NCBI GenBank assembly: GCA_905181815.1
Contig: CAJIZA010000001.1
Span: 310,001-374,000, forward strand
DNA length: 64,000 nt
Direction of reading: 5' to 3'
Source: an uncultured Planktomarina sp.
GTDB lineage: Bacteria; Pseudomonadota; Alphaproteobacteria; Rhodobacterales; Rhodobacteraceae
The notes under the pieces are model-generated. The model was given only the letters and a program-made list of their open reading frames with translations, did not search any database and was not told the DNA's origin. Both the position numbers and the translations under genes were made by a program. Within the stretch, counting starts at the first letter, position 1. Every line of letters begins with the position of its first letter. Shown piece by piece: positions 1 to 64,000 of the stretch.

Positions 1-72
1 GTTTTTTTTGACAGACTGCCGGCGAGGCGATAAGTTCACGAAATATTAACTACGCCATAAACAGGGACATTT

Positions 73-2422
73 ATGATGAAACTTTTTGGAGCTCATGCGG
101 CACGGGCAACTGTTTTGATCCGTGCCTTTGGTGTCGTAATGATCTCTTACGTTTTGATGGTGCAGGCGGCGCAGGCAAATAATTTCGAAATTACAGAAAT
201 TATCGTCGATGGCAATCGTCGGATAGAGACGGAAACCATCCGCAGCTACACAGAGATTGAGACCCCGGGGGTTCTGGTGATCGGTGAGGTTAATGACGCG
301 GTGCAGCGCGTGCGCCGGTCAAACCTCTTTGAAAGCGTGACGGCAGAGGTACAAGGCAACAGGCTCAAGATCACAGTCGTTGAATTTCCGACGGTCAATG
401 AAGTTGTGTTCGAGGGAAATGATCGGCTTGGTGATAAACAATTGAGCGCTGTGGTGCGCTCGCAATCACGACGGGTCTATTCTGTCAGTCAAGTGCGCGA
501 TGATGCGAATGCCATTGCTGAGGCCTATGCTAATCGAGGCCGAATAGCCGCATCCGTTGAGCCCCGGATCATCCGGAGGTCGGACAACCGTGTTGATGTC
601 GTTTTTGAGATTGCTGAGGGCGGTGTTGTGGAGATTGAACGGCTGTCCTTTGTGGGCAACCGGACGTTCTCCGATCGGCGTTTGCGCCGTGTTTTGAACA
701 CCAAGCAAGCCGGTCTGCTGCGTATATTCATACAACGCGATACCTATATCGAAGACCGGGTTGAATTCGACAAACAAGTTCTGACTGACTTTTATATCTC
801 GCGTGGTTACATTGATTTTCAAGTGCAATCTGTGACCTCAGAGCTATCGAAAACTCGAAATTCCTTCTTTCTCACTTTCCGGATCCAAGAAGGGCAAAAG
901 TTTTCTTTTGGTAAGATCACCATGACGTCAGATCTCAAAGATGTGGACACAGCCGATTTTGAAAAAGCGATCAAAATCGGGCACGGAGATATCTACTCTC
1001 CGGGCTTGGTCGAAAATACCATTGCTCGTATAGAGCGCCGAGCTTTGGAGCTGGGGCTTGATTTTGTGCGTGTTGAGCCGCGCGTGACCCGCAACAAAGA
1101 AAGCCTGGCCTTGGATATTGATTTCAACCTATCTCGCGGGCCCCGCGTTTTCGTTGAGCGGATCAATATTGCAGGCAATACGACCACGCTCGATCGGGTG
1201 ATCCGGCGGCAGTTTAAAATCGTTGAGGGCGATGCGTTGAACCCCCGTGAAATTCGTGCCAGCGCTGAACGAATTCGGGCGCTGGGTTTCTTTTCAAGTT
1301 CTAATGTAACCACCCGCGAGGGGTCTGCGCCCAATCAAAGGATCGTGGAAGTTGCAGTGACTGAGAAGCCAACCGGCAGCTTGAAATTCGGGGCCAATTA
1401 TAATTCGGCCAATGGGGTCGGATTAGTGGCCAGTTTCCGCGAAGCAAATTTCTTGGGGCGGGGCCAAGCCGCCAGTTTCGGTGTCAATACCACCTCAAGC
1501 ACGCGCAATTTTAATTTTGGGTTCAAAGAATCGTCGTTATACAACCGGGATTTAAGCTTGAGTTTTGGGATTGATTACCAAGGCACCAGCAAGAACAACG
1601 CCCGGTATAACACCGGCGCCTTTGGATTTGATGCAGCTTTGGGCTTTCCGGTCAGCGAGTCTGGATTTTTGACACCCTAAGCTCCTCTATAAAACCGAAA
1701 AGCTGACGGATGTGACCACAAATTCAGCAGTTATCACAGGAGAAGCTGTAGAGGGCGACCGCAAAACGCTTGGCTTGGGCTATACTTACTTGCTCGACAA
1801 CCGCCGTACGGGTCTTAATCCGAAAGCCGGAATGTTTCTGCGCCTGTCACAAGATTTTGGCCTGACGGGTGATGCGCGTTTTGTTCGCACGAACGTAAAA
1901 TTGGGTGGTGAAACCTACGTGCGCAATGAAGACTTCAAAGTCACCGCAATTTTAGAAGGTGGCGCTCTTAATTATGCCAGTAGCAGTTCGAGCCGAGTCA
2001 CGGATCGCTTTTTCCCTGGGTCTGGCCTTTTTCGCGGCTTTGCGCCCGGCGGTCTTGGTCCCCGCGAAGTTGACAGTAGCAACTCGATCAATGACGCGCT
2101 TGGCGGTGAATACTATGCGGTTGCGCGATTTGAGACGCAATTTCCAATCGGCCTGCCAGAAGAGTACGGCATTGAGTTTGGCGCATTCTTTGATGCGGGC
2201 TCCGTATGGGGCTTAAATTCAACCCATGTGGGGTCGGGTGCGAACCAAGCACCGGCCAATACGATTTTTCATGATGACTTCACCCTACGCGCAGTGGCTG
2301 GTGTGTCAATCTTTTGGAATACTCCGATTGGCCCACTGCGGTTCAACTTTACCGATGCGGTTAAAGCTGCCGAACATGACGTTGAGCAGAATTTTGATCT
2401 CACCGTTTCCACGTCTTTCTGA
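73..2422 (+). CDS. bamA: Outer membrane assembly factor BamA, frameshifted in this sequence
   Basis: BamA inserts beta-barrel proteins into the outer membrane. The first frame (73-1680) gives a signal peptide (about residues 1-36), the POTRA repeats and the start of the barrel. The second frame (from about 1673 to 2422) gives the rest of the barrel, including the Omp85 loop motif FRGF in GSGLFRGFAPGG and a C-terminal Phe (LTVSTSF), the usual outer-membrane beta-signal. Together they make about 770 residues, the normal family length. One extra base around 1670-1678, for example one C of the run in gacaccc, explains the break: skipping it reads GFLTPKLLYKTEKLTD without a stop. BamA is essential, so this is either a sequencing error or very unusual. 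The stop overlaps the ompH start by one base, so they share an operon. Confidence 0.9.
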
Positions 2423-2988
2423 TGGGCGTCTGCGCCAGGAAATTCTGGTTCTCTTTGCTGCGGCTCAGCTTGCTATGGGCGCTCCTCGGGGCGCCCTTGG
2501 CGGCGCAGGAGACCTTTATATTGGTGGTCGATCTTGATCGGGCATATGAAACCTCTTTGTTTGGCAAATCTATGCGCGCGCAGTTTCGCGAAGATAATCA
2601 AGACGTGGCTGCTGAAAACGCGCTCATTTTGAACGCCTTGAAAGATGAAGAGCTGCAGTTGACAGAGGACCGTGTGACGCTGTCCGCCGAAGAGTTCGCC
2701 GCAGCCGCCGCTGCATTTGACGCGAAAGTAAAGGAAATCCGCAGTGCAAGGCTTGAAAAAATTCGACAAGTGGACGAGCAGTTTAAGAATCTGAAGCCAC
2801 TATTTTTTAAACTTATCGAGCCCTTTTTTGATCTGATTATGCGGGAGTTCAATGCAACTGTGATCTTGGAAAAAAGCTCAGTTTTACGGAGCATCGAGGG
2901 CATCGATATCACAGATCTTCTGGTTGAGCGGGTTGACGACGTCTATCTGGCCAACGAAACGGTCACCGTGCCGGCAGTTGAAAATTAA
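2422..2988 (+). CDS. OmpH/Skp-family periplasmic chaperone
   Basis: This is a 188-residue Skp/OmpH-type chaperone that would hold unfolded outer-membrane proteins on their way to BamA. The N-terminus has a basic start and a hydrophobic stretch ending in an AAQ-type cleavage site near residue 28. The middle (about 60-125) is charged and Ala/Glu/Lys-rich, as expected for the tentacle-like coiled coils. The start overlaps the bamA stop, and fabZ-lpx genes follow, the standard order in this group. Sequence similarity in this family is low, so the call rests on position, size, signal peptide and coiled-coil composition. Confidence 0.8.
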   Translation: MGVCARKFWFSLLRLSLLWALLGAPLAAQETFILVVDLDRAYETSLFGKSMRAQFREDNQDVAAENALILNALKDEELQLTEDRVTLSAEEFAAAAAAFDAKVKEIRSARLEKIRQVDEQFKNLKPLFFKLIEPFFDLIMREFNATVILEKSSVLRSIEGIDITDLLVERVDDVYLANETVTVPAVEN

Positions 2989-3096
2989 ACCTCGGTTTGC
3001 GCCTTTGCCCCGAGCATGCGCCCAAAAAGTGGTTGTAGCAAATGTTGCACGGCGCCTCAGGGTTTGGTATCTTTAATAAAATTAAGGATAAAATAC

Positions 3097-3558
3097 ATGA
3101 CCGAACTGGCAAGCGCTGACATTCAACTGATTCAAGCCATTCTCCCCCATCGTTATCCCTTCCTTTTGGTAGATCGCGTTGAAGATATCGACGGGGTAAA
3201 ATCTGCGCGGGGTATCAAAAACGTCACGATGAATGAACCCCATTTTCAGGGCCATTTCCCAGGCACGCCCATCATGCCGGGGGTAACGATTATTGAGGCT
3301 CTGGCGCAAACCGCTGCGGTCATGGTTGGGGTGACCCATAATTTGGCAGATACCAATATGTTGATCTACTTTATGGCCATCGATAAATGCAAATTCCGCC
3401 GTAAAGTCGTACCGGGCGATGTTCTGGAATTGCATGTGGAGACCCTGCGCGGTGGGTCCAAGATCTGGAAATTTAAAGGTCGTGGTTTGGTTAATGGTGA
3501 AATGGCTGCAGAAGCCGAATTCACCGCCATGATGGATTTGCCGGAGACCGCCAAGTGA
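3097..3558 (+). CDS. fabZ: 3-hydroxyacyl-[acyl-carrier-protein] dehydratase FabZ
   Basis: FabZ dehydrates 3-hydroxyacyl-ACP in fatty acid synthesis. The hot-dog fold shows the FabZ signature [13 protein letters not shown] (about residues 16-28) and the active-site segment [18 protein letters not shown] with its catalytic His and a downstream Glu. The ATG at 3097 gives 153 residues, the family norm; an upstream in-frame start at 3016 would add 27 residues unlike any FabZ. It is followed by lpxA with a 4-base overlap and sits in the lipid A operon, where it balances fatty acid and lipid A synthesis. Confidence 0.96.
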
Positions 3559-4352
3559 GCATAGAAACCACTGCACAGGTTCATCCGTCAGCGGTTATCG
3601 AGCCGGGTGCTCGTATTGGGGCGGGCTGTGAAATCGGGCCGTTTTGTTGGATAGGTGCCCGTGTGGAGCTTGCAGAAAACGTCGTTTGTAGCTCGCATGT
3701 AGTTATTCGTGGACAAACCAAAGTCGGTTCTGACACGCGCATCTTCTCATTTGCCGTAATTGGTGAAATTCCGCAGGATTTGAAGTTTAAAGGTGAAGTG
3801 TCCCAACTAGAGATCGGCCAGCGCAACACCATCCGGGAGCATGTGACTATCAATCTTGGCACCCAAGGGGGTGGCGGCGTGACCTCTATTGGGGATGACT
3901 GTTTGCTGATGGCGGGCTGCCATATTGCCCATGACGCGCGTTTGGGAAATCGGGTCATTATTGTAAATTCTGCTGCTATTGCTGGCCATGTGGTCATTGA
4001 GGATGACGTGATTGTTGGCGGTCTTTGCGGTGTGCATCAATTTGTGCGCCTCGGAAAGGGTGCTATTATAGGCGCTGTTACTATGGTGACCAATGATGTG
4101 ATTCCCTACGGTCTGGTGCAGGCGTCACGGGGGCAGTTGGATGGTCTCAACTTGGTTGGGCTCAAGCGCCGCGGGGTGGATCGCCGGGACATCACGGCTC
4201 TGCGGGCCGCCTTTCAGATGCTGGCCCAAGGGGAAGGTGCATTTCAAGATCGGGCGAAACGACTGGGGGAGGAAACCGACAGCGCCTATGTTCAGGAAAT
4301 TGTCGATTTTATTTTGGGCGACAGTGGTCGCTCTTTTTTGACACCGGGTTGA
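3555..4352 (+). CDS. lpxA: UDP-N-acetylglucosamine acyltransferase LpxA
   Basis: LpxA transfers the 3-hydroxyacyl chain from ACP to UDP-GlcNAc, the first step of lipid A synthesis in the cytoplasm. At 265 residues it has the typical length. Residues about 1-190 are isoleucine/valine-rich hexapeptide repeats forming a left-handed beta-helix, with the catalytic-His region in [11 protein letters not shown], followed by a helical C-terminal domain. The start is GTG, overlapping the fabZ stop by 4 bases, which indicates translational coupling. Confidence 0.96.
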
Positions 4353-4356
4353 ACGG

Positions 4357-5160
4357 ATGCTGGCGCTGATATGCGGGCAGGGCGCCTTGCCCGGTTTGAT
4401 TTTTCGAAACATTTCCCATGTGCCCGTGATAGCGGCTCTGGATCAGTTTAGGCCAGAGGGTCTTGCCGTAGATTTGACGTTTCGCCTGGAAACCCTTGGA
4501 ACATTCTTAAACGAATTGAAAGCCCGCGGAGTCTTGCGGGTTTGTTTCGCCGGCGAGATTAGGCGCCCAAAGGTCGATCCTGCGCAAATTGATGCGGCCA
4601 CGAAGCCCTTCGTCAGCCAGATTGTCGGAGCGCTTGCTGGCGGCGATGATGCCGCCTTACGCGTCGTTATTGATATTTTTGAACAAGCTGGATTTGAAGT
4701 GGTTGGGTTTTCTCAGCTCGTACCTGAGCTCCTGCCGCCGGGCGGGGTGTTGAGCAAGCGTGCGCCTGAAGTGCAGGATCGGAGAGATGTGGCGCGGGCT
4801 CAAACCGTGGTTGAGGGACTCTCAGATTTGGATATTGGGCAGGGCTGTATTGTGGCTTCTGGCCATGTTCTGGCCGTTGAGTCTTTTGGCGGTACCCGGT
4901 GGATGTTGTCGCGCCTACCAGCCGCCCGGCCAGCTGATTGGCCCGAAGGCGGTTTGCTTTATAAAGCTCCAAAGGCCGGCCAGGAGAGACGAATCGACCT
5001 ACCGGCTATTGGCCCTAAGACGATGGCGCAGGCCGCGCAGGCGGGGCTGGCGGGAGTTGCCATTTTGCAGGGCGGCGTGGTTGCCTTGGATTTACCAGAT
5101 GTCATTGCTGAGGCGGACCGGTTGGGGCTTTTCCTTTGGGTTTGTGAGACTGAGCCGTGA
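4357..5160 (+). CDS. lpxI: UDP-2,3-diacylglucosamine pyrophosphatase LpxI
   Basis: LpxI (formerly DUF1009) hydrolyses UDP-2,3-diacylglucosamine to lipid X; it replaces LpxH in many Alphaproteobacteria. The 267-residue product starts with the family-like LALICGQGALPG, contains CFAGEIRRP and ends in the C-terminal domain segment GVAILQGGVVALD. It lies between lpxA and lpxB, 4 bases after lpxA and overlapping lpxB by 4 bases, so the pathway steps are in order. No lpxH is seen in the window. Confidence 0.93.
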   Translation: MLALICGQGALPGLIFRNISHVPVIAALDQFRPEGLAVDLTFRLETLGTFLNELKARGVLRVCFAGEIRRPKVDPAQIDAATKPFVSQIVGALAGGDDAALRVVIDIFEQAGFEVVGFSQLVPELLPPGGVLSKRAPEVQDRRDVARAQTVVEGLSDLDIGQGCIVASGHVLAVESFGGTRWMLSRLPAARPADWPEGGLLYKAPKAGQERRIDLPAIGPKTMAQAAQAGLAGVAILQGGVVALDLPDVIAEADRLGLFLWVCETEP

Positions 5161-6317
5161 AAGTGTTTGTTGTGGCGGGTGAAGCCTCGGGCGATCGTCT
5201 TGGTGCGGATCTTCTGCGCGGGTTGCGCCATCTGGTTCCCGATGTGAGCTTTCGAGGTGTCGCTGGGCCGGAAATGCAAAGCGAAGGTTTGGGCAGCTTG
5301 TTCGATATGTCAGAGCTTTCGGTCATGGGGTTGGCTGAGGTCTTGCCAAAATATTTTGCCCTCAAGCGCCGCTTGGATCAGACTGTGTCTGAAGTGTTGG
5401 CTTGGAGCCCAGATATTTTGATCACCATCGACAGTCCTGATTTTTGCTTACGGGTGGCTCGGGCTGTGCGGACTGCTGACCCTAGGATCAGAACTTGTCA
5501 CTATGTTGCACCCTCCGTTTGGGCTTGGCGCGCCGGGCGTGCAAAGAAAATGGCACGCTACATCGATCATGTGCTGGCGCTCTTGCCATTTGAGCCGCCC
5601 TATATGGAGGCGGAAGGCATGGCCTGCGATTTTGTGGGCCATCCGATTGCAGCGCAAACGCCAATTACCTCCAAAAAAATTGCCCAGTTTCAAGCTGATT
5701 TCAACTTAGATCCAGCGCGGGAGTCCTTAGTAATTTTACCGGGCTCTCGAGCTTCAGAAATCAAGCGCCTGTTACCAATATTCTGCGAGGTTTTATCGCA
5801 GCCGTGTTTTGCAGAGTTTCAGCTCATTTTTCCAACATTGCCGCATCTGGCGCCGCTTTTGCAGGCCGAAATTGGTGCTTTGCCGCAGGATAAACGGCTG
5901 GTCACAGGCTCCGGACACAGCGCGGCAGCCGCGGCTGAGGAGCGGCTGGTGGCCTATAGTGCCGCAACATCGGCTCTGGCGGCCTCTGGCACCGTATCGC
6001 TTGAACTGGCTGCGGCGGGCACCCCAATGGTGATTGCCTATGACATGGGCCTTATCTCGCGGCTGGTAATCGGTTCTATGGTTAAAATTGATACGGTTAC
6101 CTTGGTCAACCTCGTGTCAGAGACCCGCGCTGTTCCAGAATTCATTGGAAAAGACTGTAAAGCCAAGCGTATTGCTCCCGCTTTACAGCAAATATTGAAG
6201 GCACCCTCTGCGCAGGTGCAAGCCATAGAGGCGACAATGACACGCCTCGGGCGTAGAGATCCCGACCTGCGCTATCGCGCAGCACGGGCTGTGCTTACGG
6301 GGCTGGGGCGGCCTTAG
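5157..6317 (+). CDS. lpxB: Lipid-A-disaccharide synthase LpxB
   Basis: LpxB is a GT19-family glycosyltransferase that condenses lipid X with UDP-diacylglucosamine at the inner membrane face. The 386-residue product opens with [20 protein letters not shown] and has [23 protein letters not shown] and the C-terminal donor-binding [16 protein letters not shown], all family hallmarks. The GTG start overlaps the lpxI stop. The 3' end overlaps the end of the convergent mnmA by 4 bases, leaving no room for an intergenic terminator. Confidence 0.96.
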
Positions 6318-7450
6318 CCGCGGGTGATCCAACCCCCGCCCAAAACTCGGCTACTCTCTGAGTCATAAAAAACGCACGCTTGGCCTGGCGCGACACCCTC
6401 TTCGGCCATCATGAGCTCCACCACCGCTTCGGTCTCGGACAAGGGGCGCAGCACTGCGTCGCGCGGCGGGCGGGTAGATCTGACTTTGGCGGCGATGCTC
6501 CATTCGGCATGCGCGGTCATAGGTTTATCGCCAAGCCAATTGACCTCCTTAAGTCGGACTTGCCGTGTCGCCAGCGCCTCTTTTGGTCCGACAACCACTT
6601 GCTGGTTTTCGATATCCAAACGGACCACGTAGATTGGATCGGTCAACCCCCCAATTCCAAGTCCGCGCCTCTGACCAATAGTGTAATGGATAATGCCGTC
6701 ATGGGTTCCCAGGACTTTGCCGCTCTGATCGACAATATCGCCCGGTTTTGCCGAGCCAGGATGCAGCTTTTCAATCACCGCGGCATAGTTACCATCTGGC
6801 ACGAAGCAAATATCTTGGCTATCGGGTTTATCGGCCACGCCAAGACCGTATTTGCTCGCAAGAGCCCGAGTTTCAGCCTTTGAGGCCAAATGCCCAAGCG
6901 GAAATCTCAGATATTCGAGCTGCTCAGAGGTGGTCGAGAATAAAAAGTAACTTTGATCCCGATTTTGATCTGCGGCCATGTGCAATTGCGCACCATTCGG
7001 GCCTGTTTTGCGTTGGATGTAGTGGCCCGTGGCCATACAGTCTGCATCAAGATCTTTAGCCATTTGCAGCAAATCTTTAAACTTCACACGCTCATTGCAG
7101 CGAATACAAGGAACAGGTGTGGCCCCAGCAAGATAGCTCTCAGCAAAATCGTCGATCACAGCTTCGCGAAACGTATTCTCATAGTCCAGAACATAGTGTG
7201 GAAAATTGAGCTCTTCTGCCACGCGGCGCGCGTCGTGAATATCGCGGCCAGCACAGCAAGCGCCCTTTTTGGCAAGTGCAGCTCCATGATCATAAAGTTG
7301 GAGCGTAATGCCAACAACATCATAGCCTTGTGCGGCCAATTCCGCGGCAACAACCGAACTGTCGACCCCGCCCGACATAGCTACAACGACACGCGTGTCT
7401 GCGGGTGCCTTGGCAAAACCAAGGGAGTTTAACGAGGTTTCATGGCTCAT
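6314..7450 (-). CDS. mnmA: tRNA-specific 2-thiouridylase MnmA
   Basis: MnmA thiolates U34 of tRNA-Lys, -Glu and -Gln using sulfur relayed from a desulfurase. The 378-residue product has the PP-loop [14 protein letters not shown] near residue 25, a first catalytic Cys region [13 protein letters not shown] and a second Cys in DICFVPDG, as in the family. It is convergent with lpxB. In related bacteria its other neighbour is the sciP-ctrA module, which is present here but broken. Confidence 0.97.
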
Positions 7451-7562
7451 GGGAGGTGCTCAGTCCTACAGAAATTAGCAAAATTATATTAACAAAAATC
7501 GCGCACTTCACAACACATTAAGTGATTTGCGGTCAATTAGCCGCGAGAAAGGAGCCCGCAGT

Positions 7563-7831
7563 ATGCATATTCGTAAGGTTTGCGGTTCGCGCACGGTACA
7601 GTTACCCGATGGAGGGTATTTAAGCCGCGGAGATCTGCCGTCCCACAACACAAAACGCAGGGTCGCCTCAGGCAAGTCTGCAGTCTTGAAAGCGGTGCGT
7701 TTTGGACTGATATTTCATCGGAGGAGGCCTGTAGCCTCCATGATTTGACACAAGATGAGTACAGCAGTTGGCAAACAGCTGTGGCCCTGCATGGTGAATC
7801 CGTCCTGCGCGCCACTGCTTTACAAAGGTAA
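7563..7831 (+). pseudogene. sciP: Decayed sciP (DUF1153, CtrA-inhibitor family)
   Basis: The first frame reads MHIRKVCGSRTVQLPDGGYL through AVLKAVRFGLI, close to the start of DUF1153/SciP proteins. The second half is in another frame, with SSEEACSLHDLTQDEYSSW and ALHGESVLRATALQ, the family C-terminus. A single indel near 7710-7716 separates them, so no full product (about 90 residues) is made. SciP is known in Caulobacter as a small DNA-binding antagonist of CtrA. Here it lies directly before the broken ctrA and after mnmA. The frameshift could be a sequencing error, but the decayed neighbour argues for real loss. Confidence 0.8.
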
Positions 7832-7930
7832 CATCAATTTGATCAATAGTTTATACAAATAGAACTTTTTGGGTAGCATTAAATTATCTAGTTTATTTCG
7901 AGATATATTTAGTTGTCATTTGGTATTCTT

Positions 7931-8631
7931 ATGCGGATACTTTTAATAGAAAATGATCCTGCCACGTCTAAAAGTACTGAACTTATGCTGGGCATGCGAA
8001 TTTCAACGTTTATACGACGGATCTGGGGGAGGAGGGCATCGATTCAGCCAGACTCTATAACTACGATCTGATTTTGCTCGCCTTGGTTCTGCCCGATATC
8101 AACGGACATGATGTGCTGCGGCAGCTGCGTGTGGCTTAAATTGATACGCAGATTTTAATTCTAATTGGTGAGACCGATACAGAAAATAAAATGCGTGGAA
8201 TTAGATCTGGAGCTGATGATTATATGACCAAGCCGTTCCATCGGGAGGAGTTGATTGCACGTATTCACGCCATCATTCGCCGGTTAAAAGGGCTTTCCCA
8301 ATCGGTCATAAAGGCCGGTGATATCGAGGTGAATTTGGACGGAAAAACTTTAGAAGTTCGTGGGAATACAGTACATCGGACTGGTAAAGAATATCAGATG
8401 TTGGAATTATTGAGTCTGCGCAAAGGAACGACGCTGAGCAAGAAAATGTTCTTAAACCATCTTTACGGTGGTATGGATGAACCTGAGCTTAAAATTATTG
8501 ATGTTTTCATTTGTGAATTGCGGAAGAAATTGAGCGCAGCCATCGGCCGCGAAAATCATAGCAAAACGGTTAGGGCGCGCGGATATGCGCTGCGTGATCG
8601 CAAGCCAGAAGATATGGCGATCTCTGCATAA
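7931..8631 (+). pseudogene. ctrA: Decayed cell-cycle master regulator ctrA
   Basis: The locus aligns throughout with the OmpR-type response regulator CtrA. It starts [20 protein letters not shown], then a frameshift near 7990 moves to the frame reading [18 protein letters not shown]. An in-frame TAA at 8137-8139 replaces an expected AAA (Lys) codon between QLRVA and IDTQILI. The phospho-acceptor Asp51 of LILLDLNLPD is Ala here ([10 protein letters not shown]), and one acidic-pocket Asp is Asn (IEND). The C-terminal DNA-binding half remains open from 8191 and keeps [19 protein letters not shown] and [19 protein letters not shown], but WGRGY has become RARGY. Frameshift, nonsense and active-site changes together indicate a true pseudogene, although the open C-terminal half could conceivably be expressed. 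Confidence 0.9.
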
Positions 8632-8849
8632 CAGACAAAATTGCCCTTCATATTCAATATTCTGGTCACAGGCGTAGCAATCGAAAGCCTGGAGGCGGTT
8701 TTACTTACAGTGAGATACGGGCACACCGTCGCATGGCCTTTACGCTAATTGCCGAATTTCCAGACTCAGTCCAAACCTTGATAGGCTGGGCTATGATATG
8801 CAAACCTCATAGTATAAGGCCTCTGGACGTGATCGGATCCAATACGTAG

Positions 8850-13084
<4,235 letters not shown>

Positions 13085-13175
13085 ATATTTTGTTCACTAA
13101 TGTTCTGTAAAAGTTCTTTACTTGCGCCGTGGTCTGTGAGAACAAAGCAGCAACACTGTAAGTTGGGAGCAGAAC

Positions 13176-13319
13176 ATGGACAATTTTTTCGCAAACGCCC
13201 GCAAATCGCATGCCGATGAAAACCGCCACTTGGAAACGAAAGAGGCGATCAAGGATGCGATCGGTGCATTTGCAATTATCGCGATGCTCTACATTGGTCT
13301 GTTTGTTCCAAGCGTCTAA
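13176..13319 (+). CDS. Small single-span membrane protein, unidentified
   Basis: A 47-residue ORF starts MDNFFANARKSHADENRH and ends in a hydrophobic segment IGAFAIIAMLYIGLFVP (about residues 29-45), giving a charged cytoplasmic head and one C-terminal transmembrane helix. A purine-rich stretch (ttgggagcagaac) precedes the ATG. I do not recognise the family. It is a stand-alone unit between recG and the Hint-domain gene. Confidence 0.5.
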   Translation: MDNFFANARKSHADENRHLETKEAIKDAIGAFAIIAMLYIGLFVPSV

Positions 13320-13448
13320 GCACGGGCGCGGATGCATATCGCCGCTCGGGTCTGGATAAAGCGCGTCGTTTCACAGGCAAAGGAGGTTTATTCTTCTTAT
13401 GCCGTGCGGCCAGCTGGCGCTGCTGGTGATTTTCGGGGCAAAGGGCAG

Positions 13449-14279
13449 CTAGGGGGCGCCATTGGCAGTTATAACTTCATGTTGATCAAACAATAGGTGG
13501 ATATATGTCACGTCAGTGCAATCAGTGTCGAACGCAATCCTCGGCAAATCTGTAAGCTTTATAGCAGCAATCAGGCAGTCTTGCGTTCCAAACATGCGTT
13601 CACTTATGGGCGATGACACTAAAAGTCGATGTTGGCGGGATATGAGCAAGGGCGCGAGCGGCAGACCCTGTCCCAAGGCCCCCTCAGAGATTTGGATGGG
13701 CCTAAATTTATTTTCGGAAAAATTGGGTGCGAGTTTTATCGATCTTTTACCGATCCAACGGATGCTTTGCGGACCATGGTGTCGCGCACTGACCAGATCG
13801 CCGATACGGAGCGTTTCCATGCGCGTTGCACCGAAGGGGGTAATCCAAGTCCCCGCGGTGAAACAGGGCGTGGTTAGCTGGGCGATGTCTGCATAGGGCA
13901 TTGGATCGCCAACAGAGAAATTCGAAAGGCTATACGTCACCCCATCCGCGAGGTCTTGCGAGAAAGGCAGGTAGCCTTCCACAAGATGCGACGGCTCAAG
14001 CATTCGCCAAACCTTAAAGCTTGATCCATCTGAGCCAGTGACTGTCCATGACCCACCGACCCGAGCATTACTGTTTTGCACAATACCATTTTTTGATTTG
14101 AGAGGTTCTAAGCTGGTATCAGTGATTGTCAGGTGTGCATCATTGTCGGTAAAGACCAGGGTGTCGATCTGTGTATTTGCTTGGTCATAGGTGAACGATC
14201 CAGTGCTGCCCCAACTGAAACCACTACCCAAAACATTGGATGCGGTACCGTCGATAGCATGCAGGGTATGGTCGGACAT
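13449..14279 (-). CDS. Hint-domain (Hedgehog/intein-like) protein, possibly C-terminally shortened
   Basis: The 276-residue product has an N-terminal beta-rich region rich in Asp, Thr and Ser (residues 1-135), then a Hint-type domain starting CFTAGTWITPFG at Cys139, the position of the autocatalytic Cys in such domains, with LRIGDLVSARHHGPQSIRWIG and LISRQHRLLVSS following. Such Hint_2-type proteins are common in Rhodobacteraceae; their substrates are mostly unknown. The ORF ends right after HEVITANGAP, whereas I recall relatives continuing for a further tail of about 30 residues, so the C-terminus may be truncated. No signal peptide is obvious. Confidence 0.75.
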   Translation of the reverse strand: MSDHTLHAIDGTASNVLGSGFSWGSTGSFTYDQANTQIDTLVFTDNDAHLTITDTSLEPLKSKNGIVQNSNARVGGSWTVTGSDGSSFKVWRMLEPSHLVEGYLPFSQDLADGVTYSLSNFSVGDPMPYADIAQLTTPCFTAGTWITPFGATRMETLRIGDLVSARHHGPQSIRWIGKRSIKLAPNFSENKFRPIQISEGALGQGLPLAPLLISRQHRLLVSSPISERMFGTQDCLIAAIKLTDLPRIAFDTDCTDVTYIHLLFDQHEVITANGAP

Positions 14280-14382
14280 TCTGACGGCGCTCTTAATATT
14301 AGGGATAATTAATCAAAAAATTGATTAAATTTACAGTCAGTTTTCCCAAAAATGGTTAATTCTATGTTAATAATACCTGTTA

Positions 14383-14835
14383 TTAAGATGCATTTTTAGA
14401 AGCGATACTGGCGCAAGCCTCCGCCGTGGCTTCGAGTGTCAAAAGAATACTTACATGGCGGTTTTTATAGTCACAAGCGGGCGCAAGCACTTCAAAGCCG
14501 TCAAACGGCGGGCCAGGTGGCGGCCCCCCCGATTTGAGCATTGCGGCCAGTTCATCGCGTGCACGCGCCACTTCGTCAGCTGTACGACCGATGATATTTT
14601 GCCCCGCTAAGCTTGCGGCCGCCTGCCCAAGGGCGCAGGCCTTAACATTTTGTGCAAATTCAGTAATTTTACCGTCTCGCACAGTTACATCAACGGTCAC
14701 CTTCGATCCACAAAGCGGTGAACGTTTCGATACGCTGGCACTTGGATTGTCGAGACGCCCCACATGCGGCATCTGCGCTGCGAGGGCGAGAATTCGGGTG
14801 GAATAAAGTTTGATCAAGTCAATTTGTTCAGTCAT
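14383..14835 (-). CDS. NifU/IscU-like iron-sulfur cluster scaffold protein
   Basis: A 150-residue scaffold of the NifU N-terminal (IscU/SufU) type. The three conserved cysteine sites are visible: SPLCGSKVTVDV, KACALGQAAASL and PACDYKNRHVSILL. Such proteins accept sulfur and iron and pass clusters to targets. The ATG at 14835 (MTEQIDLIKLYSTRI) fits the family start; a further 40 upstream codons in the same frame look spurious. It is divergent from hisI, with about 70 bases for both promoters. Confidence 0.85.
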   Translation of the reverse strand: MTEQIDLIKLYSTRILALAAQMPHVGRLDNPSASVSKRSPLCGSKVTVDVTVRDGKITEFAQNVKACALGQAAASLAGQNIIGRTADEVARARDELAAMLKSGGPPPGPPFDGFEVLAPACDYKNRHVSILLTLEATAEACASIASKNAS

Positions 14836-14902
14836 GGTTTGGACATTCCCTGTTGCCAGTAATAGATAAGTCTCAGTCGTGGAATGCAAGAGGAGGTGTG
14901 AC

Positions 14903-15259
14903 ATGTTCGATCCGGAAACGCTAAAATATGATACCAACGGATTGTTGCCGGTCATTGCACAATGTGCGGAGACGCGTGAAGTTCTAATGCTGGCTTGGAT
15001 GAATGCTGAAGCGGTGTCTGAAACTTTACGAAGTCGACGCGTGACCTATTGGTCTCGGTCACGACAAAGTTTTTGGGTGAAAGGGGAGACCAGCGGTCAT
15101 CGGCAGACTTTGGTCGATATGCGATACGATTGCGATCAAGATTGCCTTTTGTTGATCGTGATCCAGGAAGGGCCAGCCTGCCACACCAATCGCCGTAGCT
15201 GTTTTTACACATCGGTTATGACGAGTGAGCCACGTGAAATAAGTCAGCCAATAGTCTGA
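14903..15259 (+). CDS. hisI: Phosphoribosyl-AMP cyclohydrolase HisI
   Basis: HisI opens the purine ring of PR-AMP in histidine synthesis. The 118-residue product has the zinc and magnesium motifs DCDQDCLLLIV and CHTNRRSCFY and the substrate motif YWSRSRQSFWVKGETSGH. The ATG at 14903 follows a good Shine-Dalgarno aggagg at 14891-14896, which decides against the in-frame GTG at 14879. It is monofunctional, without a HisE domain. Confidence 0.96.
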   Translation: MFDPETLKYDTNGLLPVIAQCAETREVLMLAWMNAEAVSETLRSRRVTYWSRSRQSFWVKGETSGHRQTLVDMRYDCDQDCLLLIVIQEGPACHTNRRSCFYTSVMTSEPREISQPIV

Positions 15260-15272
15260 AAGAATATACATT

Positions 15273-16142
15273 TCATAATTTAGAGCGCAGGGGTAGTCCG
15301 ACCATTGCGCGGATGTCATCCGGACTCGCGCCTTCGCCACGGAATTTTGCAATGGCCTTGGCGTCATCTCGTTTGGCGAGGCGTTTACCATCGGGATCTC
15401 GAATGAGAGCGTGGTGGTGGTATATCGGCGTTGGGTAATTCAGGAGGTGTTGGAGCAAGGCATGGATGGGTGTGGCGCTCAAAAGATCCGCGCCCCGCAC
15501 CACATGGGTGATATGTTGCACTGCATCATCCACCACGACGGCCAGATGATAAGCTGCATCACCGCTCCGGCGTGATAATACAACATCTCCTATATTATCA
15601 GTAAACTGAGATGTGTTTATAACGTGATTATCGGCTGTTTGTAGATCGGTGGCAAGCTCTTGAAAGGCGATTTTAGAGCAGTTAGAAAGCGCAGCCGTCA
15701 TATTTAGCCTCCGTGCGGCCCGAGCATCAGTCGTGCTGCTTTTCGACGGGCGACAGGTGCCCGGATAGATCAGCCCATCGGGTCCCCAAATAGGCTCCAC
15801 TCCTTCTTGGGGCGCAGAGGCGGCCTCAGCAATGTCGCGGCGGCTGCATGCACAGCCATAGAGCAGCCCGCGGTCTGAGAGAGAGGAGAGTGCCGCCTCA
15901 TAGGCCGCGCTGCGAGCGGCTTGCCGCAATACAGGCCCATCCCAAGTCAGGCCGAGCCAGGCCAAGTCATCAAAGATCTGTTCCTCCCATTCGGGCCGCG
16001 CCCGGCTTTGATCGAGATCTTCGATCCGCAGTAAAAATGCGCCGCCCTGCCGCCGCGCAAAATCATGCGCGATTATGGCGGAATAGGCATGTCCAAGATG
16101 CAACGGGCCCGTTGGAGAGGGCGCAAAGCGGATGCGGATCAC
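15273..16142 (-). CDS. gluQ: Glutamyl-Q tRNA(Asp) synthetase
   Basis: GluQ attaches glutamate to queuosine at position 34 of tRNA-Asp. The 289-residue product has a class I catalytic domain with the HIGH-like FAPSPTGPLHLGHAYSA, a zinc-type CACSR site and the KMSKS-like GKRLAKRDDAK near the C-terminus, and it lacks an anticodon-binding domain. The GTG start overlaps the stop of the upstream methyltransferase gene by 4 bases. Confidence 0.93.
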   Translation of the reverse strand: MIRIRFAPSPTGPLHLGHAYSAIIAHDFARRQGGAFLLRIEDLDQSRARPEWEEQIFDDLAWLGLTWDGPVLRQAARSAAYEAALSSLSDRGLLYGCACSRRDIAEAASAPQEGVEPIWGPDGLIYPGTCRPSKSSTTDARAARRLNMTAALSNCSKIAFQELATDLQTADNHVINTSQFTDNIGDVVLSRRSGDAAYHLAVVVDDAVQHITHVVRGADLLSATPIHALLQHLLNYPTPIYHHHALIRDPDGKRLAKRDDAKAIAKFRGEGASPDDIRAMVGLPLRSKL

Positions 16143-16762
16143 AGGCGCCTCAGGATCAGAACGTCGGAGCCCATGGGAGGCTGTCGCAGGTGCAAGCCGT
16201 TTTCTCGAAACAACAGCTCTGCCCGGCCGCGGCCAATCTCACCATCTAAAACAGAGTCATAGCTGCCATGGGCCACAGTTGGGTCATTAAAGGACAGGCC
16301 GATGAAGCCACCCGGGGCGAGGTGATCAAGGATCATGCTTAAAGTTTCAGGCGGCGCGGCGCCGAGCGAAACCACACCGGCGGCGACGATCACCGAATAT
16401 TGCCCAGCGGTCACACCCGTGATCTCACCAGGGCGACCTTTCCAAAGGTTGGCATAGAGAGCCCGCGCCTTGGCCTTTTCAAGCATCGGTGCTGAAATGT
16501 CCAAACCATCAATGTTTGTAAATCCAGCATCTTGGAGCGCGAGGCCAGACAGGCCGGTACCGCAGCCGAAATCCAATATGCGGTCACTCGGCTGAACATA
16601 GAGCTTTAACGCAGCGGCAATTCGGTGCTGGGTGTCATAACCGGCTTCGGCCAAATCCGCATCATAGTGGGCGGCCCAATCCGCATAGATTTCCAAAGTT
16701 TCCTCAACGGGGCGCGGCACCCAGAGAGGGAATTTGGTGGATAAATTGCTGTCCTGCGTCAT
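16139..16762 (-). CDS. Class I SAM-dependent methyltransferase
   Basis: A 207-residue Rossmann methyltransferase: motif I is ILDFGCGTGLSGLAL (about residues 62-76), followed by IDGLDISAPMLEKA (motif II) and VIVAAGVVSLGAAPPETL. The ring of conserved residues for SAM binding is complete, but the acceptor cannot be read from the sequence. It is translationally coupled to gluQ, which may hint at RNA modification, though this is only context. Confidence 0.85.
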   Translation of the reverse strand: MTQDSNLSTKFPLWVPRPVEETLEIYADWAAHYDADLAEAGYDTQHRIAAALKLYVQPSDRILDFGCGTGLSGLALQDAGFTNIDGLDISAPMLEKAKARALYANLWKGRPGEITGVTAGQYSVIVAAGVVSLGAAPPETLSMILDHLAPGGFIGLSFNDPTVAHGSYDSVLDGEIGRGRAELLFRENGLHLRQPPMGSDVLILRRL

Positions 16763-16800
16763 GGCAGCAGCCTAGAGCTTGTTGCTGTTTTGGCAATAGA

Positions 16801-18138
16801 TTAACGCGCCAGCCAGGCTGAAAACGTCTCTTTGGCACGGTCCGTATAGGCTTTGTAGCGCTCCTTGCGCCGCTTGCGTCCGCCTTTTACCGTATCAATC
16901 GGTGGAAAGAGCCCGAAGTTTACATTCATCGGTTGGAAGGTCTTAGCCACGGCGCCGCCCGTAATATGGGTGATCAATGCGCCACAACCAGTATCTGGTC
17001 CCGGCGGCGGCAGAGTGCGACCTGAAAGTTCCGCGGCCGCCATTCGGCCCGCCACCATGCCCATGGCCGCGCTTTCGACATAGCCTTCAACGCCAGTGAT
17101 TTGTCCAGCAAAACGGATATTTGGCTTGCTTTTTAGCTGCATTTGTAGCGTCAACAGGGTTGGCGAGTTGATGAACGAATTGCGGTGAATCCCGCCCAAT
17201 CTTGCAAATTCCGCCTCTTCTAGGCCTGGGATCATGCGCAAAACGTGGGTTTGCGCGCCATATTTCATCTTGGTTTGAAACCCGACGATATTAAACAGCG
17301 TGCCCAAAGCATTGTCCCGGCGCAGCTGCACCACGGCGTAAGGCTTATTGTCCGGATCATGGGCGTTGCATAGCCCAACCGGTTTCATGGGACCAAAGCG
17401 AAGGGTTTCGCGGCCACGTTCGGCCATGACCTCAATCGGAAGGCAGCCGTCAAAATACCCAGCTGTTTCACCGGGTTTAAACTCGGTTTTTTCAGCGTCA
17501 AGCAGCGCATCGATAAAGGCCTCATATTGCTCTTTGTTCATCGGGCAATTGAGATAGGCTGTGCGCTCTTCTTCCGTGTCGCCCTTATCATAGCGCGATT
17601 GCATCCAGGCGCGGTTCATGTTGATGCTGTCGGCATAGATGATCGGAGCAATTGCATCAAAAAAGGCCAGAGACTTTGCTCCCGTCTCCGCCTGTATCGC
17701 CTCAGCCAATGCGCCAGAGGTTAACGGTCCAGTGGCGACAATCCACTGCCCCTCATCCGGCAAGTGGGTGATTTCGTCATAAGTGACGTCAATTAAAGGA
17801 TGCGCATGGATCGCCGCAGTGATGCTTTTGGCATAGGGTTCGCGATCCACCGCTAAAGCACCGCCTGCGGGTATGCGATGCTTATCAGCAGTGGCCATAA
17901 TGAGGCTGTGCGCAGCGCGCATCTCCCAGTGTATCAAGCCCACGGCGTTTTGCTCGTCATCATCCGAGCGGAAGGAGTTGGAGCAAACCATCTCGCCCAA
18001 ATCACCGGTTTGATGGGCAAAGGTCTCCACCTTTGGGCGCATTTCATAAATAGTCACCGGCACGCCAAGCTGCGCGGCTTGCCATGCCGCTTCGCAACCG
18101 GCCATGCCGCCGCCAATGATATTCAATCTTTGTGTCAT
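16801..18138 (-). CDS. trmFO: Methylenetetrahydrofolate-tRNA-(uracil-5-)-methyltransferase TrmFO
   Basis: TrmFO makes m5U54 in tRNA using methylenetetrahydrofolate and FAD. The 445-residue product begins [20 protein letters not shown], an FAD-binding dinucleotide motif, and carries [24 protein letters not shown] and NVNFGLFPP, all family features. The ATG at 18138 places the FAD motif near the N-terminus; the longer upstream reading adds 29 residues with no support. Confidence 0.95.
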
Positions 18139-18178
18139 GGCAGGCGCTGTAATGGCATGCGCGGCAGAAGGGAAGGGC

Positions 18179-18968
18179 TCAGTCTTGCGACCAATTGGGA
18201 TCGCGCTTTTCAATAAAGGCGGCAATCCCTTCCTCAGTATCCCGGTTTAGCATATTCTCCACCATTACGTTGCCCGTGTAGGTATAGGCTTGATCCAATG
18301 GCATCTGAATTTGCTGGTAAAAGGCGTTTTTGCCGGTCTTGACCGCAGAGCCGAGTTTGGCTGCGATGAGCTCTGCCAAGGCGCGGGCGCTCGGGGTAAG
18401 CTCAACTTCGGGCACCACCCGATTGATGAGGCCGGCATTTTTGGCCTCATCTGCTGTCATAAATTCGCCAGTGACCAACATTTCAAATGCGCGCTTGCGG
18501 GCAATGTTGCGGGAGAGGGCCACCATGGGTGTTGAGCAAAACAGGCCAATATTGACTCCATTTACTCCGAATCTCGTTCCCTCCGCTGCAACGGCCAGAT
18601 CACAACTTGCAACCAACTGGCAGCCTGCGGCGGTAGCTATCCCGTGCACTTGGGCAATTACAGGCTGGGGGATTTCCTGCACAGTCTGCATGAAGGTTGC
18701 ACAGCGATCAAAGAGATCTTTAAAGGCCGCCGCGCCGCCATCGGCATTTCGCCGCGCTGCAGTCATTTGCTTGAGATCATGGCCCGCGCAGAAGGCTTTC
18801 CCGGTTCCGGCTAGCACAACCGCCCGGATCGTTTTATCTGACTTCAATGCGCTTCAAAGTGTCTTGAAGCGCGGCAAGCATCTCGTCCGAGAGCGCGTTG
18901 AGCCGTTCCGGCATATTCATTGTAAGGTAGGCGACGGCGTTTTCGTCGCGGCGTGTCAAAATTGCCAT
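18179..18968 (-). CDS. Enoyl-CoA hydratase/isomerase family protein, frameshifted in this sequence
   Basis: The main frame (to 18847) has the crotonase fold with AGHDLKQM, the oxyanion-hole region [20 protein letters not shown] and [14 protein letters not shown]. Its natural N-terminus is in another frame from ATG 18968: [18 protein letters not shown] to LQDTLKRI. Skipping one extra base in cgcattgaag near 18850 joins them as [16 protein letters not shown], about 262 residues in all, a normal length. A TTG start at 18847 would leave a protein missing its first strands. Whether this is a real mutation or a read error cannot be told here. It is probably a fatty-acid or CoA-thioester enzyme of unknown substrate. 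Confidence 0.82.
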
Positions 18969-19022
18969 CTTGCTCTCCATTAACTTCCTCGTCACCATAA
19001 GCAGAAGCTAAGGAGCGCGACA

Positions 19023-19445
19023 ATGGCACTTAAAATGAACGCTGCGAAACTGAAGGCTTTTTTGCTGCTCGAATTTCCGCAGGTGGCGGATGAATTCGAA
19101 ATTATTGACCTGAGTGCGGCGCGGCTGGAGGTGGCGCTTCGTGTGCAGGACAGGCATCTGCGTCCTGGTGGCACGGTCTCGGGTCCGTCCATGTTTGCTC
19201 TGGCTGATGTGGCTGCATATTTGCATATTCTTGCGTTGATTGGCCCAAAAGCCTTAGCGGTGACGACAAATTGCGGGATTGATTTCATGCGCAAACCCAG
19301 CGCGCGTGCGGATTTGCTGTGTAAGAATGAGGTGGTCAAACTTGGCCGATCACTGGCTGTGTGTCAGAGCATGATCTATTCGACGGACCAAACTCAGCCG
19401 GTTGCCCGCGCCAATCTAACCTATGCTATTCCGCGCGATGGGTGA
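19023..19445 (+). CDS. PaaI-family (hot-dog) thioesterase
   Basis: A 140-residue hot-dog protein with the PaaI-type core HLRPGGTVSGPSMFALADVAAY followed by LAVTTNCGIDFMRKPSARADL, typical of acyl-CoA thioesterases. It would hydrolyse a CoA thioester in the cytoplasm; the substrate is not predictable. It is divergent from the enoyl-CoA hydratase, separated by only about 54 bases, so the pair may be co-regulated in CoA metabolism. Confidence 0.85.
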   Translation: MALKMNAAKLKAFLLLEFPQVADEFEIIDLSAARLEVALRVQDRHLRPGGTVSGPSMFALADVAAYLHILALIGPKALAVTTNCGIDFMRKPSARADLLCKNEVVKLGRSLAVCQSMIYSTDQTQPVARANLTYAIPRDG

Positions 19446-19590
19446 GGGGGCGACAGGCTGGTTTTTGGGGTAAAATAATACCTTATTTTTAGATAGTTGA
19501 TTTAAAATGGTTTTATATGGAGTTTCTGTGTTGACTGCACCTCGGCAATCTTTATAAGCCGAGCATCGCCAACTTCTATGGGTATAAAAA

Positions 19591-20049
19591 ATGAAAACCT
19601 TCTCTGCAACACCTGCAGATATTGATAAAAAATGGATTCTGATCGACGCTGAAGGCGTTGTATTGGGTCGTTTGGCTTCTATTATCGCAATGCGCCTGCG
19701 TGGCAAACATAAGGCTACTTTCACACCGCACATGGACATGGGCGACAATGTGATCGTGATCAATGCTGAAAAAGTTCAGCTGACCGGTAACAAGCGCAAC
19801 AAAGAAAACTACTGGCACACCGGATATCCTGGTGGGATCAAATCCCGCACCACGGGCACTATCCTGGAGGGCAAGTATCCTGAGCGCGTTTTGACACAAG
19901 CTGTGAAGCGCATGTTACCAGGTAACCGCCTGTCGCGTCAGATTATGACCAATCTGCGTGTCTATGCAGGCGCCGAGCATCCACATGAGGCGCAAGCCCC
20001 CGACGTATTGGATGTAAAAATCATGAACAAGAAAAACACACGGGTATAA
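19591..20049 (+). CDS. rplM: 50S ribosomal protein L13
   Basis: The 152-residue uL13 homologue has [37 protein letters not shown] and [13 protein letters not shown], family-defining stretches. It is the first gene of the standard rplM-rpsI operon, with rpsI 3 bases downstream. Confidence 0.98.
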
Positions 20050-20052
20050 GCG

Positions 20053-20541
20053 ATGTCAGATCAAATTTCATCTCTCGAAGACCTGGCAGTGGTCGCCGAA
20101 GGCACCTCTGCTGTGGTTGAAATCGCAGCGCCTCGGGAACCTGTTCGCGATGAATTGGGCCGCAGCTACGCCACTGGTAAACGCAAAGACGCGGTTGCCC
20201 GTGTATGGATCAAACCAGGGTCCGGCAAAGTAACTGTGAACGGCAAAGACCAGGACACTTACTTTGCGCGCCCTGTTCTGCAGCTGATCCTACGTCAACC
20301 GATGCAGGTGGCCGGTGTCGAAGGCGAATTTGACGTGGTTGCCACAGTCAAAGGCGGCGGTTTGACAGGCCAAGCAGGCGCTGTGAAACACGGCATCTCC
20401 AAAGCCTTGCAGCTCTATGAACCTAGCCTGCGCGGCGCCCTGAAAGCCGCCGGATTCCTTACACGCGACAGCCGGGTTGTGGAACGTAAGAAATTCGGTA
20501 AGCGCAAAGCCCGTCGGAGCTTTCAGTTTTCTAAGCGCTAA
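20053..20541 (+). CDS. rpsI: 30S ribosomal protein S9
   Basis: The 162-residue uS9 homologue has the conserved [35 protein letters not shown] and the C-terminal [14 protein letters not shown] tail that reaches the decoding centre tRNA. An N-terminal extension of about 35 residues is usual for Alphaproteobacteria. It is followed by a strong terminator. Confidence 0.98.
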
Positions 20542-20573
20542 GTTCGAATATTCGCATTTACTATATAAAAAAA

Positions 20574-20600
20574 GGGTTGCGTATTTCGCAGCCCTTTTTT
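20574..20600 (+). terminator. Rho-independent terminator of rplM-rpsI
   Basis: An 8-bp stem gggttgcg / cgcagccc with a 5-base loop is followed by six Ts, about 33 bases after the rpsI stop. Confidence 0.9.
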
Positions 20601-20848
20601 GTGCGTAGCAGAATTGCAGCAGACACAGTATGTGTTGACCTTATGGTTTAGTGATTTCAGCATATCTGTAGCGTTTTAAGTTTCTATTTAAGGAAGCCAG
20701 ATATGTTTAGAAGCGTGCTGTATTTAACCTTTAGCTAGCAATAGCTGGATTCCAAAGAGTTCCGAATTATGGTGGGGGGAAAATTGGGGGACGTTAAATA
20801 TTAAAGCTATTTTTAATATAATTAATTCATATATTTATGAAGATTGCT

Positions 20849-20938
20849 TGGCAGAGAGACAGGGATTCGAACCCTGGGTACCCTTGCAGGTACAACGGAT
20901 TTCGAATCCGTCCCGTTCGACCACTCCGGCACCTCTCC
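20849..20938 (-). tRNA. tRNA-Ser (anticodon CGA)
   Basis: On the minus strand the 90-base gene runs from GGAGAGG to an encoded CCA. It has a class II long variable arm, an anticodon loop TTCGAAA with CGA, the T-arm CAGGG-TTCGAAT-CCCTG, and an acceptor stem GGAGAGG/TCTCTCT with terminal G-T pairs. It reads UCG codons. It is the intact left end of the accessory region: 71 of its bases recur as a fragment at 28751 and in mutated form at 32995. Confidence 0.95.
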
Positions 20939-20951
20939 GCACATGAAGTTT
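20868..20951. repeat. Left att repeat (tRNA-Ser T-loop to beyond its 5' end)
   Basis: This is identical over 84 bases to 28751-28834. Crossover at the T-loop side (gga/cgaaccctgg) leaves the chromosomal tRNA 3' end on the left joined to element-derived 5' tRNA sequence, so the tRNA and probably its promoter region are restored by the element. Confidence 0.85.
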
Positions 20952-21794
20952 GCCTTCAGGTGACTTTCTCATATCAAACGGATTCTGAAATGCAACGCAA
21001 AAAGCATAGAGTTTGTGAGCGTGTAGTGGCTTGGCTTAGACGCTGGTCAGGTGTCAGCAGTATCGATGCGCCTTGGGGTAAAATATCAATACCGTCTGGT
21101 AATCTGGAGGATGAAAAGACCCGTCTATCCTCCAATGGTCTTAAATAAGCGCCCGCTGATGCCAACCGTGTGCAGCAAGTGTAACGTAGAGCGTGGACTA
21201 GTAATTTGAATCAGGTCCTAGGCCACTATTTATGCCCATGGTTACTTATACAATCGTAAAGAGAGACTGTTTTTATGTGAAATCCGAATGTTTAGACCAC
21301 TTTAGGTATAAATGTTTTTCTCAGTAGTTAATTTATTTTTCAAAACAGAATAGATTTTTTGATAAAGAAATATCAAAAAAACAATAGAGAAAATAAGAAT
21401 GTTATCCTTAATCTAAATCACTGTACTCAATATAATCATCAGTCTAGAAGTGGTTAAATATACCCCCGGTAGCCCCTATGTATATGGTTTAGTCGTTGAA
21501 AGACGGTATAACGTGCCGCCGCGGGCCAAATCAGGGCAGGGGCAGAGCCTGAGGGGGCCTTTACCGTTACACCTAATCCCCCTAAATCGGCCTCAGACTT
21601 ACAATTAAACCTATAGTTAGCACCTAAGATAAGTTGTCTTCTTCTGGTGCCCCCAATAACGGTAAAACCTAAAGGTGTTGGTCACGCAATTTGTCTTATA
21701 GGTTTGCTCATTTTTTGGGTTTATATTAGATTTGATTTGGTCGAAAATTAATGCAATGAAGCTAGCGGCAACTGTCAAATATGGTGGAAAGACA
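20952..21794. other. Noncoding left arm of element A
   Basis: This is 840 bases with no ORF that is conserved in element B. It aligns loosely with 28835-30010, for example cgtgtgcagca...gtagagcgtggac (21169-21198 and 29040-29072), and contains the left member of a compound inverted repeat (21475-21535). A small ORF near 20990 is not preserved in the relative and is not called. Confidence 0.6.
21475..21535 (+). repeat. Compound inverted repeat, left member (boxes A and B), element A
   Basis: Box A cctatgtatatgg (about 21475-21487) and box B ggccaaatcagg (21524-21535) recur inverted and in reverse order at 22962-23009, bracketing the rpsU cassette. The same arrangement is present in element B. 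Confidence 0.6.
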
Positions 21795-21995
21795 ATGCAA
21801 GTAAGTGTTCGTGATAATAATGTTGACCAAGCTCTTAGGGCCCTGAAAAAAAAGCTGCAACGGGAAGGTGTGTATCGTGAAATGAAGCTCAAGCAGCATT
21901 TCGAAAAACCATCTGAGAAAAAGGCTCGTCAGGCAAAAGAAGGACTTAGCCGTCAACGTAAACTTGCGCGTAAAAAAGCTGAAAAAGAGGGCTGA
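21795..21995 (+). CDS. rpsU: 30S ribosomal protein bS21 carried by element A
   Basis: A 66-residue bS21: [20 protein letters not shown], then [20 protein letters not shown] and a basic tail. bS21 sits near the anti-Shine-Dalgarno end of 16S rRNA and affects initiation. The ATG at 21795 matches the usual family start; an in-frame ATG at 21732 adds 21 unsupported residues. The protein is identical to the copy at 30011 even though about 19 codons differ synonymously, which shows strong purifying selection. Its placement inside a mobile element is unusual for a host gene, but phages are known to carry bS21. Confidence 0.93.
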
Positions 21996-22200
21996 TTATT
22001 TCGTATATTAAGCTAATAATAGCCCTGTTTGAAACTTGATGGCATATACTAAGCTCAGTTTATAGACTTCGGACGCCGTCTATCACCGCGAGCGATTAGC
22101 CAAATCAGCTGCATGTACTGTTTGGTGAAATGAGTGTGGTTTTTTATTGGTGAAATGAGTGTGGTTTTTTAATTAGAACCTCAAAGGTAAAGGATTTTCG

Positions 22201-22437
22201 ATGACTTGTCTTTTTGTACAAATACGTTGTCGGCCCGGCGCTGCCTATGCAGTCGCGGCGCAAATCGTCATGCGCGAAATTCATTCAGAGCTTTATTCCA
22301 CCAGTGGCGATTTTGATTTGATGGTGAAACTTTATGTGTCTGATGGCCAGGATATTGGCATGTTTATAAACGACAATTTGCTCAATATTGACGGCATAGA
22401 GCGCACTTACACGATTCAAACTTTTAAAGCGTTTTGA
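22201..22437 (+). CDS. Stand-alone Lrp/AsnC-type effector-binding (RAM) domain protein
   Basis: A 78-residue protein with the RAM-domain pattern VQIRCRPGAAYAVAAQI, HSELYSTSGDFDLMVKLYV and NLLNIDGIERTYTIQTFKAF, but no DNA-binding helix-turn-helix. Such domains form oligomers that bind small ligands (amino acids), and stand-alone copies exist in Roseobacter-group bacteria. The paralogue at 30391 differs at about 11 residues. It lies downstream of rpsU in both elements, so the pair travels together. Its role is unknown; it could modulate host Lrp-type regulators. Confidence 0.85.
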   Translation: MTCLFVQIRCRPGAAYAVAAQIVMREIHSELYSTSGDFDLMVKLYVSDGQDIGMFINDNLLNIDGIERTYTIQTFKAF

Positions 22438-22596
22438 TGAACACAATATATTTAGGGGGCGATTCTAGTGAAACTAACGTTGGCTTGCATAGTGCTTGTT
22501 GTTGCTGTTTTACCCAGTGACTTCGTCTCAAAACTCCTTGAATTAATATAAAAGTGGTCTCCACCCAAGCTTGTAGTTTGGCCTATGACTGTGGTG

Positions 22597-22737
22597 TCAT
22601 TCTTTGTTTAAAACTCCAAATTCTATGAGAATGCTGGGCGTCAGTATCCAGTACATTTTTAAGAGCAGGGCAAGACCAAGCGTTAGGATTAGCAATGCGC
22701 TGACGATAAGCCATCTTTTGGTTTGTACGGGTAGCAT
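22597..22737 (-). CDS. Small single-span membrane protein, conserved in both elements
   Basis: A 46-residue ORF starts MLPVQTKRWLIVSALLILTL and continues GLALLLKMYWMLTPSIL: a short basic N-terminus, then one transmembrane helix (about residues 9-27). The homologue at 30769-30900 (43 residues) preserves the frame and most residues while many third positions differ, the best evidence that it is translated. It is convergent with the Lrp-like gene. I do not recognise the family. Confidence 0.55.
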   Translation of the reverse strand: MLPVQTKRWLIVSALLILTLGLALLLKMYWILTPSILIEFGVLNKE

Positions 22738-22961
22738 AGTGTGAACCTAGCGCATTACTGTAGGTTCGAAAATGATAGAGGAGAGACAAAGACATTAAGA
22801 ATTTTGGATGGGGGTCAAAAATTCCATATTTTTAAGACAAATTTGTGTCATTATTTAGCATAATGCTAATTTTGACATTTTGAGTGGGCCATATTGTTTT
22901 GTAATAACGATGGGGTTGTATTTTGACCGCATGTATTTGCTCGACATACCTCGTCTTCCAG

Positions 22962-23009
22962 CCAGATTTGGCCGATGGGGGGATTTGCGCTCGGGCCATA
23001 TACGTATAC
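22962..23009 (-). repeat. Compound inverted repeat, right member (boxes B' and A'), element A
   Basis: ccagatttggcc (22962-22973) and ccatatacgtatacc (22996-23009) are the inverted counterparts of boxes B and A at 21475-21535. About 85 bases around them are well conserved with element B (31088-31180) without coding potential. Confidence 0.6.
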
Positions 23010-23170
23010 CCCCTCACATTTTTTCGCCTAAATTATTGGCGATATACTTTAAACTGCTTAAGGGCTGCACAACTATTCATAGTTTGCCTTTTTGATTGGC
23101 GCATTGTGCAGCAATTTTTTAGTCTTATGATGAAACCATAGTCAAACATAAATACACCCATCCTGGGTGT

Positions 23171-23249
23171 CACCCTGTAACCCATTCTCCCGGGTCTATT
23201 ACAGGGTGTACTGGCCAGCGTGCTCTAAATGAGCGGCTGGCTTTTTTTT
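23171..23249 (+). terminator. Double hairpin and Rho-independent terminator
   Basis: A 10-bp hairpin caccctgtaa / ttacagggtg (23171-23208) is followed by gccagc...gctggc with an inner gctc/gagc stem (23214-23241) and eight Ts. Element B has the same terminator at 31352. With the conserved noncoding DNA upstream it could end a small RNA, but no transcript is proven. Confidence 0.75.
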
Positions 23250-23279
23250 CTTGAAGTTACCGAATGTCGGGCCAGCTCT

Positions 23280-23615
23280 TACTATAGAATGGCTTATAGC
23301 CATTGTCCTCTTCGGAGGAGGATTAGCATTTATTGGGTGGTCAATGCTGGTCCAAGGATGGCTAGCAACTGTGGGTGAACGCAGCGTGTTAGTCATCCGC
23401 CCCTATCTCTATAGGTTGAACTAAAGGTCTACTAATAGCTCTACTATGGATTTGGCCCTCCCTTGCCATTTTATCCACATTTGTGGGGACAGCTTTAGGG
23501 AGAACTATAGGTATAAGTTCTCCCTCCGTTTACTCTCTATGGTGCAACCTTGAAATTGGTCATATTTATATGATTTTTACATAGAGGCACCAGACCTGAT
23601 AGTCACCACCTAGGG
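23280..23615 (+). repeat. Noncoding module, copy 1 of 3
   Basis: This stretch, ending in agaggcaccagacctgatag, recurs at 29545-29838 and 31400-31604 in element B. Shared pieces include taggttgaac...aaaggtctact, an agggagaactataggtata-type segment and the agaggcaccagacc box. No ORF is conserved. It precedes the small ORF at 23694 as copy 3 precedes the one at 31682, so it may hold that gene's regulatory region. Confidence 0.6.
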
Positions 23616-23693
23616 TGGGTCTCAAATAAAGCAGCGTCGAAGTAATCCAATTTTGAGACTTCGCCGTATACTTGATATAAGGAGGAACTTTAC

Positions 23694-23837
23694 ATGACTA
23701 TTCATCAAGAGTTTTTAAAGTTTGAAGCGGTTCTCGCTCATTGCGAAACACGGGTATCAGACACTTCACTGAGCGCAGCCATGGACTACGGTCGTGAAAT
23801 GCATTTTTTCGATAGCACTAACACCCTGTCACAATAA
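23694..23837 (+). pseudogene. Truncated small protein gene (MTIHQ family)
   Basis: Starting at an ATG with Shine-Dalgarno ggagga, the ORF reads MTIHQEFLKFEAVLAHCETR and stops after 47 residues. The homologue at 31682 has 74 residues; where it reads cca tca, this copy has caa taa, and the sequence after the stop (GQLLAEMILPTIEG) still matches. The copy is therefore truncated by a point nonsense change. The function is unknown. Confidence 0.65.
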
Positions 23838-23865
23838 GGTCAGCTTTTAGCTGAGATGATATTGC

Positions 23866-25588
23866 CTACCATCGAAGGTTAGTGGTCTTCTCACTCTGGT
23901 GACCCGTAATAACAGCGAAACCCATAGAAGCCTGCTCACGCAGTCTATTCAACTCAGCCGCCATCAGCTCTTCTTTACGTACACCCATGCGCTGCTCAAC
24001 ATCCTGAGCCATTGCATCGACCCAATACTGGCAGGCCATAGCAAGCGCATCTAGTCTGTCATCATTGGTCAAGTGCGCCACGGTCAGCCGTAATGCGCGT
24101 CAGCTGATACATCAGTTGGTAACGTAGTGCTTGCTCAGGGGGCAGGTGCTGACAGCTATCAAAGTCCTTCTGGATGACCTTCTTGTCCATCACCAGTCTG
24201 TGCTGGTTCATCACAGGCTCAAGAACATCGATGATACGCCGTTCCTTCTGCGTATTGTGGCGAACTTCGCTCATTGTGACAGGATGGACTTTGTTCAGCA
24301 CAGGCATAAACAGCTGGTTAAACATCCCATCACCAAAATTTGACTCAACAATAATTTCATTGACCTGTTCTTCCTTGGCTATGACTGCAAGTTTCTGCAG
24401 TGCTTCCTCTGAGTATCCGCCTGCGATGCCACCGCATCTGCGGACGTATAGGTAGCCATTGAGCATCTTTACGACTGCGTAGCCTGTCTCATCCTTACCG
24501 CGTCCTGACGGGTCAATACTCATGACTGAGCCAGTGTATTCGACGAACTCAGAACTCATGAACATAGGCTTGTGATAGTGGTCTCCGTTGAACGCTACGT
24601 TAGGCAATTCTTCTACGATATACTGGCTATCAGATGACCATGAGACCTTCTCAGGGGCCTCCTGAGTGGGTATATCCATGATTACTAGGTCAGACACCTT
24701 GAGAGGGTATCTTTCGGCATCAGAGAGTCTCGTATCGAGCATAAACTGCAGGGCAAATCCTGACCGCCCGTAGGATGCTTCACGTTCGAGCAAGTCGAAA
24801 TCCGAGAAGCGGTTAGGGTCTGTAGGTTCACCGACAATAGTAGCGTCGATTGCCAGTGCATTGCTAATGAGAGGCGCTATTTTGCTGCCGTATCCGACCA
24901 TTTGCTCTGGATTTGGATACCTAGCTGGCCAGATGCTGACCTTGTATCCACGGTCAGGCAGCTTGTTATACAAACTCTCTTGGTTCTGTGGTGTGCCGAG
25001 GTAGATGATGCGCCCGTCTGGTTTGAGAATAGCGTCAAATTCCTTCACAGCCTCTGACAGTTTATCCCGCATTCCTTGGGTCATAGAGTTGTTCGGTACT
25101 TCGATGTCATCTGCGACGATTACATCAGCACGAGAGCCAGCCAATTGGCCTGATATGCCCACAGATTTCACTGAGGGTGCGTGAGACGCAGCAGCAGGTG
25201 CTACATCAAAGCTAATCTTTGACTGTCTTTGGTCAGGCTTTGGCCGTAGGTGGGCCAATACTTCAATCTCGTTGATGAGGCGCAGCGTAAACGTAGTGAA
25301 ATCGTCTGAGCGAGATTTAGAGGCTGAAACGACCAAAATGTTTAGCTGTGGGTTCATGTACAGAAGCCAGACCACATAGGCCGATGTCACCCATGACTTA
25401 CCAACACCTCGGAAGGCTTCGATAATCATGCGCTTGTCGCCGTGCTGTAGGTTGTAGGCGATGTCATATTGAACAGGGGTAGGGTCGGGGAGGTTGAGGT
25501 GCTTCCAGATAACGAAGAGGAACTTGCGGAAATCTGAAAGCGGGTCATTCGCTATGGGGATGCCAAGCGAGGTTGTTGCTTTGAACAT
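23866..25588 (-). CDS. T7-like phage terminase large subunit (TerL), frameshifted near its C-terminus
   Basis: This is the DNA-packaging motor ATPase/nuclease of the T7 gp19 type. It has Walker A EAFRGVGKSW (about residues 57-66), SVKSVGISGQLAGSRADVIV leading to the Walker B site ADDIEVPNN (about 159-167), IIYLGTPQNQESLY, and the nuclease-domain start IDPSGRGKDETGYAV (about 358-372) with ESNFGDGMF. The frame stops at 24062, but the next C-terminal motif (TNDDRLDALAMACQYW) continues in another frame to 23866, so one indel near 24070 splits a protein of about 575 residues, the length of T7 gp19. This is a real change or a read error. A 125-base remnant of this gene's 3' end persists at 31896 in element B. 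Confidence 0.92.
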
Positions 25589-25632
25589 ATTTATCCGTAT
25601 TGTTGAGGCTCACAGTAAAAAGGAGAATTAAA

Positions 25633-25902
25633 ATGTTTGCTACTTTTACCGACTGGGAATTTTCTGACATGGATGCGATGAAAGCCACTGGTACGGCTAT
25701 GTGGCCCAAAGTGCAGGCTGCTGGTGCAATCAGCTTTACTGCGACTGCAACGGGAACAAACACTGCCAGAAGTAGGATTGTGTGGCCCGATGCCGCAACA
25801 GCATCGGCTGCTATCGATGGTTTGAGAGCGGCGGCTATGGAAATGACCGATACCAAAGCCACTGGCATGGCTGCAGGCGAGGTTATGCTGGATTTTAGCT
25901 AA
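25633..25902 (+). CDS. Small protein between the terminase genes, probable alpha/beta dimeric fold
   Basis: An 89-residue ORF, MFATFTDWEFSDMDAMKATG onward, with an aggag Shine-Dalgarno 10 bases before ATG 25633. It is Ala/Thr-rich with alternating hydrophobics and lacks cysteines. Size and pattern resemble dimeric alpha/beta-barrel (ABM/EthD-like) proteins, but the match is weak. It is encoded on the opposite strand in the gap between terS and terL, an insertion in a module that is usually contiguous. It may be a cargo gene of the same kind as those at 27004 and 27366. Confidence 0.6.
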   Translation: MFATFTDWEFSDMDAMKATGTAMWPKVQAAGAISFTATATGTNTARSRIVWPDAATASAAIDGLRAAAMEMTDTKATGMAAGEVMLDFS

Positions 25903-25903
25903 A

Positions 25904-26122
25904 CTAATTAGCCTTAAGTTCACTCACATCAAAATCTGCATCGCTAAAGTCGGGCAGGGTGGCTACTAGGCTGCTGAGGGGCGAACCCTCGACTGCCAAT
26001 GCTTCAATGCCGTTGTCCTTCAAGAACTGTCGGGCGACGTTAAGGTCAGCCGATTTAGCCTCAGGGTCTTGAATGCGGAGTAGTAGGTTCTCTGCCAGCG
26101 TTTTATGCAGCAGGGCCATCAT
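25904..26122 (-). CDS. Probable T7-like terminase small subunit (TerS)
   Basis: A 72-residue ORF, MMALLHKTLAENLLLRIQDP then EAKSADLNVARQFLKDNGIE. The pattern (a short helical N-terminus, then DLNVARQFLKDNGI, and an acidic tail) is what small terminase subunits of marine autographiviruses show. It is just upstream of terL on the same strand, as in T7 (gp18-gp19). TerS recognises the packaging site and stimulates TerL. It is a little shorter than T7 gp18. No copy is seen in element B. Confidence 0.7.
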   Translation of the reverse strand: MMALLHKTLAENLLLRIQDPEAKSADLNVARQFLKDNGIEALAVEGSPLSSLVATLPDFSDADFDVSELKAN

Positions 26123-26336
26123 CTCTTTGTTTGTTCAACTTTAGCCGCCGCGCCACTAACTACACCGAAGCGGGACGCTCTTAAGTTGGTCTTTTTATCA
26201 TTATAAAATTGTGTTGATAAGGGAAATGACCGTCGTTCCTACTCACAGGGGTTGTCACACGCATGTGGCTTATGTTTTCGTTACTTAGTCCGTCTGCCTA
26301 AGGAGGCATGACATCTGACCCGAGAAGGAGGTTGAG

Positions 26337-26639
26337 ATGAAAAAAATTATTGGTTCAATTTTTGTTTGTTCAATTTTGGCTACATCTGCGATGGCGAACG
26401 AAACATTGATATGGCCTCGCACAGCAAACGAACCCTTTCACCCCAATCCAGAAATACTTTTAGCGCAGGGCAAAATACTTAGTACGCAACTAGATGATAA
26501 TCGTACTGATAGGTATGTAACTGTGGTGAAATTTATAGTGGCTTTTGACGATCTGATTTATATGTGTCGTCATATTGATTATCGCAGCGGTGATAATAGC
26601 GACATTTATTGTGTAAAATCGAGATCGGTTACGAATTAG
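26337..26639 (+). CDS. Small secreted protein, element A copy
   Basis: A 100-residue protein with a signal peptide (KKIIGSIFVCSILATSAMA, cleavage about residue 20) and a mature part beginning NETLIWPRTANEPF with two cysteines (MCRH and YCVK) that could pair in the periplasm. A strong aaggagg Shine-Dalgarno precedes the ATG. The copy at 32213 differs at only 4 residues and about 3-4 percent of bases, much closer than the left-arm genes. I do not recognise the family. Confidence 0.75.
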   Translation: MKKIIGSIFVCSILATSAMANETLIWPRTANEPFHPNPEILLAQGKILSTQLDDNRTDRYVTVVKFIVAFDDLIYMCRHIDYRSGDNSDIYCVKSRSVTN

Positions 26640-26709
26640 GTTTTTTGGGCTTGGTAGTTCCGCCGAGCATCGCGTTATAACTGCCGCCAATGTAGATAAT
26701 TCAAAATTC

Positions 26710-26862
26710 TTAGCTGTTTTTTTGTCGATAGTTGGAGCATCTGGCTTTCTTTACGACTTCCTTTACCGTTATCTCTTTGCCATAGCGTTCCATCAGTTTC
26801 GTCACGGGAACATTCGGTACGTGACCGCACTTACATTCAAATGAAAGATGGTTGTTTAATAT
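26710..26862 (-). pseudogene. Zinc-ribbon protein relic, element A copy
   Basis: The minus strand reads NNHLSFECKCGHVPNVPVTK and ERYGKEITVKEVVKKARCSN, then YRQ where a second CxxC would be expected. No ATG is in frame. The homologous stretch at 32583 keeps the second pair (CSNCGQ) but has a stop in the first (CK-stop-GH). The ancestral gene was therefore a small two-CxxC zinc-ribbon protein, now broken differently in each copy. Confidence 0.6.
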
Positions 26863-27003
26863 GGTTTGGAGTTGGGTCTGTTATAACCAGTAAATGAAAG
26901 TAAGAGAAAAAACTGATTTATAATTTAGTGTAGTTTTTGAGTTCACTTTATGCATGATTTTGAGAATGAAAATGTGGATATAGTAATTAGGGAGGAAAAA
27001 GAG

Positions 27004-27327
27004 ATGTCAATTAGATGCATAATGATGGGTTCTTACAACGCAGAGGGCGCGAAGGGTATAATTGGTGGCTCCGACCGGATGGCTGCAGTTAAAACGGTTG
27101 CTGAAGCGGCTGGTGGTAGCGTTAATTTTGCAAGTTTTATGCGCGGTAGAATGGACATTATTGTTGATTTTAATGTCCCTGATGCTGCGACAGCGATGGG
27201 CGTTATGGCCGCAGCTCACGCATCTGGTACTTTTGCAAGTTTAGAAGTTCATGAGTGTATCGATAACGGGCCAGTAGTAGCAGCGGCGCAGCGTATTATG
27301 AAGGCATACGTGCCAGCTAATGCTTAA
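27004..27327 (+). CDS. GYD-domain protein
   Basis: A 107-residue protein with the GYD-type pattern NAEGAKGIIGGSDRMAAVKT, EAAGGSVNFASFMRGRMDII and VDFNVPDAATAMGVMAAAHA. GYD proteins are small alpha/beta dimers of mostly unknown function. A gggagg Shine-Dalgarno about 10 bases upstream favours ATG 27004 over the in-frame 26950. The gene is only in element A and is followed by another small ORF 38 bases on, probably an operon. Confidence 0.7.
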   Translation: MSIRCIMMGSYNAEGAKGIIGGSDRMAAVKTVAEAAGGSVNFASFMRGRMDIIVDFNVPDAATAMGVMAAAHASGTFASLEVHECIDNGPVVAAAQRIMKAYVPANA

Positions 27328-27365
27328 CAAAAATGATATGCCTTCTTTTACTAAGGAGTAATACG

Positions 27366-27656
27366 ATGGCCAAGTTTGTAGTGTATAGTAAATGGTTTTG
27401 GAAAGATGGTGTGCCTGAGGATGCTTTTGTCCAAGATTGGTTGCGAGGCCGCAAGCCCAATATGATTGCTGAGGATACTGTCTTATTCAAGGTTGACGAT
27501 AATCATCATGGTTCTGTTACGACTTATGCAAATGAAGCTGATTTCAAAAAAGAGCGTGGTTCCGTTCTGGAAGAACGCAAAAGAAATCATGAAGAGGGCG
27601 CTCAATTAATTGATGAAAATATAGGGTCTGTAATGGGTCAAATGTCTGGGCTTTAA
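27366..27656 (+). CDS. Uncharacterised small acidic/basic-mixed protein
   Basis: A 96-residue ORF, MAKFVVYSKWFWKDGVPEDA onward, with aaggag 7 bases before the ATG. The N-terminal strand (KFVVYSKWFW), the middle segment VLFKVDDNHHGSVTTYANEA and a charged helix (ERGSVLEERKRNHEEG) are compatible with a dimeric alpha/beta barrel. I cannot name the family. It follows the GYD gene closely. Confidence 0.6.
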   Translation: MAKFVVYSKWFWKDGVPEDAFVQDWLRGRKPNMIAEDTVLFKVDDNHHGSVTTYANEADFKKERGSVLEERKRNHEEGAQLIDENIGSVMGQMSGL

Positions 27657-27685
27657 ATCGATAAAGCGACGCATGCCTAAATAAA

Positions 27686-27714
27686 TCTGGTGGGGGATAC
27701 CCCCCGCCAGACTG
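27686..27714 (+). terminator. Hairpin after the GYD operon
   Basis: tctggtggggg / cccccgccaga forms an 11-bp stem with a tiny loop shortly after the stop at 27656. The T run starts some 8 bases later (ctttttc), so termination is probable but not certain. Confidence 0.6.
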
Positions 27715-27715
27715 C

Positions 27716-27775
27716 TCACTTTTTCTTTGGTGAATGACCTACTTTTTTACCGTAAGTTCCTTTGCTTTTTGCCAT
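27716..27775 (-). CDS. Possible 19-residue basic microprotein
   Basis: The minus strand encodes MAKSKGTYGKKVGHSPKKK, with aggaag and ttagg motifs 5-15 bases before the ATG. It is very basic, and such GTYG-K-PPKK-like peptides occur in marine podoviruses (from memory). It lies just downstream of the integrase in the same direction. Coding is unproven at this length. Confidence 0.4.
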   Translation of the reverse strand: MAKSKGTYGKKVGHSPKKK

Positions 27776-27844
27776 CCTAATCTTCCTGTAAAGTACGCCT
27801 GAGGGGCCTTTTTTATTTTACTTTAAGTTTTTCATTTAACCCAT

Positions 27845-28687
27845 TCAAGAATTGATAATATCTGCAAGACGTGAAGCAATCGTCCCCATCGTATTTGGAT
27901 TGGTGTGAACATATTTCATCGTGCTAGAGGGGTCTTTGTGACCAAGCATAGCGCCAATTAGCAGATGATTAATGTTCATCTCGTTAGCCATCACGGTAGC
28001 TGCGGTATGGCGGGTACAATGGAAAACAGCAGACTTGTCGCCATCACAAATATTTAGCCTGATATTTTTCCAAGCATGATAATGTGCGCCCTCAATAAAC
28101 ATGGTCTTTGCGTTCCAGTTTAACGCTTCAAATGCGTTAAAAGCGTCATCGTTAAGTGGAACGTTTCGGCGGTCTCCGTTTTTTGTGTGAGTTAAACGCA
28201 CATGACGGACATCATTTATGAACACCACGTCCTTTTGTCGAACACGCAATATCTCACTGAGGCGCATTCCTGTATTGATACCGATGTTAAACATTGGCAG
28301 CAGCCATACGTGTTTGTGGTCAGCCAGATATTCTCTGATTTGTTTCACTTCAGAGCGGCTATAAAAGCGCACACGCTGGTTCTTAACTTTAACAAATTTG
28401 ATGTTTGGAATTTTTGGTAGGTCCAAATAATCTTTGGCATAATTAAAGAACCTGCTCAGGGCTGAACGATAATGGTTGATAGTGTTGTCTGATATACCTC
28501 GTGTCTCTTTTAGCCAGCGGCAGAAATCAAGTATGTCAGCCCCGCTGATTTCATCCAACCGTTTATCAGCATTGTCACCAAAATCTAAAAATACCTTCAG
28601 TTTTGCAGTACTTTCCTTATGGTGCAGGTCAGTTGTGTCCCAAATGTAGGCAGCATGCTCGTTCAGAAAGTTTGTGATGTTTGTCAT
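27845..28687 (-). CDS. Tyrosine-family site-specific integrase of element A
   Basis: A 280-residue phage-type integrase. The SAM-like N-terminal domain (about 1-95) is followed by the catalytic domain with the R-K-H-R-H-Y set: Arg142 in NTGMRLSEIL, Lys169 in THTKNGDRR, His223 and Arg226 in FHCTRHTAA, His250 in MLGHKDPSS and Tyr259. Its start is only 64 bases from the att repeat at 28751, as expected for an enzyme acting on attP. It is complete and the best candidate for the recombinase that used tRNA-Ser(CGA). A remnant of a relative is at 32745-32929. Confidence 0.95.
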   Translation of the reverse strand: MTNITNFLNEHAAYIWDTTDLHHKESTAKLKVFLDFGDNADKRLDEISGADILDFCRWLKETRGISDNTINHYRSALSRFFNYAKDYLDLPKIPNIKFVKVKNQRVRFYSRSEVKQIREYLADHKHVWLLPMFNIGINTGMRLSEILRVRQKDVVFINDVRHVRLTHTKNGDRRNVPLNDDAFNAFEALNWNAKTMFIEGAHYHAWKNIRLNICDGDKSAVFHCTRHTAATVMANEMNINHLLIGAMLGHKDPSSTMKYVHTNPNTMGTIASRLADIINS

Positions 28688-28750
28688 TGTCTGTCTCCAA
28701 ATCTATTGAAGAAAGCAAAAATCCGTTCGATTAGGTAATTTTTGAGTGGA

Positions 28751-28834
28751 CGAACCCTGGGTACCCTTGCAGGTACAACGGATTTCGAATCCGTCCCGTT
28801 CGACCACTCCGGCACCTCTCCGCACATGAAGTTT
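28751..28834 (-). repeat. Middle att repeat: tRNA-Ser fragment lacking its 3' end
   Basis: This is identical to 20868-20951. It holds 71 of 90 tRNA bases (28751-28821 on the minus strand) and lacks the acceptor 3' strand and part of the T-arm, so it cannot make a tRNA. It is the junction between elements A and B. Confidence 0.9.
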
Positions 28835-29349
28835 ATCTTCAAGTCTTTCTCTCGTATCAAACGGGTTCTAAAATGCAATACTAAAACAAGTCGTTTAGAC
28901 GCTTCGAAGCGGTGCCAAATTGGTGACCGCTGCATCAATACCGCTTTGTATGAAATGGGGGTGTCGCTAGGTAATCTCAAGGTTGGCGTGACCCATCGAT
29001 TCCATAACAGTCCACAAGTTTTTACCTGCTGAGACCAGCCGTGTGCAGCACGTTTGACGTAGAGCGTGGACAAGTGATCTGTATCATGCCCTTGGACACT
29101 GGTTTCGCATACGGACCTCGGGGGCGTCCTTAAATTTGCTCGTTGTCATTTGAAATTGGAATATTACGACCATATCCACGTTAAAATATCGCAGCAGAAA
29201 ATCTTATAAACTGTTCAACATCGCGTGAAATATGGGAATATAAAAAATGTTTTTAAACAATAGAGTAAACATAAAATGTATTGTTGATTTAAAGGTCTAC
29301 ATTTTATTTATTCAAGGAATAGATACCCGTTGATTACCCCCCCAGAACC

Positions 29350-29422
29350 CGTATTTATATTGGTCAGGCATCAGAAAACTGCAAAAATGATGGTAAAAAT
29401 TGCCACCGTCGGCCAAATTAGG
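29350..29422 (+). repeat. Compound inverted repeat, left member, element B
   Basis: cgtatttatattgg and ggccaaattagg correspond to boxes A and B of element A and face the inverted pair at 31098-31143. Confidence 0.5.
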
Positions 29423-29544
29423 GCAGGGCATGGGCGGATTTCTGTCCTAAACTATTACATGTAAAATCTCAGACTTTTACACCAAAATGTTTAGGCCAAA
29501 CCTTGATGTAACCAGCAGTCGAACCTCCATCCCAGACTGATGTG

Positions 29545-29838
29545 ATTTGTAGCCATTTTCTTCTTCACGGACGGCTGGCTTGGGTGGGTGAACGCTCAAT
29601 GCTAGTGGTCCACCTGTAGGTTGAAACTGTTGACCAATTTTTTTGACACTAAAAGATTCTTACGTCTTAGCCATCCCTCATTTGAAAAATTTATCTACAT
29701 TTATGGTGGCAGATTTAGGAAGAACTACAGGTATAATTCTCCCCGCCTGTTTTCTTGTAAGGGTAACCATTAAAACTGGTCTTATAAATAGGGAGTTTTT
29801 ACGTGAGAGGCACCAGACCTGTAGTTACCAACTAGGAT
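29545..29838 (+). repeat. Noncoding module, copy 2 of 3
   Basis: This matches 23280-23615: tgtaggttgaaact, gatttaggaagaactacaggtataattctcc and tgagaggcaccagacctgtag. It lies upstream of rpsU in this element, suggesting duplication or a third nested insertion. Confidence 0.55.
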
Positions 29839-30010
29839 TGTTGATTTTACTACCCTAATGCATTGTAATAATCATAAAATTCAAAGAATCTTGCTCACGC
29901 AGTTGGTCATACTGGTTCGCTTATTTGACTATTGTGCTTATTCAATTTGATTTGGCTTAAATTTAATGTCATGTAGTAAATGTAACTTTATCAAATATGG
30001 CAGACAGTAA

Positions 30011-30211
30011 ATGCAAGTAAGTGTTCGTGATAATAACGTCGATCAGGCTCTCCGGGCTTTGAAGAAAAAGCTACAGCGCGAAGGTGTGTATCGTGAAATG
30101 AAGCTCAAGCAACATTTCGAGAAACCATCTGAGAAAAAGGCTCGTCAGGCGAAAGAAGGACTCAGCCGTCAGCGTAAACTCGCCCGTAAAAAAGCTGAAA
30201 AAGAGGGCTGA
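30011..30211 (+). CDS. rpsU: 30S ribosomal protein bS21 carried by element B
   Basis: All 66 residues are identical to the 21795 copy, while about 19 codons use different synonymous triplets and none changes an amino acid. Two separately inherited copies are thus both under selection for protein function, or one was maintained as the working gene in another genome before arrival. Upstream DNA is diverged, so regulation may differ. Confidence 0.93.
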
Positions 30212-30390
30212 TTACTCTGCTTATTGGGCAAATATTAGTTCTGTAAAAAATTCATGGCATCATCTAAGATTCGTCTATTGACCTTAGCTGTCTGATCCTA
30301 CCGCGAGTGATAAGCAAAATTAGCCGTGTATACTGTTTCGTGAAATGAGTATGGTTTTTTAGTGGGAACTCTAAAAATAAAGGATTTGCG

Positions 30391-30627
30391 ATGACTTGTC
30401 TTTTTGTACAAATACGTTGTCGACCCGGTACGGCCTATGAAGTCGCTGCGCAAATTGTACTGCGTGAAATTCATTCAGAGCTTTATTCCACCAGTGGCGA
30501 TTTTGATTTGATGTTGAAACTTTATGTGCCCAATGGTGAGGATATTGGAGTGTTTATAAATAATAATTTGCTCAATATTGATGCTATCGAGCGCACCTAC
30601 ACGATGCAAACTTTTAAAGCGTTTTAA
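30391..30627 (+). CDS. Stand-alone Lrp/AsnC-type effector-binding domain protein, element B copy
   Basis: A 78-residue homologue of the 22201 gene, about 86 percent identical in protein. It keeps SELYSTSGDFDLM and NLLNID...IERTYT. It starts at ATG 30391 after an aaaggattt-type sequence, with the same spacing from rpsU as in element A. No helix-turn-helix is present. Confidence 0.85.
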   Translation: MTCLFVQIRCRPGTAYEVAAQIVLREIHSELYSTSGDFDLMLKLYVPNGEDIGVFINNNLLNIDAIERTYTMQTFKAF

Positions 30628-30768
30628 TAAACTTGATTTATTTTAGTATCGATGCCGATGAAACACCAACTAGTGTCTATTGTTCTTTGGTTCAAGTTCT
30701 TCGATGGATGTCTCTAGGCCCTCAAAAGGGTAACCTATGGCAAAGACGTCCTCTAAGCGGCAAATGGC

Positions 30769-30900
30769 CTATCTCACCCACTTGCTGAGCAGGATGCTTG
30801 GCGTGACCATTCCGTAAATCTTGAAAAGCAGAGCCAGGCTGAGAGTCAGGATAAGCACGGCGCTGACTATAAGCCATCTTTTGCTTTGAAGAGGTAGCAT
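30769..30900 (-). CDS. Small single-span membrane protein, element B copy
   Basis: A 43-residue ORF: MLPLQSKRWLIVSAVLILTL then SLALLFKIYGMVTPSILL. It is homologous to 22597-22737 with a different last few residues. Protein-level conservation across diverged DNA supports coding. The function is unknown. Confidence 0.55.
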   Translation of the reverse strand: MLPLQSKRWLIVSAVLILTLSLALLFKIYGMVTPSILLSKWVR

Positions 30901-31351
30901 GATTAGAACTTAACGCATTTCTACGATTTTGAAAATGATAGAGATAGGACATAAGTATAAATCACTGTTAATGAGCTAAAATTAGAGCATCATTACGATA
31001 ATTTAACTAGATGTAGATTGTGATTTTAAAGAATTACTTAATATTAGATGGTTAGGCGCGGCCCGACTTCGATTCGACCTAAAAATCTACAATTCAGCCA
31101 GATTTGGCCGACGGAGGATTTTCGCTCGAGCCATATACGTATAACCCCTGACATTTTTCCGCCTAAATTATTAAAAATAATATACCAAACTGACTTTCCC
31201 ACATCCAGTTACCCCCAGTGTATTTTTGTTGACGCTACGGCAGAAAGAGAAGGGGTTGTTTCATAATGAGACTTGTGGCGGAATACCAACATTCCAGTGA
31301 CTCGGAGCGGGCCCTTTCGAATCCTCCCAAGGTAGGCGAAGGACAAAACTA
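30901..31351. other. Noncoding stretch of element B with conserved box region
   Basis: About 450 bases hold no supported ORF. The part 31088-31180 is the best conserved noncoding DNA between the elements and includes ccagatttggcc (31098-31109) and ccatatacgtata (31131-31143), the right member of the inverted repeat. Confidence 0.55.
31098..31143 (-). repeat. Compound inverted repeat, right member, element B
   Basis: Boxes B' and A' are in the same order and with similar spacing (about 21 bases) to those at 22962-23009. Confidence 0.55.
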
Positions 31352-31386
31352 GCCAGCTTTCTCGAAATGAGAGGCTGGCTTTTTTT
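31352..31386 (+). terminator. Rho-independent terminator, element B
   Basis: gccagctttctc / gagaggctggc hairpin followed by seven Ts, equivalent to the one at 23214-23249. Confidence 0.8.
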
Positions 31387-31399
31387 AGCAGCGCCTTCA

Positions 31400-31604
31400 G
31401 GTTGAACTAAAGGTCTACTGACAGTTTACTAAGGATTGGTGCTGTTGATATCATAATTTTATACAAAAAATTGAGGATAACTTTGAGGTTAACCTATAGG
31501 GTAAATTCTATCTCTATTACCTCTCTATTGTGCAACAATTGAAATTAGTCATATTTATAAAGATTTTTACATGAGAGGCACCAGACCTATAGTCACCACC
31601 CAGG
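31400..31604 (+). repeat. Noncoding module, copy 3 of 3
   Basis: ggttgaactaaaggtctact and tgagaggcaccagacctatag match the modules at 23280 and 29545. It leads into the small ORF at 31682. Confidence 0.6.
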
Positions 31605-31681
31605 ATGGTCTTAAATGTCGCAGCATCAAAGTAATCCAATTTTAGTGCTTCCCCGTAATTATGGGTAAAGGAGCTATTCCA

Positions 31682-31906
31682 ATGACCATACACCAACAGT
31701 TTTTGAACTTTGAAGCAGTGATCGCGCATTGTGAAACACGGGTACCATCAGGCACACTGTGCGAGGCAATAAAATATGGACGTAAAATGGAGTTTATCGA
31801 TAAAACTAACAAATTGTTACCATCAGGTGAGCTTTTAGCTGAGATTATAACGAATTGTTCGCCATCAGATGAGCTACTAGCTGAGATTAAGTTGCCTACC
31901 ATTTAA
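31682..31906 (+). CDS. Small protein of the MTIHQ family, element B copy
   Basis: A 74-residue ORF, MTIHQQFLNFEAVIAHCETR onward, with aaaggagc 10 bases before ATG 31682. It contains an internal repeat (PSGELLAEI and PSDELLAEI), so the C-terminus has a duplicated 16-residue unit not present in the broken copy at 23694. The 3' end overlaps the convergent terL remnant. The function is unknown. Confidence 0.55.
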   Translation: MTIHQQFLNFEAVIAHCETRVPSGTLCEAIKYGRKMEFIDKTNKLLPSGELLAEIITNCSPSDELLAEIKLPTI

Positions 31907-32020
31907 GGTTATTGGTGGTACTGGTCTTCTCACTCTGGTGACCCGTGATAATTGCAAAGCCCAAAGAGCCTGTTCACGCAGTCTATTCAACTCAGCTGAC
32001 ATCAGCTCTTTGTCTGTCAT
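31896..32020 (-). pseudogene. terL 3' remnant in element B
   Basis: The minus strand keeps ELMSAELNRLREQA, matching the C-terminal end of the element A terminase (ELMAAELNRLREQA), followed after a one-base loss by TGHQSEKT in another frame. Upstream terminase sequence is gone. It shows that element B once carried the packaging gene. Confidence 0.75.
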
Positions 32021-32212
32021 TTGGATATTTAGTAGGTTCAAAGGCCTAAAATGACGCTGTTGCGTTTGCCATAGTGGTATATCCTTAAATTTGATTGGGA
32101 AATGACCGTCGTTTCTACTCACAGGGGTTGTCACACGCATGTGGCCTATGTTTCCGTTATTTAGTCCGTCTGCCTACGGAGGCATGACATCTGACCCGAG
32201 GAGGAGGTTAAA

Positions 32213-32515
32213 ATGAAAAGGATTATTGGTTCAATTTTTGTTTGCTTAATTTTGGCTACATCTGCGGTGGCGAACGAAACATTGATATGGCCTCGCACAG
32301 CAAACGAACCCTTTCACCCCAATCCAGAAATACTTTTAGCGCAGGGCAAAATACTTAGTACGCAACTAGATGATAATCGTACTGATAGGTATCTAACTGT
32401 GGTGAAATTTATAGTGGCTTTTGACGATCTGATTTATATGTGCCGTCATATTGATTATCGCAGCGGTGATAACAGCGACATTTACTGTGTAAAATCGAGA
32501 TCGGTTACGAATTAG
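32213..32515 (+). CDS. Small secreted protein, element B copy
   Basis: A 100-residue homologue of 26337 with signal peptide KRIIGSIFVCLILATSAVA and both cysteines kept. It differs at only 4 residues. The upstream 100 bases, including gaccgtcgtt and ggcatgacatctgacccga, are also nearly identical, so its expression signals are conserved. Confidence 0.72.
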   Translation: MKRIIGSIFVCLILATSAVANETLIWPRTANEPFHPNPEILLAQGKILSTQLDDNRTDRYLTVVKFIVAFDDLIYMCRHIDYRSGDNSDIYCVKSRSVTN

Positions 32516-32582
32516 GTTTTTTGGGCTTGGTAGTTCTGCCCAGCATCGCGTCATTACTAACGCTGACATAGATAATCCGAAA

Positions 32583-32738
32583 TTAGAAGCTGTTTTTTTG
32601 CCCACAGTTGGAGCATCTAACTTTCTTCATGACTTCCTTGACCGTTATCTCTTTGCCATAGCGTTCAATCAGTTGCGTCATAGGAACATTAGGTGCGTGA
32701 CCTCACTTACATTCAAATGAGAGATGGTTGTTTGATAT
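32583..32738 (-). pseudogene. Zinc-ribbon protein relic, element B copy
   Basis: Reads NNHLSFECK, stop, GHAPNVPMTQLIERYGKEIT and KEVMKKVRCSNCGQKNSF. The tgc codon of the first CxC is tga. The second CxxC is intact, unlike the copy at 26710. Confidence 0.6.
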
Positions 32739-32744
32739 GCACCT

Positions 32745-32929
32745 GGCCTTTTCTAGATCGTGGCAAAAGTCCATCATGTCTGCCCCGCTGATTTCATCTA
32801 CCGTTTATCAGCATTGCCATCAAAATCGAAAAAGACCTGCATCTTTGCGACACTTTCCTTGCGGTGCAGAGCAGTGGTGTCCCAAATGTAAGCGTAATGC
32901 TTATTAAAAAAGTTTATGATATTTGTTAT
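32745..32929 (-). pseudogene. Integrase 5' remnant in element B
   Basis: The DNA aligns with the first part of the integrase at 28500-28687, for example gatttcatc...cgtttatcagcattg and cactttcctt...ggtgca, and the leader to the att site. The start codon is ATA instead of ATG and the rest of the gene is missing. Confidence 0.8.
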
Positions 32930-32994
32930 TGTCTGTCTCCAACTTGATTGAAGAAGGCAAAGAATCCGTTCGACTAGGTGATTTTTGGAGCGAT

Positions 32995-33064
32995 GAATCC
33001 TGGGTACCCTTGCAGGTACAACGGATTTACAATCCGTCCCGATCGACCACTTTGGAACCTCTCC
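32995..33064 (-). repeat. Right att repeat: mutated tRNA-Ser fragment
   Basis: gaatcctgggtacccttgca and onward matches the tRNA-Ser fragment with several substitutions, including the anticodon loop and the 5' stem, so it is an old non-functional copy, probably the original 5' half. It marks the right end of the accessory region, 90 bases before the next gene. Confidence 0.85.
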
Positions 33065-33153
33065 AAACCATGCAGTTTAGACTGTCGAGATGCCACGAAA
33101 TCAAGAATTTGGAGATTATCCATCGGGGTTACCTGGCAAATTTTCGACGCGGT

Positions 33154-34818
33154 TCAAAGGCCCTCTCGTATCCACGCGGCGGCCTTTTCGGCGATCATCA
33201 AGGTGGGGGCATTGGTATTGCCGCTGGTGATGGTTGGCATGACGCTCGCATCGACTACGCGCAGTCCTTGCACACCTTTGACACGCAGATGCGGATCCAG
33301 AACCGCTGCGGGATCGTCCATCTGGCCCATTTTTACCGTGCCAACCGGGTGGAAAATTGTATTAGCGATATCACCGGCGAGCCGCGCCAATTCTTCGTCG
33401 CTTTGGTGCTGCACCCCCGGCTTTAATTCTTCTGGCGCGTACTCCTGCATCGCTGGTTGAGCCATTATCTGCCTCGCTTGGCGCAGGCTATCGGCCGCAA
33501 CTTGCCGATCTTCGGAGGTACTGAGATAATTGGGCACAATCTTGGGCGGATCTTGGAAATTGGCCGAGCTGATTTGCACCTGGCCTCTGCTGGTTGGGTT
33601 GAGATTGCAAACGCTCACGGTAATGGCGGGAAAGTCATGGAGATCTTCGCCAAAGGCCTCCAGGCTCAAAGGCTGCACATGGTATTCGAGGTTGGCATGG
33701 GGGCGGGCGAGATCCGAGCGGGTGAAAGCGCCCAATTGACTGGGTGACATGCTCATTGGACCCGAGCGGTTGAGCAGATATTCAGCACCGATTTTCAGTC
33801 TGCCAAACAGGCTATTGGCCAGAGTATTTAGTGTCTGTGTACCATTGACTTTGAAAACCGCACGGATTTGTAAATGGTCTTGCAGGTTTTCCCCCACCGG
33901 CGCATCGTGGATCACCTCAATACCCTGGGATCTCAGCAAATCTGCTGGGCCAATACCAGAAAGTTGTAGAATTTGTGGCGAATTGATTGCGCCGGCAGAC
34001 AAGATTACCTCGCGGTTAGCTGTGACGTGGACAGATTGACCCGCGCGAGACAGGCGTAGGCCCGTACATCGCAGCTGGCCATCGTCTCCAGTGCACCAGG
34101 TGAGTTTTTCTGCTTGTGCTTCAGTCCAGATCGTTAAATTTGGCCGTGACTGCGCCGGGCGCAGAAATGCCTTGGAGCTGCTCCAACGCCAACCGGAGCG
34201 TTGATTGACATCGAAATATCCGACACCGGCATTATCACCGGCATTGAAATCATCAATTTTTTTAATTCCGGCCTGCTCGGCGGCATTGGCAAAACTGTCC
34301 AGCACATCCCAGCGCAGGCGTTGTTTTTCTACGCGCCATTCGCCGCCAGAGCCGTGCATATCTGAAAACCGGCTGTTGTTTCCAGTTATCGGATCAGCGC
34401 CTTGATCGAGGCGGTAGTGATTCTCATGGGCTTTGAACGCCGCGAGAGTGTTTCGCCAAGACCAGCTGTCATCGCCGGTCAATTTCGCCCAACCGTCATA
34501 ATCCCGCGCTTGGCCGCGCATATAAATCATGCCGTTGATCGACGAGCAGCCGCCCAAAACCCTGCCGCGTGGATAGCGTTGCACACGATTGTTAAGGCCA
34601 GCATCGGGCTCTGTGTTATACATCCAATCTGTACGCGGATTGCCAATACAATAAAGGTAGCCCACGGGGATGTGAATCCATGGATAGTTGTCTGCTTTGC
34701 CCGCTTCGAGCAATAAGACCCGGCGGTTTGAATCCGCGCTCATTCGGTTAGCCAGCAAGCAGCCGGCTGTACCGCCGCCAATGATGACGTAGTCGAAGGT
34801 TGCGGATGTGTCTGACAT
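33154..34818 (-). CDS. GMC-family FAD oxidoreductase (choline/alcohol dehydrogenase-like)
   Basis: A 554-residue GMC flavoenzyme: YVIIGGGTAGCLLANRMS at the N-terminus, RGRVLGGCSSINGMIYMRGQ (GMC signature 1), SAGAINSPQILQLSGIGP (signature 2), and the C-terminal active-site FHPVGTVKMG with VVDASVMPTITSGNTNAP. The family includes choline dehydrogenase BetA, but no betaine aldehyde dehydrogenase is next to it, so the substrate could be another alcohol. It lies directly outside the island. Confidence 0.9.
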   Translation of the reverse strand: MSDTSATFDYVIIGGGTAGCLLANRMSADSNRRVLLLEAGKADNYPWIHIPVGYLYCIGNPRTDWMYNTEPDAGLNNRVQRYPRGRVLGGCSSINGMIYMRGQARDYDGWAKLTGDDSWSWRNTLAAFKAHENHYRLDQGADPITGNNSRFSDMHGSGGEWRVEKQRLRWDVLDSFANAAEQAGIKKIDDFNAGDNAGVGYFDVNQRSGWRWSSSKAFLRPAQSRPNLTIWTEAQAEKLTWCTGDDGQLRCTGLRLSRAGQSVHVTANREVILSAGAINSPQILQLSGIGPADLLRSQGIEVIHDAPVGENLQDHLQIRAVFKVNGTQTLNTLANSLFGRLKIGAEYLLNRSGPMSMSPSQLGAFTRSDLARPHANLEYHVQPLSLEAFGEDLHDFPAITVSVCNLNPTSRGQVQISSANFQDPPKIVPNYLSTSEDRQVAADSLRQARQIMAQPAMQEYAPEELKPGVQHQSDEELARLAGDIANTIFHPVGTVKMGQMDDPAAVLDPHLRVKGVQGLRVVDASVMPTITSGNTNAPTLMIAEKAAAWIREGL

Positions 34819-35129
34819 GGATTTTAATCCCTGTTGGCTTGGGGGGCGCCTGAGCTGCGCCCATGCGTTGCACCTTCAAGTAATGCGCGGCAGAATGCAA
34901 TTAGTCGTGCAACGCTGCTCGCAGCCCAGGTCGGTATCCGGTGCGGCAACTTGAAATACAACTTTGCAGCCGATTTGCCTCACGACCCATTTAGGTCCTT
35001 GCGAAACTGGTTATTAGTCAAGGCGGGATTATATGCCAAACGCGCGTGTTAGACACCGTGCCTCGGCCCGATCCATGAAAGTGGCATAATGGCCGAGACA
35101 GATTTGACATGAGTAAAATGTAGGTCGTA
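34819..35129. other. Intergenic region without identified features
   Basis: 310 bases between the GMC gene and the tup relic. No ORF, hairpin or repeat is convincing; the GMC promoter must lie here. Confidence 0.5.
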
Positions 35130-35722
35130 ATGGCGGAGGCATTTCTGCTGATATGGTTTCTTGACGCGAAACATATCGACAATACTCTGAGATTTTTAAA
35201 AGTTAATTTGAGCGGATTGGTGATCGCCTCCACTTTAGCTCTGCCTCTGAGCACATGGCTGGCCATTTACCGATTACGCCAACGCCGTTTTGCCATTGCG
35301 ACTTTGAATGCTTTGATGAGCTTGCCGCCTGTGGTGGTGGGGTTGATTGCATGTCTACTTTTGTCGCGCTCTGGTCCGGGGCAGATCGCGACCCAGCAAT
35401 TCTTACCTCAAGGTAAAGGGATGTCGGTGCTGGGATGGGGGCCAATTTAAATAGCGCATCTGCTATGAACACCTATATTTTCGCAGATCGGGCCAGTTGA
35501 TTGAAATTTGGCAATAAAGGCAATATTTTCTTGCTCTTTGCGGATGATCCTGCGCTGTTTAATCAATGTGCTTACCTGCCGGTAAACCCAGAGCGCCCGA
35601 GCATGCCAAAGGGAAGCGGCATGGGCCTTAGAAAATTGGTTAATCTCACCGCACGCCAAAAGGATTATCAACGTTTATGAAATTGATGGTGAAGCGCTGT
35701 TTGTGTTCAATGCCCGTCCTTA
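35130..35722 (+). pseudogene. Relic of a tungstate-type ABC transporter (tupB 5' part, tupA 3' part)
   Basis: The first part (35130-35450) reads a permease N-terminus with LNALMSLPPVVVGLIACLLL and SRSGPG, the characteristic start of TupB-type tungstate permeases, but stops after 106 residues. Further on, in broken frames, LLFADDPALFNQCAYLPVNP and YEIDGEALFVFNARP resemble the end of the TupA binding protein. The cassette is thus internally deleted and dead. The organism may have lost high-affinity tungstate uptake. Confidence 0.7.
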
Positions 35723-35732
35723 GAGTCTTGTG

Positions 35733-36161
35733 ATGCTCTCTTACGGTGCATTGTTCTTATCGGCTCTGATGGCTGCGAGTTTCTTACCTATGCAATCGGA
35801 GGCTGTCTTAATCGGACTTTTGGTCGCGAGACAGGAACCTGTTGCCTCTCTGCTAGTTATCGCCACATTGGGCAATGTTCTGGGCGCCGTGGTAAATTGG
35901 GTTTTGGGACGGGCACTTAGGCGCTTTGAAGGGCGAGCTTGGTTTCCAGCTTCACAAGAGCAAATGCAGCGTGCGCAGAGATGGTATTTGCGCTATGGGC
36001 GATGGTCTTTGCTGGGAAGCTGGCTGCCGATTGTAGGAGATCCTATAACAGTGGTTGCGGGCGCGCTTCGGGAGAGTTTTTGGCCGTTTGTGGCGCTGGT
36101 GACATTAGCAAAGGGCGGGCGCTATATCGTCCTGACGGCGATGACTGTGCCGTGGCTTTGA
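35733..36161 (+). CDS. YqaA/DedA-like small membrane protein
   Basis: A 142-residue membrane protein of the SNARE-associated (DedA/YqaA) type with about four hydrophobic segments and the family pattern ATLGNVLGAVVNWVLGR, GRWSLLGSWLPIVGDPITVVAG. These proteins are tied to membrane lipid and proton homeostasis. It starts at ATG 35733 (a GTG lies one codon earlier). It is followed 14 bases later by a DMT transporter. Confidence 0.8.
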   Translation: MLSYGALFLSALMAASFLPMQSEAVLIGLLVARQEPVASLLVIATLGNVLGAVVNWVLGRALRRFEGRAWFPASQEQMQRAQRWYLRYGRWSLLGSWLPIVGDPITVVAGALRESFWPFVALVTLAKGGRYIVLTAMTVPWL

Positions 36162-36178
36162 CACGATAGGGGTAGGTG

Positions 36179-37087
36179 ATGACGGCAATTTTGCAGACAC
36201 GGGGTTTTGGCCTGATTGCGGCCATGGCCACGGTCACGATTTGGGCAGGATTTATGCTCATCACCCGTTTTGCGGTGCAGAGCGATTTTACCGTAGAAGA
36301 GCTCTTGGTATTGCGGCTCTTACCCGGTGCCATTGTGATGATGCCTTGGATGTGGAAGCTGGGCGTCCTGCCTCCAAAGATGGCCTGGCCCCGCTCGGTA
36401 ATGCTGATGGTCGGCGCTAGTGCTGTTCTTCCCTATGTGGTCTCGAAAGGCCTTGCCTTCGCGCCGGCCTCTGACGGTGGGGCATTAGCGCCGGGAATGT
36501 TGCCATTCTGGGCCGCTTTGGCCGCTTATGCCTTGGCTGGTGAAGTGCCTGGGCCGCGCCGTCGGTTGGGATTGGCGATGATCCTGATGGGGGCGCTGCT
36601 GGTCAGCCTATGGCCCATCCTCAAAGGTGGCAGCGATGGAGCTTGGCGCGGGCATTTGATGTTTCTCAGCGGTTCCGGCCTTTGGGCGATATATTCCGTA
36701 GTGTTTCGCCAAAGTGGTCTGACCCCGATGCACGGTTTGGTCATTGGGCTGTTTTGGGGCACATTAACCGCGGTGCCGGTACTTGTTTTGAGCGGCAATG
36801 TCAGCTTTAATGGAATATCCTGGACGGATCTTTGGGTCATGTTGATTATTCAAAGTTTCATCATTGGTATATTGGCCATGGTCTTATTTAGCTACGCTGT
36901 AAAACTGCTTGGCGCGGCGCAATCCTCTGCCTTTGGAGCTTTGACACCTTTGCTGGCATTGATGGGCGGTGTGGTGTTTTTAGGCGAAACCGTCTCAGTA
37001 CTGAAAATTTTCGGAGTGATCCTGGTGGCGGTGGGAGTGTTTCTTGCGTCCGGAATTTTGCGCAAAACTGGATCGCGGTTGGCGTAA
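36179..37087 (+). CDS. EamA/DMT-family transporter
   Basis: A 302-residue protein with ten predicted hydrophobic helices in two EamA repeats (the second begins MFLSGSGLWAIYSVVFRQSG). Such proteins export metabolites or amino acids; the substrate is not readable. It is close behind the YqaA-like gene, possibly co-transcribed, and convergent with the nucleotidyltransferase. Confidence 0.85.
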   Translation: MTAILQTRGFGLIAAMATVTIWAGFMLITRFAVQSDFTVEELLVLRLLPGAIVMMPWMWKLGVLPPKMAWPRSVMLMVGASAVLPYVVSKGLAFAPASDGGALAPGMLPFWAALAAYALAGEVPGPRRRLGLAMILMGALLVSLWPILKGGSDGAWRGHLMFLSGSGLWAIYSVVFRQSGLTPMHGLVIGLFWGTLTAVPVLVLSGNVSFNGISWTDLWVMLIIQSFIIGILAMVLFSYAVKLLGAAQSSAFGALTPLLALMGGVVFLGETVSVLKIFGVILVAVGVFLASGILRKTGSRLA

Positions 37088-37096
37088 GCGGTGCGC

Positions 37097-37678
37097 CTAT
37101 GCGTGGTTTTTCAGATATGTTTCATAATCTTTCGGAGTATCAATATCATAAGAGCCGCCTTGGTGGGAGCTGGTAAATTCATGCAAGGCTGATTTAAACG
37201 TGTCGATCACCGGTTTTGCCCCAACATCCCCAGATATTTGGGCAAAAGCGGAAAAGGTATCACGGTGAAACAGGGTTGGATGGGCTGGCTGTCCGTTCGG
37301 GCTGAGGGGGCGCCAGATCAAGTGGCCGGAGTGACGATGCCTCTGTTCAAAGAGCTGGGAAAAATCGGCGGGCTCAAGCGACGGCAAATCGGCCAAAACC
37401 ACGCAGAGATGCGTAACCGCCCGGGGCAGATCTGCGACCGCCGCGCGCAGCGTGCCGGATAGACCTTCGGCGCTGTCTGGGTAGCTGATCTTGCGCAGAG
37501 GCAAATCTTTGACGGCTTGCCATCTTGGGTGCGACTCTGGCGGCAAAGCTACCAGAGTTGGCACAGACAGTTCTAAGACACGCTTGACGAGATGGCGCAA
37601 AAGTGGCCGGCCTTGCACGGGCAACATTAGCTTGTCATCTGGCGCCATACGCTGCGAGGCTCCAGCAGCACAGATCAA
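37097..37678 (-). CDS. MobA-like NTP transferase (molybdopterin cytidylyl/guanylyltransferase family)
   Basis: A 193-residue protein with the nucleotidyltransferase start ICAAGASQRMAPDDKLMLPV and VVLADLPSLEPADF, similar to MocA/CoxC-type enzymes that attach CMP to molybdopterin. The gene starts within 33 bases of the upstream FAD oxidoreductase stop; no ATG is in frame, so TTG at 37678 or CTG a few codons earlier must serve. No molybdoenzyme gene is adjacent. Confidence 0.75.
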   Translation of the reverse strand: MICAAGASQRMAPDDKLMLPVQGRPLLRHLVKRVLELSVPTLVALPPESHPRWQAVKDLPLRKISYPDSAEGLSGTLRAAVADLPRAVTHLCVVLADLPSLEPADFSQLFEQRHRHSGHLIWRPLSPNGQPAHPTLFHRDTFSAFAQISGDVGAKPVIDTFKSALHEFTSSHQGGSYDIDTPKDYETYLKNHA

Positions 37679-37710
37679 GATCTGCAGCTCAAACGTTGTG
37701 GCATCAACAG

Positions 37711-40104
37711 TTATAACAACGGCTCCAAAAGACGCTTGGCGGGGCGCAATTGACCAAGGATTTCAATTTCTACACGCAAATCATCCGTCACAGCCGTGCG
37801 TGGCACCAAGGCGAAGGCAATAGACTTTTCTGCGTGATGCGAATAGCCGCCTGAGGTGCAAAATCCCTGTACGGTTCCATTGATAAACACCGGCTCATAG
37901 GCCACGACATCTGCATCACGCGCCTCCACTTCGAAGATCACCAACTGACGCTTTGGCGGGGTGAGACGTTCAGCTTCCGCGGCGCTACGTCCGATGAAAT
38001 CCACATTTTTGTCGAATCTGATGAAACGATCGAGACCGGTCTCAGCGGCAGTATAGTCGGGGGAAAATTCTGAGAGCCAGGAGCCAAAGAACCGATCCAA
38101 GCGCAGAGACATCATGGCGCGCATGCCGAAAGGGGTTATGCCGTGTGGCTTTCCAGCCTTCCAGAGCGTATCCCAGAGCGCCCGTTGTGCCATGGGATCA
38201 CAATAGATTTCAAAGCCGTGATCGCCCGTATAGCTGACCTGTTGCACAAGACAGGCTGTTGAGCCGACCACCAGTTCTATGACATCGAGGAACTTTATAT
38301 CGGCCACATTGGCCGTGGTGCAGGCCTGTAGCACCTCTGCCGCTTGAGCTCCTGCGATTTGAAAGCCTGTGCGTTGATCGGAGATGTTTTGGAGCGATAC
38401 GCCAGGCGCCATATTTTGTTCGAACCAGCGCTGATGATAGGCTTGACTGCCATAGCTGGCGGTGAGTTGAAATAGGCTTTCACTGATACAAGAGACGGTG
38501 AAATCACCGATGAGCTTGCCCTTTGGTGAAAGCATGGGCGTGAGTGAAAGTCGACCGGCCTGCGGAATTCGCCCGGCCATAATCCGGTCGAGCCAGGTCC
38601 GTGCATTGGGGCCACTGACTGAGAATTTTGAGAAATTATGCACTTCATTGATGCCAACGGCGCTCCGAACGGCTTTGACCTCGCGTCTGACCGCATCCCA
38701 AGCGTTGGATCTACGGAAGGAGGGGGTCTCAAAGCCAGGTTCGCCCGTTTTGGCAAAATAATTAGGCACTTCGAGCCCAAATTGCGCACCCCAGACCGCG
38801 CCCATAGTGCTGAAATGGTCATACATTGGGGTGCGGCGCAGGCCGCGGGCGGCGGGCAGCTCTTCATTGGGATAGCTGACCGAGAAACGCCGTTGATAAT
38901 TCTCAATGACCTTGGGCACCGTATAGCCCGGGGTGATCCATGAGCCAAAGCGGGCGCAATCCATGGCGAAAACATCGCGCTCTGGTTCGCCTTCCACCAT
39001 CCATTGCGCCAGCGTCAGGCCAACACCGCCACCTTGGCTAAAGCCAGCCATGACAGCACATGCGGACCAATAATTGCGCATTCCTGGCACTGGCCCCACC
39101 AGAGGGTTGCCATCAGGGGCAAAGGTGAAAGGACCGTGGATAACGGATTTCACCCCGGCCGATTCAAGCGCTGGGAACCGTTTATACGCAAAGGCGATAC
39201 TGTCTTCGATTTTGTCAAAGTCATTGGCCAGGAGCTCATGGCCAAAGTCCCAGGGCGTGCCATTCACTGCCCACGGACGGCAGGTCTGTTCATAAAACCC
39301 GATGCAAAGGCCGCGGCCTTCTTGGCGCAGATAGCTCTCTCCAGCGGGATCCATCACATGGGGATGCTCGCCGCCTACATCGATAATGGCAGCAATTTGC
39401 GGCACATCTTCGGTGACGATATATTGATGCTCCATCGGCAACAGGGGGAAATAGACGCCCGCCATCGCCCCCACCTCACGCGCCCAAAGGCCGGCGGCAT
39501 TTACAATATGCTCCGCATGAACAGCGCCTTTATCTGTCATAAGATCCCACGTGCCATCGGCCCGCTGTGTCGTGGAGAGCACTTTGCAATGGGTCTCAAT
39601 ATGCGCTCCGCCCAATCTGGCAGCCTTGGCATAGGCATGGGTTGTGCCCGATGGGTCGAGATGTCCGTCAAGTGGATCATAAAGCCCGCCGATGATCCCA
39701 TCAATATTGGTCACTGGGGCAATCTTGGCAATCTCTTCAGGGCCGATGATTTCGGTCTCTAGTCCCATGTAGCGGTGCTTGGCGCGCTCTGCGACCAGCA
39801 TATCAAACCGATCTTGATTGTCGGCCAGCGTGACCCCGCCGACGTGATGCAGGCCACAAGACATGCCAGTGATCGCTTCAAGTTCTCTATACAGCTTAAT
39901 GGTGTAGCCCTGTAAAGCAGCCATATTCGTGTCGCCATTGAGCGTGTGAAACCCGCCAGCCGCGTGCCAGGTGGATCCAGAGGTCAGCTCAGAACGTTCG
40001 AGCAACATCACATCCGACCAGCCAAGTTTAGTCAGATGGTAAAGAACCGAACATCCGACAACGCCTCCGCCAATAATTGCGACTCGGGTGGTGGTTTGCA
40101 TCAT
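37711..40104 (-). CDS. FAD-dependent dimethylglycine/sarcosine dehydrogenase-like protein with GcvT domain (paralogue 1)
   Basis: A 797-residue protein: an N-terminal DAO-type FAD domain (VAIIGGGVVGCSVLYHLTKL, then ELTSGSTWHAAGGFHTL where FAD is bound), and a C-terminal aminomethyltransferase (GcvT-like) half from about residue 430, with RTGFQIAGAQAAEVLQAC and YTGDHGFEIYCDP. Such enzymes oxidatively demethylate N-methylated glycines and pass the C1 unit to folate. The divergent paralogue at 40335 shares the architecture. Both may work on glycine betaine or related osmolyte breakdown; the exact substrate is inference. Confidence 0.88.
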   Translation of the reverse strand: MMQTTTRVAIIGGGVVGCSVLYHLTKLGWSDVMLLERSELTSGSTWHAAGGFHTLNGDTNMAALQGYTIKLYRELEAITGMSCGLHHVGGVTLADNQDRFDMLVAERAKHRYMGLETEIIGPEEIAKIAPVTNIDGIIGGLYDPLDGHLDPSGTTHAYAKAARLGGAHIETHCKVLSTTQRADGTWDLMTDKGAVHAEHIVNAAGLWAREVGAMAGVYFPLLPMEHQYIVTEDVPQIAAIIDVGGEHPHVMDPAGESYLRQEGRGLCIGFYEQTCRPWAVNGTPWDFGHELLANDFDKIEDSIAFAYKRFPALESAGVKSVIHGPFTFAPDGNPLVGPVPGMRNYWSACAVMAGFSQGGGVGLTLAQWMVEGEPERDVFAMDCARFGSWITPGYTVPKVIENYQRRFSVSYPNEELPAARGLRRTPMYDHFSTMGAVWGAQFGLEVPNYFAKTGEPGFETPSFRRSNAWDAVRREVKAVRSAVGINEVHNFSKFSVSGPNARTWLDRIMAGRIPQAGRLSLTPMLSPKGKLIGDFTVSCISESLFQLTASYGSQAYHQRWFEQNMAPGVSLQNISDQRTGFQIAGAQAAEVLQACTTANVADIKFLDVIELVVGSTACLVQQVSYTGDHGFEIYCDPMAQRALWDTLWKAGKPHGITPFGMRAMMSLRLDRFFGSWLSEFSPDYTAAETGLDRFIRFDKNVDFIGRSAAEAERLTPPKRQLVIFEVEARDADVVAYEPVFINGTVQGFCTSGGYSHHAEKSIAFALVPRTAVTDDLRVEIEILGQLRPAKRLLEPLL

Positions 40105-40334
40105 AAGTCTCCTGCTGCTGCCGCGTTAAGATTATGGCGAGGATTGGGGCGAAACAATAGCCGTTCCCGACATAAATTGGTCAAAATCCTCGGGGACCAT
40201 CCTACGGATGGCTTTGAAATGTAGCTTAATTGATCAGATGGTTCAAATCAGACATCGGATGTCGCCTTGGGGCAATGGTCATCCCGGGGCATTGCCGATA
40301 ATCTAACTGAGTACATTCTAAGAAAGAGCCGAAA

Positions 40335-42746
40335 ATGCGGACCCATGCGCAAGCAGTTGTAATCGGTGGCGGTGTCATTGGTTGCTCTATCCTTTATCAT
40401 TTGACCAAGTTGGGTTGGACAGATGTGGTTCTTTTGGAACGAGACGAGCTGACGTCCGGCTCGACCTGGCATGCGGCTGCAAATATCCATGGGCTACATG
40501 ACAGCACCAATATCAGCCGCATCCAACACTATACGATGAACCTTTACAATGCGTTGGAATCGGAAACTGGGCAAAGCTGCGGTGTATTTCAACCCGGAAG
40601 CCTGTATTTGGCTCAAACAGAAAATCGGGAATATCAACTGCGCCTGCAGGCGGCGAAAGCCAAATTCTATGGTATGAACTTTCACGAGATCAGCCGAGAT
40701 GAGGCTGAGCGACTGCATCCGTTGGTCGATTATGATGGGGTGCGATGCATCATGTTTGAACCTGATGGTGGAAATGTTGATCCCTCGGGTGTCACCCATG
40801 CCTATGCGGCGGGCGCGCGGGCGCGAGGTGCGGAAATTCATCGGTTCACTCCGGTGATGGGCACAGAGGCCCAGGCCGATGGCAGCTGGATTGTCCGCAC
40901 GCCGCAGGGCGATATTTACACGCAATGGGTGGTGAACGCGGCCGGGCTCTGGGGGCGCGAGGTGGCGGCGATGGCTGGCCTCACCCTGCCTCTTCAGCCG
41001 ACCGAGCACCAATATTTCGTGACCGAAACCATCCCAGAGGTGGCCGCGATGAGCCGGCGCCTGCCATCAGTTGCGGATCGTGATGGGGAATATTATCTAC
41101 GCCAGGAGGGGCAGGGGCTTTTGATTGGAGCCTATGAAAAGGATCTACGGTTTTGGGCCGAGGAGGGCACGCCGCTTGATTTCGCCCATGAGCTTTTTGC
41201 CGATGATCTAGACAGGATCGAAGACAACATGATGCGCGCCATCGATCGCGTGCCCGCCGTAGGAACAGCCGGTATAAAACGCGTGATTAATGGGCCGATG
41301 ATCTGGTCGCCTGACAGCAATGTATTGTTCGGCCCGCATCCGGATTTGACAAACTATTTTTGCTGCAATGGGATCATCCCCGGTTTCAGCCAATCGGGCG
41401 GCATGGGTTTGATGTCGGCGCAATGGATGGTCGAGGGCGAAAGCCAATATGACATGTTCGCTTGGGATGTCGCGCGCTTTGGCGACTGGGCCGATAAGGC
41501 CTTTACCAAGGCGCGGGTGGGCGACCAATATGCCAAGCGCTTCGCCATCCATTTTCCCAATGAAGAGCGCGATGCCGGCCGGCCGGTGCGCACCCGTCCC
41601 GCCCATGCTTTGCAAGCTGCGCTTGGCGGCGTGTTTGGGTTGAACTACGGCTGGGAGCATGTGCAGTGGTTCGCCGATCACCCTGGCGCCAAAGATACAA
41701 ATGGCTTCACCCGGCAAAATTGGTTTGAGCCCGTTGGCTGCGAATGTCGTATGCTGCGCGAAACGGCGGGGATTATCGATATTTCGAATTTCGCCAAATA
41801 TCGCGTATCTGGGGCGCAGGCGGAGGAATGGCTCAACGCCGTTTTTGCCAACACCATGCCCAAGGCCGTGGGCCGGTCTTGCCTTACTCCGCTGATCGGT
41901 GTGCGTGGGGGGATCGCTGGCGATTTCACCGTCACACGGCTCGATGAAGATGAGTTTATGATTATCGGCTCAGGCATGGCCGAACGCTACCATCAGCGGT
42001 TCTGGAAGATGGTGCCGATGCCTGAAGGCGTACGTTTTGAGAGCCTTACTGACGCACTTTGCGGTTTTAATGTCGCGGGGCCAAAATCGCGCGAATTGTT
42101 GCAACGTCTCACGAATACCTCGCTGGCGACGGGTGATTTCCCATTCATGCGATCCAAGCGTATTGAGCTGGCCAGCGTGCAATGCGTGGCGCTGCGGGTC
42201 TCTTTTACGGGGGATTTGGGCTGGGAGCTGCATTGCAAAACTGAAGATCAGTTGCGTCTCTATGAGGCGCTGTTGGACTGTGCGAGAGACTTCGGCGCCG
42301 GCCCGGTCGGGGCACGCGCCTTGATGAGCCTGCGGGTGGAAAAAGGATATGGTTCTTGGTCGCGGGAATACAGCCCAGAGTATTGGCCGCAAGAGGTTGG
42401 CCTGGCGGGATTGATCAAGCTGGGTAAGGACTTTTTGCATAAGAAGGCATATTTAGCCATCAAAGATAATGCCCCGCGCGAGCGTCTTTGCATTGTTGAA
42501 ATCCTATCGCCAGATAATGCCGATGCCACGGGCGGCGAGCCGATTTTCGACAAATCTGGCGCAGGTGTTGGACGGGTGACGTCTGGCACCTATGGCTATG
42601 GGGTGAATAAATCCTTGGCGCTGTGCTACCTGAAAAATGTCACAGCGGGCGATGCCGTGGATGTTATGATCTTAGGAAAACCGCATCAGGCGGTTGTTCT
42701 ACCCGAAGCCCCATTCGATCCGAAAGGAGAGAAATTGCGAGCCTAG
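40335..42746 (+). CDS. FAD-dependent dimethylglycine/sarcosine dehydrogenase-like protein with GcvT domain (paralogue 2)
   Basis: An 803-residue homologue: AVVIGGGVIGCSILYHLTKL, DELTSGSTWHAAANIHGLHD, then a GcvT-like C-terminal half with FNVAGPKSRELLQRL, SFTGDLGWELHCKTE and GARALMSLRVEKGYGSWSRE. It faces the opposite way from paralogue 1 with 230 bases between them, so a shared divergent control region is likely. The HAA-N versus HAA-G difference after the FAD motif suggests a different substrate. Confidence 0.88.
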   Translation: MRTHAQAVVIGGGVIGCSILYHLTKLGWTDVVLLERDELTSGSTWHAAANIHGLHDSTNISRIQHYTMNLYNALESETGQSCGVFQPGSLYLAQTENREYQLRLQAAKAKFYGMNFHEISRDEAERLHPLVDYDGVRCIMFEPDGGNVDPSGVTHAYAAGARARGAEIHRFTPVMGTEAQADGSWIVRTPQGDIYTQWVVNAAGLWGREVAAMAGLTLPLQPTEHQYFVTETIPEVAAMSRRLPSVADRDGEYYLRQEGQGLLIGAYEKDLRFWAEEGTPLDFAHELFADDLDRIEDNMMRAIDRVPAVGTAGIKRVINGPMIWSPDSNVLFGPHPDLTNYFCCNGIIPGFSQSGGMGLMSAQWMVEGESQYDMFAWDVARFGDWADKAFTKARVGDQYAKRFAIHFPNEERDAGRPVRTRPAHALQAALGGVFGLNYGWEHVQWFADHPGAKDTNGFTRQNWFEPVGCECRMLRETAGIIDISNFAKYRVSGAQAEEWLNAVFANTMPKAVGRSCLTPLIGVRGGIAGDFTVTRLDEDEFMIIGSGMAERYHQRFWKMVPMPEGVRFESLTDALCGFNVAGPKSRELLQRLTNTSLATGDFPFMRSKRIELASVQCVALRVSFTGDLGWELHCKTEDQLRLYEALLDCARDFGAGPVGARALMSLRVEKGYGSWSREYSPEYWPQEVGLAGLIKLGKDFLHKKAYLAIKDNAPRERLCIVEILSPDNADATGGEPIFDKSGAGVGRVTSGTYGYGVNKSLALCYLKNVTAGDAVDVMILGKPHQAVVLPEAPFDPKGEKLRA

Positions 42747-42748
42747 GT

Positions 42749-43507
42749 CTAGATTGAGCCGCCTTCCACCATAAAGTTCTGCGCAGAACAGGCCGCGGAA
42801 TCGTTGGAGGCCAGAAAAAGCACCATTCGGGCAACATAGACAGGGTCGATAGCATCGGGCAGGCATTGGCGGTTAATTTGCTTGGCTAGGGTTTCGGGTG
42901 TGACCCAGAGCTGCTTTTGGCGTTCAGTCATGATCCATCCGGGCACCACTGTATTGACCCGAATGCGATGATCGCCCAGATCGCGCGCCATGGTTCTGGT
43001 CAGCCCATGCACGGCTGCTTTGGCTGTGGTATAGGCTGGAAAGCCGCCACCCGCTTCCCACCAAGAGTTCGATCCCATGTTTATAATCGAGCCACCACCA
43101 GCTGCGATCATCCCATCAGCGACGGCTTGAATGGCGAAAAACATATGGCGCAGATTGTTATTTTGCCGCTCATCCCAATACTCAGGCGTGACATCGCGCC
43201 AATCATGCCGATCGTCGCGGGCAGCATTGTTGACCAAGACCTCTGCTGGCCCAAGTTTTTGTGCCAAATCGGCAAAGGCGCCTTTCAGTGCATCAATGTC
43301 TCGCAGATCACAGGGAGCAAAGCCATGTGTGCCGTTCAGCTCCGCCAAAAGCGCTTCTGATCCGGTGATATCCATGTCAACAAAGCCGACCTTTGCGCCC
43401 TGATTTGCAAAGGCTGTGACAATCTCAGCTCCAATACCTGATGCGCCTCCGGTTACAAATACAGTTTTGCTGCGCAGGCTGGGATAATTGGCAAATTTAG
43501 GCGTCAT
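42749..43507 (-). CDS. Short-chain dehydrogenase/reductase
   Basis: A 252-residue SDR: cofactor motif VTGGASGIGAEIVTAFA (about 16-32), NNAARDD, catalytic Ser in IINMGSNSWWEAGGGFPAYT with YTTAK (Tyr-x-x-x-Lys) following. It is close to the 3' end of the DMGDH-like gene, convergent. NAD(P) use and substrate are unknown. Confidence 0.9.
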   Translation of the reverse strand: MTPKFANYPSLRSKTVFVTGGASGIGAEIVTAFANQGAKVGFVDMDITGSEALLAELNGTHGFAPCDLRDIDALKGAFADLAQKLGPAEVLVNNAARDDRHDWRDVTPEYWDERQNNNLRHMFFAIQAVADGMIAAGGGSIINMGSNSWWEAGGGFPAYTTAKAAVHGLTRTMARDLGDHRIRVNTVVPGWIMTERQKQLWVTPETLAKQINRQCLPDAIDPVYVARMVLFLASNDSAACSAQNFMVEGGSI

Positions 43508-43673
43508 TTTAGTCTCTTCCGTGGCTCTGTCTTAGGTGAGCATGTCCTCTTGCCCCTGTATATGCAATCCCTTCCAATGCGGGTATTGGTCATTTTTCAG
43601 CTAGTCCGGAAAGCTGTTGCTCCGCTCCCCATAGCCGGTTAGCCACATGCAACTTATATGAGGATATTGAGCT

Positions 43674-44060
43674 ATGATCACCGCATTCTACGCTGCGCTT
43701 TTTGGTATATTTTTCACCGTTTTGACCCTGCGTGTTCTGGCACTTCGGGGCGTCACACCTTTAAAATGGCTTGCCTTTAATAATTTTGGAGCGCAAGCAC
43801 TCGAACGCTCCGTGCGTGCCCATGGCAATTTTATTGAATATGTCCCAATGGTTTTGTTGATGATGTATTTCGCAGAAGCGGCCGAGCTGTCACCGCTGCG
43901 GGTTCATATCACAGGTAGCCTGCTTTTGCTGGGGCGTGTCATGCACGGGATCTGCTTTGGCTTTATGAAGTTTAACATGCCGCTTCGCTTTGGCGGTATG
44001 GTGCTGACGCTTTTGGCTTTGATTAATATTTCAGTGAGTTTGCTGATCGTCGCACTTTAG
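43674..44060 (+). CDS. MAPEG-family membrane protein
   Basis: A 128-residue protein with four hydrophobic helices and the MAPEG pattern: RVLALRGVTPLKWLAFNNFG, ERSVRAHGNFIEYVPMVLLM and GRVMHGICFGF. Bacterial MAPEG members resemble microsomal glutathione transferases; the function of this one is not known. Confidence 0.8.
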   Translation: MITAFYAALFGIFFTVLTLRVLALRGVTPLKWLAFNNFGAQALERSVRAHGNFIEYVPMVLLMMYFAEAAELSPLRVHITGSLLLLGRVMHGICFGFMKFNMPLRFGGMVLTLLALINISVSLLIVAL

Positions 44061-44069
44061 CCTGTTTGG

Positions 44070-44684
44070 TTAATCTGGTGCAATGAGACCCAAACCGCGC
44101 AGATAGATGCCCATGCCCCTTTCCAGAAGTTGTTCGGCTGGAAAGGGGCTACACTCTCCGGGTGTGCCGCGAACAAACAGCTCAACAACCCCATGGCTGA
44201 GCGCCCAGATATGAGCGGCAAACATCTGCGGCGGTGGGCGTTTTTCCAATGGGATTTTCTTGCTGAGCTCCACTGCCGCGGCATGCAGAACATTTTGCGC
44301 GTCCATCGCGGCGTGGTTAAGCTCGGGGCTGCGCTGAAGCGACAGACCACTTTCAAACATGGCGATGTAATGGCCACGGTGGGCGCGGGTAAAATCCAAA
44401 TAAGACTGCCCTGCCGCCTTGAAGGCATGAAGCGCGTTCGGTTGCCTGCCATTATAGGCCTTTTCCATGCGCTCGGCAAAAATGTTAAAGCCTTGCAATG
44501 CAGCCTCAGCAATCAGATCATTGCGGCTTTCGAAATGGTGATAGACGGCTGCTGGTGCGACCCCAGCATTCTTCGCCACCTCCGATAGGGTAAAGCCGGT
44601 TGGGCCTTTTGTCTCGATCAACAAAAGCGCTGTATCCACCAAGGTTTGGCGCAGGTTGCCGTGATGATATCTGCGTTTCTGCAT
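44070..44684 (-). CDS. TetR-family transcriptional regulator
   Basis: A 204-residue repressor with an N-terminal helix-turn-helix (FTLSEVAKNAGVAPAAVYHHF, about 26-46) and a variable ligand-binding core. ATG 44684 (MQKRRYHHGNLRQTLVDTA) places the HTH correctly. It is convergent with the MAPEG gene and 50 bases from metA; its target cannot be told. Confidence 0.88.
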   Translation of the reverse strand: MQKRRYHHGNLRQTLVDTALLLIETKGPTGFTLSEVAKNAGVAPAAVYHHFESRNDLIAEAALQGFNIFAERMEKAYNGRQPNALHAFKAAGQSYLDFTRAHRGHYIAMFESGLSLQRSPELNHAAMDAQNVLHAAAVELSKKIPLEKRPPPQMFAAHIWALSHGVVELFVRGTPGECSPFPAEQLLERGMGIYLRGLGLIAPD

Positions 44685-44736
44685 CGTTGGTCCAATCCAC
44701 CTCCGCCCAAATGGGCAGAGTTGCAGCACAGAAATT

Positions 44737-45654
44737 TTAGCGGCCTATGACATTGCGATCAAAAGGCGTCGTTTGGTAAATTTCATTGATCCAATTGCCA
44801 TAGAGCAGATGCGCATGGGAGCGCCAGCGGTTAAGGGGTGTTTGGCTGGGATCATCCCCGGGATAATAATGACCTGGTATATTGATTGGGGTGCCATTGG
44901 CGATGTCGCGGTCATATTCTTGTTTGAGCGTGTTGCTATCATATTCGAAATGATTGAACAGATAGAGCGCGTGATGAGCCGGATCCTCGACAAGGCAGGG
45001 ACCTGTCTCGCTGGACCCAAGCAAGGTTTTGAGCCCCGGCACGGTCGCAATTTGATCCTGTTTCATTTCTGTCCACCGGCTGACGGGCACCACAAAATCA
45101 TCCGAAAACCCACGCAAATATGGCGAGGAGGGTTCTAGGTTTTGATGTCGGAAACAGCCAAAAGCCTTATGCGGCAAATCATGTTTTTTCACCCCATGCA
45201 GATGGTTGATCATCGCCATACCGCCCCAGCAGACGCCTAAGGTGGCATGCACATGGCTTTGAGTCCAATTCATCACCTCTACCATTTCGGGCCAATAGGT
45301 GACGTCGGGAAAATCCAAATGCTCAATTGGTGCGCCGGTGATGATTAAACCGTCAAATTTTTCATCCCGAACCGCACTGAAGGGCTGATAAAATTGCTCC
45401 ATATGATCTGACGAGGTGTTTTTGGTTTGGTGGCTCGTCATCCGCAGAAGGGTAAGTTCAATCTGCAGCGGCGTGGCCCCAATGAGGCGGGCAAATTGAT
45501 TTTCTGTCTGTATTTTGAGCGGCATGAGATTGAGCAGTGCGATGCGCAGCGGACGGATGTCTTGCCTGTCCGCATGGCTAGGGTCCATGACCATCACACC
45601 TTCGGCGCTCAGAACGGCATGGGCGGGCAGATTTGCGGGAATCTTAATCGGCAT
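44737..45654 (-). CDS. metA: Homoserine O-acetyltransferase of the MetA type
   Basis: MetA acylates homoserine in methionine synthesis. The 305-residue protein has the catalytic Cys142 in [10 protein letters not shown] and the typical FRLIGA-like N-terminal regions. Residue 111 is Glu (GAPIEHL); in this family Glu111 is linked to acetyl-CoA use while Gly111 gives succinyl-CoA, so this is probably an acetyltransferase despite the succinyltransferase name. The upstream ATPase gene ends 5 bases before it, so they form an operon. Confidence 0.92.
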
Positions 45655-45659
45655 AAAGT

Positions 45660-46550
45660 TCAGTCCTCGCCGCCATTGGAGCGCGGTGCTGCAGCGTGGT
45701 GGTCCAGGGTCTCGGCCACCAGAGCTTCGAAATCCTGAGGCGTTTTTAAACTTTGCACATCATTGGCTTGAAGCGTAACGCCCCATTTGGCCATCTGCGC
45801 ATAACGTGGCTGGCGATGAGCCATGGCTCGCGCATAGGTCCAGCGGATGAACTCATCGGGGTTCACCTTATCGGGCTGGACTCCTGTTTCACGCTGATAT
45901 TCTGACCAACTGGTCAAGAGAAATTTCGGCTGATAACACATAGGTTTTGGCGCCAAATCAAAGCGACGAACCAATTCAGCAGTGTGATCCTCACTGCCGG
46001 CAATCCAGATCATCAGGAGGTTTTCCGACAGGGCGGTCAAAATCGGATCAGCCACATCCCAAGGATCGACAACTTCACAAATGGAGCCGCCGCTGTCACA
46101 AATAAAGTTGTCATAACCATAAAGATCAATGGCCCTCTCAATGAACTGCGGCGAGTCCAAAAGGGCGGCGCGTTCGGCGGCGTGATGCTGCTCTTGACGT
46201 TTGCAATATTCATCGAACGGAATGCCACCTTTAGAAACATCGCCTGGTTTCCCTAAATATGTGGACAGCGGCGCAAGGTTCTCGAAGGTAATATTAGAGG
46301 ATATAGAAATAGAATTTGAGCGCAATAACTCAGCCAAAAAAGGGACAGCCATAGCATATTTCTTATAATTATCAACAATATGCTCGCCCAAATAGCGCGT
46401 ACCAATGCGATAATCTACGGAGTAATGAAACCAATTTCCTCGATGGCGCAGTATGGAAGATATGTAAGTTTTTCCGAGACCCGACATGGCAAACAGAAGT
46501 GCTTTTTTCTGTTCGGCACCGATCCATTGTGTGCCGTTTTCGTAGATCAT
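45660..46550 (-). CDS. P-loop ATPase-like protein of unknown role, upstream of metA
   Basis: A 296-residue protein with a P-loop-like [10 protein letters not shown] at about residues 23-32, then an acidic region ([19 protein letters not shown]) that may hold a Walker B-type Asp. The fold is consistent with a small kinase or nucleotide-binding ATPase. From memory, similar ORFs sit next to metA in Roseobacter-group genomes. It is transcribed with metA, 5 bases upstream. The substrate is unknown. Confidence 0.7.
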
Positions 46551-46593
46551 GGCTCATATTCCCTAGCTTCTGTTTTGTCATAGGCCAATATGA

Positions 46594-47463
46594 TCAATTG
46601 GAAAAGACCTTACGATAGGCTTGCGGGCTTAGATTTAGGTAATTGGCGACCAAAATCAATACAGCACCGAGAACCACATAAAGATCCAGGCTTTCACCAT
46701 AGAAGACAACGCCAATGACCGCAATTAACGGCAGGCGGGCAAAATCCACGGGCATCACCAAACTGGCGGGGGCCAAAGATAGGGATTTGGTCATGCAAAA
46801 ATGTGCGGCCAGCCCAGCGGCGCCAATCAGGATGAGCCAAGGAGCCGTGCCAACGGAGGGCAGGGCAATGTCCCCATCGTACCCAGCGCAAAGCAACCCA
46901 AAGAAAATTTGTAGCCCTGTGAGAAAGAATAAGATTTTGGTCAATGAGTTGTGCACGGTCAGCTTGCGTGTCAAAATGGCAGCGCCTGCAAAGCCAATGG
47001 CGGCACAGGCGGCGGCTAATATACCCATGTTTATGGCGCCAATTTCGGGCCGGGCGACGATCAGAACGCCGATGAACCCCAAGGTCGCAATCGCTATTTT
47101 GCGAAGTGTTAACACTTCGCCTAAAAAGATTGGGGCCAGGAGTAAAACCCAGATTGGTGAAGTGAATTCGAGTGCGAATAATTGTGCCAGTGGAATTAAA
47201 GGCAGGGCGAAGAACCAGAGGTTTTGGCCGGTAAAATGAAAGATGTTGCGCATAAGGTGAAGGCGGAAATGTTTAAGATCTATCTCGCCCAGCGTGCCAA
47301 TAGATTTTGCGACGGCGAGGACAATTATAAAGCCCATAATGGAACGATAGAACATGATCTCGAACGTATCGAGTTGACCGGATATTGCGCGACCAGCGAT
47401 CGCCATTGATGTAAATGAAAAAATAGCGCCAATCATCCACAGCGCGGCATGGCGGTTATTCAT
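46594..47463 (-). CDS. EamA/DMT-family transporter
   Basis: A 289-residue protein with ten hydrophobic helices in two EamA repeats (FALPLIPLAQLFALEFTSPI and FCMTKSLSLAPASLVMPVDF mark equivalent positions). It is a probable exporter of amino acids or metabolites. It is upstream of, and on the same strand as, the ATPase-metA pair, 43 bases away. Confidence 0.85.
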   Translation of the reverse strand: MNNRHAALWMIGAIFSFTSMAIAGRAISGQLDTFEIMFYRSIMGFIIVLAVAKSIGTLGEIDLKHFRLHLMRNIFHFTGQNLWFFALPLIPLAQLFALEFTSPIWVLLLAPIFLGEVLTLRKIAIATLGFIGVLIVARPEIGAINMGILAAACAAIGFAGAAILTRKLTVHNSLTKILFFLTGLQIFFGLLCAGYDGDIALPSVGTAPWLILIGAAGLAAHFCMTKSLSLAPASLVMPVDFARLPLIAVIGVVFYGESLDLYVVLGAVLILVANYLNLSPQAYRKVFSN

Positions 47464-48046
47464 TTTGGAAGCCTCTTACTATTTCGGCCAACCCAATAAT
47501 ATTAATCGGTCCTGCGCAAGCCTCGAAACGAAATTGTACCGTCCTATAGCCTCAAATTAGTGCGTAAGGATTGGCGAAAGTATTTGTCTTCATCTGCTAA
47601 TTAAATAGGCAACTGCGACACATCATAGTCATTTTGTAAGTACTTTGTAAGTATTCCGAGCGTTTTATGTAACAAAAGCGAGTATTGACTTAAACACGTT
47701 GTTACGCATTCAAGTATCCAATTAGTAACGAGATAAAAGCACCAACATGTACAACCATAAGAGCTCTATCTTCATATGAAACCTACGGCAAACCATAAAA
47801 ATATCCCAATAAAAAATATGTATATATTATAGGTGATTAAGTTTAATCCAGTCATACCCTATCCAATAAGTTGGATTACTGTTGCTTACATTTAACAACA
47901 TCAACAAACTTGAATTTGGCCATCATTTTATGAGTTTCCTTTACTTTAAAATCAGTGCTAAACTATGTAAGGCAATAGTTCCATCACTTTGTATGAAAAT
48001 TTGTAGAAAGATTAATTTATAATATCAATAACTTAATCCTAAATAA
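47464..48046. other. Intergenic AT-rich region
   Basis: 583 bases between the DMT transporter start and the guaA end. The only structures I see are a direct repeat tttgtaagtac / tttgtaagtat near 47635-47656 and long A/T stretches. No gene or terminator is convincing. Confidence 0.5.
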
Positions 48047-49603
48047 CTACTCCCACTCAATCGTGCCCGGAGGCTTAGAGGTAATGTCATAGGTTACCCG
48101 GTTAATTCCTTGCACTTCGTTGATGATGCGTGTGGCTGTTTCCCCGAGGAATCCGTGGGAAAATTGGTAGTAGTCTGCGGTCATGCCGTCGACAGATGTT
48201 ACTGCCCGCAGGGCGCAGGCGAAATCATAGGTCCGGCTGTCGCCCATAACGCCCACAGTGCGCACGGGTAGAATGGCGACAAAAGCTTGCCAAATCTCGT
48301 CATAGAGCCCGTGCTTGCGGATTTGGTCGATGTAGATCGCATCGGCGCGCCGCAAAATTTCCAGCTTCTCGCGGGTAATTTCTCCTGGACAGCGGATCGC
48401 AAGGCCGGGGCCAGGGAAAGGGTGGCGGCCGATGAAAGAGGCGGGCAGGCCCAGCTCGCGACCCAAAGCCCGCACTTCATCCTTGAACAGCTCACGCAAA
48501 GGTTCAACCAAGTTCAAACCCATTTTTTCGGGCAATCCGCCAACATTGTGATGTGACTTGATCGTAACTGATGGTCCACCCGAGAAACTGACGCTTTCAA
48601 TGACATCTGGGTACAAAGTGCCCTGAGCCAAAAATTTAGCGCCTCCAACATCTGAGGCATGCTTTTGAAATACATCGATAAACAGCTTCCCAATGATTTT
48701 CCTCTTGGTTTCTGGATCGGATTGACCATCGAGAGCGCCAAGAAAGAGCTCTTTTTCATCCGCATGGATGAATGGCATGTTGTAGTGATCACGGAACATT
48801 CCAATGACTTCTTCGGCCTCACCTTGGCGCAGTAAGCCATGGTCGACAAAAACACATGTCAGCTGGTCGCCAATCGCCTCGTGGATCAAAACGGCTGCAA
48901 CAGAGCTGTCGACGCCGCCAGAAAGGCCGCAGATAACTTTTTGACCACCCACTTGATCACGAATAGCCTGTAACGCCTGCTCGCGGTAAGCACCCATTGT
49001 CCAATCCCCAACAAATCCTGCACGGCGAATGAAATTTTCAAAGAGTTTAGCACCTTTAGGTGTGTGATGTACCTCTGGATGAAACTGAACAGCGTAAAAT
49101 TCGCGGACCGGGTCTGCAGTCACGGCGAATGGTGCATTGGGAGAGGTCCCATAAACCTCGAAGCCCGGCGCAATGGCGCTGACATGGTCACCATGGCTCA
49201 TCCAGACCTGCTCATCTCCGTCTTCAAACCAGCCGTTCAGTAGGCTAAGGGAGGCTTTTGGGCTCAAGTAGGCTCGGCCAAATTCTGCTGTCCCATGTCC
49301 ACGTTCCACTTTACCGCCCAAGCAGTGCATCATCACCTGTTGGCCATAACAAATTCCTAAAACCGGAATATTCATCTCAAAAACAGCCATTGGAGGGCGC
49401 GGCGAGCCTTCATCAATAACGGAGGCAGGCCCGCCCGAAAGGATCACAGCTTTTGGTGCAAACTGCTTCAAAAACTTTTGTGTTACGTTTTGAAACGGGT
49501 GAATTTCGCAATAAACATTAAGTTCTCGCAAACGCCGTGCGATAAGTTGCGTAACCTGACTGCCAAAGTCTATGATGAGTAATTTTTGATGCTTATGTTC
49601 CAT
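48047..49603 (-). CDS. guaA: GMP synthase (glutamine-hydrolysing)
   Basis: GuaA converts XMP to GMP. The 518-residue protein has a class I glutamine amidotransferase domain (catalytic Cys in [23 protein letters not shown] near its end), the ATP pyrophosphatase P-loop [13 protein letters not shown], and the dimerisation tail [14 protein letters not shown]. Confidence 0.98.
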
Positions 49604-49757
49604 AACCTCCGATATTCTGACCTTTAAAAAGGTTCAACCCAAGGAAAGAGAAGATTTCACGACTTATGTCGTTTTCCCGTCCGAAGTGGCGGAAATTAAC
49701 GTTGTTTGGCTGAAGTAAAAGCCTAGAAGCATCATAACAATTAATAAGGGTTTCAAA

Positions 49758-51299
49758 ATGTCCGAGACACGAGTGCGCAGATCACGCAGCGGCGGCGGCG
49801 CCGCCCGCCGAGCCGAACGCACAGCGGTGAGCGTCGAAACAGAACGTTACATTGATCGTAACATCCCTCTCTATGAGTTTTTGGACGAAGCAACACTTGA
49901 AATAATCGAGTATAACGCGGAAACTGTGCTCGAAGAAATTGGGGTGAACTTCGTTGACAGCCCAGAAGCCTTAGATCGTTGGCGCTCTGTTGGGGCGACA
50001 ATTGAGGGAGAGCGTGTACGGGTCCCGCGTGGTCTTGCGCGGGAGCTGTGTAAAACTGCGCCGTCGAAGTTTGTGCAACATGCGCGCAACCCTGAGCGAA
50101 ACGTGGAAATTGGTGGCAAAACCCTTGTGACTGCGCCCGTCTATGGCCCGCCCTTCGTGCGCGACCGCGATGGTGGCCGCCGTTATGCGACCTTGGCTGA
50201 TTTTCAAAAGTTTGTTAAACTAGGCTATATGTCAAAATACCTGCACCATTCTGGCGGGACCGTGTGCGAACCCACAGATGTGCCGGTCAATAAGCGCCAT
50301 TTGGATATGCTTTTGGCACATATGGTCTATAGCGATAAACCTTTCATGGGATCTGTGACCGAGCCAAGCCGCGCGCAGGACTCCGTCGATATGTGTGAAA
50401 TTTTGTTTGGCAAAGAGTTTGTACAAAACAACACCGTGATGACATCGCTGATCAATATTAACAGCCCACTCACGTTTGACAGCATTATGATGGGCGCCTT
50501 GGAGATTTATGCCTCGAACAATCAAGCCAGCATTATCTCGCCCTTCATCGTGGGTGGGGCGATGGCGCCGGTGTCGGTTGTGGGCACATTAACTCAGGTT
50601 TTGGCTGAAGTTTTGGCTGGTATTGCCTATAGTCAAATCATCAGGCCCGGGGCTCCTGTGATTTTTGGTACATTCGTGACGTCCATTGATATGAACTCCG
50701 GCGCGCCCACCTTTGGAACGCCAGAAGCAAGCCAAATTCTTTACGGAGCAGGGCAGTTGGCCCGCCGGATGAACTTGCCGTTTCGCTCTGGTGGCGGGCT
50801 TTGCGGCTCGAAACTGCCCGATGCTCAGGCAGCTTATGAGACGGCCAATACGCTCAACGCCGCGCTTTTGGGTGGGGTTAACTTCATGCTACACTCCTGC
50901 GGGTGGCTGGAAGGTGGGCTTGTGGCATCCTTTGAGAAATATGTGATGGATGCAGACCTTCTAGGTACTTTGCAGAAAATGGGGCTTGGGGTCTCCGCGG
51001 ATGAAAACGGCCAAGCTATGGATGCCATTCGCGAGGTTGGACCAAGCGGCCATTACCTTGGATGTGACCATACGCAAAAGAACTTTAAATCTGCGTTTTG
51101 GCGGTCAAATTTGTTTGACTACAAGCCTTTTGAAACCTGGTACGAAGAGGGTGCGCGCGACACCTATAGTTTGGCCGCAGAACGCGTAGCTCATCAATTG
51201 GCCAGCTATCAGCAACCGCCGCTCGATCCTGAGATTTTGGCGGCGCTTGAGAAATATGTGGCTGATAAAAAAGCTGCGATGCCCAACACTTTTGTCTAG
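49758..51299 (+). CDS. MttB-superfamily (trimethylamine methyltransferase-like) methyltransferase, non-pyrrolysine
   Basis: A 513-residue MttB-like protein: after a basic N-terminus (RVRRSRSGGGAARRAERTA), a TIM-barrel with GVNFVDSPEALDRWRSVGA, HSGGTVCEPTDVPVNKRHL and MLHSCGWLEGGLVASFEKYV. There is no in-frame amber codon, so it is not the pyrrolysine enzyme. Known non-Pyl members demethylate quaternary amines such as glycine betaine. With the two DMGDH-like proteins about 10 kb away it fits methylated-amine use, but the genes are not adjacent, so the link is inference. Confidence 0.88.
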   Translation: MSETRVRRSRSGGGAARRAERTAVSVETERYIDRNIPLYEFLDEATLEIIEYNAETVLEEIGVNFVDSPEALDRWRSVGATIEGERVRVPRGLARELCKTAPSKFVQHARNPERNVEIGGKTLVTAPVYGPPFVRDRDGGRRYATLADFQKFVKLGYMSKYLHHSGGTVCEPTDVPVNKRHLDMLLAHMVYSDKPFMGSVTEPSRAQDSVDMCEILFGKEFVQNNTVMTSLININSPLTFDSIMMGALEIYASNNQASIISPFIVGGAMAPVSVVGTLTQVLAEVLAGIAYSQIIRPGAPVIFGTFVTSIDMNSGAPTFGTPEASQILYGAGQLARRMNLPFRSGGGLCGSKLPDAQAAYETANTLNAALLGGVNFMLHSCGWLEGGLVASFEKYVMDADLLGTLQKMGLGVSADENGQAMDAIREVGPSGHYLGCDHTQKNFKSAFWRSNLFDYKPFETWYEEGARDTYSLAAERVAHQLASYQQPPLDPEILAALEKYVADKKAAMPNTFV

Positions 51300-52150
51300 G
51301 ACGTTGGCCTTTGGTCTTTTTAAGACTGCTGTATTCTGCCAATGTGTCAATTTAATATTAAATATGGCGCGCTGGCGAATACTCAACGCGCATTCTTTTG
51401 CCCAATCGGTTGTGGGTCTATTCAATTCCCAGCAAACAATCGAGTTGTCCGGTTTTGCTCCTTGGGAGCGACCCACTTAAGAGTGCGGACAGATGATGGC
51501 TGGGGTCATAGCCGGCAGTCCATTGCGCGCAGCATCTGAAATGAGCTTAGGACGTTTGAGGTGGCGTGCCACATTCGAAAAAGCATGCCTGGATGCCCCA
51601 TACGGTCAACCTGTATCTGGCCGATAAAGAGCGTGGACATACTTCGCGGTTTTGTATTGTATTCTGGAGTTCCCCCGTTGACGGTGTCGCGCTCTGTCCG
51701 CAAGATTGAGACAATGCGTGACGATCCTCTTATCGGTCGCACAGTCCAATAATTAAAAAAATACTCCTTTAAACAGCGCACTGGTTCTTGAATTACAAAC
51801 CAAGGAGCTTTCACAGCCCTGACCCAAATCCCCTGTGTTATCCAGCTTTGCTGGACGCGCCAAGCATCACCACCTTGCGGAATTGGGCCCAGGTCTTGGC
51901 TATTTGGCGCCACGCTGTTATTGACGTCTAGGATGTCTTGAGGCGGTAGAGCAGACTTTGGACTGGTCAGTGCGTTCTGGCAAAATAGTGTTGCACATCG
52001 CTCTGCAAAGAGCTTGCGCGCTATTACGAAGACACGCAAGCCACTGAGGCCTTTGTGGGTTAACGCCTAAGCGAATAACGGATATTTGCATCCTTGGGGG
52101 TGGCTGTTTGCGCCGGTTATGTTAGTTTAGAGCAACTGAGGACCTCTGAC
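51300..52150. other. Gene-sized gap with possible relic coding sequence
   Basis: 850 bases between the MttB-like gene and lipA. One frame (51561-51752, plus) ends with PLTVSRSVRKIETMRDDPLI, reminiscent of a LysR-type helix-turn-helix, but it is short and has no other support. Later frames contain stray fragments such as ELARYYEDTQATEAFVG. A decayed regulator or dispensable gene is likely, but I cannot name it. Confidence 0.35.
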
Positions 52151-53098
52151 ATGCGCGATTTAAAAATTCCCGAGCAACGCCATCCTGAAAAAGCCAAACG
52201 GCCAGACAACCCTCAGCCGAAAAAACCGGCTTGGATTCGTGTCAAAGCCCCTGTTGGACGAGGCTATCAAGCGACCCGCAAAATCATGCGCGACAACAAA
52301 CTTGTGACAGTCTGTGAGGAGGCTGGCTGCCCCAATGTGGGGGAATGCTGGAACCAAGGCCATGCGACTATGATGATCATGGGTGAGGTGTGCACAAGGG
52401 CGTGCACCTTTTGCAATATTGCCACCGGAAAACCTCCAGACGATTTAGATGTGTTCGAGCCGGGCCGGGTGGCCGATGCCGTTAGAAAATTGGGGCTCAA
52501 ACACGTTGTTGTAACCTCAGTGGATCGTGACGATATCGAAGATGGCGGTGCGGCGCATTTCGCCCAAACCATTCGCGCAATTCGCAAGCAATCTCCCAGC
52601 ACAACCATTGAGATCCTGACACCCGATTTTATTCGTTGCCCCTCTGAAGCCTTGGAAGAGGTTGTGGCCGCGAAACCCGATGTGTTTAACCACAATCTGG
52701 AAACCGTACCCAGTCTTTATCCTGAAGTACGCCCCGGCGCGCGGTATTTTCACTCACTGCGTTTGCTGCAACGGGTCAAGGAGCTCGATCCCACGATGTT
52801 TACCAAATCAGGTATTATGGTGGGTTTGGGTGAGGATCGCCAAGCTGTGCATCAGGTCATGGATGATATGCGCGCGGCCAATGTGGATTTTATCACCATC
52901 GGCCAATATCTCCAACCGACGCTCAAACATCACCGGGTTGACCGATTTGTCACGCCAGAGGAATTTGCTAGCTATGAGAAAGCGGCCAAGGGCAAGGGGT
53001 TCTTGATGGTCTCAGCCACACCATTGACCCGCAGTTCCTATCACGCCGGTGATGATTTTGCGAAAATGCAAAAGGCACGGCAAGCGGCGCAGGGTTAA
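52151..53098 (+). CDS. lipA: Lipoyl synthase
   Basis: LipA is a radical SAM enzyme that inserts two sulfurs into the octanoyl arm. The 315-residue protein has both clusters: the auxiliary [12 protein letters not shown] (C-x4-C-x5-C), the radical [11 protein letters not shown], and the C-terminal [10 protein letters not shown] with the RSSY motif. The ATG at 52151 ([16 protein letters not shown]) is preferred to an upstream in-frame start. Confidence 0.97.
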
Positions 53099-53239
53099 GG
53101 CCGCGTCAACACCCTATGCCGCCGCGATGCTAATTCACCGTCAGCCAATATGGCCAGCCAATCAATCGCTCGGTGCTAAAAATAACCAGAGCTTTAGCAA
53201 CGACGGCAATCGACAAGAGAATAGTTTTTTTGATGATGA

Positions 53240-53260
53240 ATGGCGCGCGATCCGCGCCAT
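53240..53260. terminator. Hairpin between the convergent lipA and hpt genes
   Basis: atggcgcg / cgcgccat, a perfect 8-bp stem with a 5-base loop. There are few Ts on either side, so termination is only suggested. Confidence 0.4.
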
Positions 53261-53277
53261 TTCAAAAAATCTTGGGT

Positions 53278-53814
53278 TCAAGTAAAACGAACTTTTCCAA
53301 TAAAGGGCAGGTTGCGGTTGCGTTGGGCAAAATCAATACCATATCCAACAACAAATTCATCTGTAATTTCAAAGCCTAAGAAGTCTGTCTTGATGTCAAC
53401 CTCGCGTCGTGAGGGCTTGTCTAGCAAGGCTATGGTACGCATGCGTTTGGGTTGACGGCGCAGAATATGCTCGGTGACATTTTTCATAGTGTGGCCGGTG
53501 TCGACGATGTCCTCGACAATGAGAACATCACGATTCTCGATAGTGCCACGCAGATCCTTCAATATGCGCACCTCGCGAGAGCTTTCCATGGCGTCGCCGT
53601 AGCTGCTGACCTCGAGGAAATCGACCTCAATCGGTAGGTTAATTTCGCGAACCAAATCAGCAATGAAAACAAATGATCCGCGCAAAAGCCCAACCACTAC
53701 AAGTTTGTCGGTATCTGCGAATTCTTGTTCAATTTCTTCGGCCAATTGCTCTATTCTGGCCGCGATAGACTTGGCAGAAATCATATTGTCGATGACATAA
53801 GGTTTTTGCGACAT
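53278..53814 (-). CDS. hpt: Hypoxanthine phosphoribosyltransferase
   Basis: A purine salvage enzyme of 178 residues: the PRPP-binding motif [14 protein letters not shown] and [17 protein letters not shown] are typical. ATG 53814 ([14 protein letters not shown]) is preferred over the longer in-frame ORF, which adds 22 unlikely residues. Confidence 0.95.
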
Positions 53815-53879
53815 AGTACCCTCTTGAATTTTCCCCAGCTTTCTAGGACATCTTACGGTCAAAGTCAGCGGGAAACACA

Positions 53880-54335
53880 ATGCCTAAGCATAATGAAACA
53901 AAAATTTTGCCATATTCGGCGCAGTGTATGTATGATTTGGTAGCAGATGTGGCCGCGTACCCAGAATTTTTACCTTGGTGCGCCGCAGCGCGTGTGAAAT
54001 CGGTGACCGAAAAAGGATCGCAGCAAATCATGGCGGCAGATCTGGTTATCTCTTTCAAAGTATTTCGTGAACGTTTCGGCAGTCAGGTAATCTTGAATCC
54101 CAATGAAAAATTCATCGATACCCAATATCTCGATGGGCCATTCAAATATATGAAATCGACCTGGAAATTTGAGGATGTGTCAGAAGGCTGCGCGGTAACG
54201 TTCTTTGTAGATTTTGAATTCAAGAACGCCATTTTGCAAGGTGTCATTGGTCTGGTCTTTAATGAGGCTATGCTACGGATCGTGCGTGCGTTCGAGGCCC
54301 GAGCTGACGCGCTTTCTGGTGAAGCCCGGCTATAA
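53880..54335 (+). CDS. RatA/COQ10-like START-domain protein
   Basis: A 151-residue START-fold protein: [40 protein letters not shown] and [20 protein letters not shown]. Family members bind ubiquinone (COQ10) or, as RatA, ribosomal subunits. Conservation alone does not choose between them; the gene is divergent from hpt. Confidence 0.85.
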
Positions 54336-54363
54336 CACAGGCTCGCAAAATGGGAGCCTGTGT
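54333..54363. terminator. Bidirectional terminator between ratA and amtB
   Basis: aacacaggctc / gagcctgtgtt, an 11-bp perfect stem with a 9-base loop, placed between two convergent genes. Confidence 0.8.
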
Positions 54364-54382
54364 TGAGTATTTACCAGATGTT

Positions 54383-55570
54383 TTAGGACGTGTGATCATA
54401 GGCCCGTTCGCCATGGGCGGCCAGATCCAAACCAGTGTACTCGTCCTCTTCACTGACCCGCAGCGGGGTCATGAGTGATACAAGCTTGACCAGCACAATT
54501 GTCACAACAACCGTGAAGATGCCCACAATCACAAGGCTACCAATTTGCGCAACCCATACACCTGCGCCAAAGACTGCTATCATGATGGTTCCAAATATCC
54601 CGCCGACACCGTGGACCGCGAAAACGTCTAATGTATCATCTATTTGCAGGCTGTTCCGTACCAAATTTACTGCTTCTTGGCACAAGATTCCTGCGACTGA
54701 GCCGATAATCAACGCTTCAATCGGGCCAACGAAGCCAGAGGCCGGTGTTATCGAGGCCAGTCCTGCGATGGTACCGGTGACCATGCCCACGAGTGAGGCT
54801 TTGCCGTATTTGATTCGCTCCCAGAGCGCCCATGTTAGCGAGGCCGCTGCGGCAGAAATATGCGTAACCGTCAAAGCCATCGCCGCGCCGCCATCCGCAG
54901 CCAATTGCGATCCGCCATTGAAGCCGAACCATCCAACCCAAAGCATCGCAGCACCGAGCATAACAAAGCCAGGATTGTGCGGCGGGGTAGAGGAATTGCG
55001 CCGCGCGCCGAGCATCACTGCAATAACCAACGCCGCCAGGCCCGCAGTTTCATGCACCACGACACCACCCGCAAAATCTTTTAATCCGGTGACGCCAAAG
55101 AGGCCGCCGTCGGCCAGGAACCCGCCGCCCCAGACCCAATGTACCACAGGCGCATAGCAAAGGAGCATCCAAAGACCGGAAAACGTCATCACAAATCCAA
55201 AGCCAATCCGCTCCACATAGGCGCCGATTATCAAAGCGGGGGTGATGATGGCGAAGGTCATTTGAAAGGCAAAGAAAAGAACTTCTGGCAGCGTCGTGCC
55301 ACTGCGTAACGTGCTGGAGTCAACACCGTGCAGGAACATGTGGCTCAGACCACCCCAATAGCCCGAGGTTCCAGAGCCAAACGCGATGGAATAACCGAAG
55401 GCTAGCCACAGAACGCTCATTAAACAAGCAATGCCGAAACATTGCATAAACACGCTCAAAACATTCCGCGCGCGTACTAGCCCCCCGTAAAACAGAGCCA
55501 GCCCCGGCAGTGTCATAAAGAGCACCAAAGCCGTGGCAACGATAATCCAAGCTGTATCTGCGGCGTTCAT
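54383..55570 (-). CDS. amtB: Ammonium transporter
   Basis: A 395-residue protein with eleven hydrophobic segments. It has the pore histidine regions DFAGGVVVHETAGLAALV and DVFAVHGVGGIFGT, giving the twin-His channel of the Amt family. The C-terminal tail is short. No glnK gene lies upstream on the strand, unlike the usual glnK-amtB pair. Confidence 0.95.
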   Translation of the reverse strand: MNAADTAWIIVATALVLFMTLPGLALFYGGLVRARNVLSVFMQCFGIACLMSVLWLAFGYSIAFGSGTSGYWGGLSHMFLHGVDSSTLRSGTTLPEVLFFAFQMTFAIITPALIIGAYVERIGFGFVMTFSGLWMLLCYAPVVHWVWGGGFLADGGLFGVTGLKDFAGGVVVHETAGLAALVIAVMLGARRNSSTPPHNPGFVMLGAAMLWVGWFGFNGGSQLAADGGAAMALTVTHISAAAASLTWALWERIKYGKASLVGMVTGTIAGLASITPASGFVGPIEALIIGSVAGILCQEAVNLVRNSLQIDDTLDVFAVHGVGGIFGTIMIAVFGAGVWVAQIGSLVIVGIFTVVVTIVLVKLVSLMTPLRVSEEDEYTGLDLAAHGERAYDHTS

Positions 55571-55709
55571 AGTAGACCCCTAAATTTTCAAAACACTTTT
55601 CGACCAAAAACGCATGTAATTAAAAGCGTCTTGCCGGGCTCCCCGATGTTTTTCAGGGCATATTCAAGGTTTGCTTAAATTTTGGGCAAAAATTAAACGC
55701 CAAGTTTAA

Positions 55710-56189
55710 TCAATGGGCTAAGTTAAGATGCTCACAGATTAAGTTTAAGGCATGATTTAAAGCAGCCTGCCGAACCGCGGCCCGGCCCAGGGCACCAAAT
55801 TCCCGGGTTTCGCTTTGGGTCCCATGCGCGCTGGCCAGGGCAAAACATACGCGTCCTTCGGGCTTAAATTTAGAGCCACCAGGCCCCGCGATGCCGCTGA
55901 CTGAGATTGCAATACCAGCCTCAGCCTGCCACAAAGCGCCTTCGGCCATTTCCCGCGCAACTGGTTCGGAGACGGCACCGTAATCGGCAAGGGTTTTGAA
56001 GCTCACCCCAAGCATCTTTTGTTTTGCCCTGTTGGAATAGGTGACAAAGCCCTGTTCAAATATTGCGGAACTGCCAGCAATATCGGTTAAAGCGGCGCTT
56101 ATCATCCCGCCCGTGCAGCTTTCTGCACAGGTAATTTTCAACCCGAAAGCCTTAGCTTTCTGCAAGATCTCGTCGGCGACAATGCTCAC
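55710..56189 (-). CDS. CinA-family nicotinamide-nucleotide amidohydrolase (PncC)
   Basis: A 159-residue stand-alone PncC domain: ITCAESCTGGMISAALTDI and SVSGIAGPGGSKFKPEGRVC are family motifs. It deamidates NMN to NaMN. The GTG at 56189 overlaps the pgpA stop by 4 bases; the longer upstream ORF is not supported. Confidence 0.88.
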   Translation of the reverse strand: MSIVADEILQKAKAFGLKITCAESCTGGMISAALTDIAGSSAIFEQGFVTYSNRAKQKMLGVSFKTLADYGAVSEPVAREMAEGALWQAEAGIAISVSGIAGPGGSKFKPEGRVCFALASAHGTQSETREFGALGRAAVRQAALNHALNLICEHLNLAH

Positions 56190-56647
56190 AGGATCACCAC
56201 AACAAAGGCTATTGCTGCGGCCGCCATCAAGCCGGCAATGACATCGTCGAGCATAACGCCAAGTGGTCCCACAAGACGATCTGCCCATCCTACCAGACCT
56301 GGTTTCATAATATCAAACAGGCGAAAGGCAGCAAAGCTGAACATATAATGAAAGGCAGCGCTTTCAACGGGCAGGGGCCAGATCGCGAGCGGCAGCAAAG
56401 CGATCCATTGCCCGGCCACCTCGTCAATGACTATTTCAGAAGGATCATGGTCGCATTTGCCAGCAGTTTCCCGCGCAATGGCCCAAAAGCCCAAAAGGCA
56501 AGCAAAGAGAATTCCAATGCAAAGCCCAATGAGCCCGGCGCCATAGATCAAACCCGCACCGCAGATCAAAGCTGCCAAGCTGCCCCAGCTGCCTGGAGCC
56601 GGGCGCAAATGCCCAATGTAAAAAAAGGTGGCGATCACATGGCTCAT
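56186..56647 (-). CDS. pgpA: Phosphatidylglycerophosphatase A
   Basis: A 153-residue inner-membrane enzyme: ATFFYIGHLRPAPGSWGSLA at the N-terminus, IVIDEVAGQWIALL and about three hydrophobic segments. It makes phosphatidylglycerol. It overlaps ispDF (upstream) and pncC (downstream), so the three are coupled. Confidence 0.92.
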   Translation of the reverse strand: MSHVIATFFYIGHLRPAPGSWGSLAALICGAGLIYGAGLIGLCIGILFACLLGFWAIARETAGKCDHDPSEIVIDEVAGQWIALLPLAIWPLPVESAAFHYMFSFAAFRLFDIMKPGLVGWADRLVGPLGVMLDDVIAGLMAAAAIAFVVVIL

Positions 56648-57786
56648 CGGCTCACCAAGGCCACGGTGGCAATTGCAGCAATGCCTTCCTCGCGCCCTGT
56701 AAACCCAAGGGTTTCTGACGTGGTGGCTTTAATGGAGACTTGGTCGCTGTCCAGACCCATGATCTGCGCCATCCGCGCTCGCATCGCTATGGAATGAGGG
56801 CCAATTTTGGGAAACTCGCAAATTAAAGTGCAGTCCACGTTTTCAATGTAAAAGCCGAGCTCTTCGGCCAATTGCACTGCATGCTTTAGAAATATATCTG
56901 ACGGCGCCCCTTTCCATCGTAGATCGGACGGTGGAAAATGTTGACCGATGTCGCCGCGTGCCAATGCGCCATAAACAGCATCAGTCACCGCATGCATCCC
57001 AACATCTGCATCGGAATGGCCGAGCAGACCTGCCTTATGGGGCAAGGTGATACCGCAGAGCGTGATCTCTGTGCCCGGTCCAAATTTATGGACGTCAAAT
57101 CCGTTGCCCAATCGTAATTTCATGCGGCCTCGCAAAATTCGTTCCGCCCGAGCAAAGTCACCAGGCAATGTTACTTTTAGATTATCGGCATCTCCGGGGA
57201 CAATGGCAACCAGGTGTCCCGCGGCGCTGACAACTTGCACATCATCCGTCGCCGGGCGTGTCGCGGCTGCATGCGCCGAGCAAATAACCTGATAGGAAAA
57301 GCACTGAGGCGTTTGGGCCCGCCACAGATCACTGCGATCTACGGTCGCCTCCACTGTGTCACCTCCGCGCCAAAGCGTGTCTTGCAATGCTACAGCTGGT
57401 GCGGCCGCGCCGCAGGCGCGCATTGCATCCATGCAACGGGAGATGAGAGATTGGGTCAGGCATGGGCGGGCCGCATCGTGGATCAGAACATATTCCGGGG
57501 CTTGATCTTTGAGAGCCTTGAGGGCGCAGCGCACAGAATCGTCGCGGTTTGCGCCGCCGTACAGAAAGCGTACCGCCGCAGGCAATTGCGCGATCATTTC
57601 TTGATCCTCCGGGTGATGCACCACCACGACTGCGTCGATTTCGGCGTGAGACATAAACGCTTCAACAGACCAAGCTGTAAGCGACTTGCCGAGGAGCATA
57701 CGCCATTGCTTCGGGTGGGTGCCGCCGGCGCGCGTGCCGCGGCCAGCCGCGAGCACAATCGCGATAGTTTTGGATACATCTGTCAT
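56644..57786 (-). CDS. ispDF: Bifunctional IspD/IspF isoprenoid enzyme
   Basis: The N-terminal half is IspD (IVLAAGRGTRAGGTHPKQW, VLIHDAARPCLTQSLI), cytidylyltransferase of MEP. The C-terminal half (from about residue 220) is IspF (RLGNGFDVHKFGPGTEITLC, LLGHSDADVGMHAVTDAVYG, FPPSDLRWKG), the cyclodiphosphate synthase. The fusion is common in Alphaproteobacteria. The 380-residue length is normal. Confidence 0.96.
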   Translation of the reverse strand: MTDVSKTIAIVLAAGRGTRAGGTHPKQWRMLLGKSLTAWSVEAFMSHAEIDAVVVVHHPEDQEMIAQLPAAVRFLYGGANRDDSVRCALKALKDQAPEYVLIHDAARPCLTQSLISRCMDAMRACGAAAPAVALQDTLWRGGDTVEATVDRSDLWRAQTPQCFSYQVICSAHAAATRPATDDVQVVSAAGHLVAIVPGDADNLKVTLPGDFARAERILRGRMKLRLGNGFDVHKFGPGTEITLCGITLPHKAGLLGHSDADVGMHAVTDAVYGALARGDIGQHFPPSDLRWKGAPSDIFLKHAVQLAEELGFYIENVDCTLICEFPKIGPHSIAMRARMAQIMGLDSDQVSIKATTSETLGFTGREEGIAAIATVALVSR

Positions 57787-57951
57787 AGGTTGTGCTTATA
57801 TCTTTTGATTTTTTGCATGCAATCCTTGGTTTTGGATAGATTTTTGCTTAATTTTTGTGCAAATGTATAAAAAAGCGGATATAACGTGACGAAGGGCTTG
57901 TCGCCCGCGGGTCATATCGTGTGAGCTCTGTGAGCGTTTGGAGATGATATA

Positions 57952-58938
57952 GTGACTTTCGTTTTAGGCAATCAGACAATTTTTCCTCCGGTTCTGTTGG
58001 CGCCTTTGGCCGGCATCACTGACGTGCCATTTCGCAATTTGGTTCAGTCTTTTGGGGCCGGTCTTGTTGTGTCTGAAATGGTGGCCAGCCAAGAGATGGT
58101 GCAAAAAAAGCCTGGTGTGCGCGAAAGAGCGGAGCTTGGTTTTGGGGTCGATAGCACGTCGGTGCAAATAGCTGGATGCGACGCCTATTGGATGGCGGAA
58201 GCAGCCCGGATGATTGAGGCCAACGGCGCTAAAATTATTGACATCAACATGGGCTGTCCTGCCAAAAAAGTCACTAGCGGCCAGTCTGGCTCGGCTCTCA
58301 TGCGCACGCCAGATTTTGCCTTGGAGTTGGTCGAGGCGGTTGTGCAGGCCACATCGCTTGATGTCACTTTGAAGATGCGCCTGGGTTGGGATGACAACAG
58401 CCTCAACGCCCCAGAGATAGCCAAACGGGCTGAGGCCGCGGGTGTGAAAATGATCACCGTGCATGGGCGTACGCGCTGCCAATTTTACAAAGGCGCAGCT
58501 GATTGGCAGGCCATTGGCCGGGTGAAGCACGCTGTTTCCATTCCTGTGATTGCCAATGGCGATGTTGTCGATGTGAACTCTGCGCGCCAAGCCTTGCAGC
58601 AATCCGGCGCTGATGGGGTTATGGTGGGGCGCGGTGCGCAAGGCGCACCCTGGCAATTAGCGGAAATATCGTCAGCGCTCTATGGTACCCCGGCTCCCAT
58701 TATCCCCAATGGCTCTGAACTGGCAAAATTAATTTTGCATCATCATCAAAAAATTGTTGATTTCTACGGAGGAACCCTCGGGCTCAAAAACGCACGCAAG
58801 CATTTAGGTTGGTATTTAGATGGATTGAATGTGGACCATGAGCTACGCCAACAGGTGTTGAGATCTTTTGATCTTGCCGAAATTTACGAGCTGATCTGGC
58901 TCGCTGTCGAGGCGCCTTCCGCAGGTGTGGCGGCTTGA
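57952..58938 (+). CDS. dusB: tRNA-dihydrouridine synthase DusB
   Basis: A 328-residue flavoenzyme: VLLAPLAGITDVPFRNLVQS, DINMGCPAKKVTSGQSGSAL (catalytic Cys) and VHGRTRCQFYKGAADWQAI. It reduces uridines in tRNA. In Rhodobacter capsulatus the homologue nifR3 heads the ntrBC operon; here it overlaps ntrB by 4 bases. It starts with GTG. Confidence 0.95.
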   Translation: MTFVLGNQTIFPPVLLAPLAGITDVPFRNLVQSFGAGLVVSEMVASQEMVQKKPGVRERAELGFGVDSTSVQIAGCDAYWMAEAARMIEANGAKIIDINMGCPAKKVTSGQSGSALMRTPDFALELVEAVVQATSLDVTLKMRLGWDDNSLNAPEIAKRAEAAGVKMITVHGRTRCQFYKGAADWQAIGRVKHAVSIPVIANGDVVDVNSARQALQQSGADGVMVGRGAQGAPWQLAEISSALYGTPAPIIPNGSELAKLILHHHQKIVDFYGGTLGLKNARKHLGWYLDGLNVDHELRQQVLRSFDLAEIYELIWLAVEAPSAGVAA

Positions 58939-59999
58939 GTCTCTATCAAGAACTTTGGTCACAGCTTCCAATCCCCGCCTTGCTTGTGACGGGCGATGAT
59001 AACGTGCAAGAGTTGAACCTGGCCGCCGAACAATTTCTTGGAATTTCTGCCAAGGTTATCTTAGGTCAACCCATTTGGAACTACCTGAGGGGAGAGGAAT
59101 TTTTGCCGGTGGGCATGGAGCGCGCGCGCACGACCTCTCGGCCCATCGTTATTTCGCAGATCACAACCCACGGTCGTGCAACTTCGCCACAGAACTGTGC
59201 GGTCCATCTTTGTCCGATGACAGGGGTGGAGGGGCAGATCATGATTTTGCTCATTGCACACGAAACACTCGGTAGTAGTTTTGGAGAAAGTGCGCCGCTT
59301 TCTGCGGCGCATTCTGCCATTGGCATGGCGGAAATGCTGGCCCATGAAATCAAAAACCCTCTGGCCGGCATCACGGGCGCGGCGCAATTTTTATCACTGT
59401 CTTTGTCTGCTGAAGATCGTGAAATGACGGATCTGATTGTCGAGGAAAGCAAACGTATTGTCAGCCTTCTGGATCAGGTGGAACAATTTGGCGATGTCAC
59501 GCCACCAAATTGTGCTTTTGTAAATATCCATGGTGTGCTCGATCGAGCCGCGCGCTCGGCCATGTTTGGATTCGCCGGTGAGATTCAAATTCAAAAAAAC
59601 TACGACCCGTCCCTACCAGAGGTATGGGCCGATGCGGATCAAATGGTGCAGGTCTTTCTTAATTTGGTCAAAAACGCGTGTGAGGCTTTGGGCCCGGAGG
59701 GCAAAGTGATCATTCGCACGTTTTATGATCAAGGTTTGCGGCTGCCTCTGCCGGATGGGCTAGGACGACGCCTGCCGTTGCATGTGGAGATCATAGACAA
59801 CGGACCAGGTTTACCAAAGGCGCTGGCAAACCATGTTTTTGAGCCATTTGTCACCACAAAAAACAATGGTAAGGGGCTCGGATTGGCCTTGGTGTCCAAA
59901 ATAATCGCGCAGCATCGCGCCTGGATCAGCGTCACTTCACAGCCAGGTCATACGAAATTCAGAGTATCGTTGTCGGTACAAAATGAGAGCAGGAGTTAA
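58935..59999 (+). CDS. ntrB: Nitrogen regulation sensor kinase NtrB
   Basis: A 354-residue cytoplasmic histidine kinase: a PAS-type N-terminal region, H-box AHEIKNPLAGITGAAQF, and the ATP-binding N, G1 and G2 boxes (FLNLVKNACEAL, IIDNGPGLPKAL, GKGLGLALV). It senses PII and phosphorylates NtrC. The start overlaps the dusB stop. Confidence 0.94.
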   Translation: MSLYQELWSQLPIPALLVTGDDNVQELNLAAEQFLGISAKVILGQPIWNYLRGEEFLPVGMERARTTSRPIVISQITTHGRATSPQNCAVHLCPMTGVEGQIMILLIAHETLGSSFGESAPLSAAHSAIGMAEMLAHEIKNPLAGITGAAQFLSLSLSAEDREMTDLIVEESKRIVSLLDQVEQFGDVTPPNCAFVNIHGVLDRAARSAMFGFAGEIQIQKNYDPSLPEVWADADQMVQVFLNLVKNACEALGPEGKVIIRTFYDQGLRLPLPDGLGRRLPLHVEIIDNGPGLPKALANHVFEPFVTTKNNGKGLGLALVSKIIAQHRAWISVTSQPGHTKFRVSLSVQNESRS

Positions 60000-60003
60000 C
60001 ACC

Positions 60004-61362
60004 ATGGATGGAACGGTTCTAATCGCAGATGACGACCGAACGATTCGAACGGTCTTAACTCAGGCTTTCACTCGGGCTGGATGTAAGGTCCACGCGACTT
60101 CATCGCTGATCACCTTGATGCGCTGGATAGAGGATGGCAAAGGGGATTTGGTAGTTTCGGATGTTATCATGCCCGATGGCAACGGGCTTGATAACTTGCC
60201 AAAAATCTCAAAAATTCGCCCTAATCTTCCGGTTATTATTATCTCTGCTCAAAACACAATAGTAACGGCCATACGCGCCAATGAGGCTAAAGCCTTTGAC
60301 TACCTGCCCAAACCCTTTGACTTGCCCGAATTAATGCATCGTGCAGCCAAAGCGTTGGAGCGCCGCCATCCGCCTCAAGTGACTGGGGATTTGGTCGGGG
60401 TACAGGATGCAGAAATCCCGTTGGTTGGGCAATCGGCGGCGATGCAAACGCTTTATCGGTTAATTGCTCGCGCTATGAATGCGCCAGCGCCTGTTCTGGT
60501 TTTGGGTGAGGCCGGCACGGGAAAGTCCTTAATTGCCTCGAGCCTCCACAAATTTTCGAAACGTGCCGATCAGCCAGTGGTGATTTTGAATCCTGAGATG
60601 ATGGAAAGCCAATCTACCATTACTGATGCACTCATGCGCTGCGGGTCTGGCATGTTGATCTTGGATGGAGTGAGCGACCTGAGCCCTACGGCGCAATTGC
60701 GATTGCTGCATATTTTAGGGGAGCCGGGGGATCAAAACTTGCGTTTGGTTTCGACGGCAGCACCCAATATTTTGGCAGATGTTCAAAATGGAAATTTCAG
60801 GAATGATCTTTTTTTTCGCCTGTCTAGCCTACAGCTGACTGTTCCTGCCTTGCGTGAGCGGGTTGAGGATATTTCAGTCTTGGCTCTGCATTTCATCACC
60901 ACGCTGCAAGCGGATATGAAGTTTGAGCTCAGCCAGGCTGGCGCTGCGGCGCTGCGCGGTTACAATTGGCCAGGCAATGTGCGGCAATTGCAGAATGTCA
61001 TTGGCCAATTGATGATGGAGTCGCCAAACACATTGCTTGATGGCAATGCTGTGAAGGAGGTCTTGAAAAAAGTTGGGCCAAGCAACGCGATCAGCGCATT
61101 GTTACCTTCTGAAAATCTGGCCGATTCTGTCGGGCTGCATGTACAGCGGTACTTTGACCATCACGGTGCGAACCTGCCACCAGACGGGGTGTATCAAAGA
61201 ATTTTGCGCGAAATTGAAGTTCCTTTAATTGAGATTTCACTGGCGGCAACCTCTGGTAATCAAGCCAAATGCGCCGATTTACTAGGCATCAATCGCAATA
61301 CCCTCCGCAAAAAGATCAGTGACCTCGAAATTGTCGTGACACGCCGACGCAAAATGATGTAA
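60004..61362 (+). CDS. ntrC: Response regulator NtrC, sigma70-type (lacks GAFTGA)
   Basis: A 452-residue NtrC with the receiver domain (phospho-acceptor Asp53 in VVSDVIMPDG, FDYLPKPFDL), an AAA+ domain with Walker A LGEAGTGKSLIASS, and a C-terminal Fis-type HTH (AKCADLLGINRNTLRKKI). The stretch between Walker A and B that should contain GAFTGA has instead SQSTITDALMRCGSGMLI, so sigma54 contact is absent. R. capsulatus NtrC is known to work with sigma70 and also lacks it, so this is a family trait. It starts at ATG 60004, inside the end of ntrB by 4 codons' distance in another frame. Confidence 0.95.
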   Translation: MDGTVLIADDDRTIRTVLTQAFTRAGCKVHATSSLITLMRWIEDGKGDLVVSDVIMPDGNGLDNLPKISKIRPNLPVIIISAQNTIVTAIRANEAKAFDYLPKPFDLPELMHRAAKALERRHPPQVTGDLVGVQDAEIPLVGQSAAMQTLYRLIARAMNAPAPVLVLGEAGTGKSLIASSLHKFSKRADQPVVILNPEMMESQSTITDALMRCGSGMLILDGVSDLSPTAQLRLLHILGEPGDQNLRLVSTAAPNILADVQNGNFRNDLFFRLSSLQLTVPALRERVEDISVLALHFITTLQADMKFELSQAGAAALRGYNWPGNVRQLQNVIGQLMMESPNTLLDGNAVKEVLKKVGPSNAISALLPSENLADSVGLHVQRYFDHHGANLPPDGVYQRILREIEVPLIEISLAATSGNQAKCADLLGINRNTLRKKISDLEIVVTRRRKMM

Positions 61363-61437
61363 AAGCGCAACAAGCGTGGCATTTTGGCACTTTCCTGAAG
61401 TGCGCATGGTTCTCGGCAATCAAAAGGGTCAGCAGAA

Positions 61438-63696
61438 ATGCGCCAAGGGCTTGTTAGTTCTTTATTAGACAAAATGGCGGATCTACGCGCTAACCCGCAG
61501 GTCAACTCGAACTTGACCTTTGTTTTGGTGATTACGGGGCCTTTGCTGGTGTTCCTCACGTTCTATGCCATGCAACCAATTAAAGGCGGGCGGGACTCGC
61601 TGCGGTTCATTTTGACTGCAGATTTCGTTTATATTTTGTTTATCACGACCTTACTGATCCGCCGAATTGTCCAGCTGGCTGCCGCCCGCCGGGCGCAATC
61701 GGCGGGCTCGCGGTTGCATTTCCGCCTCACGACAGCCTTCGGGGTGATTGCCCTGTTCCCAACGATTTTGGTCGCCATATTTGCGGTGCTTTCGGTCAAT
61801 CAGGCGCTGGAGGGGTGGTTTTCTGAAAGGGTGCGCAATGCGGTAGGCGCCTCTTTGAGTGCAGCGCAAGCCTATGAGGCGCAAACCCGCAACGGGGTAA
61901 TATCTGATACTCAAATTTTTGCCCAACGCCTTAATACACTGTACCAAAGTGAATTTTTTTCACGCAGTATTGATATGGACAGCCAACTCAGTCCCGCGCT
62001 CACCCGTCTTCAGACCCAGTTTGAACGCGGCTTTAAAGAGATATACATCATCAACAATCTGGGAGAGTTGCGGCTGCGCGGGCCGTCGTCTTATCTGTTT
62101 GATTACGAACAGCCAACTGAAGAGCAAATTATAGCCGCAGGTGGGCTGAAGCCCATAATTATAAAGGATTGGCCAAGCAATGAGATGCGGGCGCTCATCC
62201 GATTGCAAAGTTACACCAACCATTATCTTTACCTCACACGCAGTGTTGAGGGGTCTCTTTTGGCCTTGCTCGAAGAAACCACTGAAACCGCGCGCTATTA
62301 TAATCAGCTTGAATCAGAACGCGGAAGGCTCTTGTTTGATTTTGGACTGCTGTACCTCGCCTTTGCAGTGATTTTAATTTTGACGGCGACCTGGCTTGGG
62401 CTTTGGTTTGCCGAAAGATTGGCCAGTCCCGTGGGGCGCATGGCGGCAGCAGCGCAAAAGGTTGGAGCGGGAGACCTGGACGCTCAGATTGAAAATATTA
62501 ATGGCGATGATGAGATCGCGATGCTGGCGCGCTACTTCAACCAAATGACCCACCGTTTGAAAGGCCAACGTGACACCTTAATTAAAAGTGCAGATCAAGC
62601 CGAGCGCCGCCGGAGATTGTTTGATTCCGTTCTGGCGTCTGTGACATCTGGCGTGATTGGACTCGATCAAGCGGGCAATATTATGTTTTTAAACAAATCC
62701 GCACAACGGGTTTTGGATTTGCCAGGCTCCACCGAGCCGCGCGCGCTCTCGGAGGCGGTGCCTGAGTTGGCCAGTATGTTCACAGATTTTTGTTCAAGCC
62801 TTTCTGATGTGGCACAGCGTGAAGTGCGCGTGGTGCGCCGAGGGAAGTTAGAGAGCCTTTTGGTGCGCATTGCTCGCCGGTCCGATGAGCTGTCCGATGC
62901 TGAGGGCTATGTGATCGCACTGGAAGATGTCACAGATCTGGTCAGCGCTCAGCGCATGGCCGCTTGGGGCGATGTTGCCCGGCGGATTGCCCATGAGATT
63001 AAGAACCCGTTAACGCCTATTCGGCTGTCTGCGGAACGTATAAAACGCAAGTTCTCACCACAGGTTGGCGAGGGATCAGAGCAGCTGGAACGTATGACTG
63101 ATGTCATTGTGCGCCAAACCAATGAACTCAGCCGAATTGTTGACGAATTTTCGCAATTTGCGCGCATGCCGGAACCAGATTGCCGACCTACAGATTTTAG
63201 TGACTTTCTCAGGGGGACTATTTTGTTACAAGAAATTGGGCAGCCAGATGTGAAATTTACATTAGATCTGCCGAAAGAAGCGCTCTGGATTGATGCCGAT
63301 GCGTCGATGATTGGCCGGGCTGTAACCAATTTGTTGAAGAACGCTGGCGAATCCATAGACGATAGAAAAGCGCAGCAGCCCAATCATATGGGCCAAATTC
63401 GGGTTGCAGCTGTGCAAACAGATCGGTCGGTGGTGGTGGAGATATCGGACAACGGCGCGGGGCTGCCCGAAGATCGCGCGCGTCTGCTCGAGCCATATGT
63501 GACCAATCGGGTATCAGGAACAGGCCTTGGCTTGTCTATTGTGGTGAAAACCATCGAAGAACATGGAGGCACCTTTGCACTCACCGATGCGGAAGCGTTT
63601 GAAGAAGGCGACCGGCCAGGGGCCAAGGCTGCCATTAAACTGCCGCGTCTGGCCGATAGTACTGCACAAAAAATTGATTTAGGAATACCAGCATGA
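61438..63696 (+). CDS. ntrY: Membrane sensor kinase NtrY
   Basis: A 752-residue kinase: several N-terminal hydrophobic segments (LTFVLVITGPLLVFLTFYAM, FVYILFITTLLI and FGVIALFPTILVAIFAV), a periplasmic loop, a further helix (LLYLAFAVILILTATWLGLW), HAMP, PAS, H-box AHEIKNPLTPIRLSAERI and the ATPase G boxes ISDNGAGLPE and GTGLGLSIV. It works with NtrX in nitrogen and redox control. The stop overlaps ntrX. Confidence 0.95.
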   Translation: MRQGLVSSLLDKMADLRANPQVNSNLTFVLVITGPLLVFLTFYAMQPIKGGRDSLRFILTADFVYILFITTLLIRRIVQLAAARRAQSAGSRLHFRLTTAFGVIALFPTILVAIFAVLSVNQALEGWFSERVRNAVGASLSAAQAYEAQTRNGVISDTQIFAQRLNTLYQSEFFSRSIDMDSQLSPALTRLQTQFERGFKEIYIINNLGELRLRGPSSYLFDYEQPTEEQIIAAGGLKPIIIKDWPSNEMRALIRLQSYTNHYLYLTRSVEGSLLALLEETTETARYYNQLESERGRLLFDFGLLYLAFAVILILTATWLGLWFAERLASPVGRMAAAAQKVGAGDLDAQIENINGDDEIAMLARYFNQMTHRLKGQRDTLIKSADQAERRRRLFDSVLASVTSGVIGLDQAGNIMFLNKSAQRVLDLPGSTEPRALSEAVPELASMFTDFCSSLSDVAQREVRVVRRGKLESLLVRIARRSDELSDAEGYVIALEDVTDLVSAQRMAAWGDVARRIAHEIKNPLTPIRLSAERIKRKFSPQVGEGSEQLERMTDVIVRQTNELSRIVDEFSQFARMPEPDCRPTDFSDFLRGTILLQEIGQPDVKFTLDLPKEALWIDADASMIGRAVTNLLKNAGESIDDRKAQQPNHMGQIRVAAVQTDRSVVVEISDNGAGLPEDRARLLEPYVTNRVSGTGLGLSIVVKTIEEHGGTFALTDAEAFEEGDRPGAKAAIKLPRLADSTAQKIDLGIPA

Positions 63697-64000
63697 CAGA
63701 TATTTTGATTATTGATGACGAGCGCGATATCCGCGAGTTGATCTCCGAAATATTGATCGATGAAGGCTACAAAACACGGCTCGCAGGCACCTCTGATGTG
63801 GCTATGCGCCTGATTGCGGATGAGCGCCCGGCAATGTTAATCCTCGACATCTGGCTGAAAGACAGTGCGATGGATGGGATTGATATTTTAAAGTCAGTAA
63901 AATCCAATTATCCAGATATCCCGGTGGTGATTATTTCTGGCCACGGTAACATCGAGATTGCTGTTGCGGCCATCAAACAAGGCGCGTTCGATTTCATCGA
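63693..64000 (+). CDS. ntrX: Response regulator NtrX, cut by the window end
   Basis: The first 102 codons are present: MTDILIIDDERDIRELISEI, then a receiver with Asp in LILDIWLKDSAMDG and VVIISGHGNIEIAVAAIKQG. The rest is beyond the window. The ATG overlaps the ntrY stop (ATGA), as usual. Confidence 0.93.
   Translation, partial: MTDILIIDDERDIRELISEILIDEGYKTRLAGTSDVAMRLIADERPAMLILDIWLKDSAMDGIDILKSVKSNYPDIPVVIISGHGNIEIAVAAIKQGAFDFI

Follow-up and report, generated by a model that had tools for sequence, protein, structure and literature searches.

Organization of the insert in tRNA-Ser(CGA)

The window, the 64,000-nucleotide stretch analysed here, belongs to a Planktomarina (RCA roseobacter) genome, in agreement with the Rhodobacteraceae/Roseobacteraceae host named in the earlier note. 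The tRNA-Ser(CGA) gene (20849-20938, minus strand; ARAGORN and Rfam, the tRNA being the sole Rfam match) is an integration site. On its 5' side lies element 1 (20868-28821), followed in tandem by a decayed relative, element 2 (28751-33065), which the earlier note had missed together with the phage remnants within element 1. Three repeats of the 5' part of the tRNA delimit these elements: a 71-bp att copy (20868-20938), identical to 71 bp of phage contig L085, a second copy at the boundary between the elements (28751-28821) and a third, imperfect one at the outer end of element 2 (32995-33065). In G045 and G305, two genomes of the same genus, the site is empty and the tRNA-Ser gene is joined directly to the sequence found from 32995 onward in the window. 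The G+C content of the insert is about 0.40-0.50, versus 0.54-0.58 on the left and 0.54-0.55 on the right.

Domain searches (Pfam, NCBIfam) and the att repeats confirm the integrated element proposed earlier, with integrase, T7-type TerS-TerL, bS21 and small genes. The tyrosine integrase, of the Int2 type (27845-28687, minus strand; Pfam Phage_integrase, E 3.8e-19), is intact and 86% identical to the second integrase of L085. TerS (25904-26122, minus; Pfam DNA_Packaging_2, 1e-19) and TerL (24062-25588, minus; Pfam T7 RNaseH-like domain, 6.6e-42; NCBIfam termin_lrg_T7, 6.4e-210) are separated by a small gene with no assigned family (25633-25902, plus; nothing in Pfam, PADLOC or NCBIfam, and in PHROG only E 0.054). 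As had been noticed, TerL is broken: a frameshift near the C-terminus displaces the last ~68 residues to another frame (23866-24081, minus; ORF list and homology). The plus-strand cargo consists of bS21 (21747-21995, start uncertain; Pfam, 5e-17), whose conserved core (21801-21995) is identical in element 2 and in the related copies L094 and L098, a stand-alone Lrp/AsnC ligand-binding domain protein (22201-22437; Pfam AsnC_trans_reg, 1.9e-11) and a GYD-domain protein (27007-27327; Pfam, 8e-11). The bS21 gene was rejected as a host rpsU flanking the tRNA, since phage-derived sequence separates the two and the empty sites have no bS21; a separate bS21 gene elsewhere in the genome, 84% identical, also counts against it.

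Other small genes are p23694 (23694-23837, plus), with a homologue directly 3' of TerL in L085, p27366 (27366-27656, plus; an ORF with nothing in Pfam, PHROG, PADLOC or NCBIfam) and p26337 (26337-26639, plus), of which a near-identical copy (99%; dN 0.004, dS 0) adjoins the capsid gene in phage contig L086. A degraded cysteine-rich, zinc-ribbon-like gene (26640-26878, minus; Pfam marginal) is 82% identical to L086, where it is open (ORF 4574-4834). No replication gene was seen in element 1, and the proteins scanned with Pfam, PHROG and NCBIfam included no replication or repressor family.

Several zones of element 1 are phage remnants. One derives from the C-terminus of a phage integrase, Int1 (21052-21206, minus), with nucleotide matches in L085, L005 and L059 and a weak protein match to residues 279-346 of the CRP-113 integrase (E 0.001). 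A capsid upstream region with the first ~15-17 capsid codons is fused to terS (26150-26329, minus; 84.5% nucleotide identity to L086, 67% to CRP-113, by alignment), and a scaffold gene has left its final few codons and 3' flank at 27692-27802 (minus; 82% to L086, 82% to L154, 79% to CRP-113). These remnants indicate that element 1 arose by deletion from a temperate, T7-like RCA phage, whose skeleton it represents. The earlier statement that capsid, structural, RNA polymerase and lysis genes are missing thus holds for working genes only, given the scaffold edge and capsid codons that remain. A search of 20501-33300 with 39 CRP-113/CRP-114 proteins (TerS and TerL excluded; E<0.01) returned no RNA polymerase or structural gene; it matched only the integrase, two Int1 remnants and, in element 2 and weakly, an early protein, gp1. 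An intact Autographiviridae prophage was discarded, RNA polymerase and structural genes being absent.

Element 2 retains an Int1 remnant (28916-29074, minus; residues 281-333, E 1e-10), the bS21 (30011-30211, plus) and AsnC-domain (30391-30627, plus) ORFs, motif A (31104-31174, minus; motif search), a C-terminal remnant of TerL (31922-32010, minus), the rest of terS-terL being deleted, a p26337 homologue (32213-32515, plus; 95%, repeat D1) and an N-terminal integrase remnant with stops (32727-32961, minus).

Related copies in other genomes and history of the terminase

The gene combination singled out in the earlier note was sought in related genomes and found, in the same order and the same tRNA-Ser, in a Planktomarina MAG (L094) and in the isolate IMCC1909; with the window genome, this makes 3 of the 20 genomes of the genus. 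L094 and L098 likewise have no working particle genes. The dS of integrase and cargo between the window and its two kin is 0.025-0.208, lower than that of every flanking host gene compared in the same two genomes (0.245-0.673, 13 comparisons), which implies that integrase and cargo were transferred between hosts after these had diverged.

A dead prophage with internal deletions, which decays as it is inherited, has no mobility of its own and has some of its pieces occasionally overwritten by recombination with infecting phages, would also explain the Int1, scaffold and capsid remnants. The lesions fit it as well: TerL is damaged in the window and in L094, Int has an in-frame stop in IMCC1909, so that each chromosomal copy read is damaged, and element 2 is decayed too. 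Viral contigs gave no match to the satellite attP junction, searched as one near-exact pattern, which points the same way. Nevertheless, we consider this explanation rather unlikely, since three hosts share cargo and gene order, the cargo dS is that low and the site is empty in G045 and G305. Moreover, no AsnC, bS21 or GYD cargo was encountered in the phage contigs examined; overwriting by phages would therefore not homogenise it. Two elements occupy one att site in succession, which we counted for a satellite.

The earlier note had allowed that the element might simply be a deleted prophage. Deletion did occur, as the remnants and the relatives with structural genes (CRP phages, L059, L005, L017, L085, L086) show, but "simply" does not hold, given that two further Planktomarina genomes contain the deleted form, cargo included, and that a related skeleton occupies another tRNA. 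This second skeleton, L006, truncated at its left end, has intact TerS and TerL and, within DNA of Planktomarina type, adjoins a 3' half resembling tRNA-Tyr; L065 is labelled a satellite only by its resemblance to L006. On a more tentative reading, deletion junctions that differ between L006 and element 2 on one side and element 1, L094, L098 and L063 on the other would imply repeated origins of this minimal set. On these sequence comparisons, element 1 is not merely one dead private prophage and belongs to a mobile lineage.

The terminase genes have a different history. Between the window and other satellite copies, the dS of terS and terL is 0.68-1.2 and dN/dS 0.035-0.106, values that bear the mark of purifying selection, though this conservation could stem from selection in the source phages. 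In the TerL tree, satellite terminases cluster with different phages: the five satellite rows require three label changes, at least two of them forced by well-supported branches, and the sister of the window TerL is that of phage L017 (100/95). The tree shows terminase exchange between satellites and phages; recombination into a dead prophage would account for it too.

Searches of viral contigs gave one integrase locus, on a phage-like contig, and no AsnC locus. The 24 bS21-bearing viral contigs were rejected as satellites, none having the terminase in the flank examined. Four genome contigs with T7-type terL (L095, L096, L097 and L099) were set aside for at least one phage tail-type match nearby, which in L095 is a fibre only, and short IMG/VR contigs with no recognised structural gene (e.g. 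L009, L010, L058, L069, L070, L073) were too short for a satellite call. The family search also yielded a 47% TerL in G017, a 4.4 kb sequence.

Candidate packaging end and proposed cycle

Downstream of terL, element 1 carries two motifs that could belong to a packaging module. Motif A (22967-23045, minus strand), a conserved block found in 40 of 51 loci at 200-1600 bp 3' of TerL and on its strand, is a candidate packaging or genome-end site. The second, an exact copy of AGGTTGCACCATAG (23537-23550, minus; motif search), is a candidate phage RNA polymerase promoter positioned like phiOR of T7; the chance mean is 0.03 at up to one mismatch. This promoter motif is also present in CRP-113 and CRP-125, occurs in L094 and L063 only as a three-mismatch variant and is absent within three mismatches from L006 and L065; matches at three mismatches were left uncounted because several occur elsewhere in the window. 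No copy was seen upstream of terS. The records of CRP-361 and CRP-227 were not accepted as placing physical genome ends at motif A, since they merely start after a stop codon, and no exact terminal repeat was found in six CRP records.

These motifs and the terminase are also the parts that a decoy would retain if the host kept a phage-derived island, either for its cargo or as a decoy packaging end and terminase against phages, with passive movement by phage integrases or transduction. The cargo proteins are indeed strongly conserved (GYD dN 0, bS21 dN 0), whereas every chromosomal copy has a defect in TerL or Int. However, PADLOC found no known defence family among eight proteins scanned, the element is confined to 3 of 20 genomes and the integrase is intact in two of three copies, which makes such an island very improbable.

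The best explanation, which we regard as probable, is a satellite lineage derived from T7-like temperate phages (Autographiviridae) of Planktomarina, with its own terminase and packaging end. The related copies in other strains suggest spread in the shells of related phages. The ancestor would have been a phage with attP between two integrases, which lost the genes from RNA polymerase through lysis, kept one integrase, att, terS-terL and the stretch 3' of terL, and gained bS21, the AsnC-domain protein and the GYD protein. Upon infection by a related phage, the satellite integrase would excise the element and the helper RNA polymerase would start at the phiOR-like promoter. On a circle or head-to-tail concatemer, the transcript would pass motif A and cross att before reaching int, terS and terL, which lie on the same strand. 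Helper enzymes would replicate the element as a concatemer, and TerS-TerL, its own or the helper's, would package it into helper heads, the concatemer packaging being borrowed from the PICMI model (PMC10803314). More tentatively, such a satellite may keep a whole T7-type terminase, phiOR-like promoter and genome end, re-acquire this packaging module from co-circulating phages to match them, and switch on int-terS-terL only after excision, since circularisation would bring the single promoter to their upstream side.

If true, a satellite derived from a T7-like temperate phage would carry a complete packaging motor and no shell, and the path from prophage to satellite would be visible in one locus of an abundant ocean genus. 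Planktomarina has been described as nearly prophage-free, with one incomplete prophage in IMCC1909 as sole exception (PMC10675870). Terminase exchange that tracks phages would make helper matching testable with the isolate IMCC1909 and cultured phages of related RCA strains.

Comparison with known phages and satellites

The closest described relatives are the Autographiviridae roseophages CRP-113, -114, -125, -171, -227 and -361 (PMC11092137). The roseophage comparison raised in the earlier note gives a TerL identity of 82-84%, and these phages share with element 1 the order of TerS and TerL as well as the promoter motif and motif A that follow TerL. Unlike element 1, these phages are ~39-40 kb long with RNA polymerase, replication, head, tail and lysis genes and one annotated integrase, and no match to bS21, AsnC or GYD was seen in their genomes. 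Among IMG/VR contigs, L085 shares the att and integrase, L017 has TerS 97% and TerL 98% (over 453 aa) identical, and L086 shares p26337; what sets them apart from element 1 is RNA polymerase plus replication genes in L085, L005 and L059 and tail/head genes in L017, L059 and L086.

No satellite with a T7-type terminase and no capsid genes was found in the open-access literature searched. Tycheposons and VEIMEs, marine tRNA-integrated elements thought to be carried in phage particles, would resemble element 1 in these traits; a tycheposon has a tyrosine recombinase, a tRNA site and its own set of replication modules, and the VEIME class is defined by recovery from virion DNA. Both are named in PMC10803314 and PMC11389934. 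PICMI of Vibrionaceae is likewise a small integrated marine element with no capsid genes, but it is described as lying beside fis, with its own excision/replication core, its own replication protein and no terS, and the word terminase does not occur in the main text (PMC10803314). Element 1, in tRNA-Ser and with terS, is therefore not a PICMI.

In PICIs and SaPIs, TerS works with the helper TerL, and a replication initiator and repressor are encoded. Element 1 was not assigned to them, since it has TerL and its scanned proteins include neither a replication nor a repressor family. TerS-PICIs/SaPIs share TerS with it, SaPIs being described as having no TerL, and cfPICIs share both TerS and TerL but make their own capsid (PMC10690885). 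The cfPICI class, defined by capsid, portal, connectors and terminase, does not include element 1, which has no capsid or portal; cfPICIs and SaPIs also retain replication and regulation genes, none of which was seen in element 1 (PMC10690885). Mulch and Flayer of Streptomyces, which encode portal and capsid too, resemble element 1 in having a terminase while key replication genes are missing (PMC10690885).

Two tandem inserts at a tRNA-Ser gene

In the genome containing the window (2.54 Mb), rpsI and a GMC oxidoreductase gene enclose a tRNA-Ser(cga) gene on the minus strand at 20849-20938. Beyond it lie two tandem inserts, element 1 (20868-28821) and its decayed relative element 2 (28751-33065), whose bounds are marked by three copies of the tRNA 5' part. 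Since the same tRNA is joined straight to sequence matching the window from 32995 onward in two same-genus genomes, G045 and G305, both elements are inserts. Because element 1 is attached at the 5' side of the tRNA gene, the tRNA 5' part and its upstream region come from the element; the same stretch is present in the uncultured phage contig L085.

Read in the integrase direction, element 1 comprises att, the integrase, p27366, a GYD protein, a degraded cysteine-rich gene, p26337, TerS, a small gene, TerL, p23694, an AsnC-domain protein, bS21 and att (p-numbers name small genes by window start). The integrase, TerS and TerL share one strand, and the intact cargo (p27366, the GYD protein, p26337, p25633, p23694, the AsnC-domain protein and bS21) occupies the opposite one. 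TerL is of the T7 type and frameshifted near its end; its DDRLDAL stretch, which we take to be part of the nuclease centre in T7-type TerL proteins, falls in the part shifted to the other frame. A 25-bp unit ending in TTTTTTA occurs in two head-to-tail copies (22122-22171) immediately ahead of the AsnC gene; element 2 has a single copy.

Among 20 genus genomes, a close TerL (at least 92% identity) was found in three and a close integrase (at least 95%) in the same three, the raw tallies of 4/20 each taking in one weak, unrelated match. Across 295 family genomes, TerL was matched by the window, by G017 at 47% and by two weak matches; viral TerL relatives are represented by the best 80 of 596. 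The closest element-bearing kin are a MAG named 'uncultured Planktomarina sp.' and the isolate Rhodobacteraceae bacterium IMCC1909. The TerL frame of IMCC1909 runs open for 576 codons, and the integrase of this isolate is interrupted by an in-frame stop; the MAG combines an open integrase with a split TerL. This split recurs in the separately assembled contig L063, and an assembly slip is therefore unlikely. Every one of the three chromosomal copies is damaged. The IMCC1909 copy is composite: at 12918-14125 of its locus L098 it has an additional TerL C-terminal end and further p23694-like genes, and the exact promoter motif (see below) stands in the second half only. One incomplete prophage has been reported in this isolate (PMC10675870) and may be this copy.

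Another TerS-TerL skeleton, L006, has an open TerS and a TerL open over 572 codons. It adjoins an apparent tRNA-Tyr 3' half according to the anticodon reading, a stretch named tRNA-Gly by the ARAGORN pseudogene mode, and the DNA beside it is 95% identical to IMCC1909 and G305. Small genes at its two ends (419-862 and 5084-5458) both start with apparent signal peptides and were assigned to no family.

Element 1 as a phage skeleton

Sequence comparison shows element 1 to be a phage skeleton: its matches to phage DNA form distinct blocks, arranged as in a prophage. These are the att and integrase block (27876-29071, 85% to L085), the scaffold 3' flank with the last few scaffold codons (27692-27802), the stretch upstream of the capsid gene with its first 15-17 or so codons (26150-26329, 84.5% to phage contig L086 and 67% to roseophage CRP-113), TerS and TerL, the region downstream of TerL (22977-23612, 70% to phage contig L005) and, adjoining att, the C-terminal end of a second integrase (21052-21206, 78% to L085). 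L085 has the order TerL end, p23694-like gene, MarR-like gene, integrase 1, 71-bp att, integrase 2 and RNA polymerase; its integrase 2 is 86% identical to that of element 1. The two integrase traces in element 1 are explained by the position of att between integrases 1 and 2 in L085. In this phage-like contig (4209-6300), the two tyrosine integrases are different from each other and the att between them is identical to the 71 bp of the window; L005 likewise has two tyrosine integrases.

The capsid start is fused to the TerS start in two forms (alignment A1), one common to element 1, the MAG, IMCC1909 and L063, the other to element 2 and L006. L006 retains 50 scaffold codons, so its deletion ends are unlike those of element 1.

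The element has moved between hosts, the terminase separately from the rest. Between the window and its two kin, dS is 0.025-0.208 for the integrase, p27366, GYD, p26337, AsnC and bS21 genes, versus 0.245-0.673 for flanking host genes of the same two genomes (13 comparisons); against G045, which has no element at the tRNA-Ser site, flanking genes give 0.206-0.460 (4 comparisons). p26337 is nearly identical in L086 (dS 0). For TerS and TerL, the window differs from other satellite copies by a dS of 0.683-1.207 with dN/dS of 0.035-0.106, the MAG TerL being left out of this comparison, and TerS of the MAG and IMCC1909 differs by a dS of 0.131. The low dN/dS of the terminase may reflect purifying selection in phages and not in the satellite. 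In a TerL tree of 90 rows, the window groups with phage contig L017 (100/95), L006 and the L006-like L065 with L005 (100/61), and IMCC1909 with the MAG (100/97); the five satellite rows need three label changes, at least two of them forced.

Candidate promoter, motif A and related elements

A motif, AGGTTGCACCATAG, is repeated on the coding strand of the roseophages CRP-113 (3 exact copies, others at 1-2 mismatches) and CRP-125 (5 exact copies), mostly in gene gaps, including directly after terL. We take it for a candidate phage polymerase promoter. Within one mismatch it occurs once in the window, as an exact copy after TerL and on its strand (23537-23550), against a chance mean of 0.03 (3 of 100 shuffles had one). 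It is also exact in L005 and IMCC1909; the variant GGTTGCACCTAAG is found in phage contig L059 and the CRP-114/-227/-361 group, the MAG and L063 come no closer than a 3-mismatch form, and L006 and L065 have none within 3 mismatches. About 500 bases beyond the candidate promoter of the window lies motif A, a conserved block. Of the 51 loci with enough sequence, satellites and near-duplicate contigs included, 40 carry it 200-1600 bp after TerL. In three more loci (L009, L010 and L014) the distance is 144-154 bp, and in six none reached the cut-off.

The candidate promoter faces away from terL as long as the element is integrated; circularisation or concatemer formation would let it read across att into int, terS and terL. 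terS lies behind the first capsid codons and may use the translation start of the capsid gene. The satellite attP pattern had 0 matches in viral_contigs, and excision and packaging are only proposed here.

G045 (3.29 Mb) carries another element near tRNA-Leu(caa) (locus L140, 7700-12760), with motif A, a bS21 of the element type, a p23694 homologue, insertion sequences, a 425-aa integrase and a 432-aa protein of unknown function weakly matching phrog_4756; no terminase was seen in it. This element may be a satellite relying on the packaging site only. Genome G310 (locus L144, 3566-6390) has bS21 close to a 455-aa protein matching phrog_4756 (E 1.3e-38), of unknown function, and to a small cysteine-rich protein, perhaps a further bS21-bearing mobile element; a long repeat run (7700-10500) adjoins this region.

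Comparison with known systems

The placing of the candidate promoter and motif A resembles that of T7 phiOR and the concatemer junction. Plasmids with a T7 origin and concatemer junction get packaged during T7 infection. Carriage of bS21 by phages is already described (PMC6375957, PMC9723584), as are satellites with TerS, or with TerS and TerL plus capsid genes, in the account of PMC10690885; PICMI, as presented in PMC10803314, are capsid-less marine satellites without terS. The combination in the element of a whole T7-type terminase, no shell and a candidate phage-type promoter and end was not found in the open literature searched, tycheposons and VEIMEs lying outside the comparison.
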